A DNA stretch of 64,000 nucleotides from Zoogloea sp. GTDB taxonomy: Bacteria > Pseudomonadota > Gammaproteobacteria > Burkholderiales > Rhodocyclaceae. Below are positions 1 to 64,000 of the stretch, one piece after another. Under the pieces are notes generated by a model. The model saw only the letters and a program-made list of their open reading frames with translations. It ran no database searches and was not told the origin of the DNA. Position 1 is the first letter of the stretch. Each line of letters starts with the position of its first letter. The stretch spans positions 1,820,501 through 1,884,500 of the forward strand of contig JADJBR010000007.1 of NCBI GenBank assembly GCA_016703645.1, written 5' to 3'. A program made the translations under genes and the position numbers.

Positions 1-1050
1 CAACATGCGCTACGACAAGACGAACTATCTCTTCGTGGTGGATCAACGCAGTCACTATGTACTGATGCCGCCCAAGCCCGATCGGGAAGGCACGGACGCC
101 AGCGGCCTGAAGGACGCCAAGGGCAAGAGCATCTTTGCCGAACTGATCGGGACCGCCAACGCCGGCGGGGCTTCGTGGACTACTGGTTTCCCAAGCCCGG
201 CGAGACCGAGCCGCAACCCAAGCTGTCCTACGCGACGGGCTTCGCCCCCTGGGGCTGGGTCGTCGGCACGGGCATCTATGTGGATGACGTCGATCGCGAG
301 TTCCGCAGCACCGCCATGCTCCTCGGCGGCATTTCAGCCGTCATGCTGATCATCCTGGGCCTGCTGGGCTGGCGGATCAGCGTCAGTGTCACCACCCAAT
401 TGGGTGGAGAACCGGGGCAAGCCACTTCGGTCATGCAACAAGCGGCCGCCGGCGACCTCACGGTGGCCGTGGGTGACGCCCGCGATGGCTCCATGCTCAA
501 GGCCCTGTCAAACATGATGGGAACACTGCGCACGATGATGGGCGAGATCAACGGTGGCGCCAATCAGCTGGTGGGCAACGCCGATCACATCAGCCGGGTT
601 TCCCGCCAGGTCGCCGATGCCGCGGTGCGGCAGTCGGATGCCACGGCGGCCATGGCAGCAGCCATGGAGGAACTGACGGTCAGCTCAAGCAACATTTCCT
701 CCAGTGCCCTGGAGACCGAACAGAACTCTCAGGAAGCCATGCGTCTGGCGGCGGAAGGAAGCGAGCGGGTCGGCCAGGCCTCCGCGGCCATCCGCAAGAT
801 GTCCGAAACCGTGACCGGCGCCTCCAGCCGCATCCTGGCGCTGGAAGAGCGCATCGGCCAAGTATCGTCCATCGCCAATGTGATCAAGGAGATCGCCGGG
901 CAGACGAACCTGCTGGCCCTCAACGCCGCCATCGAAGCCGCCCGGGCAGGCGAGCAGGGTCGCGGCTTTGCCGTCGTTGCAGATGAAGTGCGCAAACTGG
1001 CTGAGCGTACCTCGTCGGCCACCACGGAGATCGAGCAGATGATCTCGGTC
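1..1050 (+). CDS. Methyl-accepting chemotaxis protein, partial at both ends, frameshifted
   Basis: Membrane chemoreceptor that would relay periplasmic ligand binding to CheA/CheW. The window opens inside the gene. Residues before about base 170 look like the end of a Cache-type sensor ([14 protein letters not shown]), and a frame change near 165-180 leads into DYWFPKPGE and [12 protein letters not shown], which are typical Cache endings. One membrane segment follows (about 310-395, [12 protein letters not shown]), then a HAMP-like stretch with LGGEP and AAGDLT. The signalling domain contains the conserved hairpin tip ([20 protein letters not shown], then [10 protein letters not shown]). Similarity stops at about EIEQMIS near base 1050. 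The returning helix of the coiled coil, roughly 150 residues, is missing, so the protein cannot be complete as read. Confidence 0.9.
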
Positions 1051-1057
1051 GGGCATC

Positions 1058-1079
1058 AAGGGGGCTTCACGGCCCCCTT
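1058..1079 (-). terminator. Hairpin, likely terminator of trpB2
   Basis: Perfect 8-bp stem AAGGGGGC/GCCCCCTT around a 6-nt loop, 27 bases beyond the trpB2 stop codon on the minus strand. There is no strong U tract. It also marks the point where the chemoreceptor reading frame loses homology. Confidence 0.6.
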
Positions 1080-1105
1080 CCCCGTTCACCGGAACGCGCC
1101 GTATC

Positions 1106-2474
1106 TCAGGCGTCGACCTTCGGCAGACCGGCCAGGGCAAGCGCCAGAGCCTGTTCATCGTAAGGTTGGTCGGTCAGCTTGCCCGACAGGTAGTTGGTGT
1201 AGGAAGTCATGTCGAAGTGGCCGTGGCCCGACAGGCAGAACAGGATGGTCTCGCTCTTGCCTTCCGCCTTGCAGCGCAGGGCCTCGTCGATGGCACCGCG
1301 GATGGCGTGGGTGGCTTCCGGCGCGGGAACGATGCCCTCGCTGCGGGCAAACATCGCCCGCTTCAAAGCAGGCGGTCTGATGCACGCCCCTGGCCTCGAT
1401 CAGCCCCAGTTCCTTCGCATGGCTGACCAAGGGCGCCATGCCGTGGTAACGCAAGCCACCGGCATGCAGGCCGGGGGGCGTGAAGTCGCTGCCCAGGGTG
1501 TGCATCTTGACCAGCGGCGTGAGGTGGGCGGTGTCGCCGAAGTCGTAGGCATACTGGCCGCGGCTGAGGGACGGACAGGCCGACGGTTCGATGGCGACGA
1601 TGCGGCGCTTCTTGGCGTTGGGGCCGCCGCGCAATTGCAGGCCGATGAAGGGAAACGCGATGCCGGCAAGTTGGAACCGCCCCCACGCAGCCCACCACCA
1701 CGTCCGGATCGTCGCCAGCCATCTCCATCTGCAGGATGGCCTCTTCGCCACGATGGTCTGGTGCAACAGCACGTGGTTGAGCACCGAACCCAGGGCGTAT
1801 TTGGTGTCGTCGTTCTTGGCCGCCACCTCCACCGCCTCGGAGATGGCGATGCCGAGGAACCAATGTGCTCCGGGTACCGGGCCATCACGGCGCGGCCATA
1901 CTCGGTTTTCTGCCGACGGGGATGCAATGCAGCGCGCGCCCCAGGTTTCCATCAGGGCGCGTCGATATGGCTTCTGGTCGTAGGAGACACGCACCTGGAA
2001 GACGGTCACGTCCAGCCCGAACAGGCCGCCGGCGTAGGCCAGCGACGAGCCCCACTGGCCGGCACCGGTTTCGGTGGACAGGCGCTTCACGCCTTCCTGG
2101 GCGTTGTACCAGGCCTGGGGCACGGCGGAATTGGGCTTGTGGCTGCCGGCAGGCGACACGCCTTCGTACTTGTAGTAGATCTTGGCCGGCGTGCCGAGCA
2201 GCTTCTCGAGGCGGCGGGCGCGGAACAGGGGGCTCGGGCGCCACTGGCACAGCACCTCGCGGACGGGCTCGGGGATGTCGATGTAGCGCTCGGTGGACAT
2301 CTCCTGGGCAATGATTGCATTCGGGAAGATCGGCGCCAGATCGGAGGGGCCAAGGGGCTGCAAGGTGCCCGGGTGCAAGGGCGGCGGCAGCGGCACGGAC
2401 AGGTCGGCGGCGATGTTGTACCAGGCCTTGGGCATGCGGGATTCGTCGAGCAGGTATTTGATCTGGTCGCTCGT
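1106..2474 (-). CDS. trpB: Tryptophan synthase beta chain, TrpB2 type, several frameshifts
   Basis: PLP enzyme joining indole and serine to make tryptophan. The N-terminal block ([20 protein letters not shown]) is diagnostic of the long TrpB2 subfamily of about 450 residues, which lacks the usual trpA partner. Conserved stretches include [16 protein letters not shown] with the PLP lysine, [12 protein letters not shown], the glycine-rich loop and the tail SGHGHFDM. The reading frame changes near 1900, 1860, 1755, 1680 and 1370, each time returning to recognisable TrpB2 sequence. An AGGAGG box sits where a start is expected, but the codon there reads ACG rather than ATG (base 2474). No trpA lies nearby. 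Frameshifts in such an intact-looking enzyme point to read errors more than decay. Confidence 0.85.
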
Positions 2475-2551
2475 GGCTATCCTCCTGAATGGTCTTGGTT
2501 TTATGTTCGAAAGCAGAAGCGCGACGGGCGGGCAAGTCCCGCCCGGGCGGG

Positions 2552-2952
2552 TCAGGCGGAGGCCAGGTCTTCGAGGGCAAGACCCCAGCGGCTCATCAGG
2601 AAACGCAGCAGGGTCTCCTCGCCGCCGCTCACCTACCATCGGTCTTGGCCAGGATGAGCATGGCGGACAGGGCCACCTTTGCGAAGGGAAGGATCGGTGA
2701 GATCGTCGGCAAGGCGGGCAAGGCGATGGTCTTCAAGCAGGAAAACACGCTCCTGCTCGGCTTCGTTGATCACGTCACGGCAACAATCCAGGAGGACCTG
2801 GATCAGGGTATCCCGATCGACGCCCACCAGGGCGGCGGTATCGTGATGCTTGAGCCAGTCCACTTCCCGGTTGTCCAGACGGCCGTCGGCAAGAATTGCC
2901 ATGGCAATCAGGCGGGCCAGGGCTTCGGGACTGTTCGTGGGTAGGAGCGCAT
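2552..2952 (-). CDS. TerB-like small acidic protein, frameshifted
   Basis: Putative protein of about 133 residues once two frame changes are corrected. One is just after the start, where a run of C appears one base short (near 2938). The other is near 2635. Readable core: ALARLIAMAILADGRLDNRE, then helical acidic sequence and ALSAMLILAKTDG. The pattern of a short helix followed by an ADG-type acidic loop, repeated late as KTDG, resembles TerB-like domains that may bind metals. It lies between trpB2 and lnt on the same strand. Function is unknown and the family assignment rests on pattern only. Confidence 0.55.
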
Positions 2953-3007
2953 GGTTCGGGGATTTTCTTCGTATTGATGGGCGAACCGCGATGACACGCC
3001 GTCCTCC

Positions 3008-4509
3008 TCAGGCTCCGCCGCCACCCGGCACACGCCAGCGGGCCAGCCCTGCCACCCCCAGGCCAGCCCGTTGCCACCAGCGCAGGGACCGTAGGGCGTC
3101 CAGCCAGCGGGTAGCCACGCACCTCCACCGGCAGCGCGCAGCGCGCCCAGCCGGAAGGGCGGCAGCACGGCCGCCACGGTGCCGTCCGGCATCACCAGCG
3201 CGGTCATGCCGGTGTTGGTCGAGCGCAGCATCGGCCGCCCGGTCTCCAGCGCGCGCACGCGGGCGATCTGCAGGTGCTGGGGCTGGGCCAGCGAATCGCC
3301 GTACCAGGCGAGGTTGGAGAGGTTGAGCATCAGCGTCGCCTCCGGCAGGCTGCGGATCAGCTCCTCGCCAAAGACGTCCTCGTAGCAGATGTTGATCGCC
3401 ACCTTCTGGCCGGCCAGGGCGAGCGGCGGCTGCCCTTCGGCACCCCGCGGGTCTGGTCGGCCATGGGGATATTCACCAGCCCGTAAAACCAGCGGAACAG
3501 GGGTGGCGAATACTCGCCGAAGGGCACCAGGTGCTGCTTGGCGTAATGCCCCGCCGGCGAGCGCCCCAGGCTGATCGCCGCGTTGAAGATGTGCCCGGCC
3601 TCGTTACCGGGTGAAGGTGCCGAGGATCACCCTCCATTGGCCGCGGCAATGCGTGCAGCTCGTCCAGGTAGCCCGGCGGCAGGTACTCCACCAGCAGGGC
3701 AGCGTGGTTTCGGGCAGGACGACCACGTCGGCCGGGTTGGCGCGCAGCATGGTGAGATTCACATCGAGCCAGCGCTGCAGCATCTCCGGGCGCCATTTGA
3801 GGCCCTGCTCGATGTTGGTCTGCAGCAGCGCGACCTTCACCGGCGTGCCCACGGCTTCCGTCCACGAGACCTGGCGCAGAACGCCCCCCGGCAGCACGAC
3901 CAGCACCGCCAGCAGCGGCTCGTGACGGCGTGCGAGCACTGCCGCCGGCATGTCCAAGCGGCCACCAAGGCCAGCAGCCCGCCCACTCCGAACACCCCGA
4001 ACACCGGCGCGAACCCGGCCAAGGGGCTTGGCGGGCTCTGGCTGTAGCCGCTGGCCAGCCACGGAAAACCGGTAAACGCCCAGCCCCGCGTCCATTCGGA
4101 AAGCAGCCACAGGGCCGCAAACAGGGCCGCGTCGCCCCATGCCCGTGCCCTGCCTGAGCGCAGCAAACAGCGCCCCCGCCAGACCGGCATACAGCGCCAT
4201 GGCCGCACAGAAAAGCAGGATGGCGAAGGCGGCCAGGGGCATCGGGCATGCCGCCATAGCGATGGAGGGCCACGTACAGCCACGACACGCCGGCCAACAT
4301 GGCCCCCAGCCCCCAGGCAAAGCCGATGGAAAACCCATGCCGCGCCCTGCGTCGGCGCGGCATGCCTGACAGACCTGCCGGCGCCATGGGGTCGAGCAGG
4401 CCATACAGCAGGCCCAGCTCAGGAAAGCCAGGGGAAGAGTTCGAACGGCGCGTAGGCAAGCACCGACGCGCCCCCGCCAGCAGGGCCAGGCCCTGTCGCC
4501 AGAAACCAT
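3008..4509 (-). CDS. lnt: Apolipoprotein N-acyltransferase, frameshifted
   Basis: Inner-membrane enzyme adding the third acyl chain to lipoproteins. The N-terminal half is hydrophobic, with blocks such as [19 protein letters not shown] and [21 protein letters not shown]. The nitrilase-like domain follows: [14 protein letters not shown], the catalytic glutamate in VVLPETTLP and the catalytic cysteine in [15 protein letters not shown]. The last part reads [10 protein letters not shown] and then a degraded GYPLAGRTPY-type tail. At least four frame changes interrupt it (around 4490, 4200-4050, 3600 and 3130). The start ATG overlaps the corC stop by one base. The end is uncertain; the most family-like frame stops at 3008. 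Confidence 0.85.
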
Positions 4510-5353
4510 CAGCCGGCGGTCGCCTCGGCGTCGGGCAGACGCTCGACGAGCAGGGAGTGAATGCGCCGGCTGTCGGCCCGCAGCACCTGGAAGCGCAGGC
4601 CTTCGAGTTCGATGACTTCGTTGCGCTTGGGCAGGCGCCCCAGCTCGCGGATCAGCAGGCCGCCGACGGTGTCGTATTCGCTGTCGCTGAACTCGGTGGC
4701 GAAGGCTTCGTTGAAGTCTTCGATCTCGGTGCCGGCCTTGACCCGGTAGCGACCGGCCTGGTCGAGGCGGATGTTGTCGGCGGTCTCGTCAAAGTCGTAT
4801 TCGTCCTCGATGTCGCCGACGATCTGCTCGAGCACGTCCTCGATGGTCACCAGCCCCGCCACGCCGCCGTATTCGTCGACGACGATGGCCATGTGGTTGC
4901 GGCTGACACGGAAATCCCGCAGCAGCACGTTGAGGCGCTTGGATTCGGGCACGAAAACGGCCGGGCGCAGCATCTCGCGGAGATTGAAGGATTCGCCGGC
5001 AAAGACCCGCAGGAGATCCTTGGCGAGGAGGATGCCGGCCACGTCGTCCTTGTTCTCGCCGATGACGGGAAAACGCGAGTGGGCCGCACCGATGGCAAAG
5101 CGGGTGATGTCCTCGACGGAGTCATCGAGGCACACAACATCCATCTGCGCCCGCGGGACCATCACATCCCGCACCTGCATGTCGGAGACTTGCAAGGGCA
5201 CCTTCGATGATCGCCAACGCATCCGCGTCAGAACAGGTTGCGGTCGTGGGCGGAATGCAGGAGGTGCAGCAATTCGTCCCGGTCTTCCGGCTCGCGGGTG
5301 AGGAAGGCGGAAAGCCGTTCGAGCAAGGATGGTCTACTACTAGAGGGTTCCAT
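4509..5353 (-). CDS. corC: CorC/HlyC-type CBS-domain protein, frameshifted near N-terminus
   Basis: Cytosolic protein of the CorC family, linked to magnesium/cobalt efflux. Begins MEPSSSRPSLLERL, then EDRDELLHLLHSAHDRNL. Two closely spaced frame changes near 5228 and 5195 lead to the CBS pair (MVPRAQMDVV; HMAIVVDEYGGVAGLVTIED) and the C-terminal transporter-associated domain (YDTVGGLLIRELGRLP). Corrected length is about 280 residues, normal for the family. It sits between ybeY and lnt, as in most proteobacteria, and its stop overlaps the lnt start. Confidence 0.9.
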
Positions 5354-5441
5354 AAAAGGGGTGGATGAGAAATGGGCCATGGACGATGGAGACCGGTCCC
5401 GGACCCCTCCATCGCCCATGGCGCATTGCTCACCTCACCGC

Positions 5442-5924
5442 TCAGCGTTCTCCCGCGTACGGGTCGGCATAGCCCAGGGCGGCGAGAATCTGGCGTTCCC
5501 GGGCTTCCATTTCTTCGGCGTCGGCGTCGTCCTCGTGGTCGAAGCCCTGCAAATGCAGCATACCATGCACGGATAAATGGGCGTAATGGGCGTCCAGCGC
5601 CTTGCCCTGCTCCGCCGCCTCGCGCTCTACGACCTGCCGGCACAGCACCAGGTCGCCCATCAAGGGCAGGCCCTCGGGCAGCGGCATGTCCTCGCCTTCA
5701 TCGTAGGCGAAGGTCAGCACATTGGTGGCGTAATCCTTGCCGCGGTAGTCGCGGTTGAGTTCGCGCCCCTCATCCTCATCGACAATGCGGACAGTGATGC
5801 GCGCCGCGCCGGGCTCGGCGGCCCGCAACCAGCGGCGAAATTCGACCCGGGAAGGGTACCGTCGCGGTTACAGGCGTATTGCACCGGACAGGTCGAGGCG
5901 GCGGGGCAGCTTGATGTCGCTCAT
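5442..5924 (-). CDS. ybeY: Endoribonuclease YbeY, frameshifted near N-terminus
   Basis: Single-strand endoribonuclease of 16S rRNA maturation and ribosome quality control. The zinc motif is visible as [16 protein letters not shown] (HxxxHxxxxxH), preceded by [15 protein letters not shown]. The start ATG at 5924 gives [13 protein letters not shown], and two small frame changes (about 5885 and 5850) are needed to read [11 protein letters not shown] then SRVEFRRWL. Its ATG overlaps the phoH stop as ATGA, indicating translational coupling. Corrected length is about 160 residues. Confidence 0.88.
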
Positions 5925-6908
5925 TGTTGCTGGACTTGTTGTTGCTGGGCAGGCGGGGCAGCGGTGCGCAGCCGTGTTTCTCGTAGGCATCGACGATGCG
6001 TGCCACCAGGGGGTGACGCACCACGTCCTCCTTGAGGAAGTGGGTGAAGGCCACGCCGCGCACGTCGGCGAGCACCTGCACCGCCTCGCCGAGGCCGCTC
6101 TTCTGGCCGCGGGGCAGGTCGACCTGGGTGAGGTCGCCGGTGATCACCGCCCGCGAGCCGATGCCGATGCGGGTGAGGAACATCTTCATCTGCTCCGGCG
6201 AGGTGTTCTGCGCCTCGTCGAGGATGATGAAGGCGCGCGACAAGGTGCGCCCGCGCATGAAGGCCAGCGGGGCGATCTCGATGCAGCCGCGCTCGAAGAG
6301 CTTGGTGACCCGGTCGAAACCCATCAGGTCGTAGAGCGCGTCGTAGAGCGGGCGCAGATACGGGTCGACCTTCTGGGCCAGATCGCCGGGCAGGAAGCCC
6401 AGGCGCTCGCCCGCCTCCACCGCCGGGCGGGTGAGCACGATGCGCTCCACGTGTTCGCGCTCGAAGGCATCAACGGCACTGGCCACGGCGAGGTAGGTCT
6501 TGCCGGTGCCGGCCGGGCCGATGCCGAAGGTGATGTCGTGCTCCTGGATCTGGCGCAGGTAGTCCACCTGGCGCGGCGTACGGCCATGCAGTTCGCTCTT
6601 GCGGGTCATCAGCACCGGCGCCGGGCCACTACCCTGCCCAGCTTGACCACCTCGATCAGCCCCAGCTGGATGTCATCCACCGACAGGGGCGCATCGGATT
6701 TCTCGTAGAAGTGGCGCAGGGCCCGCGCCGCATGGTGGGTCTGGGCCGATGCGCCCTGCAGGGTGAAACGCTCGCTGCGACGGGCGATGGTGACGTCGAA
6801 GGCCGTCTCGATCTGGCGGATGTTCTCGTCGAGCGCCCCGCACAGATTGGCGAGGCGGACGTTGTCGAGGGGATGCAGGACGATTTCCGTGGGCTTCATT
6901 GGCCGCAT
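5921..6908 (-). CDS. phoH: PhoH-family ATPase, frameshifted
   Basis: Predicted ATPase of the PhoH/YbeZ family, partner of YbeY in RNA metabolism. Walker A is [11 protein letters not shown] and the Walker B region is [10 protein letters not shown]; the motif [17 protein letters not shown] is also typical. N-terminal residues ([20 protein letters not shown]) are in another frame from the ATPase core, with the shift near 6620. A second shift close to 5935 would bring the tail to a stop at 5921 overlapping the ybeY start. Start could be 6908 or the next methionine at 6899. Confidence 0.9.
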
Positions 6909-6954
6909 GCTGCCAGACTGAAGCCCGCCGGGGAAGTGAAAACCATCAAAATCG

Positions 6955-8280
6955 TCAATCCCGCGTCACGATCTCGCCACGCAGGGAATGGGCAAGGCCG
7001 AAACGATGGTCACATCCACGAAGTGCCCCACCAGGCGCGGGTTGCCGGCGAAATTGACCACCCGGTTGTTGTCCGTGCGGCCAGCCAGCTCATTGGGGTC
7101 TTTCTTCGACGGCCCCTCGACGAGAATGCGCTGCACCGACCCAACCATGCCGGCGCTGATCGTCGCGGCATGCGCCTCGATACGTTTCTGCAGCCGGGCC
7201 AGCCGCGCCAGCTTGACGTCCTGGGGCGTGTCGTCGGCCAGATCAGCCGCCGGCGTGCCGGGGCGTGAGCTGTAAACAAAGCTGAAGGACGTGTCGAAGC
7301 CCAGATCGTCGATGAGCTTCATGGTGGCCTCGAAATCGGCCTCGGTCTCGCCGGGAAGCCGATGATGAAGTCGGACGACAGGGAGATGTCGGGCCGCGCC
7401 GCACGCAGCTTGCGCACCAGCGACTTGTACTCGAGGACCGTGTAGCCCCGCTTCATGGCCGCCAACACCCGGTCGGACCCCGCCTGCACCGGCAGATGCA
7501 GGTGCGACACCAGCTTGGGCAGCCTGGCATAGGCATCCACCACGCGCTGGGTCATCTCCCGCGGATGCGAAGTGGTGTAACGCAGGCGCTCGATCCGGGG
7601 TTTCGTGCGCATTCGAGCAGGAAGGCAAAGTCGGCCATCTCGCCGTTCTCGCCATCCACCGGCGCGCGCCAGGCGTTGACGTTCTGGCCCAGCAGCGTCA
7701 CTTCCTTCACACCCTGCGCGGCCAGCCCGGCCACTTCGGCCAGCACGTCGGCCAGCGGGCGGTAGATCTCGTCCCCGGGTGTAGGGCACGATGCAGAAGG
7801 TGCAGTACTTGGAACAGCCCTCCATGATCGACACGAAGGCGCTCGCCCCCTTCCACCCGGGCCGGCGGCAGGTTGTCGAACTTTCGATCTCGGGGAAGAG
7901 AGATCGTCCTGGGACCGCCCCGACGCCTTGCGCTCGGCGATCAGCTTGGGCAGGCGGTGCAGGGTCTGCGGCCCGAACACCAGGTCCACATAGGGCGCCC
8001 GCGCCACGATGGCCTCGCCTTCCTGGCTGGCCACGCAGCCGCCCACACCGATGATCAGGTTGGGATTCTTCTGCTTGAGATGCTTGACCCGCCCCAGGTC
8101 GTGGAAGACCTTTTCCTGGGCCTTCTCACGCACGGAACACGTATTGAAGAGGATCACATCGGCCTCTTCCGGGTTGTCCGTCTTCTCCAGCCCATCGGCC
8201 GCCCCGAGCACATCCGCCATCTTGTCCGAGTCGTACTCGTTCATCTGGCAACCGAAGGTACGGATATAGAGCTTTTTCAT
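6955..8280 (-). CDS. miaB: tRNA-2-methylthio-N6-isopentenyladenosine synthase, frameshifted
   Basis: Radical SAM methylthiotransferase acting on adenosine 37 of tRNAs. Starts [20 protein letters not shown]. The N-terminal UPF0004 cysteines are in GCQMN, NTCSVRE and VGGCVASQ. The SAM cluster motif CSKYCTFC is present, and the C-terminal TRAM domain begins around ILVEGPSKK and ends [10 protein letters not shown]. At least four frame changes occur (near 7890, 7790, 7610-7590, 7355 and 6990). The start gives a good fit to the family. It is the first gene of the phoH-ybeY-corC-lnt block. Confidence 0.92.
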
Positions 8281-8286
8281 CACGTG

Positions 8287-8315
8287 TTGACCGACAACAA
8301 TCAAACCCCTATTAT
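8287..8315 (+). promoter_or_regulatory. Sigma70 promoter of tRNA-Met
   Basis: TTGACC at 8287-8292 and TATTAT at 8310-8315 with 17 bases between them, ending 14 bases before the tRNA. It overlaps the leader of the divergent miaB gene. Confidence 0.75.
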
Positions 8316-8329
8316 AGCGGGCTTCGGTT

Positions 8330-8406
8330 GGTGATGTAGCTCAGACGGTTAGAGCGATGGATTCATAACCCATAGGTCGGCGGTTCGATTCCGCCCATCA
8401 CCACCA
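8330..8406 (+). tRNA. tRNA-Met (CAT anticodon)
   Basis: Full cloverleaf of 77 bases with encoded CCA. Acceptor GGTGATG pairs with CATCACC, the T arm is GGCGG/CCGCC around TTCGATT, and the anticodon loop is TTCATAA. An elongator tRNA-Met is most likely; a CAU-anticodon tRNA-Ile cannot be excluded by eye. It serves as the integration site of the following element. Confidence 0.95.
8362..8406 (+). repeat. Attachment site attL (tRNA 3' half)
   Basis: These 45 bases, from the anticodon loop to CCA, recur at 22441-22485 with one difference (T at 8389, C at 22468). This is the classical target of P4-like tyrosine integrases. Confidence 0.92.
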
Positions 8407-8421
8407 AAGAATCAAAGACTT

Positions 8422-8448
8422 AGCCCCGGATAACCTCCGGGGCTTTTT
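8422..8448 (+). terminator. Rho-independent terminator after tRNA-Met, inside the element
   Basis: AGCCCCGGA/TCCGGGGCT stem of 9 bp with a short loop, followed by TTTTTC. It lies 15 bases past the attL end, so the element supplies its own terminator for the reconstituted tRNA. Confidence 0.85.
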
Positions 8449-8459
8449 CTTTTCAGCGT

Positions 8460-8484
8460 TCCATGTAAGAACTTTGTAAGAGAA
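8460..8484. repeat. Element-end repeat, left copy
   Basis: A 25-base sequence identical to 22288-22312, in the same orientation. It contains TGTAAGA twice, spaced 11 bases apart. Likely an arm-type binding site for integrase or Xis. Confidence 0.7.
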
Positions 8485-8558
8485 TTTGGTCGATGCAATA
8501 CAACGTCGATCCACCTTTGGGATGCCCTTGGGACAAGGGATTGAGGCTTTTTGCCAAG

Positions 8559-9686
8559 TTACACCTTGCCGATTTTGAGCCCCGGCAACGCCTTCTCAAG
8601 CTGCTCGGCTACCCACTCAGCAAGCTCCTGATAGTTCATCGGCTCGGTCATCTTGATGCTGTCCTCCATATCGAGGCTGGCAGTGAAGTGTGGATCGTTG
8701 GCCGCTTCCCAATACTGCTCGCCCAGTTTTTCTTGAAGCTTCTCGAACAGTGGCAACGGCAGCGATGTGTCGTGCCGAATCATCATTTCCAGCTCCAGCC
8801 CCTCTGTCCAAGGTGACTGCCGAATCGTGGCTGATGTGGTGCCCGGCACCGTTTCTCCGAATAGGGAGCGATCCGGCAGGATGGTCAGACCCGCCTCACT
8901 GAACCGAAGCTTCTCCGGTGAGTCGAGTATTAGTCGCCAGTTGAAGTCCTGCAAGACTTCCTCCCGCAGCCGTTCCTCCAGGCCTGCCTTCAGCATGTTC
9001 CAGGCGATCAGCCGCATCCCCGGCCTATCGTCAGCCATACCCAGTCGTCCCCAAAACCACACGGTCACATCCACCGTCGCCATCGACTGATTTACCAAAG
9101 GGGCAATCTGACTGATGGCATCGACCAGCACCTTTTCCGATACGCGCCTGCCGATCACGCGCTTGCCGAAGTTCAGCACATGGACATCCGGCTTCACGGA
9201 ATCAACATGGCAACGTATTTGTAGCCAATGGAAGACGGCGATGCCCAGCCCCTTCACGCGATCCTTGAAATCACGCTCAAAGGTGGAGCGAGCAGCCCAG
9301 GCATGTAGGCTGGCCTGGTCGGTGACGCCAACCGACTCGAAGAAAACCATCAGCTTTCGCAGCAAGGCGATGCGCGTCCACATGAAATTGCCCCACAGGA
9401 ACTGGCTGGCGGCTTTGTTGCCTTCTTCATCGTTAGGGAATCGAGCCAGCACTGCCTTCAGGTCGTCTTGTGTGTAAATTTGATGCTGTTGCTGCACCTG
9501 ATCGCGGAAATAGCCTAGCGAGGACAGCACCACCTCCACGCGAACGTGAAAGTTGATGACGGTTTCCATCAAGTCGAGCATGTAATCGGCAGGGGCACGG
9601 TTCGGTTTCACGAAAGGCAGATCAGCAACGGCGTTTGCCAGTACCGAGAAGTCTTCGGGCGACAGTTCGTTCTTTTTCATTTTCAA
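8559..9686 (-). CDS. Protein with HhH-glycosylase-like region, element cargo
   Basis: A 375-residue soluble protein of unknown function, last gene of the leftward element operon. Residues about 130-220 recall the helix-hairpin-helix DNA glycosylase (HhH-GPD) fold. There is a GLGIAVFHWLQIRC segment, then DSVKPDVHVLNFGKRV, where the KPDxHV pattern matches the catalytic-aspartate region, and later a VDVTVWFWGRLG end resembling the iron-free C-terminal helix of that family. The N-terminal third is helical and charged; the C-terminal third is acidic and ends LPGLKIGKV. No signal peptide or membrane segment is seen. The glycosylase link is pattern-based inference. Start MKMKKNELSPED is preceded by a modest purine-rich site. 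Confidence 0.7.
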   Translation of the reverse strand: MKMKKNELSPEDFSVLANAVADLPFVKPNRAPADYMLDLMETVINFHVRVEVVLSSLGYFRDQVQQQHQIYTQDDLKAVLARFPNDEEGNKAASQFLWGNFMWTRIALLRKLMVFFESVGVTDQASLHAWAARSTFERDFKDRVKGLGIAVFHWLQIRCHVDSVKPDVHVLNFGKRVIGRRVSEKVLVDAISQIAPLVNQSMATVDVTVWFWGRLGMADDRPGMRLIAWNMLKAGLEERLREEVLQDFNWRLILDSPEKLRFSEAGLTILPDRSLFGETVPGTTSATIRQSPWTEGLELEMMIRHDTSLPLPLFEKLQEKLGEQYWEAANDPHFTASLDMEDSIKMTEPMNYQELAEWVAEQLEKALPGLKIGKV

Positions 9687-9755
9687 GGGTCCAGAAGTGA
9701 GAACGGCCAGCGCGATGGCTGGCCGGTGTTCCTGGATTTGGTTTGATTGCTTGAG

Positions 9756-10382
9756 TCAGTCAATGTCGAGGTCCATTTCCTCGATGCTTGGCAGTAGGCA
9801 CACCGCATCGGAAAGATGCACCTTCGCTCGACCTGCCGGGGTGTCGTAGTTGTGCCAGCCCCGGCGACTGGGATTGAGGGATAACGTGGCGTTCCACGGC
9901 ATCATCGAGAACGGCGGGAAATTCGGATCGAGCAGCAATAGCTTCTCGTCTTCCGGGAAGCCTTCCTGACCACCGATGCCGACCGCCAGGCTCCAGTGAT
10001 CGAAGCTGTCGTTTTGAACACCGACAATCGCTAATCCATCGGCGTGAAGGGTTTGCCGAATCTCATCGGGTAAATCCTTGAGGACGACCCGGCTGCTGAC
10101 GGCATGGTGATACGGTTTAAAAAACGATGCCAGCTTGTTCGGCTTGGTGCCGACGAAGTAATGCGGTCTGGCCGATTTCCAGAATGCTGACAAAGCCTTC
10201 TTCGGCTTGCCTTCCAGGTCGTCACGAGTGACTTCGCCAAACAGCATCAGCGCCATCAGTGCTGAATGCTGACCACAAGCGCCGTCGAGGTCGGACTGTT
10301 GCAGGTGTAGGGGTGACTTGCCTACCATCGGGCCGTCGATCCCTGCGCTGAGTCTGGGATGCCAGCGATACACGTGGCTCAT
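9756..10382 (-). CDS. C39-like cysteine peptidase, element cargo
   Basis: Predicted 208-residue papain-like protein. The order of motifs fits peptidase C39: glutamine and cysteine in LQQSDLDGACGQHSALMAL (about residues 40-58), histidine in SFDHWSLAVGIGG, and the aspartate in LLLLDPNFPP. Start MSHVYRWHPRLS at 10382 is chosen because GGAG lies nine bases before it; a longer form from 10424 is possible. It has no signal peptide, transporter domain or nearby bacteriocin precursor, so a role in leader-peptide export is unlikely. It lies between a Gp157-like gene and the HhH-like gene in one leftward operon. Substrate unknown. Confidence 0.65.
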   Translation of the reverse strand: MSHVYRWHPRLSAGIDGPMVGKSPLHLQQSDLDGACGQHSALMALMLFGEVTRDDLEGKPKKALSAFWKSARPHYFVGTKPNKLASFFKPYHHAVSSRVVLKDLPDEIRQTLHADGLAIVGVQNDSFDHWSLAVGIGGQEGFPEDEKLLLLDPNFPPFSMMPWNATLSLNPSRRGWHNYDTPAGRAKVHLSDAVCLLPSIEEMDLDID

Positions 10383-10459
10383 TTGAGTTTTCTCCAGGCA
10401 ATAGGAGGCCCCGGCACTGTTCATCAGCGCCGAAGCTCTCCGTCAGTTGGGATTCAGGC

Positions 10460-10960
10460 TCAGGAAATTTTCAGGCGTTTGCCTTTTTCCAGATGGCAGC
10501 CGGGAATGATTTCGCCGTCGTCGAGCATGGCCCGACGTAGGACATCCTTGCGGATCGTCACCACGGTTTCCTCTTCCTTGTAATCGTCAGGGATGGCATC
10601 TTCATCATCCAGAATGACCTTGGGTGGGTTGTCGCAAACCTTGACCACGAATTCCGGCGAAGCCAGTTCGTTGATGCCGGTGCGAATCATGTTCACCAGC
10701 AGGTAGTTGCGTAACCAGTCAGCCCGACCTTCCAGGTTTTTGCGACGAGCCACGATGCGCTTTTCGACGGTGCGAACCATCTCTGCCTCGCCCTCGAACT
10801 GCAACACCATTGCCGCCACGTTCCAACACTTGGTGTCCAACTCACCTGAATAGGCATCGAGGATTTCGTCGATGATTTCGTTCGGCATGTCCTGCTCATC
10901 CGACAGCACCCTGGCAAGCTCCAGGTACTCGTCGGCCAATGCGAATAGCGGCTTACTCAT
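10460..10960 (-). CDS. Siphovirus Gp157-like protein
   Basis: 166-residue protein of the phage Gp157 family. It starts MSKPLFALADEYLELARVL, has a long central coiled coil (EGEAEMVRTVEKRIVARRKN) and ends with the family tail (NPPKVILDDEDAIPDDY, then EIIPGCHLEKGKRLKIS). The start at 10960 is preceded by a very strong purine-rich site (AGGAGGGGGG). In phages, Gp157 genes sit beside single-strand annealing proteins, as here. Biochemical role not established. Confidence 0.85.
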   Translation of the reverse strand: MSKPLFALADEYLELARVLSDEQDMPNEIIDEILDAYSGELDTKCWNVAAMVLQFEGEAEMVRTVEKRIVARRKNLEGRADWLRNYLLVNMIRTGINELASPEFVVKVCDNPPKVILDDEDAIPDDYKEEETVVTIRKDVLRRAMLDDGEIIPGCHLEKGKRLKIS

Positions 10961-11034
10961 GGCTACCCCCCCTCCTGCTGGGCTTGGCCGTTGGCGAATG
11001 TTTTTTCGCCTTCCGACCAGATTTCTAGTCGCCG

Positions 11035-12006
11035 TCAGATCGAGGCACATTGCCCCTGTGTCAGTTGATCGAGCTTGGTGACGCTACCCCCCGTCGTCTT
11101 GAAGAGCCACGACAGCACTCGTTTTTCGGTGAAACCGTAATGACGAATTTCCTGGCGTAGGGTTTCAAGGGCTTCCTTGCCGATCTGCTCACCCGTTGCA
11201 TCGGTTGCAGAGTTTGCAGAAGTTGCACCCGATGCAGGCGTTGCAGACTTTGCTGATCGTCGTGGCTTGGGTGGCAACGATGCAACGGGAACCTCTTCCT
11301 TGACAACAGGACGATCCTCAATGTCCTGAGTGTAGATCTCAGAGAGGCCAGCCAATCGCAAAGTGGCGTCGATGTGGGCGCTCTTCTCGGCCATCTTCAG
11401 CGTCTTGTTGATGTCGCCGTAGTCCTGGCCGACGCTGCGAGCGCCAACCCCTTCGGCAACAGGGCGACCGTGAGCATCACGAAGTTCGCAGCGCAGCATC
11501 ACGGTGGTCAGCACTATGCCATTCAAGACGGCTTGCTCATAGTCGGGCAACGATGGGTAATGCACGGTCATACCCAACATGCCGGTGATTTTTTCAGCGC
11601 CGGGCTTGAACAGCGATGGCTTTGACCAGTGATGAGAATCGCCACAGTCCTTTACCCGGCCTTGGCGAGCAAACGGGCAGCGTTCCTTGCTGGCAACGTG
11701 GATTCTTCCGAAATCGACGCCATCAACCAATGCTGATCGCAGCCATTCCATCAGTAGCTCTCGGTTCGCTTTCCTGCGATCCAGCCCGGCTTTGAACTGC
11801 TCGGCTGGCAGGTCAAGGGGGGAAACAGTGATGGCGGTGTGCGGTATGGGCACTGGTTGCGGCAGTGGCTGCGCTTCGATCACGGCAGGAACACTGATCG
11901 GCGTCTCCTCGGCAATTCGACGGATGACACGACGGCCATTACGCAAAGCTTGTTGCGTGGTGGCGGCGAGTTCGTGGTTTTCCCGGATTTTGTCGGCGAG
12001 TCCCAT
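11035..12006 (-). CDS. Predicted phage/plasmid single-strand annealing-type protein
   Basis: 323-residue protein from MGLADKIRENHEL (12006). The core matches a widespread phage/plasmid family thought to act in recombination like RecT or Rad52: DGVDFGRIHVASKERCPFAR, a possible zinc cluster (CPF...KDC...SHHW), SLFKPGAEKITGMLGM, then the KMAEKSAHIDATLRLAGLSE block ending YTQDIED. The C-terminal segment is low-complexity (SATPASGATSANSAT) and carries a short helical tail. Just two bases separate its start from the upstream stop, so the two are coupled. Family recognition is by motif memory; annealing activity is inferred. Confidence 0.65.
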   Translation of the reverse strand: MGLADKIRENHELAATTQQALRNGRRVIRRIAEETPISVPAVIEAQPLPQPVPIPHTAITVSPLDLPAEQFKAGLDRRKANRELLMEWLRSALVDGVDFGRIHVASKERCPFARQGRVKDCGDSHHWSKPSLFKPGAEKITGMLGMTVHYPSLPDYEQAVLNGIVLTTVMLRCELRDAHGRPVAEGVGARSVGQDYGDINKTLKMAEKSAHIDATLRLAGLSEIYTQDIEDRPVVKEEVPVASLPPKPRRSAKSATPASGATSANSATDATGEQIGKEALETLRQEIRHYGFTEKRVLSWLFKTTGGSVTKLDQLTQGQCASI

Positions 12007-12008
12007 GG

Positions 12009-12326
12009 TCAATACTCCTCCGGCAATAGAACAGTGGTACTGCTGCGGTCGGCCTCCGTGATGATCCACAGCTTCTGATTGCCGATTTCGTAGGAGGACA
12101 GCAATCGGCTGCCGTAGTGCAAGGCTGCACGATTAGCCTCAATATCCTCAGGGTCGAGATCGCCCCAGTCGCCGGTATGGTGGCGATGCAGGAGCTCATA
12201 GGGCGTCAGGTCGTTTTCCTGCAGGAAGGCCATTGCGCCCGGCGTGGCGTAGATTTCGCCCACGTTGAACAAGGTTGGGCGTTGCCAGAGGGAAAAGCTG
12301 GTTGTGGCTGCGGTATTGGCAGTCAT
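12009..12326 (-). CDS. Conserved element-associated small protein
   Basis: 105-residue protein, first gene of the leftward operon. Sequence such as IYATPGAMAFLQENDLTPYE, HHTGDWGDLDPEDIEANRAA and a tail ITEADRSSTTVLLPEEY identifies a family common on plasmids and integrative elements, often loosely named restriction subunit M although it has no methyltransferase motif. Start MTANTAATTSF is chosen because GAGGAG lies nine bases upstream. Function unknown. Confidence 0.75.
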   Translation of the reverse strand: MTANTAATTSFSLWQRPTLFNVGEIYATPGAMAFLQENDLTPYELLHRHHTGDWGDLDPEDIEANRAALHYGSRLLSSYEIGNQKLWIITEADRSSTTVLLPEEY

Positions 12327-12843
12327 GGTAGGGTGCTCCTCGTGGTGAATACTCATCACACGGTTTGCGGGAGTCGGTCGCCAAACTCAGGCCCCTGCAA
12401 ACCACCAGCACATGCTGTCCCTGCCGACGAGCGACATACCGTAGAAGCGAAGGAATGCAAAACCAACTGACGTGACTTGGCCTGAGCGGTATTGCTCATG
12501 CTTGAAGTCGGTGAATTGGCTTTTTTTGGGGGGATGCCGACAGGTCGGCTAGGGACAGGAAGCGCCTTTGCAAAGGCGTCCGGTGACAGCGATGTGCGTT
12601 TTCAGCTTAGCGCCAATACACTTTGCTTGTCAACTTATCGTTAAATATCAATATCTTGGCGTGGTTTGATGCCTTCGACTGGCTACGGGACAGGCAAGAT
12701 ATGAACACATTCGCACTTGAACCTGCCTAGCTAAGCACTGCCCATGGCATAACTTCTCATGATAAAGTTTAAGATAAAAATGACACTCGCAGAAAAGTCC
12801 AGAAGGAAGCAACAGGACTTGTTATTTAACAAATGGAACTAAC
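12327..12843. other. Divergent intergenic region inside the element
   Basis: About 517 bases between the leftward recombination operon and the rightward protease. No convincing gene. It holds a perfect 16-base palindrome at 12563-12578 (CGCCTTTG/CAAAGGCG), an AT-rich zone at 12600-12660, and a TTGTTA/TAACAA inverted repeat at 12819-12832 just before the protease start. Confidence 0.6.
12604..12633 (-). promoter_or_regulatory. Possible promoter of the leftward recombination operon
   Basis: On the minus strand TTGACA (12628-12633) is followed after 18 bases by TAAGCT (12604-12609). The -35 is perfect and the -10 weak. It would leave a leader of about 270 bases containing the 16-base palindrome. 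Confidence 0.4.
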
Positions 12844-13689
12844 ATGAAAACAAAAACATCAATTCTGACGGCAGTTTTTGCGTTATTTGCTAGTTTCTCT
12901 GCGTTTGCAGCATCAACTGCTGAGCAAGTATTCAATAAAGCATCGCCATCAGTCGTGGTGATTATCGCCGTTGACCACACAAACAAGCCAATCGGATCAG
13001 GTAGCGGTGTTGTCATTGGTAAAAATCAGATAGTTACCAATTGGCATGTGGTATCTGGCGCAGACTCAATTATCGTTAGGCGAAAAGACACAAACTATCC
13101 GGCTGAAGTGATAGCTGATCGCCGTGATAGAGATTTAGCCCTTGTAAGCGCGAAGGGGTTAGAAGCTCCTGCCATAAATACAGCTACAACCAATAGTGTG
13201 TCTGTTGGACAGAATGTTTTTGCAATTGGAGCACCTTCGGGACTCGATTTAACAATTACTAATGGGATCGTTTCGGCTCTGCGTAACGTAGAGGATGGGA
13301 AGTTGATACAAACTTCTGCTGCAATATCACCTGGGTCTAGTGGAGGTGGATTGTTCAATGAAGACGGTCGCTTAATTGGAATTACAACATTAAAGCTGTC
13401 AGGAGATGCCCGCGAAGGCCTCGGATTTGCTATTTCTGCTGATTGGGTAAACCAAATCGCATCACCTGATGCAAAAAGTGGAAACTCGTTTTCCGATTGG
13501 GGTTGGTTAGTCGCAGTTTTTGTTATTCTGGTCATAATTGCCTTTGGGAAACGTATTTACTACAAATTGTGTGATGGAGGCCTTTTGAATCGGAATTCAT
13601 CCGAAAGCTCTCTGTCAGGCAACTACGAGTCTGTTGGCCGCAAATCAAGTGAAGTTAGAAACATCAAAAAGAATCAACGGTGCCGTTAG
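12844..13689 (+). CDS. Exported trypsin-like serine protease with C-terminal membrane anchor
   Basis: 281 residues as read. An N-terminal signal peptide (MKTKTSILTAVFALFASFSA) is followed by an HtrA-like S1C catalytic domain. The histidine is in TNWHVVSG, the aspartate in DRDLALVS and the serine in AISPGSSGGGLFN. No PDZ domain follows; instead a membrane segment (WGWLVAVFVILVIIAFG) and a short basic tail. Base composition is far lower in GC than the flanking chromosome. The tail after residue 265 looks unnatural, and the overlapping +1 frame continues with better protein-like sequence, so a frameshift near 13660 may truncate it. GGA lies six bases before ATG. Confidence 0.85.
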   Translation: MKTKTSILTAVFALFASFSAFAASTAEQVFNKASPSVVVIIAVDHTNKPIGSGSGVVIGKNQIVTNWHVVSGADSIIVRRKDTNYPAEVIADRRDRDLALVSAKGLEAPAINTATTNSVSVGQNVFAIGAPSGLDLTITNGIVSALRNVEDGKLIQTSAAISPGSSGGGLFNEDGRLIGITTLKLSGDAREGLGFAISADWVNQIASPDAKSGNSFSDWGWLVAVFVILVIIAFGKRIYYKLCDGGLLNRNSSESSLSGNYESVGRKSSEVRNIKKNQRCR

Positions 13690-15826
13690 AGTGTTTTTCG
13701 ATGGCAAAAAAGAAATTGATTCCGGAAATGTAGACCAAACAACTTACAAGAAGGCACAAAGTTTTTCAGATGGTGATCCTAAAAAACTAGAGGAAGTCTA
13801 TCTAAAGCTGCGAGCTAATGAGCTTTATGAAATAAAAAAACAAGTTGCCAACGTAAATTCGCCACAAGAAAACGATGCAACAGAACTGGCGGATACAGTT
13901 GCTTCATCAAAAAATCCATTATTCACTGAAACGCGCTTTGCGATATTTATTATTGCCCTTGTTTCGATAATTATTTTGCGTCAGCGCCATGGTTTTTTTG
14001 GGAAATATTTTGAGACAAATCTTCTGGCGGTTGTTGATAGCAAAAAAACAGCCAACGCAATTTCTGTTAATACAAAAGTAATCAGTTATGAACGTGGCTG
14101 GCTATCATCTAAATTCTCACTCGAACATCAATTTGGCGATACTGATTTCGCAATTAAATCAAAGAATTCACTTTCGCACATACCAACATGGTTTAATGGA
14201 TTTTCGTTGAATCTGAAATCCAGCTTAGTTTTGCCGGAAGATTCGGCATATTTTGACGCGAACCAAAGTGCCGTCACCTATTTTTATCCTTTAGGTGGAT
14301 TTAAAAGCAGTGCAGAATTTAGTGATATCGTTGCTAAGCCAGTTCCAGGTAGTAAAAATTCGTACATTTCTTTACGTGGACTTAAGTTCGATTTAGAGCG
14401 TGAAGCGACCTCATCGCCATTGGCTGTATCTGCAAAGCTTGCCGGATTCTCGTTGGAAGAAAAGAATAAAAAAGTAGGCATGTCAGATGTTGCGTTTTCG
14501 TTGGATAATCTCGGTATTCTCTACGGCACATTCTCTGCCAACGCAAAATCGAAATTTACTATTGGAAGTGCCCTTGTTGATGACTCTTCGGATGATACAC
14601 ATCTAAAAGTATCAGGGTTCGACGTTGGTGCACAACAAGTAGTGAGTGCCGGTTTAGTTGATTTTGATTATTCTATATCAATAACGGATATTTCATACAA
14701 AAATGAAAATGGCCTCCCTGTCCAAATAAAAAATATTGCAACAGGGGTTCAGCTTAAAAATTTTAACTCAATTGCGTTTGCAAACTTAGATAATGTATTT
14801 GGGGGCAAGAAAACCAGAACAAAAGGGGAGGCAGAGTTTGTAAAGATGATTCCGGTTTTATTAAGCAACTCCCCAACTCTGTTGCTTAAAGAGTCAGCTT
14901 TCACTATTAGTTCGGAAGATTTTTCAGGCTCTTTCGTTCTCAAAGCTGACGCATCTGTAGATGGTGCTGGCCTGACGCCAGAAACTTCCACGATTGATGA
15001 TTATATTAAGCGGACGAAATTTAATGCTTATTTTTCTGCAACCCCAAAGCTGCTAAATAAGTTTTTTGAAAATAGCGAACGTGCCACTCGTCAAGCAAAT
15101 GTCAAAAATCTAGTTGCTCAAGGACGTGTGTTTAGTCAGGACCAGATCAGTGCTTATCTTGCCGAATCCGCGACGGTTGCTAATCAACAAGTGGATGAGG
15201 TGTTGTCTAACAAAATAGCTATTCAAGAAGGCAGTTTTTTAAAAACCAAAATTTCATTCTCAAAAGGGGAATGGGCTATCAACGATGTCTCGGATAGCAA
15301 GGTGGTAAAAGATTTTATCGAGGGATTTAAAGAGGGTTCAACAGGCAGCAAGCCTCGAAACATGACGAATGCCAATGAGCAAACAAAGAGCCTTGATGGT
15401 CGATCCTATCAAGAACAAGTTTCACTTGTTAAGAATTTTGTAGCAAATAAACACGCACAACATACAAAATTCAATCCGGTTTTGTTTAACGATATTTCAA
15501 TTGCTAAAGCATATTTGCAGCGCAAAGGCGTTACACAATTACCAATTCCTGTCCTTGATAGTGTCAGAGATAAAGAAGTTTGGTGGGTCGATTCATCCGG
15601 TTTTCACATTTATTTGCCGAATGTTACCGGACAGACAATAGGCGGTCTTGCATACGAACTAGACCTTGGCGGGGATTGCCAAAACAGAGTAGGCCCATTT
15701 TTATATTCCCTGTTGGCATTTGACCCTGCAATTACATCCAATAGGTCAGGGGTAGTGACAATGCCCACCCCCAATAATTTGCCACGAGGAAAGGGAATGT
15801 GCGGAACAATTGTCTCTGTTTGGTAA
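13634..15826 (+). CDS. DUF945/YdgA-like membrane protein, overlapping the protease
   Basis: 730 residues from a TTG at 13634, which has no visible ribosome site. Residues 1-90 form a charged segment (GAVRVFFDGKKEID, EEVYLKLRANELYEIKKQ), then a membrane helix (FAIFIIALVSIIIL), then a large YdgA/DUF945-like body that begins YERGWLSSKFS. The body would be periplasmic. Because the first 90 residues lie in frame with no start signal, they may really be the C-terminus of the protease, with the DUF945 protein starting later or fused. AT-rich like the protease. Function of DUF945 proteins is not established. Confidence 0.7.
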   Translation: MAANQVKLETSKRINGAVRVFFDGKKEIDSGNVDQTTYKKAQSFSDGDPKKLEEVYLKLRANELYEIKKQVANVNSPQENDATELADTVASSKNPLFTETRFAIFIIALVSIIILRQRHGFFGKYFETNLLAVVDSKKTANAISVNTKVISYERGWLSSKFSLEHQFGDTDFAIKSKNSLSHIPTWFNGFSLNLKSSLVLPEDSAYFDANQSAVTYFYPLGGFKSSAEFSDIVAKPVPGSKNSYISLRGLKFDLEREATSSPLAVSAKLAGFSLEEKNKKVGMSDVAFSLDNLGILYGTFSANAKSKFTIGSALVDDSSDDTHLKVSGFDVGAQQVVSAGLVDFDYSISITDISYKNENGLPVQIKNIATGVQLKNFNSIAFANLDNVFGGKKTRTKGEAEFVKMIPVLLSNSPTLLLKESAFTISSEDFSGSFVLKADASVDGAGLTPETSTIDDYIKRTKFNAYFSATPKLLNKFFENSERATRQANVKNLVAQGRVFSQDQISAYLAESATVANQQVDEVLSNKIAIQEGSFLKTKISFSKGEWAINDVSDSKVVKDFIEGFKEGSTGSKPRNMTNANEQTKSLDGRSYQEQVSLVKNFVANKHAQHTKFNPVLFNDISIAKAYLQRKGVTQLPIPVLDSVRDKEVWWVDSSGFHIYLPNVTGQTIGGLAYELDLGGDCQNRVGPFLYSLLAFDPAITSNRSGVVTMPTPNNLPRGKGMCGTIVSVW

Positions 15827-15857
15827 GCAGTGCGCCGAAATATTTCGTTGCTGCTTA
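15824..15857 (+). terminator. Nested hairpin at the end of the DUF945-like gene
   Basis: Outer arms TAAGCAG/CTGCTTA (15824-15830, 15851-15857) enclose a perfect palindrome CGAAATATTTCG. It overlaps the stop codon. No T run follows, so termination is likely but not certain. Confidence 0.5.
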
Positions 15858-15939
15858 GTGGGGTATAAATCCCAATGGTTAGTATCCAGAAGGGCTGAAA
15901 ATGGAATTGTGCCTTTGCTGTTGCTACTTCTCTCTTCAA

Positions 15940-16517
15940 TCAGACTGAAGTGTCGCGGCTTACTTTAAGGTCATTTAGTAGCTGTAAAGCCTGTTCGCGT
16001 GATCCAAGATTAAATGCGTGAAAACCATTATTAAATTCTAACGTTAATTCATTTAGCAGTTTTTTGGTCACCTCTAATAATTTACCCAGTTCATTCGGTG
16101 CCATCCCCGCTTCGCTAAAAGCTTCTTCGGTAGTGTGTGCCTTTGAGCGATGACCAAACACTTTGTTTCTCAGAATATTAACCTTGATCCAGATTGGCTT
16201 GGCCTCATCCTTTAATGTGGTTTCAAGCTGACACAGCTTTCCTCTGATATTTGCGAATGTAACCTCATTAGCCTCAGCAGCGATGGGATGTTGAAAGTGT
16301 CATCACGTGTTTCGTATAGCCGATAAAGTTCAATTATTAGTGCAATAAAATGTGCATGGATTGCTGTTTGGAAATAAATTCCATATTTGTTCATCACGTC
16401 AACATATAAGGGGCGGGTATCCGCACTTCTATACACCCACCAAATATCATAGTTGAGACTCGCAACAGTTGTTGTATGGCGCAACTCATCTATATATTGC
16501 TCAGCCTTAGTGCTCAT
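15940..16517 (-). pseudogene. AbiU2-like HEPN protein, frameshifted
   Basis: Two pieces in different frames make one protein of about 190 residues. The N-terminal part (MSTKAEQYIDELRHTTTVAS, LNYDIWWVYRS) and C-terminal part (LETTLKDEAKPIWIKVNILR, NKVFGHRSKAHTTEEAF) are joined by a single frame change around 16270-16300. The join is marked by ANEVTFANIRGKLCQ. The motif RNKVFGH is the R-x5-H active site of HEPN RNases. Overall order matches the AbiU2 phage-resistance family. Whether the shift is real or a read error is open. The gene stands alone with no obvious nucleotidyltransferase partner. Confidence 0.65.
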
Positions 16518-16536
16518 TATTTATTACGTTAGTAAG

Positions 16537-16917
16537 CTAGTCTGTAGAATATGCTAACTGGCGTTGGTGCTTCAAAGCCAGCAGCACAACCTCAGTTTCA
16601 GAATGGGCATACAAAACGATGTACTGGCCGACAACGTACTCGCGTAGTGAAGGCAGGCCAGCTTGTTCGGCCAATTGCTGAACAGCGTTGGTTTTCAGCG
16701 TAGCCTGTGCAGATTTTGCAGACAGGAAACGTGCTGGCCGACCGCTGGCTGGCGACCAGGCCAGGATAGCGATCATTTCCCTGATGTCAGCCTTCAGCTT
16801 GGTTAAGCGAGTATCCGCGCTGTCTGCATCCTGGACCAGAAAGAACTGGTGAGCAGCATCGAGGTTGGCAAGGAAGTTCGGTGCGGCTTCGACCTTGGCG
16901 TTTAGGGGTAACGCCAT
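16537..16917 (-). CDS. RelE/ParE-family toxin
   Basis: 126 residues, with the family tail REYVVGQYIVLYAHSETEVV then LLALKHQRQLAY and an internal DIREMIAILAW. Such toxins act on ribosome-bound mRNA or gyrase. Longer than the usual 90-100 residues because of an N-terminal MALPLNAKVEAAPNF segment. The ATG overlaps the antitoxin stop (TAATG), indicating coupled translation. Confidence 0.85.
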   Translation of the reverse strand: MALPLNAKVEAAPNFLANLDAAHQFFLVQDADSADTRLTKLKADIREMIAILAWSPASGRPARFLSAKSAQATLKTNAVQQLAEQAGLPSLREYVVGQYIVLYAHSETEVVLLALKHQRQLAYSTD

Positions 16918-17192
16918 TAAGACAACGCCTTCATCAGGTCAGCGTTCGATACACGATGCCCGGCCAACACTTCACGCAGCCCTGCCTCAGCTTCCGTCAG
17001 CAGGACGAGACTGGCGTGCTCTTCTTCGAGCCGATGGTAGTAATCGAGTTTTTTGGCGTCCACAATCGCCACGTAAGCAACCCCGTTCTTGGTCAGCAGC
17101 TTTTCAGCGCCGGACACCACATCATCAGCCAACTCGGTCAGTCGAGCGCGAGCCTCGCTGATCGGCACCACATCTTGGGCGGTGAAGCTCAT
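16917..17192 (-). CDS. Phd/YefM-family antitoxin
   Basis: 91 residues. The N-terminal DNA-binding domain reads VVPISEARARLTELADDVVS followed by EKLLTKNGVAYVAIVDAKKL, typical of Phd/YefM antitoxins. The acidic C-terminus would bind the downstream toxin. It keeps the element or protects its own locus. Confidence 0.9.
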   Translation of the reverse strand: MSFTAQDVVPISEARARLTELADDVVSGAEKLLTKNGVAYVAIVDAKKLDYYHRLEEEHASLVLLTEAEAGLREVLAGHRVSNADLMKALS

Positions 17193-17211
17193 GGCAAAAT
17201 CCTTTAATGAA

Positions 17212-17223
17212 AACGTTAACGTT
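17212..17223. promoter_or_regulatory. Likely autoregulatory operator of the toxin-antitoxin pair
   Basis: Perfect 12-base palindrome AACGTTAACGTT, 20 bases before the antitoxin start. Phd-type antitoxins repress from such sites. Confidence 0.6.
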
Positions 17224-17258
17224 CAGTGTAGCAGATACCGATGGCGTTGCAGATGAAC

Positions 17259-18272
17259 TCAGCGATAAATTGCGCCCAGGGAGGCAAACTGCTTCGGGTA
17301 GCCGGTCTTCAACTTGCTCGGCTGAATACGGTTTGCCAAAGTCACAGCGGTATTCACCTGTGAGTGCGGCCAAGCAATGTCCAATCCGTGGGGCAGAAAA
17401 ACTTTGCGATAACGGTTAAACGTCAGCCTCGGCCAGTGATCCTGAATGATCGTGCCTGATGCCCACGCACTGTAGATCGCCTTGTTTTGCTGGCTAAGTG
17501 TTGCCAATACCGATGCAGGTAGCCCCGCAACAAGGTTCAGGTGTGACAGGCCAAGCTGCTGAAGGCGATCAGATAACTCCTGACGAACCACCGATAACGA
17601 CCAATCATTGCTGTTGGCCTTCCCCATCCTCCGCAACTCTTTGCCGCGATAAACACGTTCATAGCGCAACAAATTTTGGGCGAACTGAAGCAACTGACGC
17701 CAGTAGGAAGGCTTACCTTTGATGGGCTTGCGAATCATCTCCAGGTGCTTGTTGTAAAACTTGTCGGCGGCTCCATCCTGCTGTTTGCCAACGTAGATGG
17801 TTTCGATGCCGGTCAACTCCTCATGAACGGTAACGGCAAAGCCGTCGATCAACAGGCGTTCACGAATGTGTTGCAGGGTCTCCACTACTTCAGCCTGAGA
17901 GGAAAGGGGGAATGCGCCGTTTATATCGAGGCGCTCAAGTTCAAACCCCTGCTGCATGTAAAACTGTCGATCAGCCTTGGTGAAGGGCACATCGAATTTT
18001 TGATGAACGAAGGGCATTAGGCCAACCATCAAGGCTGTAGCGTTATTGGTCCCGACCAAGTTGTGCCCCTTGAGCAGGGACATTGGCGAAACGGGACCTG
18101 TCCTCATCGTACCGGCAGCAACATCGAATGTTGCTTTGAAGCCGCCATATGGGGTCTGGACCCTTGCCCAGAATTCCTTGCCCTTAGCTTTCGCGTTGCT
18201 GGCCTTAGCCGCAGTGACTGCTTGCAGGAGAGTAGGGCGCATCTGGATGATGCCGTCAGTGGTATCAATCAT
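17259..18272 (-). CDS. Phage/plasmid replication initiator, II/X family
   Basis: 337 residues from MIDTTDGIIQMRPT (GAGGA nine bases before the ATG; an upstream ATG at 18293 is less likely). Motifs fit the gpII/gpX family of filamentous phages and related plasmids: LLKGHNLVGTNNATAL, ELERLDINGAFPLSSQ and FYNKHLEMIRKP, then the basic LLRYERVYRGKELRR. These proteins nick one strand to start rolling-circle replication. A strongly folded DNA segment directly upstream is a natural origin. Its presence suggests that the excised element can replicate. Confidence 0.8.
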   Translation of the reverse strand: MIDTTDGIIQMRPTLLQAVTAAKASNAKAKGKEFWARVQTPYGGFKATFDVAAGTMRTGPVSPMSLLKGHNLVGTNNATALMVGLMPFVHQKFDVPFTKADRQFYMQQGFELERLDINGAFPLSSQAEVVETLQHIRERLLIDGFAVTVHEELTGIETIYVGKQQDGAADKFYNKHLEMIRKPIKGKPSYWRQLLQFAQNLLRYERVYRGKELRRMGKANSNDWSLSVVRQELSDRLQQLGLSHLNLVAGLPASVLATLSQQNKAIYSAWASGTIIQDHWPRLTFNRYRKVFLPHGLDIAWPHSQVNTAVTLANRIQPSKLKTGYPKQFASLGAIYR

Positions 18273-18294
18273 TGTTGTATTCCTCATCTGCATT

Positions 18295-18361
18295 CGTACT
18301 CAAAACCGATCTGGCTATCGGTTATTGAACATTAATAGTCTTGTTCAATTTGTTGAGTACG
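18295..18361. other. Three-way-junction DNA beside the replication initiator
   Basis: Outer arms CGTACTCAA (18295-18303) and TTGAGTACG (18353-18361) pair perfectly. Between them lie two perfect hairpins that abut without gaps: AACCGAT/ATCGGTT (18304-18323) and ATTGAAC/GTTCAAT (18324-18349). Candidate origin of rolling-circle replication. Confidence 0.75.
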
Positions 18362-18419
18362 CTGCGTATTACCGTGTTTCGTACCGGCGCTTATCTGGCT
18401 TGGCGTATTGGTGATTACT

Positions 18420-18459
18420 GCTTGGCACTGCATCAGTTGCAGCCGATACAGTGCCAAGC
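18420..18459. other. Long hairpin between initiator and DUF927 gene
   Basis: GCTTGGCACTG (18420-18430) and CAGTGCCAAGC (18449-18459) pair over 11 bp around an 18-base loop. A TTTTC follows on the plus strand, but no plus-strand gene precedes it. On the strand of the element genes there is no U tract, so a replication or packaging role is as likely as termination. Confidence 0.6.
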
Positions 18460-18465
18460 TTTTCA

Positions 18466-20253
18466 TTACACCGTGGTCAAAATGAGGGAGTTGATGACGT
18501 AGAAGCTTTGCTTGCCGTTCTTCGATCCAGGCATGGTGACCTGCCTCGTCGGAGTGCCCCGGGCTCCAAGCATCAACAGATTGCGGGATTTCAGTGCAGG
18601 GATCACGGCTGACTTTCCATGCTGTAGGCAAAGTTGCTGCTGAAAAGCCTGTTGGGTAAGTAAGAATGCCGTCACACCATCGACGGTGTGAGTGAACCCG
18701 ATTGGCTGGCCCTTCGCTGAACGGTGTTCTCCAAGGGGGATGAACGATGCCAGATGATCGGTGATGTAACCCTTCACTGCCGCGAAAACAGGATCACGTG
18801 TAGCCGCCTCCGCTTCGTATTGACGATTCCATGCTTTGAAGCAGGTACGAGCAGCGCGGATCGCGACACCATTCTTGAAAGGCAAGATTCCGATTTCAAT
18901 CGCAAGCTCCCCAGCGTAAGCAACGGTCGCCAAACGCCGGGCAACGTCAAGCTGAAGTCCTGCCTCATGCAGGTCGGCACAGCTACTCATCAAGGTATCT
19001 TGAATTTTCTCGATACGCGCAGCCGCGGACTGTTCGATTTCCTCCTGATGATCCACGAGATGCTGAATAAACGCAGGCCCTGCCGTGCCGTAATACTTCT
19101 GGGCATTCATTGCCATAGCTCCAGCCAAGGCAGCATGGTTTTTATAGCCATGAACATTCTCGAAGACGCCATGGGATGAGAAGGGGATCGAGAGCATCCG
19201 GGCCAACTGACCAGCAGATGCCATTAATCCATGCTTGGCGAGATAGGCAGCGAAACTCTGTTCACCTGTCGAGATTGTTACTAACCGAAACCTATAGACT
19301 GGCTGGATTTTGCTATCTGAATTCAGCCTGGATTTTGAAGAGCCGTTCATCAAGTCATAGGCAGCCTCACCCGCATCATTGGCTTTGGCTTGCGACAACT
19401 CATCAAGCGGGAAAACCAAGTCGTTCCTCTCGACTGCAGATTGCAGAAGAGCGTTTGCAGTAGCTTTCCAACTGCCCATGATTTCCTCGTCGCCGAAGAC
19501 AGAACAAATGGCGGCAAGGGTGGCCGTTTTTCCGGAGCGCGAAGCTCCGTGCAAAAGAATACCGATGTTAGGCTGCTTCACTAAACCCAGCAGTGGTCCG
19601 GCAAAGGCAGCGGAGAGCAGCAATAGCTGACGTGAGTTGCCAGCGAAGAACTTGGCGACAAACTGCTTCCACTCCTCCAGCGTTCCCTGCTTTTTGAACG
19701 GTGCGGTTCCGTAGAAATACACCGCAGGCTTTTCGCCCCTCGGGGCCAGAATTTGGTTTCCATAGATGAAAACCTTTTTCCCACTCTCACCATTGCGATG
19801 CCAGCCGGGCTTTTCTACGCGCATGAGATTTTTCTGGGGGCTGCACCAAGTCAGCAACTCATCGAGGACGAGCAGCACGGTTTTCTTGGGGGAGAAATAC
19901 TCCCAGCCACAATTCAGAAGCCTTGCGATAAGGCTCTTGCTGTCTTTGCATTCAGCTTTTGGAACTTGAAGCTCGTGCCATGCGCCCCGGTCATCCTTGA
20001 ATTTGAGCAAAACCAACACCTTCGGTTCGGTCTCTCCGCGAATATAAGCATCCGCTTTGATAGGGAGACAGACCTTGGTCAGGTTGCCATGTTCCTCCTC
20101 AAGCTCCAGGAAGTCTTTTTTGAGCTTGATGGTTCCAAGCGAGCTCTGACGTGACGGTTTTTCTTGAGGGTGCTTGGGGTTGGCTGCGCCGCTTTCACCA
20201 TCCGTGACCAAACATGAGCCGTTACCTGTGCGGAGATTTTCAGTGGTAAGCAT
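18466..20253 (-). CDS. DUF927-family replication ATPase
   Basis: 595 residues. The DUF927 core is clear: EYFSPKKTVLLVLDELLTWC, GWHRNGESGKKVFIYGNQI, the Walker A loop LLHGASRSGKTATLAAICSV, a Walker B-like LVFPLDELSQ and SRLNSDSKIQPVYRFRLVTI with STGEQSF. Such proteins are helicase-like ATPases, often fused or linked to primases, in phages and integrative elements. The first 40 residues are low-complexity. The start overlaps the stop of the upstream Xis-like gene by one base (TAATG). Likely works with the II/X initiator. Confidence 0.9.
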   Translation of the reverse strand: MLTTENLRTGNGSCLVTDGESGAANPKHPQEKPSRQSSLGTIKLKKDFLELEEEHGNLTKVCLPIKADAYIRGETEPKVLVLLKFKDDRGAWHELQVPKAECKDSKSLIARLLNCGWEYFSPKKTVLLVLDELLTWCSPQKNLMRVEKPGWHRNGESGKKVFIYGNQILAPRGEKPAVYFYGTAPFKKQGTLEEWKQFVAKFFAGNSRQLLLLSAAFAGPLLGLVKQPNIGILLHGASRSGKTATLAAICSVFGDEEIMGSWKATANALLQSAVERNDLVFPLDELSQAKANDAGEAAYDLMNGSSKSRLNSDSKIQPVYRFRLVTISTGEQSFAAYLAKHGLMASAGQLARMLSIPFSSHGVFENVHGYKNHAALAGAMAMNAQKYYGTAGPAFIQHLVDHQEEIEQSAAARIEKIQDTLMSSCADLHEAGLQLDVARRLATVAYAGELAIEIGILPFKNGVAIRAARTCFKAWNRQYEAEAATRDPVFAAVKGYITDHLASFIPLGEHRSAKGQPIGFTHTVDGVTAFLLTQQAFQQQLCLQHGKSAVIPALKSRNLLMLGARGTPTRQVTMPGSKNGKQSFYVINSLILTTV

Positions 20254-20528
20254 TACAGTTCCTCCCCGTTCAACAGGCGAACCACGTCATTTGCGGGCCA
20301 AGCCAGACGCCGGTTGGGAAGCTTGAAGGGCTTAAGTCCCATATAGTGCCCACTACGGGATAATGCCGAACGAATGCTGGCGGGCTCAACATGAAAGACT
20401 TGGGCTAAGTCTTCGGTTGAGAAAATCCTGCCCGGCGTCGGGTTAGGCGGAGGAACTTGGTGGAGGGTAGTGATGGGCTCAATAGCATTAAAGCTAATGC
20501 CAGAGCCTTGAGAGAATGGGTAGTCCAT
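20253..20528 (-). CDS. AlpA/Xis-like DNA-binding protein
   Basis: 91 residues from MDYPFSQGS, with AAGGA eight bases before the ATG at 20528. The helix-turn-helix region reads RIFSTEDLAQVFHVEPASIR and then GLKPFKLPNRRLAWPANDVV, close to the winged-helix fold of excisionases. Likely recombination directionality factor or regulator of the element. First gene of the operon that continues with the DUF927 ATPase. Confidence 0.7.
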   Translation of the reverse strand: MDYPFSQGSGISFNAIEPITTLHQVPPPNPTPGRIFSTEDLAQVFHVEPASIRSALSRSGHYMGLKPFKLPNRRLAWPANDVVRLLNGEEL

Positions 20529-20784
20529 TATCGAAGTCCTTAAGAAATTGAAAGATTTCGATCCCGTTTGAATATGGACTGCTGGGCGCACGAACCCCGG
20601 TTGATACATCCTTGCGGATGAAAACTTCGCAACTGCTCATCAAAGCATTAGCGATGCTTTCTACAACCTAGAACTGCGCCCGAACTGCTTCGGGATCTTG
20701 CTTTACAACTCAAGGACCACGGGGAAATTCCCATAGGGTCCAGATAAGGACGCCGGTTAGACGTTTGTTTTAGTTATGGAACGC
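20529..20784 (-). ncRNA. Long structured leader of the Xis-DUF927 operon
   Basis: About 250 transcribed but untranslated bases. Hairpins in RNA order: GGGAA/TTCCC near 20730, CCCGA/TCGGG at 20679-20694, AAAGCAT/ATGCTTT at 20642-20660, and CATCC/GGATG near 20610. No long open frame. It could be a regulatory leader or a site for an antisense RNA. Confidence 0.5.
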
Positions 20785-20813
20785 ATAATCCAACGTTAAT
20801 CAATCGTTGTCAA
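20785..20813 (-). promoter_or_regulatory. Promoter of the Xis-DUF927 operon with internal operator
   Basis: TTGACA (20808-20813) and GATTAT (20785-20790) are 17 bases apart on the minus strand. Between them lies an inverted repeat CAACG/CGTTG (20791-20795, 20805-20809), well placed for a repressor. Confidence 0.65.
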
Positions 20814-20874
20814 CTATTTGATTCGACATTGTTTTTTTCCGCTGCCGGACGGGAGAGGGATTGGCGGCGATTGA

Positions 20875-20897
20875 GGTAGATCGACGTAGATCGACGT
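20875..20897. repeat. Short tandem repeat after the integrase gene
   Basis: GTAGATCGAC occurs twice in tandem and the unit is partly repeated again, three bases beyond the integrase stop. Confidence 0.6.
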
Positions 20898-20899
20898 GG

Positions 20900-22274
20900 C
20901 TATTTTAAATTTGAAAATTTCAGGCCAGCTTGTTCGAGCATCCATGCCTCGATCTTCGTATGCCATACTCGCAGGAGATCAATAGGGCGAACCCGATAGT
21001 GTTTTTCGGCGGTGGCACTGGGCTTGTGACCTTGAATTTGAGCGACAACTCCTGCTGGGCACTCCACCCATTCGGCTAGTGTGCCGAAGCTGCGCCGCAG
21101 ACCATGTATCGAAAGCGCGGGGAGGCCGGCCTCGGTCAGGAGCCTTGTTGTGCTGGATTCTAGGTTCTTGCAGGCGGCCAGTCTTTGATGTCTTACTGCT
21201 AAATACCCACGGAGAAGGAGTCCAGTCGTCTGGCTTCTCGCTATCACTTTTCCGTTTGCTGGAAGGTGGTGTTTCATTTTTTGCTTTGAGAATCGCAAGC
21301 AGGCTGGCGACGTAGGTGTCAGGGGATGGTCCTTTGTCCCTCAACTTTGTCGCGGATAGTCAACGTATTCCATTTGAAATCGACATCTTCCCATCGAAGA
21401 CTGGCGATCTCCTCTCGCCGTGCCCCCGTTAAAAGAGTGACTTGAAGGTATGCGGCGATGCCTGGGTTACTAATTCGTTTAACTGAAGCGAACCACGCCC
21501 GAAGCTGTTCCCGCTGCAGGCAGTCGTCTTTTGCCCGTTTTTTTGGAAGGGTTTCCTTTGTTACCCGTGGGGTGCAGGCATCTAAATGGACAGAATCACG
21601 GAGTTGAGGTTGGTCACCGCACCAGTTCAAGAATGCGCGAAGTAGGCCAAAAGCAAGTCTGGCATGAGTTGGGCGTCGAGTACTTTCCTCTGTTAGCCAC
21701 AAACGCACTTTTTCAGTATCAATTTCAGGCAACGGCAAAGACAGAAGGGGGATAAGAATTCCCGGTTGGGTAATATCGCTTTCCCCGCTGCGACGACCTC
21801 TGGTACGTTTTTCACCTCCTGGCTTACTGACGGTATTGTGGTCGGCCAGATGGGATTTGCTCCAGCGAGCTTGGCGTTGCTGTATGTAGTCGTGCCATGC
21901 AGTCAGTGCGGGTACGATTTGTTTTTGGGCTTCATGTTCTTCGGCAATGCGCCGTGCCTCAGTCTCGGCCAGTTGATCTGCCTTTGCATGGCGTGGGTCT
22001 ATGCCCTGGTCAATCATTCCCTGAAGTCTTCTGGCTTCTGCCTGGGGCTTAGTCAATGCTCCAGGCTTTGCAGTCACCAATCGTGAGGCGGAAATTTTTG
22101 GTGCCGAGAGTGCTTTGGAAAATATATGCTTTTGATCCAGACGGCGAACGTTTTCCCGGTGGTGTGGCGCGAACAGCTAATCCTGGGGCCTCGCTGTCCC
22201 GAGAAAGGCTTGAGCCTTGTCTAGGGGCACTGGAATTCACGTATCCGGCCTGCGGTGAGTTTGATACGAGCCAC
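20900..22274 (-). CDS. Tyrosine integrase of the element, frameshifted
   Basis: P4-type site-specific recombinase of about 450 residues when frames are joined. A GTG at 22274 gives ARIKLTAGRIREFQCP, then DSEAPGLAVRATP and SKAYIFQSTL, which are typical of the N-terminal arm-binding domain. The catalytic arginine is in LTGARREEIASLRW, HxxR in IHGLRRSFGTLA, and the tyrosine in KPSATAEKHYRVRP. Frame changes occur near 22215-22190, 22055, 21335 and 21150. If real they would lock the element in place; if sequencing errors it is functional. It lies against attR with its 3' end inwards. Confidence 0.9.
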
Positions 22275-22287
22275 GGCTACCCTTATT

Positions 22288-22312
22288 TCCATGTAAGAAC
22301 TTTGTAAGAGAA
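22288..22312. repeat. Element-end repeat, right copy
   Basis: Exact 25-base match to 8460-8484, same orientation, 13 bases upstream of the integrase start codon and about 130 bases inside attR. Contains two TGTAAGA units. Confidence 0.7.
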
Positions 22313-22440
22313 ATTTTAGGGTGTCGTTCGATGGGAATCAAATAGTGAACGTTGTGCGCTGATTGATGTAGTTGATTTATATGGATAAAATATCTTGCAT
22401 ACAGCCTCAGTCAATCTGGCTCAATGTCGATTTTTTCGGT

Positions 22441-22485
22441 TTCATAACCCATAGGTCGGCGGTTCGACTCCGCCCATCACCACCA
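22441..22485 (+). repeat. Attachment site attR
   Basis: Second copy of the 45-base tRNA-Met 3' half, with one T-to-C difference in the T loop. It lacks the tRNA 5' half, so it is not a gene. Confidence 0.92.
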
Positions 22486-22498
22486 CCCGATTCAAGCA

Positions 22499-22528
22499 AA
22501 ACGGCCAATCCGAAAGGGTTGGCCGTTT
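22499..22528 (+). terminator. Original terminator of tRNA-Met, displaced by the element
   Basis: AAACGGCCAA/TTGGCCGTTT stem of 10 bp followed by GTTT, 14 bases past attR. The spacing matches that of a tRNA terminator before insertion. Confidence 0.75.
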
Positions 22529-22694
22529 GTTTCCGGCCGGGGGCACTGCAAGCGAGCTGGCCGCCCATACATCGCGGTCAATCCTGATGGCAACCTGCTC
22601 CCTGATCCCAGACCCGACCGCCCCCCCTCTGCTGGCGGCGTCTGCATCGCCTTCAGGATTCGTTCCCGTTCAGTCACCTTCTTGGCTGAACCCG

Positions 22695-23008
22695 TCATGG
22701 CCAGGCGGCTAGCGCGCGCATCGGCCGAATCTCGCGCGTCACCTTCTCGCCTATTGCCACTTCCGCCTGCTTTGGGTCAAGGCGGTTTGCAAGTTCATCC
22801 AGAATTGCGGCGTAGTGTCGAGTAGCGGGCGAGGCGCGCACGCAGTGTCAGGCGTCACCGCCCGGCGCTCGCGCACGATATCGTTGATGCGCGGGGCAGG
22901 AACATGCAGGTCCATCGCCAGGGCATTGGCGCTGAGGCCAAGCGGCAGCAGAAATTCTTCCCGCAGAATCTCGCCCGGATGAATGGGGCGCATGTTGTTC
23001 GTAGCCAT
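22695..23008 (-). CDS. higA: HigA-type antitoxin, frameshifted
   Basis: XRE-family antitoxin of about 105 residues. MRPIHPGEILREEFLLPLGL and NALAMDLHVPAPRINDIVRE are hallmark HigA sequence, followed by TTPQFWMNLQTA. Two frame changes (near 22825 and 22775) are needed to reach VAIGEKVTREIRPM and a stop at 22695. It lies 11 bases after higB and would bind and silence that toxin. Confidence 0.88.
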
Positions 23009-23019
23009 ATTGAAGTCCT

Positions 23020-23301
23020 TCAATGGTAGTCCGCGATTTCGACACCTTCCGGCCCTGTAGCCGTCCAAACAAAGCAAACGTGCCACTGGTCGTTGATGCG
23101 AATGCTGTGCTGTCCAGCTCGGTCCTCGGTAAGCGCTTCGAGACGATTGCCCGGTGGAGAGCGCAAGTCCTTCAGTTCTTCGGCGGCATCAAGCATTTGC
23201 AGCTTTCGCTCTGCGACAGCCTCAATGTTTCGGAATCGCTTCGGGCGCAGCCCCTTGTAAAGGGCCTCGGTGTCTTCGCACCGAAATGAACGAATCGTCA
23301 T
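23020..23301 (-). CDS. higB: HigB-type toxin
   Basis: 93 residues. MTIRSFRCEDTEALYKGLRP, then LDAAEELKDLRSPPGNRLEA and the active-site region QHSIRINDQWHVCFVW are typical of HigB ribosome-dependent mRNA interferases. Complete and unbroken. Order higB then higA is usual for this family. Confidence 0.92.
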   Translation of the reverse strand: MTIRSFRCEDTEALYKGLRPKRFRNIEAVAERKLQMLDAAEELKDLRSPPGNRLEALTEDRAGQHSIRINDQWHVCFVWTATGPEGVEIADYH

Positions 23302-23358
23302 GGATTCAAACTATATCGACAGGCGTTAAACGTCAAGAGTTAAGCTTGCACGCTGCGG

Positions 23359-23555
23359 CTACTTAACCGCTCGGAGCGTGGTTGCTTCGCTCTCCACAGG
23401 CGGCGCTATGCCGGCCTGCTTCAGAATCCAGCCCTCAATCTTCACGTGCCATACCCGCAACAGCGCCAGCGGCCGGCGGCGGTAGTGCTTCTCAGCGGTC
23501 GCGTTCGGCTTGTGGCCCTGAATCTACGCCACCACACCCACCGGACAGTCCAACC
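23359..23555 (-). pseudogene. C-terminal remnant of a second tyrosine integrase
   Basis: Translates as IQGHKPNATAEKHYRRRPLA then LLRVWHVKIEGWILKQAG, closely parallel to the end of the integrase at 20.9 kb, including the catalytic tyrosine. A TAG replaces a codon just before IQGHK, and everything upstream of about 23555 is missing. It marks an older element at the same locus. Confidence 0.8.
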
Positions 23556-23620
23556 CGCATTCACTCTCGAATCAAACATCCTTACACTGCGGTCGATCAG
23601 CACACCTCTTGCTCGCCATC

Positions 23621-24595
23621 ATGGTTCGCCCGCAATCTCCCCTCCGCTCGTGCCCACTATGTGATGCTGAGTGCTCATCGACTTCGTCAGAAAACCCAGT
23701 GATTCCATGCCCCAACTGCGGAGAGTATCAAATTGAGTACGCGTGCTTGGTCAGCATGGACAGCCTCATCAACGACCGATCAGACAGTCAGGCCATACTG
23801 CGCCATGCACTTTCCAAGATGCATCGACAGAGTCAGCGCCCCATCCTGAGGCTTGGGCACGCCGAAGACCTCTTGCGGACCATGAAGCTCCCTGGGTTCC
23901 GAGAGCAACTCGACAATCTCATCGTGTGGATGGCTCGCGTAACAAAGGGTTATGGCGGGACCGTCGATCGGATAGCGGAAAACGCACTCGGGCCAGTGGG
24001 TGCAGTAGATCGAATCGGCCTCAACTTCATTACCCACCACGCGTACTCAAACGGTTTCATAAGCGCGACCACCGCACCGTGGCAAGACGGCTCTGAGGAT
24101 TTTCTTGCAGCGACGTTGACGTTTGCCGGCTGGGATCGGTATGAGACGATTCAACGCGGAGCGACAAACTCCCGTCTTGCCTTCATGGCGATGAAGTTCG
24201 GAAACACAGAAACAGAGCGCATCTATGTCGACTTCTTCAAACCCGCAGTCGCCAAGACGGGCTTTGAACTACGGCGTAACGATGAAGCGCAACGGGCAGG
24301 ACTGATTGACGACCTGATGCGCGTCCAAATTCGCCAAAGTCGATTTGTCATTTCCTGATCTTACGGATCACAACAATGGCGCGTACGGGAGGCCGGATAT
24401 GCAGAGGGCTCGAAGCCAGTGATCTACACCTGCCGTACAGACCACTTTGACAGCCCCAATATCGGAGCGCACTTCGACACAAACCATCACCTGACAGTGC
24501 TTTGGCATCCGAACGACATGGAATCTGCCGTGGAAAAACTCAAGGCCACCATCCGCGCCACTCTGCCGGACGAAGCCGCACTTCAAGACGTTTAA
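23621..24595 (+). CDS. Zinc-ribbon protein with deoxyribosyltransferase/TIR-like C-terminus, frameshifted
   Basis: About 320 residues when two frame changes near 24357 and 24393 are joined. The N-terminus has a four-cysteine ribbon (SCPLCDAECSS...IPCPNCGEYQI). The C-terminal part reads LAFMAMKFGNTETERIYVDF, then IRQSRFVIS, DLTDHNNGAY, EAGYAEGSKPVIYTC and THFDTNHHLTVLWHP-like sequence. This resembles the nucleoside 2-deoxyribosyltransferase-like fold that is related to TIR domains. It lies among element scars, hinting at a defence role. Function is unproven. Confidence 0.65.
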
Positions 24596-24647
24596 AGACG
24601 CCATCCTTGGCCGGACAAGCGATGAACACTCGCAAGTCTGCGCCTCG

Positions 24648-24886
24648 CTACTCCCACTCCCGATGCCGTGCCAGGCAGCCCCGGATCCGTTCCACCGTCT
24701 CCTCCACCGGTGCCTTCCTCGACACCTCCAGCCCCAGATCCCGGGCGATGGCGTTCACCGGGCGGGGTTGAGTGGAATGCCGCCCCGGTCGATGGCGGCG
24801 ATGAGCATGCGGGCGCGCTCGATCTCCGTAAGCGCCTTGCGACCTTGGATGCGCTGACGGATCCAGATCAGGAAGGCTGCTTTCAC
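24648..24886 (-). CDS. Small conserved hypothetical protein, frameshifted
   Basis: About 79 residues: KAAFLIWIRQRIQGRKALTE, then IERARMLIAAIDRGGIPLNP and VNAIARDLGLEVSRKAP. A GTG start overlaps the kinase stop (GTGA) and GGAGG precedes it, so it is coupled to the kinase. One frame change near 24770. Function unknown, but pairing with this LRR kinase suggests a shared process. Confidence 0.55.
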
Positions 24887-26209
24887 AGGGCCTCCTGCAA
24901 GCCTGCAAGGCGCTGCTCAAGTTCGGCAAACAGCGGGCGGGCACCGGGATCGGGGGCCACGCAGCGGGCCTGAAGGTGTGCCAAGCCCAAGCGCAGATCG
25001 CCTTCCCGCCCGTCCGCACCGCGCTCCACCAACTCTTCCAGCAGGCATCCAAAGGCCCGCACCTCGATACGCTGCAAGGCCTCCGCCGCCCCCGGGTCGC
25101 CGGGTGGATGGAAGGACGCGGCGCCAAAATCACCGAGCACGGCCCGCCCCTCGCCACAATGCAGGATGTTGTGGGCGTAGAGATCGCCGTGATTGATGCC
25201 TTGCGCGTGCAGGTGGCGGGCCACCGAGGCGATTCCCCGGGCGATGCGCAGAGCCGCATCCGGGGTGAACAGGGTATCCGGGGCGTAGACGTCACGGGTG
25301 CAGGACTCGAAGCTGGGCGGCCCGGCGAGGCTGCGGAAGCGCGCGTCGATCAAGGCCATCACCAGCCCGTGCCCTTCGGCCGGATGACCGGCGATGCGGC
25401 CCAGCACCGGGATCAGGTTGGGGTGATCGCCCGCCCCCAGGCACACCGCCATCTCGTTGAGGGGCAGGCCGTCGCTGGTCACCGCGCCCTTGAACAGCTT
25501 CACCGCCACATCCCGGCAGCGGGCACCGTCCTGCCAGGCGGCCCGATGGATCACCCCGGAGGCGCCCTCCCCCAGCACCTGCTGCAGGGCCAGGGCATGC
25601 CAGGGCACCGGATCTGCCCGATCCGCCCCCTGCGCGGCCTGCTCCACGGCCGCGCAGAAGGGGTTGCCGGCATAGGCCAGCCACGCCAGGCGGGGCAGGC
25701 GCAGCAGCCAGCAGGGCAACCCGGTGAGCTGATTGGCGGCGATGCGCAGCAGTTCGAGCCAGGCACGCGGCCAGCTCCGGCGGCAGGCTGCGCAGGCGGT
25801 TGCCGGCCAGCATCAATTTCTGCAGCCGGGTGCAGCGCCCGATGGCCGCCGGCAGCACCTCGACCTGATTGTCGGTGAGGATCAGCCAGCGCAGACGGGG
25901 TGGAAGTGCCTCGGCGGGCACCCGTTCAATCTGGCAAGACTTGAAGCCCACCATCTCCAGTTGCGGGCAGCGCCCCAGCACCTCGGGCAGCACCCGGAAG
26001 GGATTGCCCGAGCAGAACAGGATGCGCAGCCGGTGCAGACGCGGCAGATCATCCGGCAGCGTGCTGAGCTGATTGCCCGAAAGGTCGAGCACCTCCAGGG
26101 TATCGGCAAGATCGAAAATCTCCCGGGGAAACTCGCCCAGGCCGGCACACAGGCGTAGCTGCCGCGCACCGTTCAGGCGCCCGGCGCGCAGGTCTTCAAG
26201 GGAATGCAT
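24883..26209 (-). CDS. Leucine-rich repeat protein kinase, frameshifted
   Basis: Cytosolic protein of about 440 residues. Residues 1-170 carry leucine-rich repeats (LEVLDLSGNQLSTLPDDLPR, LRWLILTDNQVEVLPAAIGR, LQKLMLAGNRLRSLPPEL). A eukaryotic-like kinase domain follows: glycine loop LGEGASGVIHRA, lysine in DVAVKLFKG, catalytic loop INHGDLYAHNIL and the DFG-type GDFGAASF. One frame change near 25740 lies between the two parts. No signal or membrane segment. Substrates unknown. Confidence 0.88.
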
Positions 26210-26244
26210 GGACGGCGCGGAAAGTCGGCGAAGGAATGCCGATT

Positions 26245-27067
26245 CTACTGCGATCCGCTCTCCACCTCGGCCGCCTCGCCCTTCAGGGGTGCCGACCGGA
26301 CCAGGCTGCGGGCCACCCGGGCGCGGGTCTCCCGCTCTTCGTGGCGTGCCCGGGCCACCATGCTTTCGCTGACAAAATCGATGTGCCGGCGCACCGCCGC
26401 CGAGGCCAGGGCCGGATCGCGGCTGCGGATGCCCTCCCAGATCGCGCGATGCTGGTCGCGCAGCTCCTTCCAGTCGTCCTCGGTACGCCGCAGGTGCCGC
26501 AGGTTGCGGTCGATGTGGTCATTGATGACGCGGAACAGGCTGGCCGTGAGGTGCCCGAACATCACGTTGTGGGCCGCCTCGGCAATCGCCTGGTGGAAGG
26601 CCAGGTCGGCCTTCTACCTGCTGCTCCAGCACCTCCGCCGAAGTGCCCTGGGCAAACAGTGCCTCGACCCGGGCAAAGGCCTCGTCGATGCGCTGCAGGT
26701 CGGCGTCGGTGGCGCGGCGTGCGGCCAGGGATGCTGCCTCGCACTCCAGCATGCCGCGAAACTCCAGCAGATCGCCCTGGATGTTGGGGTGCTGGCGCAA
26801 CATCTCCTGCCATGGGTCGATGAAGCCCGCATCAAGGCGATCGGTCACGTAGGTGCCGCCGCCCTGGCGGCTGTGCAGCAAGCCCTTCGAGACGAGCTTC
26901 TGGATAGCCTCGCGCAGGGACGGGCGCGATACGCCCAGCTCGACCGCCAGCTCGCGCTCCGGCTGCAGGCGGTCACCGGGCTTGAGGGCGCCATCCAGGA
27001 TGCGCCGCTCGAGTTCATGGGCGATGGTGTCGGAAAGGCGTTGCACCGCCAGCTTGCCGTTGGCCAT
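26245..27067 (-). CDS. FadR-type GntR regulator of lactate genes, frameshifted
   Basis: Transcription factor of about 270 residues, likely the LldR/LutR repressor of the divergent lactate operon. The winged helix reads LSDTIAHELERRILDGALKP, LQPERELAVELGVSRPSLRE and GGGTYVTDRL. The FCD effector domain includes LLEFRGMLECEAASLAARRA and RDQHRAIWEGIRSRDPALAS. A frame change near 26612 separates the two halves. Start MANGKLAVQRL at 27067 is preferred because an operator lies at 27082-27100; a start at 27130 would place it in the coding region. Confidence 0.85.
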
Positions 27068-27081
27068 GGGCTTGACACTCA

Positions 27082-27100
27082 AATTGGTAAGACCAGATCT
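27082..27100. promoter_or_regulatory. Operator next to the regulator gene
   Basis: AATTGGTAAGACCAGATCT matches the GntR/FadR-family lactate and pyruvate operator pattern (TTGGTnnnACCA). Its position 15 bases before the regulator start suggests autorepression. Confidence 0.7.
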
Positions 27101-27200
27101 TACGGCGTCCTCGGGGCCGATCACAAGCATGGCGCACCCCCAGCGCTAGAGGCTTACCCGTGGAAACTCATGAAATCAGTCCCTTGAGGTAAACCCGGGA

Positions 27201-27229
27201 TTGACGTGCGTCGAGCCAGAGCGTAAATT
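27201..27229 (+). promoter_or_regulatory. Promoter of the lut-dld-lctP operon
   Basis: TTGACG (27201-27206) and TAAATT (27224-27229) are 17 bases apart. Transcription would start near 27236, just before the operator at 27245. Confidence 0.65.
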
Positions 27230-27244
27230 TTCACCCATCCGATC

Positions 27245-27261
27245 AATTGGTCTTACCAATT
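27245..27261. promoter_or_regulatory. Operator of the lactate operon
   Basis: Perfect palindrome AATTGGT-CTT-ACCAATT placed immediately after the predicted transcription start. Repressor binding here would block the operon until lactate or a similar effector is present. Confidence 0.8.
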
Positions 27262-27338
27262 TACCGGGATCAATCAAATACTGATAGCCGATCGCCGCAG
27301 CGACGCCCCCGTCGCCCGCCGGCAGGACTGGAGGAGAC

Positions 27339-28172
27339 ATGAGCAAAGCCCCCGAGGCTGCGGGCGCCGGACATGCCGCGCGCAGCTACCCGCCCCGCCC
27401 CGCTGCGGTGTATTTCTACGGCACCTGCCTGGTGGACATGTTTGTCCCCGAGGCCGGCATGGACGCCATCGCCCTGCTGGAGCGCGAAGGCATCCGCGTG
27501 ATCTTCCCCGACAACCAGACCTGTTGCGGCCAGCCCGCCTTCACCAGCGGCTTCCCCGACGAAGCCCGCCAGGTCGTCGAATCCCAGCTCGACCTGTTCC
27601 CCGGCGACTACCCCATCGTGGTGCCCTCCGGCTCCTGCGGCGGCATGATCCGCTGGAACTGGGAGAAGGTCGTCGCCGGCGACCCGGCCCTCAAGGCCCG
27701 GGCGGCCGCCATCGCCGAGCGCACTTTCGAGTTCGCCGAGTTTCTGGTGCACGTGCTGGATTTCAAGCGCCCCGACCAGGGCCCTGCGCTTACCGTGGCC
27801 CTGCACACCTCCTGCTCGGCCCGCCGCGAGATGGGCACCCTGCTGGTGGGCCGCGAGCTGCTCGCCCGCCTGGGCAACGTGACCCTGGCCATTCACGATC
27901 ACGAGTCGGAATGCTGCGGCTTCGGCGGCACCTTCTCCCTCAAGCACCCGGACGTCTCCACCGCCATGGTCAGCGACAAGGTCGCCTCCATCAAGGCCAC
28001 CGGCGCCTGCCAGATGGTGACCGCCGACTGCGGCTGCATGCTCAACATCACCCAGCGCGCCGCCCGGGAAGACCAGGACGCCGGCCGCGCCAGCGCGTCG
28101 CTGCCGGGCGAACACCTGGCCACCTTCCTGCTCCGCCGCACCGGCGGAAAGCCCAGTGGAGAGCACGCATGA
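27339..28172 (+). CDS. lutA: Lactate utilisation protein A, Fe-S subunit
   Basis: 277 residues with two cysteine-rich CCG domains: DNQTCCGQPAFTSG with PSGSCGGM, and HTSCSARREMG with SECCGFGGTFS plus TADCGCMLN. Together with LutB and LutC it oxidises L-lactate to pyruvate through an iron-sulfur complex at the membrane. The first operon gene, with GGAGGAG before its ATG. Its stop overlaps the lutC start by two bases. Confidence 0.92.
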   Translation: MSKAPEAAGAGHAARSYPPRPAAVYFYGTCLVDMFVPEAGMDAIALLEREGIRVIFPDNQTCCGQPAFTSGFPDEARQVVESQLDLFPGDYPIVVPSGSCGGMIRWNWEKVVAGDPALKARAAAIAERTFEFAEFLVHVLDFKRPDQGPALTVALHTSCSARREMGTLLVGRELLARLGNVTLAIHDHESECCGFGGTFSLKHPDVSTAMVSDKVASIKATGACQMVTADCGCMLNITQRAAREDQDAGRASASLPGEHLATFLLRRTGGKPSGEHA

Positions 28173-28843
28173 GCGCCCGCGACCGCATCCTTGCCAAGCT
28201 GCGCGGCGCCCGCCCCGCTGAGCCTCTGGCCCACCCCGACCCGGCGCCCCACTACGCCGCCCGGGCCCGCAACGAATCGAAGGCCGAGCGCCTGGCCCGC
28301 TTCCGCACCGGCATCGAAGGCTTCCACGCCGACGTGCATGTCACCACCGAAGCCGACTGGCCTGCCCTGCTCGCCCGTCTGTGCGCCGACAAGGGCGTGG
28401 GCACACTCCTTTTCGGGGCGCAAACCCCGGCCGGCCGTCGCCTGGATCCCGCGACGTTTGCCGGCACCACCCTGCGCCCCTGGGCCGGCCGGGTGGAGGA
28501 CATCAAGGCCGACCTGTTCCACACGGTGGACGCCGGCTTCACCCAGACCCGCGGCGCCATCGCCGAGACCGGTAGCCTGATCCTGTGGTCGTCCGCCGAC
28601 GAGCCGCGCACCCTGTCCCTGGTGCCGCCGATCCACTTCGCCCTGCTGGACGCAGCCCACATCCACCCCACCTTCTACGATGCCCTGGTGAGCGAGAACT
28701 GGGCGGGCGGGCTGCCCACCAACGCCCTGCTGATCTCCGGCCCGTCCAAGACCGCCGACATCCAGCAGACCCTGGCCTACGGCGCCCACGGCCCGAAGGC
28801 GCTGATCGTGCTGGTCATCAACGCCGAAGGAGACGAGCAATGA
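28169..28843 (+). CDS. lutC: Lactate utilisation protein C
   Basis: 224 residues of the LutC/DUF162 family: DRILAKLRGARPAEP, then AGFTQTRGAIAETGSLILWS and SLVPPIHFALLDAAHI with TNALLISGPSKTADIQ. Third subunit of the lactate dehydrogenase complex. Start overlaps the lutA stop; end overlaps the lutB start as ATGA. The order lutA-lutC-lutB differs from the ABC order of Bacillus. Confidence 0.92.
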   Translation: MSARDRILAKLRGARPAEPLAHPDPAPHYAARARNESKAERLARFRTGIEGFHADVHVTTEADWPALLARLCADKGVGTLLFGAQTPAGRRLDPATFAGTTLRPWAGRVEDIKADLFHTVDAGFTQTRGAIAETGSLILWSSADEPRTLSLVPPIHFALLDAAHIHPTFYDALVSENWAGGLPTNALLISGPSKTADIQQTLAYGAHGPKALIVLVINAEGDEQ

Positions 28844-30301
28844 GCGCCCAGGCCAACACCGCCGGCAAGGATGCCGGCCAGCCCATCGCCTTCGTCTCCG
28901 CCCAAGCCCTGCGGGCGCGCATGCACGACGCGGTGAACGACCCCCACCTGCGCACCAGCTTCCGCGGCGCCATGGACTTCCTGATGGCCAAGCGCGCCGC
29001 CCAGTTTCCCGATGCGGACGAGCTGGACTCCCTGCGCAGCCTGTCCGAGTCCATCCGCCAGTACAGCCTGTCCAAGCTGCCCGACCTGCTCGAACAGCTC
29101 GAAGCCAATCTGACCCGCAACGGCGTGCAGGTGCATTGGGCCGAGACCCCCGATGAAGCCAACGCCATCATGCTGGACATCGCCCGGCGCCATGCGGCCA
29201 AGCTGATCGTCAAGGGCAAATCGATGGTCAGCGAGGAGATCGAGTTCAACCACGCCGATGGAAGCCGCCGGCGTGGGCGCCCTCGAATCGGACATGGGCG
29301 AATACATCGTCCAGCTCGCCGGCGAGAAACCCTCCCACATCATCATGCCGGCGATCCACCAGACCAAGCAGCAGATCGCCAAACTGTTCGCCGAGCACAT
29401 CCCCGGCGTCACCTACACCGACAACGTGGACGCCCTGATCCAGATCGGCCGCCGGGTGCTGCGCGAAAAATTCGAGATCGCCGACATCGGCCTCTCCGGC
29501 GTCAATTTCGCGGTGGCCGAGACCGGCACCCTGTGCCTCGTCGAGAACGAAGGCAACGGACGCATGTGTACCACCGTGCCCAAGGTGCATATCGCCATCA
29601 CCGGTATCGAGAAGGTGGTAGAGAAGCTGGAGCACGTGGCCCCGCTCTTCTCCATCCTCACCCGCTCGGCCACCGGCCAGGCCGTGTCCACCTACTTCAA
29701 CATGATTTCCGGCCCGCGCCGGGGCGAGGACAAGGACGGCCCGGAAGAAGTGCACCTGGTGCTCCTCGACAACGGCCGCAGCCAGGCCTACGCCGACGAA
29801 CAACTGCGCAAGACGTTGCAATGCATCCGCTGCGGCGCCTGCATGAACCACTGCCCGGTCTACACCCGGATCGGCGGTCACGCTTACGGGACCACCTACC
29901 CCGGCCCCATCGGCAAGATCGTCTCGCCCCACATGATGGGGCTGGAGCAGACCCACCTGCTGCCCACCGCCTCCAGCCTGTGCGGTGCCTGCGGCGAAGT
30001 CTGCCCGGTGAAGATCCCCATCCCCGAGCTGCTGATCCGCCTGCGCGGCGAAGCCAACAGCGAGCCCCACGCCAACCCGGCCATGGTGGGCCAGGGCGCC
30101 GGGCACAGTGCGCTGGTGAGCTTCGTGTGGCGCATGTGGGCGCGGGTCCACGCCCGCCCCGGCAGCTACCGGGCCTTCAGCTGGCTGGCCACCCGCTTCC
30201 GCGCCTTCACGCCCAAACGGCAGGGCGGCTGGACGGCGGCCCGCATGCCCCTGCAACCCGCCCCGCGAAGGCTCCGAGACATGGTCAAAGACCGACGCTA
30301 G
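28840..30301 (+). CDS. lutB: Lactate utilisation protein B, ferredoxin-like subunit, frameshifted
   Basis: About 486 residues when one extra G near 29260 is removed. Starts MSAQANTAGKDAG; the DUF162 part includes KLIVKGKSMVSEEIEFNHA and then EAAGVGALESDMGEYIVQLA. Two 4Fe-4S clusters are visible in CIRCGACMNHCPVYT and LCGACGEVCPVKIP. The C-terminal tail is basic. Electron-carrying subunit of the L-lactate oxidising complex. Confidence 0.92.
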
Positions 30302-30395
30302 CGCCAGCAGACCCTGTCTGTAGCAGGGACGGCTGAAACCCTCCCTGCAAGCCCCACCCCCAATTCAACTTCATCCCTGCCCGGGAGGACCTGCC

Positions 30396-33176
30396 ATGTC
30401 CGCTCTCATCGACGCCCTGCGCCAGCGGCTCTCCGCCGATCGCGTGATTACCGACGAACTGCGCCGCCTCGCCTACGGCACCGACGGCAGCTTCTACCGC
30501 CTGATCCCCGAAGTGGTGGCGGTGGTCAATGACGAGGGCGAAGTGCGCAGCGTGGTCGAGCTGGCCCGCCAGCACCAGCGCACCGTCACCTTCCGCGCCG
30601 CCGGCACCAGCCTGTGCGGCCAGGCCGTCACCGATGGGGTGCTGGTGCTGCTGGGCGAAGGTCTCGCCACCTGCACCATCAGTGCCGACGGCAATACCGT
30701 GCAGGCGGGCCCGGCCATCATCGGCGCCGAGGTCAATCGCCGCCTCGCCCCCCTGGGGCGCAAGATCGGCCCCGATCCGGCCTCCATCAACGCGGCCAAG
30801 ATCGGCGGCATGGCCGCCAACAACAGCTCCGGCATGTGCTGCGGCACCGCCCAGAACAGCTACAACACCCTGGCCTCCATCCGCGTGCTGCTGGCTGACG
30901 GCACCCTGCTCGATACCGGCGACAGCGCCAGCGTGGCCGCCTTCAAGATCAGTCACCGCAGCCTGCTGGAGCGTCTAGCCACCCTGTCCGCCTGCGTGCG
31001 TGCCGACAAGGCCCTGGCCCAGCGCATCCGCAGCAAGTACAAGATCAAGAACACCACCGGTTACAGCCTCAACGCCCTGGTGGACTACAGCGACCCGGTG
31101 GACATCCTGGCCCACCTGATGATCGGCTCCGAGGGCACCCTCGGCTTCATTTCCCGCATCACCTACCAGACCGTCCCCGAGCATGCCCACAAGGCCAGCT
31201 CCCTGGCCTTCTTCCCGGACATGGATAGCGCCTGCCGAGCCGTGGTGGGCCTGAAAGAGCGCCCGGTGGATGCAGTGGAACTGCTCGACCGGGCCTCCCT
31301 GCGCTGTGTCGCCCACAAGCCGGGCATGCCGCCCCTGCTCAAGACCCTGCCCGAGGGCGCCACCGCCCTGCTCATCGAGACCCGCGCGCCTTCTGCCGCC
31401 GAGCTCCAGCAGCGGGTCGCCTCGGTGCTGGAAGAGCTTGGCGCCTACCCCCTGATCGAGGCCCCGGCCTTCACCACCGACGCCACCGAGATCGAGCGCC
31501 TGTGGAATGTGCGCAAGGGCACCTTCCCGGCCGTCGGCGCGGTGCGCAAGCCCGGCACCACCGTCATCATCGAAGACGTGGCCGTGGCCGTACCCCTGCT
31601 CGCCGCCGCCTGCCTCGACCTGCAGCACCTGTTTGCCAAGCACGGCTATCACGAGGCCATCATCTTCGGCCACGCCCTGGAGGGGAACGTCCACTTCGTG
31701 TTCACCCAGGACTTTGGCATCGAATCCGAGGTGGCCCGCTACGCCGCCTTCATGGACGAGCTGTGCACGGTGCTGGTCACCCGCTACGATGCCTCCCTGA
31801 AGGCCGAACACGGCACCGGTCGCAACATGGCGCCCTTCGTCGAACTGGAGTGGGGCAGCCAGGCCTACGCCCTGATGAAGGACATCAAGCAGCTCTTCGA
31901 CCCCGAAGGTCTGCTCAACCCGGGCGTCATCATCAATGACGACCCCGAGGCCCACCTCAAGCACCTCAAGCCCATGCCCGCCGCCGGCCAGCTCTACGCC
32001 CCGGTGGACCGCTGCATCGAGTGCGGCTTCTGCGAACCCCAGTGCCCATCCCACGGCCTCACCTTGTCGCCGCGCCAACGCATCGTCGGCTGGCGCGAAC
32101 TGTCGCGCCGGGCTGCCGCCGGTGAAGCCCCCGGCCAGCTCGGTGAGGATTACCTTTACATGGGCCTGGACACCTGCGCCACCTGCGGCCTGTGCGCCAC
32201 CGCCTGCCCGGTGGGCATCGAGACCGGCGCCCTGACCCGCGCCGTGCGCGGCGAGAAGCTCTCCAGCGTGGCCCGCAGCCTGGGCCAGATGGCCGCCAAC
32301 CACTTCGGCGCCACCCAGGCCCTGGCCCGCACCGCCCTCAAGGCCGGCCACCTGGCCGAAAGCATCGTCGGCACCCGGGCCCTGGCGCGCCTCAGCGGCG
32401 GCGCCTGGAAGGAAGGCATGCCCAAACCCCAGCCCCTGGGCCGGGCCACCCGCCAGCAGGGCGACAAAGTGGTGTATTTCCCCACCTGCGCCGGGCGCAT
32501 GTTCGGTGCCGACAGCCCCGAGCAGGCCCTCTCCGCCACCGTCATCCGGGTGCTGGAGCGTGCCGGCTACGCCCCCATCATCCCCGACGAGGTCAACAGC
32601 CTGTGCTGCGGCCAGTCCTTTGCCAGCAAGGGCCTCGAGGCCGACGCCGACCGCAAGTCGGGCGAGCTCGAGGCCACCCTCATGAAGGCCAGCAACAACG
32701 GCGAATACCCGGTGATCCTTGACGCCAGCGCCTGCTCCCTGCGCATGAAAACCTTCCTGGCCGAACGGCTGACGGTCTACGACCTGGTGGAGTTCGCCCA
32801 CGACGCCCTGCTGCCGCGCCTGATGCTGCACAAGAAGGCGGCGCCGGTGCTGGTGCACCTCAACTGCTCCGCCCGCCGCATGGGTGCCGAGGCCAAGCTG
32901 AAGAAGCTCGCCGAGGCCTGCGCCACCCAGGTGGTGCTGCCCGCCGAAGTGAAGTGCTGCGGCTTCGGCGGCGACCGGGGCTTCGTGGTGCCCGAGCTCA
33001 ACGCCCACGCCCTGCGCAAGCTCCACGCCGACGTACCCGCCGGCTGCTGCGGCGGCTACTCCAGCAACCAAACCTGCGAGATCGGGCTCACCCACGCCAC
33101 CGGCCTGCCCTACCGCTCCATCGTCCATCTGCTTGACGAGTGCAGCGAGGAGGCCGCCCGCCTGGCCACCTGCTGA
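30396..33176 (+). CDS. FAD-linked D-lactate dehydrogenase fused to Fe-S domains (Dld-II type)
   Basis: 926 residues. FAD-binding domain (residues 35-260: FRAAGTSLCGQAVTDGVLVL, PASINAAKIGGMAANNSSGM), FAD oxidase C-terminal domain with AIIFGHALEGNVHFVF and KAEHGTGRNMAPF, then two ferredoxin clusters (CIECGFCEPQCP, CATCGLCATACP) and two CCG domains (SLCCGQSFASKG, KCCGFGGDRG). This arrangement is the quinone-linked Dld-II enzyme of Shewanella-type lactate growth. GGAGG precedes the ATG by five bases. No frame change in 2.8 kb. Confidence 0.92.
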   Translation: MSALIDALRQRLSADRVITDELRRLAYGTDGSFYRLIPEVVAVVNDEGEVRSVVELARQHQRTVTFRAAGTSLCGQAVTDGVLVLLGEGLATCTISADGNTVQAGPAIIGAEVNRRLAPLGRKIGPDPASINAAKIGGMAANNSSGMCCGTAQNSYNTLASIRVLLADGTLLDTGDSASVAAFKISHRSLLERLATLSACVRADKALAQRIRSKYKIKNTTGYSLNALVDYSDPVDILAHLMIGSEGTLGFISRITYQTVPEHAHKASSLAFFPDMDSACRAVVGLKERPVDAVELLDRASLRCVAHKPGMPPLLKTLPEGATALLIETRAPSAAELQQRVASVLEELGAYPLIEAPAFTTDATEIERLWNVRKGTFPAVGAVRKPGTTVIIEDVAVAVPLLAAACLDLQHLFAKHGYHEAIIFGHALEGNVHFVFTQDFGIESEVARYAAFMDELCTVLVTRYDASLKAEHGTGRNMAPFVELEWGSQAYALMKDIKQLFDPEGLLNPGVIINDDPEAHLKHLKPMPAAGQLYAPVDRCIECGFCEPQCPSHGLTLSPRQRIVGWRELSRRAAAGEAPGQLGEDYLYMGLDTCATCGLCATACPVGIETGALTRAVRGEKLSSVARSLGQMAANHFGATQALARTALKAGHLAESIVGTRALARLSGGAWKEGMPKPQPLGRATRQQGDKVVYFPTCAGRMFGADSPEQALSATVIRVLERAGYAPIIPDEVNSLCCGQSFASKGLEADADRKSGELEATLMKASNNGEYPVILDASACSLRMKTFLAERLTVYDLVEFAHDALLPRLMLHKKAAPVLVHLNCSARRMGAEAKLKKLAEACATQVVLPAEVKCCGFGGDRGFVVPELNAHALRKLHADVPAGCCGGYSSNQTCEIGLTHATGLPYRSIVHLLDECSEEAARLATC

Positions 33177-33292
33177 CCACCCCGAGGGGTCGGATCCGCC
33201 CGATCCCCGCCCGCTGAACACCGACCCACCCCCGCCATGGGCGACTCACCCCGCCCCGAGCCTCACCCGCATTCACCAAGGAGGAAATACGA

Positions 33293-34939
33293 ATGCAAGC
33301 CTGGATGCAGATCTACGACCCGCTGGGCAACCTCTGGTTGTCATCGCTGGTCGCCGCACTACCCATCATCTTTTTCTTTGTCGCACTGGCGGTGCTGCGC
33401 CTGAAGGGGCATGTGGCCGGCACCATCACCGTAGCCATCGCCCTGGCCGTGGCCATCTTCTTCTACAAGATGCCCGTCGAGATGGCCCTCGCCTCGGCCG
33501 GCTACGGTTTCCTCTACGGCCTGTGGCCCATCGCCTGGATCATCATCGCCGCGGTCTTCCTCTACAAGATCACCGTCAAGACCGGCCAGTTCGACATCAT
33601 CCGCGCGTCCGTGGTCTCCATTACCGATGACCAGCGCCTGCAGATGCTGCTGGTGGGCTTCTCCTTCGGCGCCTTCCTGGAAGGGGCGGCCGGCTTCGGT
33701 GCCCCGGTGGCCATCACCGCCGCCCTGCTGGTGGGCCTGGGCTTCAACCCGCTCTACGCCGCCGGCCTGTGCCTGATCGCCAACACCGCCCCGGTGGCCT
33801 TCGGCGCCATGGGCATTCCCATCATCGTGGGCGGCCAGGTCACCGGCATCGACCCCTTCAAGATCGGCCAGATGGCCGGCCGCCAGCTCCCGCTGCTGTC
33901 GGTGATCGTGCCCTTCTGGCTGGTGGCCATGATGGACGGCTGGCGCGGCATCAAGGAGACCTGGCCCGCCATCCTGGTGGCCGGCCTGAGCTTCGCCGTC
34001 ACCCAGTTCTTCACCGCCAACTACATCGGACCGGAACTGCCCGACATCACCTCCGCCCTGGTCAGCCTGATCTGCCTGACCGTCTTCCTGAAGAACTGGA
34101 AGCCCAAGCGCATCTTCCGCTTCGACAACCAACACCACGCCGAACTGGGCGAGGACAGCCACCACAGCTTCGGCCAGATCGCCAAGGCCTGGTCGCCCTT
34201 CGTGATCCTCACCGTCATGGTCACCCTGTGGAGCCTCAAGCCCTTCAAGGCCCTGTTCGCCAAGGACGGCCCGCTGTACTCGCTGGTGTTCCAGTTCCCG
34301 GTGCCCATGCTCGACAAGCTGGTCATCAAGGTGGAGCCCATCGTCGCCAAGGCCACCCCCTACGCCGCGGTCTACAAGCTGGACATCCTCTCCGCCACCG
34401 GCACCGCCATCTTCCTGTCGGCCCTGATCAGCATGGTCGTGCTGGGCATGCGCAGCGGTGATGCCGCCAAGGCCTTCAAGGAGACCGTGTCCGAGCTGAA
34501 GCGCCCGATCTACTCCATCGGCATGGTGCTGGCCTTCGCCTTCGTGGCCAACTACTCCGGCCTGTCCGCCACCCTGGCCCTGCTGCTGGCCGGCACTGGC
34601 GTGCTCTTCCCGTTCTTCTCGCCCTTCCTGGGCTGGCTGGGCGTGTTCCTGACCGGCTCCGACACCTCGTCCAACGCGCTGTTCTGCTCGCTGCAGGCCA
34701 CCACCGCGCACCAGATCGGCGTGTCCGACACCCTGCTGGTGGCGGCCAACACCACCGGCGGCGTCACCGGCAAGATGATCTCGCCCCAGTCCATCGCCGT
34801 GGCCTGCGCCGCCGTCGGCCTGGTCGGCAAGGAGTCAGACCTGTTCCGCTTCACCGTGAAGCACAGCCTGATGTTTGCCACCATGGTCGGCATCATCACC
34901 ACCCTGCAGGCCTACGTGTTCACCTGGATGATCCCGTAA
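33293..34939 (+). CDS. lctP: L-lactate permease
   Basis: 548-residue inner-membrane carrier of the LctP family with about 14 hydrophobic segments. Conserved stretches are [40 protein letters not shown] and [20 protein letters not shown], followed by the family end [21 protein letters not shown] very strong ribosome site (AAGGAGG) lies eight bases before the ATG. Last gene of the lactate operon; takes up lactate and glycolate. Confidence 0.96.
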
Positions 34940-34988
34940 GGTCCCACACTGCTTCAGGACGGGGATGATGCGTCCCCTGGGAGCCTCG

Positions 34989-35014
34989 ACGGCGGCCGGT
35001 CACCCGGTCGCCGT
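34989..35014 (+). terminator. Terminator of the lactate operon
   Basis: ACGGCG-G-CCGG pairs with CCGG-T-CGCCGT across a short loop (11 bp including one G-T), followed by TGTTTCTT. It lies about 50 bases after the lctP stop. Confidence 0.75.
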
Positions 35015-35158
35015 TGTTTCTTCCGCCCCCCGCATCGTGATGCAACACACGGCAGGCGCGCTCCAGCGCGCGAAGCACTTGCGGTGCGGCCCCGGAATCG
35101 GCCACTCTATGGTCGAGGCGCCACCTTCGAAGCGCCACTTCAGGAATCCCCCGGCAGC

Positions 35159-36472
35159 ATGGAACAGCACCTCGAAAACCGACTCCTCAAGTGTGTCGGC
35201 CTGCTCCTCGACGCCGTTTTCCTCGTCGATGAAGCTGGACGCATCGTCTACGTCAATGCCGCCTGCGAAGGCATCCTCGGCTATACCCCGGACGAAATGA
35301 TCGGCCAGGCCATGGTGGACTTCGTGCTGCCCGAAGACCGTGCCAGCACGGAGCGGGAATCCGCCCGCGTGATGGCCGGACACCCCCGGGTCGGGTTCGA
35401 GAACCGCTACCGCCACAAGGACGGCCGGGTGGTCCACATCATGTGGTCGGCCCGCTGGTCTGAGGCCGATGGCCTGCGCATCGGCGTCGCCCGGGACGTG
35501 ACCCGGCAGAAACGCGCAGAAGCCATCCAGATCGCCACCTACGCGGTTTCCGAAGCGGCCCACCAGGCCACGGACCTGGACAGCCTCTTTGAGTGGATCC
35601 ACACCATCATCGCCGGGCGGGTAGCGCTGGCGGGTCTGGCCGTGGCCATCCGCGACCCCCACAGCGGAGCGCTCGACTTCCCCTACCAGCGCGGCGAGAG
35701 GGGTGCCGCCCCCATTCTCGACGACGCCAGGGCCCGAACCCTGTGCGCCAGGGTCATGGCCGACGGCACCGCGCTGCACCTCGCCTCCGACGCCCTGGTG
35801 CAGGTCGCCATCGGCCATGACCCTGGCGACGCATCCTGGCTGATCCTGCCCCTGATCATCCGCCAGGAGACCATCGGCGCCCTGGTGCTGCAGGCCCCGG
35901 TCGGCGCCCGCTACGATGACGCCGACCTGGAGCTGCTGCACTTTGTCTCGGCCCAGGTGGCCACCGCCATCGAACACGGCCAGCTCAAGGCCCAACTGCT
36001 GCGTGCTGCCCAGTACGACGAACTCACCAACCTGCCCAACCGCCGCCTCTTCCACGACCGCCTGGACACAGCACTGGCCCGCAGCCAGCGCAAGCGCGGC
36101 CGCATGGCACTGCTATACATCGATGTGGACGATTTCAAGCATGTCAATGACACCCTGGGTCACGCCGCTGGCGACGTGCTGCTGCAGCACATCGCCCGTC
36201 GCCTGGAAGCCTGTGTCCGCAAGGCCGACACCGTCGCCCGCCTGGGAGGCGACGAATTTGTGGTGATCCTTGAGGAGGTCCATGGCGCGACGGACGCCGA
36301 CGCGGTCGCCGACAAGATCCGCAGCGTGCTGCGGGAGGGCATCACGCTGGGTGGACGCCTGCTGCACACCGAGGCAAGCATAGGCGTGGCCATCTACCCG
36401 GACGATGGCGCCCACGCCGAAGCCCTGCTGAAACATGCGGATGGCGGTATGTACCGGGAGAAGATGGGCTAG
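35159..36472 (+). CDS. PAS-GAF-GGDEF diguanylate cyclase
   Basis: 437 residues from MEQHLENRLLKCVGLLLDAV. PAS domain about 10-125 (VNAACEGILGYTPDEMIGQA), GAF about 135-270, GGDEF from 280. The catalytic motif is intact (RLGGDEFVVIL), and RKAD five residues before it is the inhibitory RxxD site. No membrane segment, so it senses a cytosolic signal and makes cyclic di-GMP. The stop codon overlaps that of the convergent BLUF gene. Confidence 0.92.
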   Translation: MEQHLENRLLKCVGLLLDAVFLVDEAGRIVYVNAACEGILGYTPDEMIGQAMVDFVLPEDRASTERESARVMAGHPRVGFENRYRHKDGRVVHIMWSARWSEADGLRIGVARDVTRQKRAEAIQIATYAVSEAAHQATDLDSLFEWIHTIIAGRVALAGLAVAIRDPHSGALDFPYQRGERGAAPILDDARARTLCARVMADGTALHLASDALVQVAIGHDPGDASWLILPLIIRQETIGALVLQAPVGARYDDADLELLHFVSAQVATAIEHGQLKAQLLRAAQYDELTNLPNRRLFHDRLDTALARSQRKRGRMALLYIDVDDFKHVNDTLGHAAGDVLLQHIARRLEACVRKADTVARLGGDEFVVILEEVHGATDADAVADKIRSVLREGITLGGRLLHTEASIGVAIYPDDGAHAEALLKHADGGMYREKMG

Positions 36473-36888
36473 GCCCCACTGAACTGCCTGAGCATCTCCG
36501 TCGCGACCCCAGGCTGAGCCCCGATCCGTTCGGCATCAAAACCGTCCGGGAGTAAGGGCGCATACGCTGGATGAGACTCAAACTCCCCTCTGCTCAGGCG
36601 ACGGAAACCCATGGCCCAGCGCGGGAAGTCCCGTTTGGCAATGACCTCCTTGGACAGCAGGAAAACGTCCTTGTGACGATCATCATCGCAAATCCGGCTG
36701 TAAGTCTCTTCGATGGCCGCTTCTTCACCCTCGATGACCTGCATGAAGCTGCCATTCGTGTACAGGAGCACACCGGTGATCCCCTGCTGCGTATTGTGAC
36801 GAATGGAGGATTCGAGGATGTCGTACAGCTCGTCTTCGGACAGTTCCCTCCAGGCAGAGCTCACGTAAATCAGTTGAACCAAGGGCAT
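36469..36888 (-). CDS. BLUF-domain blue-light sensor
   Basis: 139 residues starting MPLVQLIYVSSAWRELS. The flavin-binding signature is complete: tyrosine in LIYVSSA, asparagine in IRHNTQQGITGVLLY, glutamine in SFMQVIEGEE and the tryptophan region in DFPRWAMGFR. There is no output domain, so it must act on a partner protein. The converging diguanylate cyclase is a plausible target. A longer start at 36906 has no better ribosome site. Confidence 0.93.
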   Translation of the reverse strand: MPLVQLIYVSSAWRELSEDELYDILESSIRHNTQQGITGVLLYTNGSFMQVIEGEEAAIEETYSRICDDDRHKDVFLLSKEVIAKRDFPRWAMGFRRLSRGEFESHPAYAPLLPDGFDAERIGAQPGVATEMLRQFSGA

Positions 36889-36946
36889 GCCTGCTCCATG
36901 AAACAATCAGGAAACATCACCCGCACGGCATTCAATTTTCATGCTC

Positions 36947-37233
36947 TCAGGCGTATTTGCCGCAAACCTGGCGCGCCGAACGCCCCCACCGTGGTTTGTC
37001 GCACGGCCCCCTGCAGTGCCGCAGGAAGTCCATGGTTTCTTCAAAGAATCTCGTCTCCGGGCAGCGAGTGCGTCCATCACAGAGAAAGCGTGCGGGCGCG
37101 GAGCTGAGCTTCTCGCCAAGGTTCGGACGGGTGCCGTCACGGGGAGAAGCTGAGATATGCACGCACCCGGGTCACCCTGGTTGGGGACGACGAAGCCGAA
37201 GCCGAAGTCATTACTCCAGTTGGCGAAGGACAT
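36947..37233 (-). pseudogene. Decayed cold-shock/excalibur paralogue
   Basis: Pieces in two frames match the neighbouring gene at 37.3-37.9 kb. NWSNDFGFGFVVPNQGDPG and HISASPRDGTRPNLGEKLS match its cold-shock domain; RFLCDGRTRCPETR and FEETMDFLRHCRG match its excalibur domain. The linker and membrane segment of the intact gene are deleted, and at least one frame change is present. Confidence 0.7.
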
Positions 37234-37347
37234 CGGCTTCTCGCCCTTCGACCCTGCTGGACAAGCACGGCTTCCGCATGCCCAAGCGCATCGGCGACCC
37301 CGCCGACTACGTGATCGAGCACGCCTTCATCGAAAGATAGGCGGCCC

Positions 37348-37905
37348 TCAGCGGGTCCACGTGCCCGAGCACCACTGCTGCTCGCAAGGGATGCCGTCAC
37401 CGTCGCCATCCATCTCCACGCCAGGGCAGTGCTGCAGAAAATAGGTCGCCTCCGCACAGGAGCGCATTTCTGAGCAGAAGCTTCGTCCATCACACCGATA
37501 GCGGGAGGACTCAACCCTGGCGGCCGGTGGATCGACCGCCGCCTGCTGCTGCCTGAAGCTGGTGTACTCGCCATACAGGTGGTAGGCCAGGCCAGCGATG
37601 ATCAGTGCCAGCACAAGCCCCTGAGCGAGGCCCGATCCACGCTTGCGCTTCCGCGCAGCGGGCCGGGGCTGAGGGCGGACCTTCGCCTGTCTGCTGATGC
37701 GCTGGAGATTCCGGGCGCGCTTCCGCCCGTCCGCATCCACCCCGATCTCAAAGCTGAGTCGCTCACCAACGTATGGCCGGATGCCGTCGTGGGGAAACGC
37801 GACCGCATGAACAAACACATCCGGCCCGCCCTGGTCAGGCGCGATGAAGCCAAAACCACGCTCTTTGTTCCATTTGACGAGGGAGCCTTCGATGCGCACG
37901 GACAT
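37348..37905 (-). CDS. Cold-shock domain protein with membrane segment and excalibur domain
   Basis: 185 residues. Cold-shock domain at 1-65 (VKWNKERGFGFIAPDQGGPD, HDGIRPYVGERLSFEI), a basic linker (RQAKVRPQPRPAARKRKR), one membrane helix (GLVLALIIAGLAYHLYGEY), then a calcium-type excalibur domain with YRCDGRSFCSEMRSC and MDGDGDGIPCEQQWC. The cold-shock part would stay in the cytosol and the excalibur part outside. The combination is known in proteobacteria but its job is not. Ribosome site weak. Confidence 0.85.
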   Translation of the reverse strand: MSVRIEGSLVKWNKERGFGFIAPDQGGPDVFVHAVAFPHDGIRPYVGERLSFEIGVDADGRKRARNLQRISRQAKVRPQPRPAARKRKRGSGLAQGLVLALIIAGLAYHLYGEYTSFRQQQAAVDPPAARVESSRYRCDGRSFCSEMRSCAEATYFLQHCPGVEMDGDGDGIPCEQQWCSGTWTR

Positions 37906-38083
37906 GACCACGAACAACGTTTGAGGGCTGCCACCCGCAAGCCCGTATGGTTCCCGCCCCATCGGTGCAGGGCAGGTACTCTTGTTGTTTCATGGTGTCA
38001 CAAGCCCTCACCCCGCCTCTATGGACTGAATCACTCGATGGAGATGCACTACTGACACGCCCTCTTGCCGGGACGACAGGGCG

Positions 38084-38120
38084 CGGGGCCCGCGTCCCGG
38101 CTACCGGGCCGCGGGCCCCG
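38084..38120 (-). terminator. Strong hairpin after the TorF-like gene
   Basis: CGGGGCCCGCG and CGCGGGCCCCG form an 11-bp stem, extended by an inner CCCGG/CCGGG, 12 bases past the stop codon. No U run follows, so it may be a stabilising or Rho-associated element. Confidence 0.6.
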
Positions 38121-38131
38121 GACGATCGGGG

Positions 38132-38980
38132 TCAGAACGCCTTGGTGACACTCACGAAGAACTTCTCCTTGGCGATGTCGTGCTTGGAGGTGCCGTTGTT
38201 GAGGCTGTAGTAGCTGCGGTAGGCATCCGGCTCGCTGGTGGCCGAGAAGAAGGCGCCGGCGCTCCAGCCCTCGGGCAGGGCCTTGGTGATGCCGACCTTG
38301 TAGTAGTTGATGTCGAGGCCGGTGGCGTGGGCGATGACCTGACGGCCGATCTGGCCGCTGAGGTTCCAACCCTCGGCGATGTCGTAGGCGGCGTTCAGCT
38401 CGTAGAAGTGGGAGCCGCGGGTGTTGCCGGTGACACCGGCGCTGGCATCGCCGAAGAAGCCGCCGTTGGTCGGGGAGTTGTTGGTGCTCCAGCCGAAGTA
38501 CTCGGTGAGGTTGCGGCCCGTCTTGAAGGTGAGCCACTCGTAGCTCAGGGCAATGTAGGCCTCCATGGTGTTGAGGCTGTTGGAACGGTTGTAGCCGGCA
38601 AACACCGAGTCCGTCCAGTTGCCGCCCGGGTAGGTGTAGTAGATCAGACCTGCGTCGTAGCCAAGGGTATCGGCCACCTTGCCGCGATAGCCGCCGTAGA
38701 AGTCCATCTCCACCGCGGCGCCGGGCAGCCAGTGGTCGGACACATTGGAGGCGAAGAAGCCGGCATAGGCACCGGAGGTGTGGGCCGCCTCCACGCTGAA
38801 CTGCAGGGCGGGCTTGCCCCAGGTCTGGGTCTGACCACGGAAGATGTAGTCGCTCACCAGGCTGAGGCTGACCGGAACGGTCCAGGCGGACTCGCCTTCG
38901 GCGGCCAGGGCCGGGGTGGCCCCCCAGGCCGTGCAGGCAAGGCACAGGGTGGCGGCAGCACGCAGGGCGGTATGGGACAT
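38132..38980 (-). CDS. TorF-family putative outer-membrane porin
   Basis: 282 residues. Signal peptide MSHTALRAAATLCLACTAWG followed by ALA, then the family start VSLSLVSDYIFRGQTQTWGK, alternating beta-strand sequence and a C-terminal phenylalanine (KFFVSVTKAF), the outer-membrane signature. GGAG lies seven bases before the ATG. It follows eutC on the same strand and could be co-transcribed, perhaps as a porin for a related nutrient. Confidence 0.88.
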   Translation of the reverse strand: MSHTALRAAATLCLACTAWGATPALAAEGESAWTVPVSLSLVSDYIFRGQTQTWGKPALQFSVEAAHTSGAYAGFFASNVSDHWLPGAAVEMDFYGGYRGKVADTLGYDAGLIYYTYPGGNWTDSVFAGYNRSNSLNTMEAYIALSYEWLTFKTGRNLTEYFGWSTNNSPTNGGFFGDASAGVTGNTRGSHFYELNAAYDIAEGWNLSGQIGRQVIAHATGLDINYYKVGITKALPEGWSAGAFFSATSEPDAYRSYYSLNNGTSKHDIAKEKFFVSVTKAF

Positions 38981-39024
38981 GGTTTTCTCCTTGGATGGGA
39001 TGGCAGGTAAATCGGGATGGAAAC

Positions 39025-39825
39025 CTAGGGTGAGGCGAGACCCGGGTACGGGGAGTCGGTCAGGGCTGGCGCAGCATCGCTGTCGTCCTTCAGGTCCACG
39101 CCGGTCCGCCCCAGCCTGTGAGCGCCGGCCATCAGGAAGGCGAGCTTGCGGGCGGCGTCGGCATAGGGCAGGCCTTCGGGGCGCACGTTGGAGATGCAGT
39201 TGCGCTCGGCGTCGGTGAGCCCTGGCCGGGGTCGGGCCGTAAGGTAGAGGCCCAGGCTGTCGGGCGACGACAAGCCGGGACGCTCGCCGATCATGACCAC
39301 CACCAGCGCGGCGCCCAGGGCATGCCCGATCTCGTCCCCCAGCGCCACGCGGGCCTGGTTGGCAATGATCACGGGCAGGCCGGGCAGATCCGGAAAGTAG
39401 GGCAGCAAGGCCTGCAAAAGGGGCAGGCCGTGGCGGGCCGTGGCGAGGGACGACAGGCCGTCGGCCAGCACCACGGCCAAGGGCGGGTGCGGCGACCACA
39501 GACGCCGCCCCTGCTCGCCCAGCAGGGCGAGGCTGCCCGGTGCAAGCCTGCGGCCCATGTCCGGGCGGCGCAGGTACATGCCACGGTCGGCGGCCTGACT
39601 ATGCACGGTCAGGCTGGTGAAACCGGCGTCCGCCAGGTCGGCCTGCAGGGTGGCCACGTCCAGGGCCTGGTGCACGGCGTCGCGGGCCTGGGCGTGGGCG
39701 GTGCCGAAGCGCAGGACTTCGCGGGTGGGCAGGCTCACCCCGGCGCGGCCCAGGGCCACACGGGCGCGGGTCAGGCCCTGCAGGCGCAGCCAGGGGTCGG
39801 GGGTGAGGATGGCGGGCTTGCCCAT
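39025..39825 (-). CDS. eutC: Ethanolamine ammonia-lyase small subunit
   Basis: 266 residues. ARVALGRAGVSLPTREVLRF, QAADRGMYLRRPDMGRRL and VVLADGLSSLATARHG are typical, with VVMIGERPGLSSPDSLGLYL near the C-terminus. Forms the adenosylcobalamin-dependent lyase with EutB, converting ethanolamine to acetaldehyde and ammonia. Begins 14 bases after eutB. No microcompartment shell genes are nearby. Confidence 0.95.
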   Translation of the reverse strand: MGKPAILTPDPWLRLQGLTRARVALGRAGVSLPTREVLRFGTAHAQARDAVHQALDVATLQADLADAGFTSLTVHSQAADRGMYLRRPDMGRRLAPGSLALLGEQGRRLWSPHPPLAVVLADGLSSLATARHGLPLLQALLPYFPDLPGLPVIIANQARVALGDEIGHALGAALVVVMIGERPGLSSPDSLGLYLTARPRPGLTDAERNCISNVRPEGLPYADAARKLAFLMAGAHRLGRTGVDLKDDSDAAPALTDSPYPGLASP

Positions 39826-39838
39826 GGGCCGTCTCCCC

Positions 39839-41221
39839 TTACAGCGTGGCGGCCAGGGCCAGCAGGGCCTGCTGCTCGCCCTGGGGCAGCAGATCGCCGC
39901 GAAAGTCGGCAATGCCCATGCGTTCCAGCCAGTCCTCGAACTCGGGGGCGCGGCGGCGGTCGAGCACCTTGCGCAGGTACAGGGCGTCGTGGAAGGAAGT
40001 GCTCTGGTAGTTGAGCATGATGTCGTCAGCCCCGGGCACACCGATGATGAAGTTGATGCCGGCCACCCCCAGCAGGGTGAGCAGGGTGTCCATGTCGTCC
40101 TGATCGGCCTCGGCGTGGTTGGTGTAGCAGATGTCGCAGCCCATGGGCAGGCCCAGCAACTTGCCGCAGAAGTGGTCTTCCAGCCCGGCACGGATGATCT
40201 GCTTGCCGTCGTAGAGGTATTCCGGCCCGATGAAACCGACCACGGTGTTCACCAGCAGGGGCTGGTAGCGCCGCGCCAGGCCGTAGGCGCGGGCCTCCAG
40301 GGTTTGCTGGTCGGCACCATGGTGGGCATTGGCCGACAGGGCGCTGCCCTGCCCCGTCTCGAAGTACATCACGTTGTTGCCGACACTGCCGCGACCCAGG
40401 GCCAGGGCGGCGGCCCTGGCTTCATCCAGCAGGGCGGCGCTGACACCGAAGCTGCGATTCACTGCCTCGGTGCCGCCGATGGACTGGAACACCAGATCCA
40501 CCGGGGCGCCCTTCTCGATGGCGCGGAGGGTGTTGGTCACGTGGGTCAGTACGCAGCTCTGGGTGGGCACGGCGTACTGCTCGCGAAAATCGTCAATCAG
40601 GCGCAGCAGGGTGGTGATGGCGGGCAGGCTGTCAGTGGCCGGGTTGATGCCGATCACCGCATCGCCGACACCGTACAGCAGGCCGTCGAGCATCGACGCA
40701 GCGATGCCCCGCGGGTCGTCGGTGGGGTGATTGGGCTGCAGGCGCACCGCCAGGCGGCCGGGCAACCCGAGGGTGTTGCGGAAGCGCGTGATCACCTGGC
40801 ACTTGGCGGCCACCAGGATCAGATCCTGGTTGCGCATGAGCTTGCTCACCGCCGCCACCATCTCCGGGGTAAGGCCCGGCGCGAGGGCCTGCAGGCTGGC
40901 GCCGTCGGCCGCATCGGAGAGCAGCCAGTCGCGGAACTCCCCCACCGTCAGGCCGGCAACCGGGGAAAAAGCGGCCGCGTCGTGCCCGTCGAGGATCAGG
41001 CGCGTCACCTCGTCATCCTCGTAGGGCACGACCGCCTCCTGCAGGAAGCGATCCAGGGGCAGGTCGGCCAGCACCATGCGGGCGGCCATGCGCTCCTCTT
41101 CAGAGGCCGCGGCCACGCCGGCCAGCATGTCACCCGAGCGGGCCGGGCTGGCCTTGGCCAGCACTGTTTTCAGGTCACCAAACACATGGCGATGCAGTCC
41201 GAGGGTGCAGGCGTAGGTCAT
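39839..41221 (-). CDS. eutB: Ethanolamine ammonia-lyase large subunit
   Basis: 460 residues, full length. Starts MTYACTLGLHRHVFGDLKTV. Catalytic barrel motifs include GINPATDSLPAITTLLRLID, LVFQSIGGTEAVNRSFGVS, YFETGQGSALSANAHHGADQ and GFIGPEYLYDGKQIIRAGL. Binds ethanolamine and cobalamin. AAGAAG precedes the ATG. Coupled to eutC. Confidence 0.96.
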   Translation of the reverse strand: MTYACTLGLHRHVFGDLKTVLAKASPARSGDMLAGVAAASEEERMAARMVLADLPLDRFLQEAVVPYEDDEVTRLILDGHDAAAFSPVAGLTVGEFRDWLLSDAADGASLQALAPGLTPEMVAAVSKLMRNQDLILVAAKCQVITRFRNTLGLPGRLAVRLQPNHPTDDPRGIAASMLDGLLYGVGDAVIGINPATDSLPAITTLLRLIDDFREQYAVPTQSCVLTHVTNTLRAIEKGAPVDLVFQSIGGTEAVNRSFGVSAALLDEARAAALALGRGSVGNNVMYFETGQGSALSANAHHGADQQTLEARAYGLARRYQPLLVNTVVGFIGPEYLYDGKQIIRAGLEDHFCGKLLGLPMGCDICYTNHAEADQDDMDTLLTLLGVAGINFIIGVPGADDIMLNYQSTSFHDALYLRKVLDRRRAPEFEDWLERMGIADFRGDLLPQGEQQALLALAATL

Positions 41222-41343
41222 GGTCTTCTTTGTTTGTGAGCGTCCCGCATCTGCTGCCGGCACCGGCCTCTCTTCCGGGCCGGCGCAGCAGTGCAAACGC
41301 AGTTTCTATGCCAGCGCTCAGCGCTTGTGAAGAAATCGTTCGG

Positions 41344-41410
41344 TTCGAGTTCGCGCCGAGACGCGCAGCCGTAGCCGGGGCACGCTGAGCATCGCCGGGG
41401 CGAACTCGAA
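41344..41410. repeat. Inverted repeat between permease and eutB
   Basis: TTCGAGTTCGC (41344-41354) and GCGAACTCGAA (41400-41410) are perfect complements 45 bases apart. They lie in the gap between the permease stop and eutB start, in the expected operon transcript. Confidence 0.7.
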
Positions 41411-41437
41411 GCACACGGTGGATCCAGCCACCCGCTC

Positions 41438-42826
41438 TCAGCCTTCGGCCTTGGCAAGCGCGGCGAAGGGAAGCGCCTCCCGCTGCTCGTGGGTAAGCCG
41501 GAAGTACCCGTAGCCCAGGGCCAGGATGAGCACGAAGAGGCCCGTGAGCAGGGGGTTGAACCACGCTACGGTAACCAGGCAGATGAGTGCTCCGATCAGC
41601 GCCACAGCCGGAAAGATCGGATAGAACGGCACCCTGTAGGGACGGGGCAGGCCGGGCTCGCTGGCGCGCAGCTTGAACAGGGCCGCCATGCTCAGCACGT
41701 ACATCAGCAGGGCGCCAAGCACCGCCATGGTGACGATGTTGGCGGTGAGGCTCTGGCCACCGAAGGACAGCAGCTCGTCGCTGAAGATGGCGGCGATGCC
41801 CACCACCCCACCGGCCACGATGGCCCGGTGGGGCGTCTTGAAGCGCGGGTGGACTTCGGCAAACCAGGCCGGCAGGTAGCCGGAACGGGCCTGGGCGTAG
41901 ATCTGGCGGGAGTAGCCCAGGATGATGCCGTGGAAGGAGGCCACCAGCCCGAACAGGCCCAGCCACACCAGCATGTGCAGCCAGCCGCTGGACTCGCCCA
42001 CGATGGTCTTCATGGCCTGGGGCAGGGGGTCATTGATGTTGGCCAGCTTGGTCCAGTCGCCCACGCCGCCGGCAAACACCATGACGCCCATGGCCAGCAC
42101 CACCAGGGTCAGAATGCCCGCCGTGTAGGCAATGGGGATGGAACGCTTCGGATCCTTGGCCTCCTCGGCCGCCATGGCAACCCCCTCGATGGCAAGGAAG
42201 AACCAGATCGCGAAGGGAATGGCCGCGAAGATGCCGGGAATCGCCGCGAGGGAAAACTCGTCGGCCCCGGCCCAGCCGCCCTTGGAGAAGTTGGCCAGGG
42301 AGAAGCCCGGCGCCACCACCCCCATGAACACCAGCAGTTCGAAGATGGCGAGCAGGGTCACGAAGAGTTCGAAGGTGGCCGCAATGGTCACCCCGACGAT
42401 GTTGAGCCCCATGAAAACCACGTAGGCGCCCACCGCGGCGACTTTCGGATCAAGGGCCGGGAACTGCACATTCAGGTAGGCGCCGATGGCGAGGGCAATG
42501 GCCGGCGGGGCAAACACGAACTCGATCAGGGTGGCCATGCCCGCCACGTAGCCGCCGGTGGGGCCGAAGGCGTGGTAGCTGTAGGCGAAGGGACCCCCCG
42601 CGTGGGGAATGCTGGCGGTCAGCTCGGTGAAGCTGAAGATGAAGGTGCCGTACATGAGGGCCACCATGACGGTGGTGATGAGAAAGCCGAGGGTACCCGC
42701 CGAGGCCCAGCCGAAACTCCAGCCGAAGTACTCCCCCGAGATCACCAGACCGACGGCAATACCCCACAACTGCCAGGTGCCCAGGGTGGCCGAGAGGCCG
42801 TGGGCGGGTTGCTTGGATGCACTCAT
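41438..42826 (-). CDS. eat: Ethanolamine permease
   Basis: 462-residue APC-superfamily transporter with about 12 membrane segments. Characteristic are GIAVGLVISGEYFGWSFGWA near the N-terminus, SIPHAGGPFAYSYHAFGPTG, FLAIEGVAMAAEEAKDPKRS and SFHGIILGYSRQIYAQARSG. These define the ethanolamine permease group. First gene of the leftward eut operon; GGAG lies eight bases before the ATG. Confidence 0.92.
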   Translation of the reverse strand: MSASKQPAHGLSATLGTWQLWGIAVGLVISGEYFGWSFGWASAGTLGFLITTVMVALMYGTFIFSFTELTASIPHAGGPFAYSYHAFGPTGGYVAGMATLIEFVFAPPAIALAIGAYLNVQFPALDPKVAAVGAYVVFMGLNIVGVTIAATFELFVTLLAIFELLVFMGVVAPGFSLANFSKGGWAGADEFSLAAIPGIFAAIPFAIWFFLAIEGVAMAAEEAKDPKRSIPIAYTAGILTLVVLAMGVMVFAGGVGDWTKLANINDPLPQAMKTIVGESSGWLHMLVWLGLFGLVASFHGIILGYSRQIYAQARSGYLPAWFAEVHPRFKTPHRAIVAGGVVGIAAIFSDELLSFGGQSLTANIVTMAVLGALLMYVLSMAALFKLRASEPGLPRPYRVPFYPIFPAVALIGALICLVTVAWFNPLLTGLFVLILALGYGYFRLTHEQREALPFAALAKAEG

Positions 42827-42888
42827 GATTCACTCCAGGAAACTAGATGGATGCATCGTGGCCCACAGCACCCGGGTGCATCTATCAA

Positions 42889-42929
42889 GTTTCAGCACCC
42901 CAGTAGCAATTTTCGGCACCGCAGCAAAG
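42889..42929. promoter_or_regulatory. Tandem direct repeat, likely EutR site
   Basis: TTCAGCACCCCAG (from 42891) and TTCGGCACCGCAG (from 42912) are near-identical half-sites 21 bases apart, two helical turns, as AraC-family activators require. They lie between eat and eutR. A perfect palindrome GCACCCGGGTGC at 42868-42879 lies closer to eat. Confidence 0.65.
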
Positions 42930-43106
42930 CAAGGGCAACAATGCCGGCAAGGCCTGCACCAGTAAAGTGCCCTTGAGCGCTGCAATGCACCAACAGGGGT
43001 GATTTCGTCGCGCCCCGTCGCCGTAGGCAGCGTGGGGATGCGCGCCCCGCGAGGCCCTTCGCCGGCGGTACGCGGCTTGCTACTCAAGGGGACGATCGCT
43101 TGCCGG

Positions 43107-44084
43107 ATGCCCGCCATGCCCCTGCCCGTCTTCCCCGCCGATACCGATGCCCGGCCCCTGCGGCGCGTGACCCGGGCCCGGGATGCGGACGAACAGGCCG
43201 ACAATCTCTCCCAATGGAACCAGCGCTACGACCAGCTCTCGCCGGGCAGCTTTGAAGGCTCGGTGACCGAACTGTGGCTGCCGAAGAGCCAGGTCTTCAT
43301 GGAAACGGCCAACCGCGCCCTGCGCCAGACCTGCGCCGCCTGGCCACGATCGGTGTGGTTCGGCATTCCCGCGGCGCGGGACGGCATGATGTCCCTCGGC
43401 GGCAAACCCCTGTCTTCCCGGGCGGTCTGCATCCGCGACGGCGGGGCCGAGTTCGACCTTCTCACGGCACCGGATTTCAACCTCTTCGGCGTCGTGGTGG
43501 ACCGCCTGGCCTTTGCCGACTATCTGGACCGGACCGCCCGCCAGGATCTGGATCGCCTGCTCCTGCAGGGTGACGTGCGCAACCTGGCGCCCGGCCGCAA
43601 GGAAAGCCTGTGCGCCACCCTGGCCCGCGTCCTCGCCGATGCGCACCACCCCGACTTTCCGGATGCGGAGGCACTGCAGGAACGCATCTTCTCGGCCCTC
43701 GCCGACGCGCTGCTGAGCCACGACACGGTGCCGGTGCCCACCCGCCGGACCCGCCTGATCCATCAGGCAACGGTGGACCGGGTTCGCCAGTACGTGCTCG
43801 ACAACCCGGAGCACCCCCCGACCATTCCGGAGCTGTGCGCCCACCTGCACCTGAGCCGCCGTGCCCTGCAGAACTGCTTCGAGGACGTCACCGGGATGCC
43901 CCCCTTGGCCTACATGCGCAGCCTGCGCCTCAACGCGGTCCGCCGTGAGCTGCGCCATGGCAGCGGCCTCCGCCCGATCTCCAGCATCGCCTACGACTGG
44001 GGCTTCACCCACATGAGCCAGTTCGCCCGGGACTACCGCCGGATGTTCGGTGAGCTGCCGTCGGAATCCCTGCGTCACGCCTGA
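43107..44084 (+). CDS. eutR: AraC-family activator of ethanolamine genes
   Basis: 325 residues from 43107. The C-terminal AraC domain is clear: PPTIPELCAHLHLSRRALQN, CFEDVTGMPPLAYMRSLRLN, then ISSIAYDWGFTHMSQFARDY. The N-terminal half resembles EutR-type sensing domains (ADEQADNLSQWNQRYDQLSP, GSVTELWLPKSQVFMETANR). It is divergent from eat-eutBC, consistent with activation by ethanolamine and cobalamin. Start could also be the second ATG at 43116. Confidence 0.88.
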   Translation: MPAMPLPVFPADTDARPLRRVTRARDADEQADNLSQWNQRYDQLSPGSFEGSVTELWLPKSQVFMETANRALRQTCAAWPRSVWFGIPAARDGMMSLGGKPLSSRAVCIRDGGAEFDLLTAPDFNLFGVVVDRLAFADYLDRTARQDLDRLLLQGDVRNLAPGRKESLCATLARVLADAHHPDFPDAEALQERIFSALADALLSHDTVPVPTRRTRLIHQATVDRVRQYVLDNPEHPPTIPELCAHLHLSRRALQNCFEDVTGMPPLAYMRSLRLNAVRRELRHGSGLRPISSIAYDWGFTHMSQFARDYRRMFGELPSESLRHA

Positions 44085-44170
44085 CCTCCCGGGCGAGCCA
44101 AATTCCGGCCCATGCCCGGCGGCATGGCTACAATTGGGGAAGCCCCCCACCCCCCAACGAGAATGCTTCG

Positions 44171-45031
44171 ATGACTGATCTTTCCTGCTCCCCACTGCTG
44201 CCGGAGCCCCTTGACCCGGCCACCCAGCCGGCCTCTCGGCCCGTCCCGGTGCTGCGGGTGGACGGCCCCGACGTGCGGCCCTGCCTCGACGAGGTGGTCG
44301 AGGAAGTACCGGTGGCGCTGGTATTCAATGGTATTTCCCACGCGGTCCTGCTGGCCACCCCGACCGATCTGGAAGATCTCGCCCTGGGTTTCAGCCTCAG
44401 TGAGGGCATTCTCGAAAGCCGCAGCGAACTTTACGACCTGGAATGCGCCGGCACCGCCAACGGGATCGAATTGCGCCTGGAGATCGCCTCCAGCCGTTTC
44501 GCCGCGCTCAAGGCACGTCGCCGCACCCTGGCTGGGCGCACCGGCTGCGGTCTGTGCGGAGTGGAAAGCCTGGATGCCCTGGCCCGCCCGCTGGCACCGG
44601 TCGCCGCCTTCCCCCCCATCCCCATCACCGCGGTCACCGCCGGCCTGGCGGAACTGCCGGCCTGGCAGCACCTGCGCAAGCTCACCGGGGCCGTGCATGC
44701 CGCCGCCTGGATCAGCCGCGACGGCCACATCCTCGCCCTGCGCGAGGATGTGGGGCGCCACAACGCCCTCGACAAGCTTCTCGGCCACCTGGCGGGCTCG
44801 GAGCCTTCCGGCGGCTTCGTATTGGTGTCGAGCCGGGCCAGCTACGAGATGGTGCAGAAGGTGGCAATGCTGGGCATCGGCTGCCTGGTGGCGGTCTCCG
44901 CCCCCACGGCCCTGGCCGTCAGACTGGCCACCGATGCCGGCGTCACCCTGGCCGGCTTCGCCCGTGGAGAGAGGCTGGTGGTCTACAGCCACCCGGTGGG
45001 GCTGGGGCTGGCGGCCAACCTGAAAACCTGA
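44171..45031 (+). CDS. fdhD: Formate dehydrogenase sulfurtransferase FdhD
   Basis: 286 residues. VEEVPVALVFNGISHAVLLA and TPTDLEDLALGFSLSEGIL are typical. The essential cysteine pair is GRTGCGLCGVESL, then ALREDVGRHNALDKLLGHLA and SSRASYEMVQKVAMLGIGCL. It transfers sulfur to the molybdenum cofactor of formate dehydrogenase. No fdh structural genes lie in this window. Weak ribosome site (GAGAA). Confidence 0.95.
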   Translation: MTDLSCSPLLPEPLDPATQPASRPVPVLRVDGPDVRPCLDEVVEEVPVALVFNGISHAVLLATPTDLEDLALGFSLSEGILESRSELYDLECAGTANGIELRLEIASSRFAALKARRRTLAGRTGCGLCGVESLDALARPLAPVAAFPPIPITAVTAGLAELPAWQHLRKLTGAVHAAAWISRDGHILALREDVGRHNALDKLLGHLAGSEPSGGFVLVSSRASYEMVQKVAMLGIGCLVAVSAPTALAVRLATDAGVTLAGFARGERLVVYSHPVGLGLAANLKT

Positions 45032-45462
45032 CGGCGCTTACCGCCTCGTATTCGAATGAACGCGAGCCCCCAACAGCCGGACAACCCCGGCAATCTCCGC
45101 CCTCATACTGCTCGGCCCCGCCCCCGGACGGCACAGTCCAAGACCCACCCCACGCATTGACCGCCTCATTGGCGGCCCCCTTCTCAGAAACCGGGAGTGT
45201 CCTCCCGACGGCGCCAGCCCCGTCTGAGCGCCCCCCCGATTCCGGATCAGACGTGGCCTCACATATCGGCCACCTCCGGACGACCAAGGAATTGAAGGCG
45301 CACGCTACAAAACCAAACCCGCCTTGTGTTTTTACGTGTAACGGGGAGAATCGGCGCTACCGTTGATCGTAAAAAACCTTTACAACGATAACAAACGGGA
45401 TTCGGGTGACAGATCCGTCCGTAAACCGCAGCCGTACACACCGCGCCAGACGACAGACACAA
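45032..45462. other. Gap between fdhD and the acyltransferase
   Basis: About 430 bases. The first 270 are GC-rich without a clear gene; the last 130 are AT-richer and probably hold the promoter of the acyltransferase (for example TTTACA and GATAAC near 45375-45390), but no convincing -35/-10 pair is chosen. Confidence 0.5.
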
Positions 45463-46527
45463 ATGCCCCAACAGCACGACTTCACAAGACCCAATCTGAA
45501 GGGGGCAGTGAACAACATTGATACGGAAACGTCACCGCGCACGGATTACCTTGATGGCTGGCGAGGGGTTTCAATACTCTGCGTGCTCCAAGGACACTTC
45601 ATCGCCCTGCCAATTCCGGTTGATTTTGGCCGTTTTGGCGTATGCATGTTCTTCGCCCTGTCGGGCATGCTCATGAGCAACCTGCTGTTCATCGAGAGGC
45701 AACCCCTCTCGAAATTCTACAGACGACGAATCAGCAGAATAGTCCCCACATTCGTTCTGTTCGTCACCACGATGTTCACCCTCAGTGGCCTGTGGAACAC
45801 GGCTTTCTCGTGGAACGAATTCATCTCGACACTACTATTCACTCGCACCTATTTTCCCTACCCCGGGATCTGGAAGACAGAGATCCCAATCGGTCATATC
45901 TGGTCTTTGAACATCGAAGAGCACTCATACATCTTCATGAGCTTTCTCACGCTGCTCCCCTTTCTCAAGAGGCGCGAAGGGCCTTTCCTGATCGCAGGCG
46001 GGGCGACGTGCATTGTTATTGGCTTCATTTACGTGAGACTTGGCAGCAGCGCGCCATTCTGGGGCCCGCTTGGCACTGAAGTTGCCGCGTCATTCCTGCT
46101 CATGTCCGCCGGGTATCGCCTGGTATGTGATCGAGTCAGACAATACGTCCCGCCCTGGCTCCCCGTGTTGTCCCTGGTCCTCGCCATGTACCTCAGCCAG
46201 GGAGGCAGCTGGTGGCTGCAGCCCATGGCGTCACCCGTGTTGCTGGCCTTCGCGGTGAATCATCTCCCCGAAACCCGTCCCTGGTTCAAGACTCTGCTGT
46301 CCTCCCAGGCCCTGCGTCTGGCTGGCCTGTGTTCCTTCTCGATTTACCTATGGCAACAGCCCTTCTTTTCAACGAAGGCGATATTTCCTGGCGGCCCCTA
46401 CAGTGCGCTGGCCTGCGCCGTGATTGTTTCTCTATTGTCGTATCACCTTGTTGAAAAGCCGTCTCGTACATGGCTCAACAGAAACTGGAAATCGTGGCTT
46501 CCAGTTCAGGCCGTACAACAACACTAG
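45463..46527 (+). CDS. Acyltransferase-3 family membrane protein
   Basis: 354 residues with about ten membrane helices. The N-terminal DYLDGWRGVSILCVLQGHF holds the catalytic histidine, followed by FGVCMFFALSGMLMSNLLF and FYRRRISRIVPTF. The C-terminal YHLVEKPSRTWLNRN is the typical end. Such enzymes acetylate surface polysaccharides or lipids. Its lower GC and isolation suggest acquisition. Start MPQQHDFTRPN is chosen because an upstream extension lacks signals. Confidence 0.88.
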   Translation: MPQQHDFTRPNLKGAVNNIDTETSPRTDYLDGWRGVSILCVLQGHFIALPIPVDFGRFGVCMFFALSGMLMSNLLFIERQPLSKFYRRRISRIVPTFVLFVTTMFTLSGLWNTAFSWNEFISTLLFTRTYFPYPGIWKTEIPIGHIWSLNIEEHSYIFMSFLTLLPFLKRREGPFLIAGGATCIVIGFIYVRLGSSAPFWGPLGTEVAASFLLMSAGYRLVCDRVRQYVPPWLPVLSLVLAMYLSQGGSWWLQPMASPVLLAFAVNHLPETRPWFKTLLSSQALRLAGLCSFSIYLWQQPFFSTKAIFPGGPYSALACAVIVSLLSYHLVEKPSRTWLNRNWKSWLPVQAVQQH

Positions 46528-46589
46528 AACCCACGTCATGGGGCAGGACGGCCAGGACCGCCCTGCATGAATCTCACGGTCCGCTGCGC

Positions 46590-47672
46590 TTACTCCACGT
46601 CGGCGCGCTTCACGCGGCGCTGACGCACCGCTTCGGCGAGGACATCGAGCACGGTGAGGCTGTCTTCCCAGCCGATGCAGGCATCGGTGATGCTCTTGCC
46701 GTACTCCAGCTCGACACCGGGCTTCAGGTCCTGGCGGCCTTCCTTGAGGTGGGACTCGACCATCACGCCGATGATGCGGTCCTCGCCATTGGCCATCTGG
46801 CCGGCCACGTCACGGGCCACGTCCACCTGCAGCTTGTGCTGCTTGCGGCTGTTGGCGTGGGAGAAGTCCACCATCAGCTTGCCCGGCACGCCGGACGACG
46901 CCAGCTCCTTGCAGGCGGCATCGACGCTGGCTGCATCGTAGTTGGGGCCCTTGCCGCCGCGCAGGATCAGGTGGCAGTCCTCGTTGCCGCCGGTGGACAC
47001 GATGGCCGAGTGCCCAGCCTTGGTCACCGACAGGAAATGGTGGGGCGACTGGGCGGCCTTGATGGCGTCCACGGCGATACGGATGTTGCCGTCGGTACCG
47101 TTCTTGAAGCCCACCGGGCAGGACAGCCCGGAGGCCAGCTCCCGGTGCACCTGGCTCTCGGTGGTGCGGGCGCCGATGGCGCCCCAGGAGATCAGGTCGG
47201 CGATGTACTGCGGGGTGATCATGTCGAGAAACTCGGTGCCCGCGGGCAGGCCCAGCTCGTTCACTTCCCACAACAGCTTGCGGGCAAGGCGCAGGCCGTC
47301 GTTGATGCGGAAGCTGCCATCCATGAAGGGATCGTTGATGAGGCCCTTCCAGCCCACGGTGGTACGGGGTTTTTCGAAGTAAACACGCATCACCACCAGC
47401 AGGTCGTTCTTGAGGCGGTCGGCCTCGGCCTTGAGCTTGTGGGCGTACTCCATGGCCGCGTCGGTGTCATGGATGGAACAGGGGCCGATCACCACCAGCA
47501 GGCGGTCGTCAGCACCAAACAGGATGCGGTGGATGGCCGCGCGCGCCTCGAACGCCGTTTCCGCCGACTTGGGGGTGGCCGGGAATTCCCGCAGCATGTG
47601 AATCGGCGGGGCCAGTTCCTTGATGTCCTTGATCCGGACATCGTCGATATGGACTTTCGAAGAGGCGTGCAT
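46590..47672 (-). CDS. aroG: DAHP synthase, class I
   Basis: 360 residues from MHASSKVHIDDVRIKDIKEL. First enzyme of aromatic synthesis, joining PEP and erythrose 4-phosphate. Conserved: RLLVVIGPCSIHDTDAAMEY, MRVYFEKPRTTVGWKGLIND, GAIGARTTESQVHRELASGL, GFKNGTDGNIRIAVDAIKAA and MVDFSHANSRKQH. Feedback by an aromatic amino acid is usual but its type cannot be told. Intact. Confidence 0.95.
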   Translation of the reverse strand: MHASSKVHIDDVRIKDIKELAPPIHMLREFPATPKSAETAFEARAAIHRILFGADDRLLVVIGPCSIHDTDAAMEYAHKLKAEADRLKNDLLVVMRVYFEKPRTTVGWKGLINDPFMDGSFRINDGLRLARKLLWEVNELGLPAGTEFLDMITPQYIADLISWGAIGARTTESQVHRELASGLSCPVGFKNGTDGNIRIAVDAIKAAQSPHHFLSVTKAGHSAIVSTGGNEDCHLILRGGKGPNYDAASVDAACKELASSGVPGKLMVDFSHANSRKQHKLQVDVARDVAGQMANGEDRIIGVMVESHLKEGRQDLKPGVELEYGKSITDACIGWEDSLTVLDVLAEAVRQRRVKRADVE

Positions 47673-47717
47673 GGTCAATCCTGTCGGCTTGCTTTTGAGT
47701 GAGTCGATGATTCTAGC

Positions 47718-47742
47718 CCATGGCCCCCGCCCGCGGCCATGG
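47718..47742. repeat. Hairpin between aroG and kup
   Basis: CCATGGCC/GGCCATGG, 8-bp stem with a 9-base loop. No T run on either side. It lies after kup and just upstream of aroG, both leftward. Confidence 0.5.
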
Positions 47743-47771
47743 CAGACGCAGCGGGACACCCGCCGTCACCG

Positions 47772-49649
47772 CTAGAGCATGACCTGGGTGCCCAGTTCCA
47801 CCACCTGGTTGGCGGGCAGCTTGAAGTAGGTGGCAGCCCCTTCCGACTGGCGCATCATCCAGGCGAAGAGCCCGCAGCGCCACGCAGGCATCTTGCCGGG
47901 GCCATCCACCACGCTGGAGCGGGCGACGAAGTAGGTGGTGGTCATCGGCTCCAGCTCGAGGCCCAGCGGGCCGGCCAGGGCCAGGGCGGCCGGCACGTCG
48001 GGCTCCTCGCGGAAGCCGAAGCGCGCGTCCACGTTGTAGATGCCCTCGGCAAGTTGGGTGACCGTGACCCTGTCCTGATCGTCGATACGCGGCACCTCCT
48101 CGTTCACCACGTGCAGGAACACGGTGCGCTCATGCATGACCTTGTAGTGCTTGAGGTTGTGGAACAGGGCGCTGGGCACCAGCGAGGGCTCGGACGTGAG
48201 ATACACCGCGGTTCCGAACACATGCGGCACATCGGGCAGGGGGCCCTTGATGAAGCCCGCCATGGGCACGTCGATGCAGCCCCGCTGCTCGGCCAGCAGG
48301 CGGCTGCCCTCCTTCCAGGTGGTGAGCATCAGGAAGATGCCGGCACCCAGGGCCATGGGCATCCAGCCGCCCTCGCCGAGCTTGGTCAGGTTGGAGCTGA
48401 AGAACAGCAGTTCGAGGCTGCCGAACAGGGCCATGGCGGCCAGCAGCCCGATGCGCCCGCGCACATCCGACACCAGCAGGATGAAGACCGTCAGCAGGGT
48501 GGTAATGATCATCGTGCCGGACACGGCGATGCCGTAGGCCGCCGCCAGCGCCCCGGAGGAGCGGAACTCCAGCACCAGGATGATCACCGCCACCAGCATC
48601 AGCCAGTTCACCACCGGCACGTAAATCTGCCCGCGCTCGGTGTCGGAGGTGTGCAGGATGCGCAGGCGCGGCAGGTAACCCAGCCGGGTGGCCTGCAGGG
48701 TCATGGAGTAGGCGCCGGTGATGGTGGCCTGGGAGGCGATCACCGTGGCCAGGGTGGCGAGCACCACCAGGGGCAGCAGGAACCAGTCGGGGGCGAGGAG
48801 GTAGAAGGGGTTCTCGATGGACACGGGTGCCCGCAGCACCAGGGCGCCCTGGCCAAAGTAGTTGAGCATCAGCGACGGCCACACCAGGCCGTACCAGGCC
48901 AGCCGCACGGGCCGGGGGCCGAAGTGCCCCATGTCGGCGTACAGGGCTTCGCCGCCGGTAAGGGCCAGAAACACGGCGGCGAGGAGGATGAAGGCCACGT
49001 GGGGCTTGGCCGTGGCAAAGGCAATGGCGTAGCGCGGATCCGCCGCCCGCAGCACTTCCGGCGTCTCGACGATGCTGGCCACGCCGAGCGCCGCCAGCGT
49101 AACGAACCACAACACCGTGACCGGCCCGAAGAAACGCCCGACCTGCCCGGTGCCCTGCTTCTGGATCATGAACAGCGCCACCAGAATACCCACCGTGATG
49201 GGCACCACGTAGTGCTCCAGATGTGGCGTGGCCACACTCAGGCCCTCCACCGCCGAGAGTACCGATATGGCCGGCGTGATGATGGCATCGCCATAGAACA
49301 GTGCAGCGGCAAAGATGGCCGCCCCCACCGCGAGTTTGGCCCACAGCGGCGTCGGGGCGTCCCGGTGAGCCCGTGCGGTCAGGGCCAGCACCCCGCCTTC
49401 GCCCTCGTTGTCGAAGCGCAGCACCACCCACACGTATTTGAGGGAGACGATCACCAGCACCGCCCAGAAAAAGGCCGACAGGGTCGCCAGCACGTTGGCC
49501 TCCGTGGGGTCGATGCCGTGGGCACCGGCAAAGGCCTCCTTGAAGGCATACAGGGGGCTGGTGCCGATGTCGCCGTAGACCACCCCCAGGGCGGCCAGGG
49601 CGAGTGCTGCGGTACTGGTTCGGGAATCCGTGTTCGCGCTATTCATCAA
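47772..49649 (-). CDS. kup: Low-affinity potassium transporter Kup
   Basis: 625 residues, full length for the family. Twelve hydrophobic segments start with LALAALGVVYGDIGTSPLYA, the Kup signature. Others: VLVIVSLKYVWVVLRFDNEG, GDAIITPAISVLSAVEGLSV, and SRLLAEQRGCIDVPMAGFIK near the membrane-cytosol border. Imports potassium with protons. 23 bases separate it from kdpE, so the two-component pair may control it. Confidence 0.96.
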   Translation of the reverse strand: MMNSANTDSRTSTAALALAALGVVYGDIGTSPLYAFKEAFAGAHGIDPTEANVLATLSAFFWAVLVIVSLKYVWVVLRFDNEGEGGVLALTARAHRDAPTPLWAKLAVGAAIFAAALFYGDAIITPAISVLSAVEGLSVATPHLEHYVVPITVGILVALFMIQKQGTGQVGRFFGPVTVLWFVTLAALGVASIVETPEVLRAADPRYAIAFATAKPHVAFILLAAVFLALTGGEALYADMGHFGPRPVRLAWYGLVWPSLMLNYFGQGALVLRAPVSIENPFYLLAPDWFLLPLVVLATLATVIASQATITGAYSMTLQATRLGYLPRLRILHTSDTERGQIYVPVVNWLMLVAVIILVLEFRSSGALAAAYGIAVSGTMIITTLLTVFILLVSDVRGRIGLLAAMALFGSLELLFFSSNLTKLGEGGWMPMALGAGIFLMLTTWKEGSRLLAEQRGCIDVPMAGFIKGPLPDVPHVFGTAVYLTSEPSLVPSALFHNLKHYKVMHERTVFLHVVNEEVPRIDDQDRVTVTQLAEGIYNVDARFGFREEPDVPAALALAGPLGLELEPMTTTYFVARSSVVDGPGKMPAWRCGLFAWMMRQSEGAATYFKLPANQVVELGTQVML

Positions 49650-49672
49650 TCACTCCGCCGGAGACCGGCCAA

Positions 49673-50359
49673 TCAAAGGTGAAACCGGTAACCGACGCCG
49701 GTTTCGGTGAGAAAGTGGCGCGGCTGCGCCGGATCGTCTTCGAGCTTGTGGCGCAGGTGGCCCACATAGATACGCAGGTAGTGACTGTTGTCGCCCCCCG
49801 CCTGCCCCCACACCTCCCGCAGGAGCTGGCGATGGGTCATGACCTTGCCCGCATTGGCGAGGAGTACCGCCAACAGGCGGTATTCGAGGGGCGTGAGGCG
49901 CACAGCCTCGCCCCCGCGCGTGACCTGACGCACGGAAAAATCCACCTCCACCTCGCCAAAACTCACCCGGACGGCCTCGGCGTCCGGCCTCCCCCGCCCC
50001 CGTCGCAACAGCGCCCGCACACGGGCCAGCAGCTCACCGATGGAGAAGGGCTTGGTCAGGTAATCATCGGCACCGGCATCAAGCACGCCGATCTTGTCGT
50101 ACTCGCCGGAACGCGCCGACAGCACAAGCACCGGCGCCGATGACCAGGTGCGGAAGTCCTCCACGAACTTCGCGCCATCGCCGTCGGGCAACCCCAGGTC
50201 CAGGATGACCAGCGCCGGCTGGCATCGACCCGCCTCGAGCAGACCCTCGCGCCGGGTCTCCGCTTCGAGCACCCGCAACCCCTCCTGCTCCAGGGCATGA
50301 CGCACGAAGCGCCGGATCTCCCGTTCATCCTCGACGAGCAGGACCATTGCGTTCGTCAT
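49673..50359 (-). CDS. kdpE: KdpE-type response regulator
   Basis: 228 residues of the OmpR/PhoB type. Receiver: MVLLVEDEREIRRFVRHALE, phosphorylated aspartate in LVILDLGLPDGDG, lysine in DYLTKPFSIGELLARVRALL. Winged helix: VRLTPLEYRLLAVLLANAGK, then GVGYRFHL. The start overlaps the kdpD stop (ATGA), so the two are coupled. Confidence 0.92.
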   Translation of the reverse strand: MTNAMVLLVEDEREIRRFVRHALEQEGLRVLEAETRREGLLEAGRCQPALVILDLGLPDGDGAKFVEDFRTWSSAPVLVLSARSGEYDKIGVLDAGADDYLTKPFSIGELLARVRALLRRGRGRPDAEAVRVSFGEVEVDFSVRQVTRGGEAVRLTPLEYRLLAVLLANAGKVMTHRQLLREVWGQAGGDNSHYLRIYVGHLRHKLEDDPAQPRHFLTETGVGYRFHL

Positions 50360-51897
50360 TCGCCCTCCCCTTCCAGGAGCAAAGCCTCGGATTCAATCAA
50401 TGGTGGATTGCCCAGGGGCAGGCTGAAGGCCACACAAGCGCCCCCCTCCGGCAGATTGAAGGCGCGAATGCTGCCACCGTGGGCCTCTACGATGGCCCGG
50501 CAGATGGCCAGCCCGATGCCCATGCCGAACACCGCCGTCTCGGCCTGCCCGCGCTCGAACAGACCGAACACTTCTTGCAGCCTGTCCGGCGGAAAGCCGC
50601 TGCCGCCGCTCATCACCCGCAGCTCCACCAGGGCGGGGCCGAGCGTGGCCGCAAGGATGATGGGCGCCCCGGGTGGAGAATACTTGGCCGCGTTCTCAAA
50701 GAGATTGCAGAACACCCGCTCGATCAATACGGCATCGAATTCAAGCAGCGGCAGATGGGCAAGCCCTGTCACCCGCACCGGATGACCTTCCAGGGCGCTG
50801 CCAAGGAGCTTGAGGCTGGCCCCCACCACCTCCTCCACCGGCTGCCACTCCTTGCGCAGGCTGACCGGCCCGGTGCGCAGACGGGCCATGTCGAGGAGTT
50901 TGCCGACCATCCCGCTCAGCCGCAGAGCCTGATCGCGAAGGGCCCGGGCGATATCCTGCGCCCCGGCGGGCAGGGGCGGCGGCCCCAGCAGCAGGGAGTC
51001 GGCCAGCCCATAGAGCGCCGTCAGCGGTGTACGCACGTCATGGGAGAGGGCCGACAGGATGGAACTGCGCAAACGCTCGGACACCGCCTCCAACTGGGCG
51101 GCCTGGGCCACCTCGACGAAATGCAGACGCTCGACCGCGGTGCTCACCAGGGCGGCCAGTGCCGCCAACAGTGGCCCCAGATCCTCACCCTCGTCCAGAG
51201 CCAGCACCAGCACCCCCCGATTGCGGGTCGCTCCAACCAGGGGCAGGTAATGGACCGGTCCCGATCCAGCCCCCGAAACGGCCGTCAGGGGTTCGCTGCC
51301 CGCATACGCCTGACGCAGCGGATCGTCATCGAGTGCCGGCATTGCCCCCGCGAAACCCCCACCCACAGGCACCAGCACACCATCGGCCGCCGGCAGTACA
51401 AGGAGGCAGGGGGCACGCCATTGCGCCCAGAGAAAACGTCCCACACATTCGTCCACCTGCCCCACCGCCACGGCCCCGGCAAGCTCCCGCGCCAGGCCAT
51501 ACAGCCCCAGCGCCACCCGTTCCCGGCGGGCCGCATCCCGGGCCTGGGTGCGCAGACCGGCAGTCAGCTGTCCGACGATCAGCGAAACCGTCAGCATCAC
51601 CACAAAAGTAAACACGTGGGGCGCATGGCTCACCTCAAAGGAGAAGCGCGGCGGCACAAAAAGAAAATCGAACAAGGCCACGCTGAGCACGGACGCCAGC
51701 ACCGCCGGCCCGCGCCCGGCCCACACCGCCACCGCCACCACGGCCAGCAGGAAGCACATCACCGTATTGGGTAGATCCCGCTGGTCGCTGAACGGCCACA
51801 GCGCCGCCGCCACCGCACCACAGCCCAGCACGGCCAGACCGTAGCGTCGCCAGGGCGGGGAAAGCGGGTCTTCCGACAACAGGATGGACGACAGCAT
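50356..51897 (-). CDS. kdpD: Short KdpD-type sensor kinase
   Basis: 513 residues from MLSSILLSEDPLSPPWRRYG (GGAG five bases before ATG at 51897; a start at 52032 would add 45 residues). Four membrane segments form a DUF4118 module (PNTVMCFLLAVVAVAVWAGR, FDFLFVPPRFSFEV), then a GAF-like region, the phosphorylated histidine in SALSHDVRTPLTALYGLADS, and an HATPase domain (NLFENAAKYSPPG; GMGIGLAICRAIVEAHGG). The N-terminal KdpD and universal-stress domains of the usual 900-residue protein are absent. Confidence 0.88.
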   Translation of the reverse strand: MLSSILLSEDPLSPPWRRYGLAVLGCGAVAAALWPFSDQRDLPNTVMCFLLAVVAVAVWAGRGPAVLASVLSVALFDFLFVPPRFSFEVSHAPHVFTFVVMLTVSLIVGQLTAGLRTQARDAARRERVALGLYGLARELAGAVAVGQVDECVGRFLWAQWRAPCLLVLPAADGVLVPVGGGFAGAMPALDDDPLRQAYAGSEPLTAVSGAGSGPVHYLPLVGATRNRGVLVLALDEGEDLGPLLAALAALVSTAVERLHFVEVAQAAQLEAVSERLRSSILSALSHDVRTPLTALYGLADSLLLGPPPLPAGAQDIARALRDQALRLSGMVGKLLDMARLRTGPVSLRKEWQPVEEVVGASLKLLGSALEGHPVRVTGLAHLPLLEFDAVLIERVFCNLFENAAKYSPPGAPIILAATLGPALVELRVMSGGSGFPPDRLQEVFGLFERGQAETAVFGMGIGLAICRAIVEAHGGSIRAFNLPEGGACVAFSLPLGNPPLIESEALLLEGEGE

Positions 51898-52037
51898 GGC
51901 AACTCCGGGCAATCGGGGGGTGGCGGCACCGGAAAATTGTTGCACCGCTTCCATAAAAAAGGCGTAAAGAAACACGCGGCCGAACGATTCATTGCGACGG
52001 TCGGGATATACTGTATGTTTATACACCACCATCCCCG

Positions 52038-53118
52038 ATGAGCCCTCCCGCCCCGCCCCGCGGCCGTGGCAGCCGCCTGAACCCCGACAACCGCTTCGCC
52101 GAATGGCAGCGGGACACGTCTGATGACGACTGGGCGGACGGTGCCGCGCCCGAGGCAGAGTCGGGCAAAGGCCCCACCACCACGCTGATCCTTGACCAGA
52201 GCCGCTCGGTGATCGTACGCAACCAGTCGCCGGATGTTCCCTTCACCCAATCCATCAACCCCTATCGGGGCTGCGAGCATGGTTGCAGCTACTGCTTTGC
52301 GCGGCCCGGGCATGCCTACCTGGGCTTGTCGCCCGGACTTGATTTCGAGACGAAGATCGTCTGGAAGCCCGATGCACCGGAGATCCTGCGCAAGGAACTG
52401 GCTGCACCCGGATACCGCTGTGCGCCCATTGCCCTCGGCATCAGCACGGATGGCTGGCAGCCCGTCGAACGACGACTGGGCCTCAGTCGACGCCTGCTTG
52501 AAGTCCTGGCCGAAACCCGCCACCCCGTATCCATCGTCACCAAATCGGCGCTCATCGAGCGGGATGCGGATCTGCTGGCCGACATGGCCCGGGACCACCT
52601 GGTGCAGGTGATGTTCTCCATCACCACGCTGGACCCGCTTCTGGCCCGCCGGCTCGAACCCCGCGCCGCATCCCCGGCACGCCGTCTGGCCGCCATGGAT
52701 GCCCTGCACCGGGCCGGCGTGCCGGTAGGGGTGTTGTTCGCACCGCTGATTCCGGCACTGAACGATCACGAGCTGGAGCGGGTGCTGGAAGCGGCCCGCG
52801 CCGCCGGGGGCCGAAAGCGCAGGCTACGTGCTGCTGCGCCTGCCCCTCGAATTGAAGGCCCTCTTCGAAGACTGGCTTCACAGCCACTTCCCCGACCGGG
52901 CAACACATGTCCTGAGCCTCTTGCGCCAGCTTCGCGGCGGCCAGCTCAACGACAGCCGCTTCGGCCACCGCATGCGTGGCCAGGGCGTGTTTGCCGACCT
53001 TTACCGTCAGCGCATGCAGCGCACCTGTGAACGGCTGGGGTTCCAGCGCACGCATCGCCCGCTGAATACCGAAGTTTTCCGCCCGCCGCCCCGGGGGCCA
53101 CAGATGAACCTGTTCTAG
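52038..53118 (+). CDS. PA0069-family radical SAM protein, frameshifted
   Basis: About 360 residues. Signature: INPYRGCEHGCSYCFARPGH (CxxxCxxC iron-sulfur site), followed by LGLSPGLDFETKIVWK and ALGISTDGWQPVERRLGLSR. A frame change near 52812 moves to YVLLRLPLELKALFEDWLHS and MQRTCERLGFQRTHRPLN, the usual ending. This family resembles spore photoproduct lyase; substrate unknown. Divergent from kdpD. Confidence 0.9.
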
Positions 53119-53279
53119 GCGCCGGCCCTGCCCTGCCCGCCCGGCAAACCCGGTCAGAGGGTGTGAAGAATTCGCAGCGGGGCGTTCACGTTCGCACCGG
53201 GAAGCGCCGCAATACAAAGGGCTGCGATGAGCATCACAGGGGCGAAGTCGGGCCACACGGCAGCTTTATTCGCAGGCGC

Positions 53280-53807
53280 TCAACGACGGATGCCGATACC
53301 CCAGTGAATGCCGCCTCGCCCACGAGGCAGGCCCGGGCCGTAGTACGGAAAACCATAGGGATGGGGCTGGCCGTAGCGGATCGTGCCGTAAGGGTAGGCC
53401 GGATACGCGTCCCACACACCCCGGCGATAGGCCTCGGCCCTGGCCCGTTCGACGGCGGCGGCCTGTTCGGTCTGCAGACGCACCTTGTCGGCCGTGGCCT
53501 GGTCCCGGTCGTGGCGAGCCTGGGCTTCGGCCAGGGCGTCAAGCACTTCCGGCGCCACACCCTGCTCACGCAGGCGCAAGACCTCGGAGGGGCTGAGGGC
53601 ATGATGCGTCCCGGTACTGCGCAGGACGTCGAGGAGCGCGGCAGTCGGCACACCTTCCCGCGAACGGCGCACGATTTCGTCCAGGCCCAGGGGTCGCCCC
53701 GGGCGCACCGCTTCGGTGCTGGCAAGCTCGGTGGGATCGAGACGGCGCACCGCCCGGGGATCGGACGAAGGGGGCGTGGCACAGGCCGCCAGCAGCAGCA
53801 TGGCCAC
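53280..53807 (-). CDS. Putative lipoprotein
   Basis: About 175 residues, with lipobox LLLAACATPP near the start. A charged helical middle (LGLDEIVRRSREGVPTAALL, EVLRLREQGVAPEVLDALAE) is followed by a coiled coil and a C-terminal region rich in tyrosine, proline and glycine (AYPAYPYGTIRYGQ, GFPYYGPGLPRGRG). The start is unsure: a GTG at 53807 leaves a very short signal, and the in-frame sequence upstream (ALRLRGLPC) would make a better one but has no standard start codon. Function unknown. Confidence 0.65.
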   Translation of the reverse strand: MAMLLLAACATPPSSDPRAVRRLDPTELASTEAVRPGRPLGLDEIVRRSREGVPTAALLDVLRSTGTHHALSPSEVLRLREQGVAPEVLDALAEAQARHDRDQATADKVRLQTEQAAAVERARAEAYRRGVWDAYPAYPYGTIRYGQPHPYGFPYYGPGLPRGRGGIHWGIGIRR

Positions 53808-53844
53808 ACACGGAAGGCCCCGCAGACGCAGGGCGACACGGCCC

Positions 53845-54660
53845 TCAGCGGGGGGTGCCAAGGGCAAGCCGCTCGTAATGCCCCACGACCAGATCCATCT
53901 GTTCGAGGATGCGCTCGCTGGTGGTACCCACATCGGTGGCCGCCTTCTTCTGGCTACCGGCATCGCGCATCCCCAGCGCATTCTGGAAAAAGAACCACTG
54001 CTGCTCCACCAGGGCCAGCTCGTCCCGGATCTGGGCGGTGTTGATGCCCGCCGACTTGAGCTCTTCATGGGCCTTGGCGAATTCCTTCATGGCGGTGTCG
54101 AGCATCTCGGCCGCCGGGCCAGCGTTCACGTCCATCTGCCGGAAAAAATACGCCTTGGCCATACGTTGGGAGAGCATACGCTGCCGACCGGAGAGGTTAA
54201 CCAGTCGCCCGGCGGGAGACCCCGCAAGCTTTTCATAGGCCAGGGTCAGTTTGTGGGCACTGGCCAGCACAGCCTCGTTGCCCACCCAGACCGCCTTCGC
54301 ATCGCTGTGGATATCCACCAGCAAGGGACGATAGCGCCCCCAGTCATGCTCGAGCTGCAGCCACAGGGTGCGCAGCTCGTCGCTGGGCAGCAGCGTCTTG
54401 AGTTCGGCCAACTGGGCTTCAAAAAGCGCGGAGGATTGGGCAAGGAGGGCCTTGGCGCGCTCGGGCAAGACGCCCAGCACCAACATCAGCCAAGCCTTGG
54501 CCGTACGCTGGGAGAGCATGCGCTGACGGCCGGCCTTGTTGATGGCCGCCGGCAGGGACAGGCCCGCGGCCACCGCTGGCGCCACACGTGCCGCCCGAAC
54601 CTGCTCCAGGGGAAGGGCACACGCGGCGCCCGCCAGAGCAAGAAAGACTCGCCGATCCAT
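53845..54660 (-). CDS. Exported protein with two PilJ-type sensor repeats
   Basis: 271 residues. Twin-arginine-like signal MDRRVFLALAGAACALP. Two PilJ/NarX-type helical repeats are marked by NKAGRQRMLSQRTAKAWLML and NLSGRQRMLSQRMAKAYFFR. It has no membrane or signalling domain, so it would be a free periplasmic sensor or binding protein. Starts one base from the tldD stop on the same strand, so likely co-transcribed with tldD. Confidence 0.8.
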   Translation of the reverse strand: MDRRVFLALAGAACALPLEQVRAARVAPAVAAGLSLPAAINKAGRQRMLSQRTAKAWLMLVLGVLPERAKALLAQSSALFEAQLAELKTLLPSDELRTLWLQLEHDWGRYRPLLVDIHSDAKAVWVGNEAVLASAHKLTLAYEKLAGSPAGRLVNLSGRQRMLSQRMAKAYFFRQMDVNAGPAAEMLDTAMKEFAKAHEELKSAGINTAQIRDELALVEQQWFFFQNALGMRDAGSQKKAATDVGTTSERILEQMDLVVGHYERLALGTPR

Positions 54661-54661
54661 G

Positions 54662-56119
54662 TCAGCCCCCCGTGCCACCGACCGTCAGCCCATCAATGCG
54701 AAGGGTCGGCTGGCCAACCCCCACCGGCACGCTCTGACCATCCTTGCCACAGGTGCCAACCCCCGGGTCGAGGGCCATGTCGTTGCCGATCATGGACACC
54801 CGGGTCAGGCAATCGGGGCCGTTGCCGATCAGGGTAGCGCCCTTCACCGGGCGGGTCACCTTGCCATCCTCGATGAGATAGCACTCGGAGGTGGAGAAGA
54901 CAAACTTGCCGGAGGTGATGTCCACCTGGCCGCCACCGAAGTTGGCCGCATACAGGCCGTTCTTCACCGAGGCGATGATCTCGGCGGGCTCATGCTCGCC
55001 AGCCAGCATGATGGTGTTGGTCATGCGCGGCAGGGGCAGATGGGCGAAGGACTCGCGACGCCCGTTGCCGGTGGGCTTGACGCCCATCAGGCGGGCGTTG
55101 AGGGTGTCCTGCATATAACCGGTGAGGATGCCGTCCTCGATCAGCACGGTGCGCTGGGTCGGGTTGCCTTCGTCGTCGATGGTGAGCGAGCCGCGGCGAT
55201 CCGGCAGCGTACCGTCATCCACTACGGTCACGCCCTTGGCCGCCACCTGCTGGCCGATGCGGCCGGCAAAGGCGGAGCTTTCCTTGCGGTTGAAGTCGCC
55301 TTCCAGGCCATGGCCGATGGCCTCGTGGAGCAGGATGCCGGGCCAGCCATTGCCGAGCACGACGGTCATCAGGCCGGCCGGGGCCGGGCCGGCGCCCAGA
55401 TTGACCCGGGCCTGGTGCACGGCCGCACGGGCAAAGCTGGTGAGCACCTCGTCACTGAAGCGGCTGTAGTCGTAGCGCCCGCCGCCACCGCCGGAGCCCT
55501 GCTCGCGACGACCGTTCTCTTCCATGATCACCGTCACCGAGACCCGCACCAGGGGGCGCACGTCCGCCGCCAGGTGGCCATCGCTGCGGGCCACCATCAC
55601 CACCTCCCAGGAGCCGACCAGACTGGCCATGACCTCCTTGACCCGCGGATCTTCGGCCCGGGCCATGGCTTCGAGGCGCTCCAGCAGCTTGACCTTACTG
55701 ACATCGTCCAGGGAGTCGTGGGGGTTGTCGGCCCGATAGAGGGCGGGGGGAGACTTCTTCGCGACCTCGATCTTGCAGGTCTTGCGACGCCCGCTGTCGG
55801 CGATGGCCCGTGTGGCGTCGGCGGCATCCTTGAGCGCCTTCAGGCTGATGTCGTCGGAGTAGGCAAAGGCCGTCTTCTCGCCGGTGATGGCCCGCACACC
55901 GACACCCTGCTCGATGTTGAAGCTGCCCGACTTGACGATGCCTTCCTCCAGGCTCCAGGCCTCGGAGCGGTGATACTGGAAATAAAGGTCGGCGTAGTCG
56001 AGCTTGTGGCGGTAGAGCTTGCTGAAGACCTTGTCGAGATCCTCGAAGTCCAGGTCGTAGGGCTTGAGCAGCAGCTTGCTGGCAAGCTTGAGGGCATTGG
56101 GGGGGGGATTCTTGCTCAT
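54662..56119 (-). CDS. tldD: Metalloprotease TldD
   Basis: 485 residues. The zinc motif is [13 protein letters not shown], preceded by [11 protein letters not shown]. Start [20 protein letters not shown]; end [20 protein letters not shown] then the usual [20 protein letters not shown] and [11 protein letters not shown]. With TldE it cleaves unfolded peptides such as antitoxin CcdA and matures microcins. tldE is not in the window. Confidence 0.96.
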
Positions 56120-56146
56120 GGTCTCTCGGGGATGAATTCGGTTGGC

Positions 56147-56959
56147 TTAACTGATCTTGCGGTGGCGCAGCGCCGGCAGGCTTGCGCGAACCTCGGCGAT
56201 GCGGGCGGGGTCCAGGTCGGCCACCACCACACCGGGGCCTTCGGGGAGGCGCGCCAGCACCTCACCCCAGGGGTCAATGATCATGCTGTCGCCCCAGGTG
56301 CGGCGGCCGCTGGGGTGACGCCCGCCCTGGGCACTGGCGAGCACGTAGCACTGATTTTCGATGGCCCGGGCACGCAGCAGGATCTCCCAGTGGGCCTGGC
56401 CGGTGGTGTAGGTGAAGGCCGCGGGCAGGACGATCAGATCCACCTCGCCCATGGCCCGGAAAAGTTCGGGGAAGCGCAGGTCGTAGCAGATCGACAGACC
56501 CACCTGGCCACAGGGCGCTTCGAAGGCCACCACCTCGTTACCGGCCTCGATGGTGGCGGATTCGTCGTAGCACTCCTCGCCCTTGCGGAATCCGAAGAGA
56601 TGAACCTTGTCATAGCGGGCCACCCGCCGGCCATCATCATCGAAGACCAGTGTCGAGTTCTTGACCTTGTCCGGGCTGTCGGCCGCCATGGGGCAGGAGC
56701 CGCCGATCAACCACAACTTGTGACGTCGGGCGGCGTCCCGCAGGAAATCCTGCAGCGGCCCCGCCCCCTCCTGCTCGCGGATACGCACCTTGGCGGTCTC
56801 GTCACCGGTGATCAGGGGAAAGTACTCCGGCAACACCGCGAGGCGTGCCCCGGCGGCGGCGGCCTCGCCGATCAGACGGTCGGCCTCGGCCAGGTTGCGG
56901 TCCACTTCGGGCCCGGAAACCATCTGGATGGCGGCGATTCGGCAAACCGGAGTGTTCAT
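56147..56959 (-). CDS. Nitrilase-family carbon-nitrogen hydrolase
   Basis: 270 residues. Catalytic triad visible: glutamate in AVLPEYFPLI, lysine in VARYDKVHLFGFRKG and cysteine in VGLSICYDLRFPEL. Similar to Nit1/YbeM-type deaminated glutathione amidases. Ends against yhdP, whose stop overlaps its start (ATGA-type). Conserved order with tldD and yhdP. Confidence 0.92.
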   Translation of the reverse strand: MNTPVCRIAAIQMVSGPEVDRNLAEADRLIGEAAAAGARLAVLPEYFPLITGDETAKVRIREQEGAGPLQDFLRDAARRHKLWLIGGSCPMAADSPDKVKNSTLVFDDDGRRVARYDKVHLFGFRKGEECYDESATIEAGNEVVAFEAPCGQVGLSICYDLRFPELFRAMGEVDLIVLPAAFTYTTGQAHWEILLRARAIENQCYVLASAQGGRHPSGRRTWGDSMIIDPWGEVLARLPEGPGVVVADLDPARIAEVRASLPALRHRKIS

Positions 56960-59900
56960 GGAAAAGTCCTTGAGGGCACGGCAGGTTGAGATGAGGCTGC
57001 GGGAAGGCCCGAAAGTTTCTCCACCTTCGGGTCGGACCAGCCACCGGTCACGGCGTACTCGAAACTGAAGAGCTTTTCCACGGGGTCGCGCAGGGCCTTC
57101 TGCACCAGGTAGGCCGCCAATCCGAGGGCCGGGTTGAGGGCGCCGGTGGTGGCAATGGCCGAGCCCACCGCGACGGATTCGGAGAGGGTCGGCTGCACCT
57201 TCACACGGAGGTTCTGGGTCTCCCGCACGGCGTCGGCTTCGCCCTTCATGAACACACGGGCCGCCGGGCCGAGAATCTCGAAATCTTCAGTGCGCAACAC
57301 GCCGCCATCAAGTCCGATGCTACCGGAAATGCGGTCGAAGGCGAATCCTTCGGAGAATACGTCGCGGAAATCCAGGGTGATCCGCCGGGGCAGCGCCTGC
57401 AGATTGAGCACCCCAAGCAGGCGCCCCACGCCGGGTTCGAGCTGGGTGAACTGGCCGCTGGTCACCCGGACCTCCATCTTTCCCGTCAGGCTGGGCAGAT
57501 GCAAGGCCGTCGGCGGCCCCTTCCACACGAGCTGCCCCTCGAGACTGCCCTGGCCACGCCGCACCGCCTCGGGGTAGCCAAGGCGGCTGAGCATCTTCTC
57601 AACACTACCCACATCCAGCTTGAACTTGAGGCGGGTCTCCTCCCGGGCCCCCGGGCGCCACACCCCATCCCCGATCAGACTGCCATCCGGGTTGACGATA
57701 CTGAGCTGCTCCAGGAGCCAGTTGTCACCCCGGTTCACTGCTTTCAGCTCCAGGCGCCCCAGGGCATGACCACGCAGTACAAAACTCTCCGCACTGACAT
57801 CCAGGCCGGGCAGCCCCGAAAGACGATCCTCGTCGGGGGGCGTGACCACGGCCTCCTTCGCACCACCGGGCGCCGTGCCGATGGAAAGCTGTTTGAAACG
57901 GGCCTGCAGACGCCCCCGCCCCTGCTCGCGCCAGAGGATGTCGCCGCTGGCCTCCTTGCTGCCGAGGCGCGCCTGCCAGCCCCCCTCCTCCATGACCGCG
58001 CGCAGGTTCACGTCATTGAGGCGCTGGCCGAGAACCTGGAGTTCGCCCACACGAAGGGCCAGGCCGGAAAGGGGGAACCCTCCCCCCGCGCCCTGGCCGC
58101 CGCTGCTCTGACCGGACGTCGGCTTGCCGGCCAGGGCCTTGCGCCAGCCGTCCGCATCCAGGCGATCCGCCCGGGCCGCCACAAGCACGCCCTTCTCCGC
58201 CACACGCACCGGTTCGTTGAGGGCGATGCCACCGCGCGTGATGATCATCTGCCGACCTTCGCGGCGACGCTGGAACTGCGCCTGGAACACCGACCCGGCG
58301 GCCAGCCTGAGGGTGTCGCCGGGAACGCCCCCCCCCGGTGCCACCGCCATCTCGAAGCGGAAGGGCAGGGTTGCGGCTGCCGACTTGTTGAGGGGCTCGG
58401 GCAGACTCGACGACACCCCCTGCAGACCGCTGTCAAGCACGAACTCGACACCACCCCGTGGCATCACGGCAATGCTGCCCTTCCAGGCCGCCGTACCCGA
58501 CAGATGATCGAGCAAGGGCAGATCCAGCTCCCGGCGCAGGGCCGGCATGCTCAGACTGCCCTGGGCGTTGAGAAGGATGCTGCCGTCGGGCCGGCTGCCC
58601 CCCGAGACGCTCACCGGGTCGCCGAAGATCCGTGCCGTCCCGTTGCGCACGCCAAGCTGACTCTCGGTGAACTCGACCCGCCCCGACGCCTCGGTGAGGA
58701 CCGGCATGGCCGGGTCGGGCTGAAGCTGGTTGCGGGTGAACTGGTATTCGCCCTTGACCTGGGACTGCTCCAACTTGTGCAGGGGCAGCACCAGTTGCAG
58801 GTCGAGCTTGCCCCGCCCCTCGGCACGGAAGGGGTCGGTGAAGTGGTTGATCATGCCGGCCACCGGGCTCTCGGCAATGAAGCGCAGGAAATCCGGCGTC
58901 GGCCCCTCCGCCGCCCCCCGGATGGTGATGACTTCATCGGTCTCGAAATCGGGCAGAACGGCGCTCACATCCTTCAGCGCCACCCCGAGGATGCGCCCGC
59001 TCTGGGCCTTCACCGTCATCCCCGCGCCCTCGAAAACCAGCTCACCGGCCACGCCGTCGATCTTCGGCCATCCCGGGGCGTAGTCCAGCTGCCCGTCGCG
59101 GATCCGCGCAGCCACCCGGAAGCTTCCCTCCCGCGGATCACGGAAGGGGAAGCGCGACAGGTCGCCCTTCAGCACCAGGCGGGTATCCACCGCCTTGCCG
59201 CCCACCAGCGCCCGTTGCAACCAGTCGCGGGCCGCCTTGCCCACCACATGGGGAATGTAGCGCCATACGGCGGTGGCATCGGCCTCCGAGAGGCGCGCCT
59301 GCAGATCGATCCGTCCGGGGGTGTCGGGAGTGGCCCGGTAGCGGCCGGAGGCCGTGCCACGGGCATCCTCGTTGGCGAAACTGGCGCTTGCCAGCGTAAC
59401 CTCCAGTGCCCCATCAGGGTGACTCCAGCTCCCTTCCGCCGCCAGCTCCGACAGTTGCAGATGGGCCTCGGGAAAGACCTGGGGCAACTCAAGGCCGGCA
59501 TCCCGCCCGCTGAGGGTGAAACGCCCACCCCGCTCGTTGCCCTCGATGCGCCCAGCCATGCCGGCAAAACCCGGCCAGGCGCCGAGGGGCTCGATGCCCA
59601 GCCGCTCGAAGCGGGCATCCACCGTGTAGGTGGCCAAGGTGTCGCCCTTCAGGCTCCATTTGAGATCCACCGGCGCCACCCGGCCCGCCGGGGCCAGGGT
59701 GGCCAGGCGCTTGCGCAGCCCTTCATCGAAGGGCAAGCGGCCGGCCAGGCGCGAGAGCACACCGAGGTCGAGCTGATTGGCCACGAACTCACCCCGGGCA
59801 GGCTGGGCGCCATCGGACGCCACAAGCCGCAGGAAGAAGTCGGTGGGCTGCACCTTCAGGCCATCGTGGGTCTGCAGGCGCAGCTTGCTGCCACTGGCCT

Positions 59901-60942
59901 CCAGGCCGTCCTTGTGGCGGCGCACCCGCAGGCGCCCTGCCGCCTCGGTCATGGCGATGTCTTCCAGCTCGGGGGCCAGACGCACGCGGGCGTCACGCAG
60001 GGCAAAGTCGGCTGTCGCACCCAGCAGCCTGCCATCGGCGATTTCCAGCCAGGCCCGCAGGCCCCCGGCACCACTGATATCGAGGGGATAGTCCACCCAG
60101 GCCCGCCAGGCCCCCATGTCGGCGTAGTCGAGGCTGGCGTAGAGCTCGCCACGCCACGTCTCGGGGTGGGCGGCGTCGCGCCCGATCAGGTCACCGCGCA
60201 GATCGAGGGCAGCGGCCAACTGGCCCGGGGGCTGGGCACGCAGGCCGAAGCGGTGATGATCCCCCCGGTTGTCGAGGCGGAACTCCAGCTTGTCGAGCAC
60301 CAGGGTGTCAGCCCCGCGCAAGGCATCGGACCACGCCACGCGCGCATTGCGAACCACCACCTGGCGCTGGTCCAGGAGCCAAGCGGTGAAATCCCCCTGG
60401 TCGCCCCCGGCGACAACGGGCAGGCCGGCGACGAACACCTGCCCGTCGGCACCGCGCCGGATGGCCAGTTGCGGCGAGTCGATCTCGAGGCGGTGGAGAC
60501 GCAGGCGCATCCGCAACAGCGAGCTCCAGCCCACTTCGGCGTCCACCCGGTCGAGACTCAGGGCGGCGCGGCCGGCACCATCATGGATCGTCACCCCACC
60601 CATCTGCAGCCGCGGATGCAGCCCCTGCCAGTCGGCCGAGAGACTGGCGATATCCACGGGCAAGCCAAGGGACGCGGACAGGAGCCGCGCCACCTCGCCC
60701 CGATAGGCCGGCACCTTGGGCAGCACGAGGTGGCGCAGCCCCAGAAAGGCCAGACCACAGACGAAATAGGCGATCAGCCCCGCCCATGCCAGGCGCCTGA
60801 GCCACCGGCCCGAGGGCCGCAGGAGGGACAAGCGGCCCTCAGCCACGCGCCGGATGGCAGGCCATCGGGGCAGGTGACAGCGGCCCGACGACGGCATCAT
60901 GGAAAGGCCGGACAGGCACGCGGATGGCGGCCCATCCGGCAT
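56956..60942 (-). CDS. yhdP: YhdP-family AsmA-like protein
   Basis: 1328 residues without a frame change. One membrane helix near residues 50-70 (LAWAGLIAYFVCGLAFLGL) and a long repetitive beta-rich periplasmic part ending PAVPSRTFP. Family motifs include LGLPVDIASLSADWQGLHPR near the start and LAAYLVQKALRDPVEKLFSF near the end. Such proteins form bridges that carry phospholipids to the outer membrane. The first 45 residues are unusual, and the start may be an internal methionine at 60900. Divergent from glnE. Confidence 0.92.
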   Translation of the reverse strand: MPDGPPSACLSGLSMMPSSGRCHLPRWPAIRRVAEGRLSLLRPSGRWLRRLAWAGLIAYFVCGLAFLGLRHLVLPKVPAYRGEVARLLSASLGLPVDIASLSADWQGLHPRLQMGGVTIHDGAGRAALSLDRVDAEVGWSSLLRMRLRLHRLEIDSPQLAIRRGADGQVFVAGLPVVAGGDQGDFTAWLLDQRQVVVRNARVAWSDALRGADTLVLDKLEFRLDNRGDHHRFGLRAQPPGQLAAALDLRGDLIGRDAAHPETWRGELYASLDYADMGAWRAWVDYPLDISGAGGLRAWLEIADGRLLGATADFALRDARVRLAPELEDIAMTEAAGRLRVRRHKDGLEASGSKLRLQTHDGLKVQPTDFFLRLVASDGAQPARGEFVANQLDLGVLSRLAGRLPFDEGLRKRLATLAPAGRVAPVDLKWSLKGDTLATYTVDARFERLGIEPLGAWPGFAGMAGRIEGNERGGRFTLSGRDAGLELPQVFPEAHLQLSELAAEGSWSHPDGALEVTLASASFANEDARGTASGRYRATPDTPGRIDLQARLSEADATAVWRYIPHVVGKAARDWLQRALVGGKAVDTRLVLKGDLSRFPFRDPREGSFRVAARIRDGQLDYAPGWPKIDGVAGELVFEGAGMTVKAQSGRILGVALKDVSAVLPDFETDEVITIRGAAEGPTPDFLRFIAESPVAGMINHFTDPFRAEGRGKLDLQLVLPLHKLEQSQVKGEYQFTRNQLQPDPAMPVLTEASGRVEFTESQLGVRNGTARIFGDPVSVSGGSRPDGSILLNAQGSLSMPALRRELDLPLLDHLSGTAAWKGSIAVMPRGGVEFVLDSGLQGVSSSLPEPLNKSAAATLPFRFEMAVAPGGGVPGDTLRLAAGSVFQAQFQRRREGRQMIITRGGIALNEPVRVAEKGVLVAARADRLDADGWRKALAGKPTSGQSSGGQGAGGGFPLSGLALRVGELQVLGQRLNDVNLRAVMEEGGWQARLGSKEASGDILWREQGRGRLQARFKQLSIGTAPGGAKEAVVTPPDEDRLSGLPGLDVSAESFVLRGHALGRLELKAVNRGDNWLLEQLSIVNPDGSLIGDGVWRPGAREETRLKFKLDVGSVEKMLSRLGYPEAVRRGQGSLEGQLVWKGPPTALHLPSLTGKMEVRVTSGQFTQLEPGVGRLLGVLNLQALPRRITLDFRDVFSEGFAFDRISGSIGLDGGVLRTEDFEILGPAARVFMKGEADAVRETQNLRVKVQPTLSESVAVGSAIATTGALNPALGLAAYLVQKALRDPVEKLFSFEYAVTGGWSDPKVEKLSGLPAASSQPAVPSRTFP

Positions 60943-60987
60943 CAGGCTTGACGAATATCAGTCCGGCAGACATAAGACGGGGTGAAC

Positions 60988-63711
60988 ATGAACAATTCCG
61001 CATTCTACCAATCGCCCCACGCCATGTCCGATCAGCCCGCCATCCTGCCCCAGCCCATCCTCGACGCCCTGGCCTGCTCGCGTTTCCTGCGCCGCCAGCT
61101 CGACAGCCGCCCGTGGCTCGCCGAACGTCTCGCCGCGAGCATCGGCGCCCCCCTCGACGCCACCGCCCTGCGCGACTACCTGCGCGATGAAAAGGTGGAC
61201 GACAACACCCTCAAGCCGGTGCTGCGCAAGCTGCGGGCCTGGGTGATCGCCCACGTGATGGTGCGCGACATCGCCCACCTGGCGGACCTCACCGAAGTCA
61301 CCGAAACCATGACCCTGCTGGCCGACATTGCAGTTGAGGCCACCCACGACGTCCTGCGGGCACAACTGGTGGCCCGCCACGGCACGCCCCTATCGGCCGA
61401 CGGGCGCGAGCAGGAGTTCATCATCATCGGCATGGGCAAGCTTGGCGGTCGCGAACTCAACGTGTCGTCGGACATCGACCTGATCTTCGTTTACCCCGAG
61501 GACGGCAGCACCGCCGGCCCCAAGATCATCGACAACTTCGAGTTCTTCACCAAGCTCGGCCGTGGCCTGATCCAGGCCATCAACGACATCACCGGTGACG
61601 GGCAGGTCTTCCGGGTGGACATGCGCCTGCGCCCCAACGGCGAATCCGGCCCCCTGGTGGCGAGCTTCGACATGCTCGAGAACTACTTCATCACCCAGGG
61701 CCGCGAGTGGGAGCGCTACGCCTGGATCAAGGCCCGGGTGATGACCGGCATCCGCAGCGCCGAGCTCACCGCCATCTCCCGGCCCTTCATCTTCCGCAAA
61801 TACCTCGACTTCGGCGCCATCAACGCCATGCGTGACCTGCACGCCCAGATCCGCCGCGAGGTGGCCCGCAAGGACATGGTGAACAACGTCAAGCTCGGCC
61901 CCGGCGGCATCCGCGAAATCGAGTTCCTGGCCCAGGTCTTCCAGCTCATCCGCGGCGGCCGCGACACCTCCCTGCAGATCAAACCCACCCTCAAGGTGCT
62001 GGGCCGCCTGGCCGAACGGGGCATCATCACCCACGAGGCCGATCGCGAACTGGCCGCCGCCTACGACTTCTTGCGTCGGGTGGAACATCGCCTGCAATAC
62101 CTGGACGACGCCCAGACCCACAACCTGCCCACCGAACCCGCCGACCAGGCCATCATCGCCCGATCCATGGGCTTTGGCTCCTACGAGGCCCTGCTTACCG
62201 AACTGGACGATCACCGCTCCGCCGTTGCCCGCCATTTCAACAGCGTCTTCGGCGACCCCAACGAAAAGGGCCACGACCTGGACACCCTGTGGGCCTGCGC
62301 CGGTGACGAAGCACGCTGCGGCGAGGAGTTCCAGCGCCTGGGCTACCCCGACCCGGCCGCCGCCGCCCGCCGTCTGGCCACCCTCAAGACCGGCAACCGC
62401 TACCTGCAGATGCCCCCCTCCATCAAGACCCGCTTCGACCCGCTGATTCCGCGGGTAGTCGAGGCCGCCGCCGAAACCACCGACCCCAACGCCACCTTCG
62501 AGCGCCTCCTCGACATGCTCGACGCCATCAGCCGGCGCGGCTCCTACCTGGCCCTGCTGCAGCAATATCCCCAGACCCTGCACAAGGTGGCCGAGCTGGT
62601 CGGCGCCTCGGCCTGGGCTGCCCAGTTCCTCAACCGTCACCCCATCCTCCTCGACGAAGCCCTCGACCCCCGCATGCTTGAGGAAGAGATCGATCTCCAG
62701 GCCTTCCGGGAGCAGCTGGCAACCCAGCTCGACGAGATCGAGCCCGACATGGAACGCCAGATGGACCTGATGCGCGAGCAGCACCACGCCCAGGTCTTCC
62801 GCCTGCTCACCAAGGACATTGCCGGCAAGCTCACCGTCGAACGCCACGCGGACTTTCTGTCCGCCCTGGCCGACATCATGGTGGACCTCACCGTGACCAT
62901 GTGCTGGCGCAAGATCAAGACCCGCCACCGGGACGACCCGAAGTTTGCCGTGCTGGCCTACGGCAAGCTCGGCGGCAAGGAGCTGGGCTACGCCTCCGAC
63001 CTGGACATGGTCTTCGTGCACGACGACGACGCCCCTGAGGCCGCCGAGGTGTACACCCGCCTGGGGCAGCGCACCAACACCTGGCTGTCCGCCCAGACCC
63101 CCGCCGGCCACCTCTTCGAAACCGACCTGCGCCTGCGCCCCAACGGCGACTCGGGGCTGATGGTGGTGTCCCTCGAGTCCTTCCGCCAGTACCAGCTGGA
63201 GAACGCCTGGGTATGGGAACACCAGGCCCTCACCCGCGCCCGCTTCTGCGCCGGGGACAAGGCCATCGGCGCCAAGTTCGAGGCCATCCGCATCGAAGTG
63301 CTGCGCCAGAAACGCGACCTGGCCAAGCTGCGCGAGGAAGTGCTGGCCATGCGTGAGCGCATGGCCGACGGCCACCCCAACAAGACCGACCTGTTCGACC
63401 TCAAGCACGACAAGGGCGGACTGGTGGACGTGGAGTTCATGGTCCAGTACCTGGTCCTGGGCTACGCCCACGAACACCCCGGCCTGTGCGGCAACCTGGG
63501 CAACATCGCCCTGCTCCACATGGCCGGCGAACTCGGCCTGATCCCCGCCGACCAGGCCAGCGCCGTGGCCGACTCCTACCGCGAATACCGCCGCCTGCAG
63601 CACGGCCTGCGCCTCAACAACCAGGCCTCCCGGGTCGAACGGGAACAGGTCGCCGAAGCCGCGGCGGGGGTGCAGGCCCTATGGCGGACGGTGTTCGGCA
63701 CCGCCCGCTGA
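60988..63711 (+). CDS. glnE: Glutamine synthetase adenylyltransferase/adenylyl-removing enzyme
   Basis: 907 residues. Two nucleotidyltransferase domains: GMGKLGGRELNVSSDIDLIF near residue 150 (adenylyl-removing) and AYGKLGGKELGYASDLDMVF near residue 660 (adenylylating). Also FRVDMRLRPNGESGPLVASF and GPGGIREIEFLAQVFQLIRG. It tunes glutamine synthetase to nitrogen status. Start MNNSAFYQSPHAMS; a GTG six bases earlier is possible. Confidence 0.96.
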   Translation: MNNSAFYQSPHAMSDQPAILPQPILDALACSRFLRRQLDSRPWLAERLAASIGAPLDATALRDYLRDEKVDDNTLKPVLRKLRAWVIAHVMVRDIAHLADLTEVTETMTLLADIAVEATHDVLRAQLVARHGTPLSADGREQEFIIIGMGKLGGRELNVSSDIDLIFVYPEDGSTAGPKIIDNFEFFTKLGRGLIQAINDITGDGQVFRVDMRLRPNGESGPLVASFDMLENYFITQGREWERYAWIKARVMTGIRSAELTAISRPFIFRKYLDFGAINAMRDLHAQIRREVARKDMVNNVKLGPGGIREIEFLAQVFQLIRGGRDTSLQIKPTLKVLGRLAERGIITHEADRELAAAYDFLRRVEHRLQYLDDAQTHNLPTEPADQAIIARSMGFGSYEALLTELDDHRSAVARHFNSVFGDPNEKGHDLDTLWACAGDEARCGEEFQRLGYPDPAAAARRLATLKTGNRYLQMPPSIKTRFDPLIPRVVEAAAETTDPNATFERLLDMLDAISRRGSYLALLQQYPQTLHKVAELVGASAWAAQFLNRHPILLDEALDPRMLEEEIDLQAFREQLATQLDEIEPDMERQMDLMREQHHAQVFRLLTKDIAGKLTVERHADFLSALADIMVDLTVTMCWRKIKTRHRDDPKFAVLAYGKLGGKELGYASDLDMVFVHDDDAPEAAEVYTRLGQRTNTWLSAQTPAGHLFETDLRLRPNGDSGLMVVSLESFRQYQLENAWVWEHQALTRARFCAGDKAIGAKFEAIRIEVLRQKRDLAKLREEVLAMRERMADGHPNKTDLFDLKHDKGGLVDVEFMVQYLVLGYAHEHPGLCGNLGNIALLHMAGELGLIPADQASAVADSYREYRRLQHGLRLNNQASRVEREQVAEAAAGVQALWRTVFGTAR

Positions 63712-63738
63712 GCGGCACCCGGGGTGACATGAAAAAGG

Positions 63739-63763
63739 CGCTCCGGATGTACGAACCGGAGCG
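63739..63763 (-). terminator. Rho-independent terminator for a leftward gene
   Basis: CGCTCCGG/CCGGAGCG stem of 8 bp. On the minus strand it is followed by CCTTTTTC, so it ends transcription coming from the right edge. It may also serve glnE. Confidence 0.75.
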
Positions 63764-63855
63764 GGAGAGATCGTGGGGACAATTTGAGTCGCCCCCGCAA
63801 GGCGCTGCGCGGCAGGACAATCAGGCGCGCCGGCCCTATCCGACTTCAGACTCCG

Positions 63856-64000
63856 TCATCCACCGGCGTCGCTGCCCCCGGCCTGGCCAGCGCGCTCCGC
63901 TTGCGCCTGCCCGTCCGCGTGCCGCGACGCCTCCCCTGCTGGCCTTTGACCTGGGGCAAGGCGGAAGCCAATGAAGCGGTAGGCCCCAACGGGCGGGTCG
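63856..64000 (-). CDS. C-terminal end of a leftward gene, partial
   Basis: Open frame from the window edge to a TGA at 63856: VGAYRFIGFRLAPGQRPAG, then alanine- and glutamine-rich sequence. YRFIGFR resembles the last strand of formylglycine-generating-enzyme-like (SUMF1) proteins. The leftward terminator downstream supports a real gene. Too short to be sure. Confidence 0.35.
   Translation of the reverse strand, partial: DPPVGAYRFIGFRLAPGQRPAGEASRHADGQAQAERAGQAGGSDAGG

What the first reader, a model, noticed from the sequence alone, without database searches (positions are those of the whole stretch)
18295..18459. Perfect three-way-junction DNA plus an 11-bp hairpin next to a II/X replication initiator
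Within 165 bases there are four perfect stems. A 9-bp outer stem (18295-18303 with 18353-18361) encloses two hairpins of 7 bp each that abut the outer stem and each other with no gap. A separate 11-bp hairpin lies at 18420-18459. The segment sits between the initiator start and the DUF927 gene. Rolling-circle origins often have such folds beside the rep gene. That the excised element replicates from here is inference, but the fold itself is read directly.
Basis: partly seen in the sequence, partly recalled or inferred. Interest (0 to 1): 0.8.

Follow-up and report, generated by a model that had tools for sequence, protein, structure and literature searches.

The report
Likely rolling-circle origin in genomic island
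A strikingly perfect folded DNA element beside a phage-type replication gene in a tRNA-inserted bacterial genomic island is probably the place where that gene's protein would cut the DNA to copy the island as a rolling circle; this is predicted from sequence and has not been tested.

Summary
The fold is real and not chance: it is the only such three-way junction in the 64-kb window, and the only other copy in 523,791 bases of fetched loci is in the one close relative. Corrections: the second hairpin is 8 bp, and three unpaired bases separate it from the outer stem. I compared origins of other II/X-type initiators. They often carry, on the rep-sense strand, a nick hairpin abutted by a second hairpin (18 of 39 loci; 0.32 expected by shuffling), as in M13 and IKe. 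The island's only match to this signature, on either strand, is the junction's two inner hairpins, in the right order and strand, 78 nt upstream of rep. I read the junction as the double-strand origin clamped by an extra outer stem. Against this: the signature was framed after seeing the data; the relative changes the base before the predicted nick; a simpler nick-hairpin rule finds nothing here; a distant DUF927–Rep element lacks the junction; and covariation cannot be tested, since the stems are identical in the only close relative. Island ends are confirmed by empty sites. Nick position and replication are untested.

The parts
18295..18361 (-). Three-way junction: outer 9-bp stem enclosing H2 and H1; read as the predicted double-strand origin (rep-sense strand)
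18324..18349 (-). H2, 8 bp, loop AGACTATTAA on the minus strand: predicted nick hairpin, candidate nick between 18334 and 18333
   Evidence: Signature match; but the base 5' of the candidate nick (18334) differs in L002
18304..18323 (-). H1, 7 bp, loop 6: second hairpin abutting H2, counterpart of the second stem-loop of M13 and IKe origins
18366..18372 (-). GTAATAC heptamer at the foot of the junction: alternative nick site; the only GT[AG]ATAC on the minus strand of the island (two on the plus strand)
   Evidence: the heptamer is in 18 of 19 nick hairpins of II/X replicons. Not in a canonical hairpin here, and its 12-mer is not among the ten best in the island
18420..18459 (-). H0, 11-bp hairpin directly after the DUF927 stop; possible complementary-strand (single-strand) origin
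   Evidence: partly retained in L002; not terminator-like; L003 has a 13-pair hairpin at the like place
17259..18293 (-). II/X (Phage_CRI, gpII-like) replication initiator; likely true start ATG at 18272 after an AGGA motif
   Evidence: PF05144 1e-14, TIGR01629 4.1e-9, phrog_702; start choice is my reading
18466..20253 (-). DUF927 protein, primase/helicase-like
   Evidence: PF06048 1.8e-50; phrog_1139 DNA primase and phrog_8841 primase/helicase; weak partial match to a cassette replicative helicase, far below its cut-off
20253..20609 (-). 118-aa protein, no family match; sits where L002 and L078 have AlpA-type regulators
20900..22240 (-). Tyrosine integrase gene, reading frame broken into three frames
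   Evidence: PF00589; frames
16537..17192 (-). Phd/YefM antitoxin and ParE-type toxin
8359..8406 (+). attL: 3' part of the intact tRNA-Met(CAT) gene 8330-8406
22438..22485 (+). attR: 48-nt copy of the tRNA 3' end, 96% identical
   Evidence: empty sites
8407..22485 (.). The genomic island (14,079 bp)
   Evidence: In relatives L110 and L111 the match to the sequence ending at 8406 is followed directly by the match to that starting at 22486

Best explanation
The junction is the double-strand (leading-strand) origin of an integrative element that copies its excised circle by rolling-circle replication with an M13-gpII-like initiator. Mechanism, inferred: the initiator binds the two abutting inner hairpins (H2, H1), which extrude from supercoiled DNA; it nicks the rep-sense strand in or beside this structure (best guess in the H2 loop, CTATT|AAT, 18334/18333; alternative GT|AATAC at 18371/18370). 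The 3' end is extended while DUF927, a primase/helicase-like protein, and a host helicase help unwinding or lagging-strand start. The outer 9-bp stem, found in no compared origin except that of L002, clamps the two hairpins into one folded unit. H0 would help start the complementary strand. Shown: the fold, its uniqueness, the protein families, the gene order, the island ends, and the match to the II/X origin signature. Inferred: binding, nick, replication, and the roles of DUF927, the outer stem and H0.
For: Signature (nick hairpin >=6 bp with T|RA near the loop's 3' end plus abutting second hairpin) on the rep-sense strand: 18 of 39 II/X loci against 0.32 expected and 5 of 39 antisense; one hit in the whole island on both strands = H2+H1; 2 of 3000 shuffles of the 194-nt intergenic region. 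Simpler nick-hairpin rule in other replicons: 14 of 17, 0.43 expected, 1 of 17 antisense. Six later-fetched replicons, some closely related to earlier ones: 3 of 6 sense, 0 of 6 antisense. IKe's annotated viral-strand origin is two abutting stem-loops upstream of gene II, with minus-strand-origin loops further upstream. M13's published nick lies in the loop of the same kind of hairpin. L078, with the same DUF927-Rep order, has its only nick hairpin of >=6 bp in the same intergenic slot, and that site has the top motif score in its element. The junction has 1 change in 67 nt against L002, while third codon positions of rep and DUF927 differ at 204 of 932. DUF927 is primase/helicase-like. By eye the initiator has RxD, TxYxG, YxKxxE and LxRxE (sequence), the motifs that a review gives for Rep_trans and says have likenesses in Phage_CRI proteins (PMC5714925 passage).
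Against: The signature was framed after looking at these sequences, the window's own fold included. 21 of 39 loci lack it, among them I2-2, L004 and L081, and 3 of 6 later ones lack it, If1 included. Under the simpler nick-hairpin rule the island has three 6-bp hits, none of them in this intergenic region. L002 has C where the base before the predicted nick should be T, so it fails the signature. In the M13 record the published cut falls one base later than my T|AA placement. L078 lacks the junction. The alternative heptamer is not among the ten best-scoring sites of the island, and a profile of known origins gave no hit in this region at E up to 100. The alignment of the window's intergenic DNA with L078's was not robust: L002 gave 884 of 2000 shuffles as good. 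Conservation of the 67 nt is matched by 335 of 3623 equal windows. The integrase frame is broken.
Confidence: 0.58

Rival explanations
1. Control element of the rep gene: the junction acts as an RNA leader or as a protein-bound operator that sets the amount of initiator, and replication starts elsewhere or not at all.
For: It ends about 10 nt before a ribosome-binding motif; it also folds well as RNA on the rep-sense strand (z -4.3, 0 of 200 shuffles). Perfect Watson-Crick stems cannot tell DNA from RNA.
Against: The likely ribosome site lies outside the stems in the predicted fold. The simple scan found no sigma-70-type promoter or terminator-like site in 18250-18500, and in 14000-24000 the only Rfam matches up to E 1 are the tRNA-end copy (as a tmRNA fragment) and a hit at E 0.77 elsewhere. 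It does not explain the two-hairpin match to other II/X origins.
Confidence: 0.2
2. Transfer origin: the initiator works as a non-canonical relaxase on this structure when the island is mobilised by a helper conjugative element.
For: RCR-type initiators serve as putative relaxases in streptococcal IMEs, and MobT proteins do both jobs (PMC5704250 passages). No relaxase family was hit among the island ORFs that I scanned, which are not all of them.
Against: I recall no such role for II/X initiators; no coupling protein or helper was looked for.
Confidence: 0.1
3. A leftover of a small palindromic insertion, without present function.
For: The integrase frame is broken; L078 lacks the junction; 335 of 3623 equal stretches are as well conserved.
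Against: All stem bases of the junction are unchanged in L002 although third codon positions differ at 204 of 932; no second copy in 523,791 bases of loci apart from L002; position and order match II/X origins.
Confidence: 0.12

Closest known systems
Viral-strand (plus) origin of Ff and IKe filamentous phages (M13, IKe)
   Same: II/X-type initiator gene just downstream on the same strand; two abutting stem-loops; TTTAATA near the 3' end of the first loop, compared with CTATTAAT here; in IKe further hairpins upstream after the preceding gene
   Different: Here both hairpins are enclosed in an extra 9-bp stem, and sequence likeness is not significant (M13 115-207 of 1000 shuffles as good, IKe 139 of 1000 at best); the carrier is an integrase island with no coat or export genes recognised in the ORFs scanned
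Small II/X rolling-circle plasmids (pXV64, pMM1, pTA144 and others)
   Same: Initiator family; nick hairpin on the rep-sense strand, in many followed at once by a second hairpin (pXV64 and pMM1 yes, pTA144 no)
   Different: Their nick hairpins hold the heptamer GT[AG]ATAC; here it stands outside a canonical hairpin
Mobilisable genomic islands with a small regulator, DUF927 and xis/rdf (MGIVflInd1, MGIVchHai6)
   Same: Integrated island with a small regulator beside a DUF927 gene (PMC4958241 and PMC7449626 passages)
   Different: No II/X initiator is mentioned in the passages I saw; common ancestry with this island was not tested
IMEs and ICEs that carry rolling-circle initiators (MobT/Rep_trans, Rep_2, PHA00330 types)
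   Same: Integrative element with its own rolling-circle-type initiator, some with a toxin-antitoxin pair (PMC5704250 passages)
   Different: Different initiator family; the counted cases in the passages are from Streptococcus

Membership tests
II/X (Phage_CRI, gpII-like) initiator | Match to the family models above cut-off | tested here: met
   PF05144 55.2 bits (cut-off 21.7), TIGR01629 35.9 (cut-off 29)
II/X (Phage_CRI, gpII-like) initiator | Active-site motifs RxD and YxKxxE | tested here: met
   By eye: R114-L-D116 and Y173-N-K-x-x-E178, invariant in window, L002 and L003; motifs as given for Rep_trans, with similar ones in M13 and Cri proteins (PMC5714925 passage)
II/X (Phage_CRI, gpII-like) initiator | Fold | tested here: inconclusive
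   Model of the initiator is poor, pLDDT 39.9
II/X-type double-strand origin | Nick hairpin with T|RA near the loop's 3' end, rep-sense strand, upstream of rep | tested here: met
   H2; but the stricter [GT]T[AG]ATA rule is not met, and L002 fails at the base before the nick
II/X-type double-strand origin | Second hairpin abutting the nick hairpin | tested here: met
   H1, gap 0
II/X-type double-strand origin | Heptamer GT[AG]ATAC inside the nick hairpin | tested here: not met
   Heptamer present at 18372-18366 but outside a canonical hairpin; M13 also lacks it
II/X-type double-strand origin | Nicked by the cognate initiator | not testable with these tools
   Needs protein and DNA
Integrative element (genomic island) | Direct-repeat ends at a tRNA gene, with an empty site in relatives | tested here: met
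   48-nt repeat; two empty sites
Integrative element (genomic island) | Intact integrase | tested here: not met
   Gene runs over three frames; decay or assembly error not separable here
Mobilisable genomic island (IME) | oriT or relaxase used by a helper | not tested
   No relaxase model was hit among the ORFs scanned, but not all ORFs were scanned and no oriT search was made

The most novel reading that the evidence does not exclude
A so far undescribed family of proteobacterial integrative elements (integrase, regulator, DUF927, origin, II/X initiator, variable toxin-antitoxin or defence-like cargo) replicates, and perhaps transfers, as a rolling circle from a filamentous-phage-type origin, and one lineage has clamped the two origin hairpins into a single three-way junction that the initiator reads as a unit.
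Probability: 0.33. Interest if true: 0.65.

Novelty: new variant of a known kind. Interest (0 to 1): 0.45.

Why it matters
If true, filamentous-phage-type replication has been captured by integrase islands and joined to a DUF927 primase/helicase-like protein. DUF927 genes are described as ubiquitous in MGIVchHai6-like mobilisable islands, where the gene was dispensable for mobilisation and the role of its counterpart in MGIVflInd1 is called elusive (PMC7449626 passages); a DUF927–Rep–origin module would suggest a testable role in copying the excised circle. It would also suggest that origins of this initiator family can be recognised by shape more than by letters, which helps to find origins of diverged members.

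Tried and rejected
DNA homology between the intergenic regions of the window and L078: first looked good (score 36, 1 of 500 shuffles) but dropped. With 2000 shuffles the first scoring gave 4, three others 16 to 58; L002 gave 446 to 884; and four tiles elsewhere in the window's island outscore the intergenic region against L078's gap.

Heptamer GTAATAC at 18372 as the sure nick site: kept only as an alternative. Likeness of the plus strand (TTAATAG...TCTTGTT) to M13 and IKe: not significant (121 and 139 of 1000 shuffles). An M13-like stretch at 20.6-20.9 kb: chance (5 of 30 shuffled islands as good). Terminator reading of H0: no run of T after it in L002, and no terminator-like site found. Conservation as proof: 335 of 3623 windows are as good. 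Fragment of tmRNA at 22429: it is the tRNA-Met copy.

Searches that brought little: viral contigs with Rep, DUF927 and the Rep alignment, no relative; outer-stem pattern in viral contigs, 12 stretches, about what I roughly expect by chance, none matching Rep or DUF927 in the DNA held; exact foot-of-junction pattern, 0; intergenic DNA in plasmids and phages, 0. Genome searches for Rep hit 4 of 149, 6 of 369, 13 of 395, 9 of 399, 5 of 378 and 1 of 28 genomes (groups overlap, own genome counted in the first five). Among the loci that I checked for both proteins, only the window, L002 (the same contig as G570's L064) and G018 (L003, L021, L066, L078) have DUF927 next to Rep; of the 20 DUF927 loci kept, only the window's own and G018's also match Rep. 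The model of the initiator was too poor to use.

Full report
What is there. On the minus strand of a 14,079-bp island inserted in a tRNA-Met gene the order is: broken tyrosine integrase (22240-20900), a 118-aa protein, DUF927 (20253-18466), the folded intergenic region, the II/X-type initiator (18293 or 18272 to 17259), and a Phd/ParE pair. The island ends are a 48-nt repeat of the tRNA 3' end, 8359-8406 and 22438-22485. In two relatives, L110 and L111, the left flank with the tRNA (96% and 91% identical) runs straight into the 43 nt that follow 22485 in the window, so the empty site is seen.

The fold. Outer stem 18295-18303/18353-18361 (9 bp), H1 (7 bp), H2 (8 bp) and a separate hairpin H0 at 18420-18459 are present. 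The fold is far from chance (z -6.6 and -6.2, 0 of 200 shuffles each). It is the only such junction in 64 kb, with one more in 523,791 bases of other loci, in the relative L002 at the homologous place. Hairpin pairs without the outer stem and without a motif are commoner: 7 in the window, 46 in 511,464 bases.

The close relative. L002 (JAKOTN010000114.1, a metagenome-assembled genome) shares 3.7 kb at 89% identity covering DUF927, the intergenic region, the initiator and the toxin pair. In the 67 nt of the junction one base differs, in the H2 loop, and every stem base is unchanged. That is strong against the 204 of 932 third codon positions that differ, but 335 of 3623 windows of equal length are as well kept, so it is not proof. 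Because nothing in the stems varies, covariation cannot be tested. In H0, 3 of 40 bases differ: one improves a pair, one gives a wobble and one breaks a pair (pairing worked out by hand).

Origins of the same initiator family. I took 15 plasmid records from the lists (53 and 44 records, overlapping) and parts of M13 and I2-2. In 14 of these 17 a rep-sense hairpin of at least 6 bp carries [GT]T[AG]ATA near the 3' side of its loop, against 0.43 expected from shuffles and 1 of 17 on the other strand. M13's published nick falls in this loop (PMC11765958 passage); on the fetched record the given coordinates put it one base after TTT|A, and the passage prints the site a little differently. Under a wider rule, with four genome loci added because they had already shown the hairpin (L006, L008, L072, L078), 19 of 21 have it, and 18 of those 19 use the heptamer GT[AG]ATAC, M13 being the exception. 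A second hairpin often follows at once. Some diverged members keep the two-hairpin shape but change the loop (L074, L075, L076, L087). As a rule, nick hairpin with T|RA plus abutting second hairpin, it is met by 18 of 39 loci (the 17 and 22 genome loci), 0.32 expected, 5 of 39 antisense. One of the 18, L092, matches at a hairpin other than its nick hairpin. Most loci were read for up to 900 nt upstream of rep; L006 and L008 were scanned whole, because rep lies at a contig end, and L072 over 1500 nt. Of six further replicons read afterwards, some closely related to earlier ones, 3 meet the rule, none antisense; L114, L115 and If1 do not. Two stretches fetched with them (L117, L118) do not hold the origin and were not counted. 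One of the three is IKe, whose record annotates these two stem-loops as the viral-strand origin.

The window by that rule. In the whole island, both strands, there is one match: H2 followed by H1, gap 0, on the rep-sense strand, 78 nt upstream of the initiator's ATG; 2 of 3000 shuffles of the 194-nt region have one. The rule was made after seeing the data, including the window's own fold, so these numbers overstate the case. By the simpler rule nothing is found in this region, and the island's three 6-bp hits lie elsewhere (13305 and 22263 on plus, 15280 on minus). L002 fails the two-hairpin rule because the base before the predicted nick is C. On the plus strand the same loop reads TTAATAG in the window and TTGATAG in L002, which fits T|RATAG, but with one exception (M13, a second site) the nick hairpins are on the rep strand, and the likeness to M13 and IKe is not significant. 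A second candidate is GTAATAC at 18372-18366, at the foot of the junction, unchanged in L002 and the only such heptamer on the minus strand of the island; yet it is not in a canonical hairpin and is not among the ten best-scoring sites of the island, and a profile of known origins does not find the region at E up to 100. So I place the origin at 18290-18380 and leave the nick open.

The distant element. It lacks the junction, but its only nick hairpin of at least 6 bp lies in the DUF927–Rep gap on the rep strand, and that site has the best motif score in the element. This supports the slot as the origin and shows the junction is not needed in every member. It has no abutting second hairpin by the rule. 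An apparent DNA alignment between the two gaps did not stand up.

Reading. The junction is most likely the double-strand origin, with the family's two hairpins enclosed in an extra stem. DUF927 is primase/helicase-like, and DUF927 beside a small regulator is known from mobilisable islands where its role is unclear (PMC7449626 passages). RCR initiators in integrative elements are known, but in the passages I read they are of other families (PMC5704250; PMC5714925). In nine paper searches (listings, plus passages of six papers) I saw no report of a II/X initiator with DUF927 in an integrative element; the library lacks most subscription papers.

Noticed in passing
window 20900-22240: The integrase gene is spread over three reading frames: decay or assembly error.
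   Followed up: partly
window 8459-8487 and 22287-22315: 29-nt direct repeats (97%) just inside both island ends; possible integrase arm sites.
   Followed up: no
L112 (G004), around 469-1570: Same tRNA 3' end followed by the same flank, with an integrase-like stretch (64% DNA identity over 667 nt) beside it and no intact tRNA in the stretch: probably the end of another island at this tRNA.
   Followed up: partly
window 12844-15826: Trypsin-like protease (Pfam Trypsin_2; PADLOC RT-Protease_XI protease part) overlapping a 730-aa DUF945 protein, possible cargo.
   Followed up: no
window 16212-16517: 101-aa protein matching the N-terminal part of HEPN_AbiU2.
   Followed up: no
window 10460-11050: Siphovirus Gp157 family protein, suggesting phage-derived DNA in the left half of the island.
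   Followed up: no
L059, L060, L055, L119: Plasmid pMM1 and a Klebsiella plasmid share with M13 the hairpin CTAAATCGG...CCGATTTAG; IKe has a like loop annotated as minus-strand origin.
   Followed up: no
L074, L075, L076, L086, L087: Diverged II/X initiators with two-hairpin structures upstream whose loops carry GTAAC, GTAAA, ATAAC or GTAA instead of GT[AG]ATAC.
   Followed up: partly
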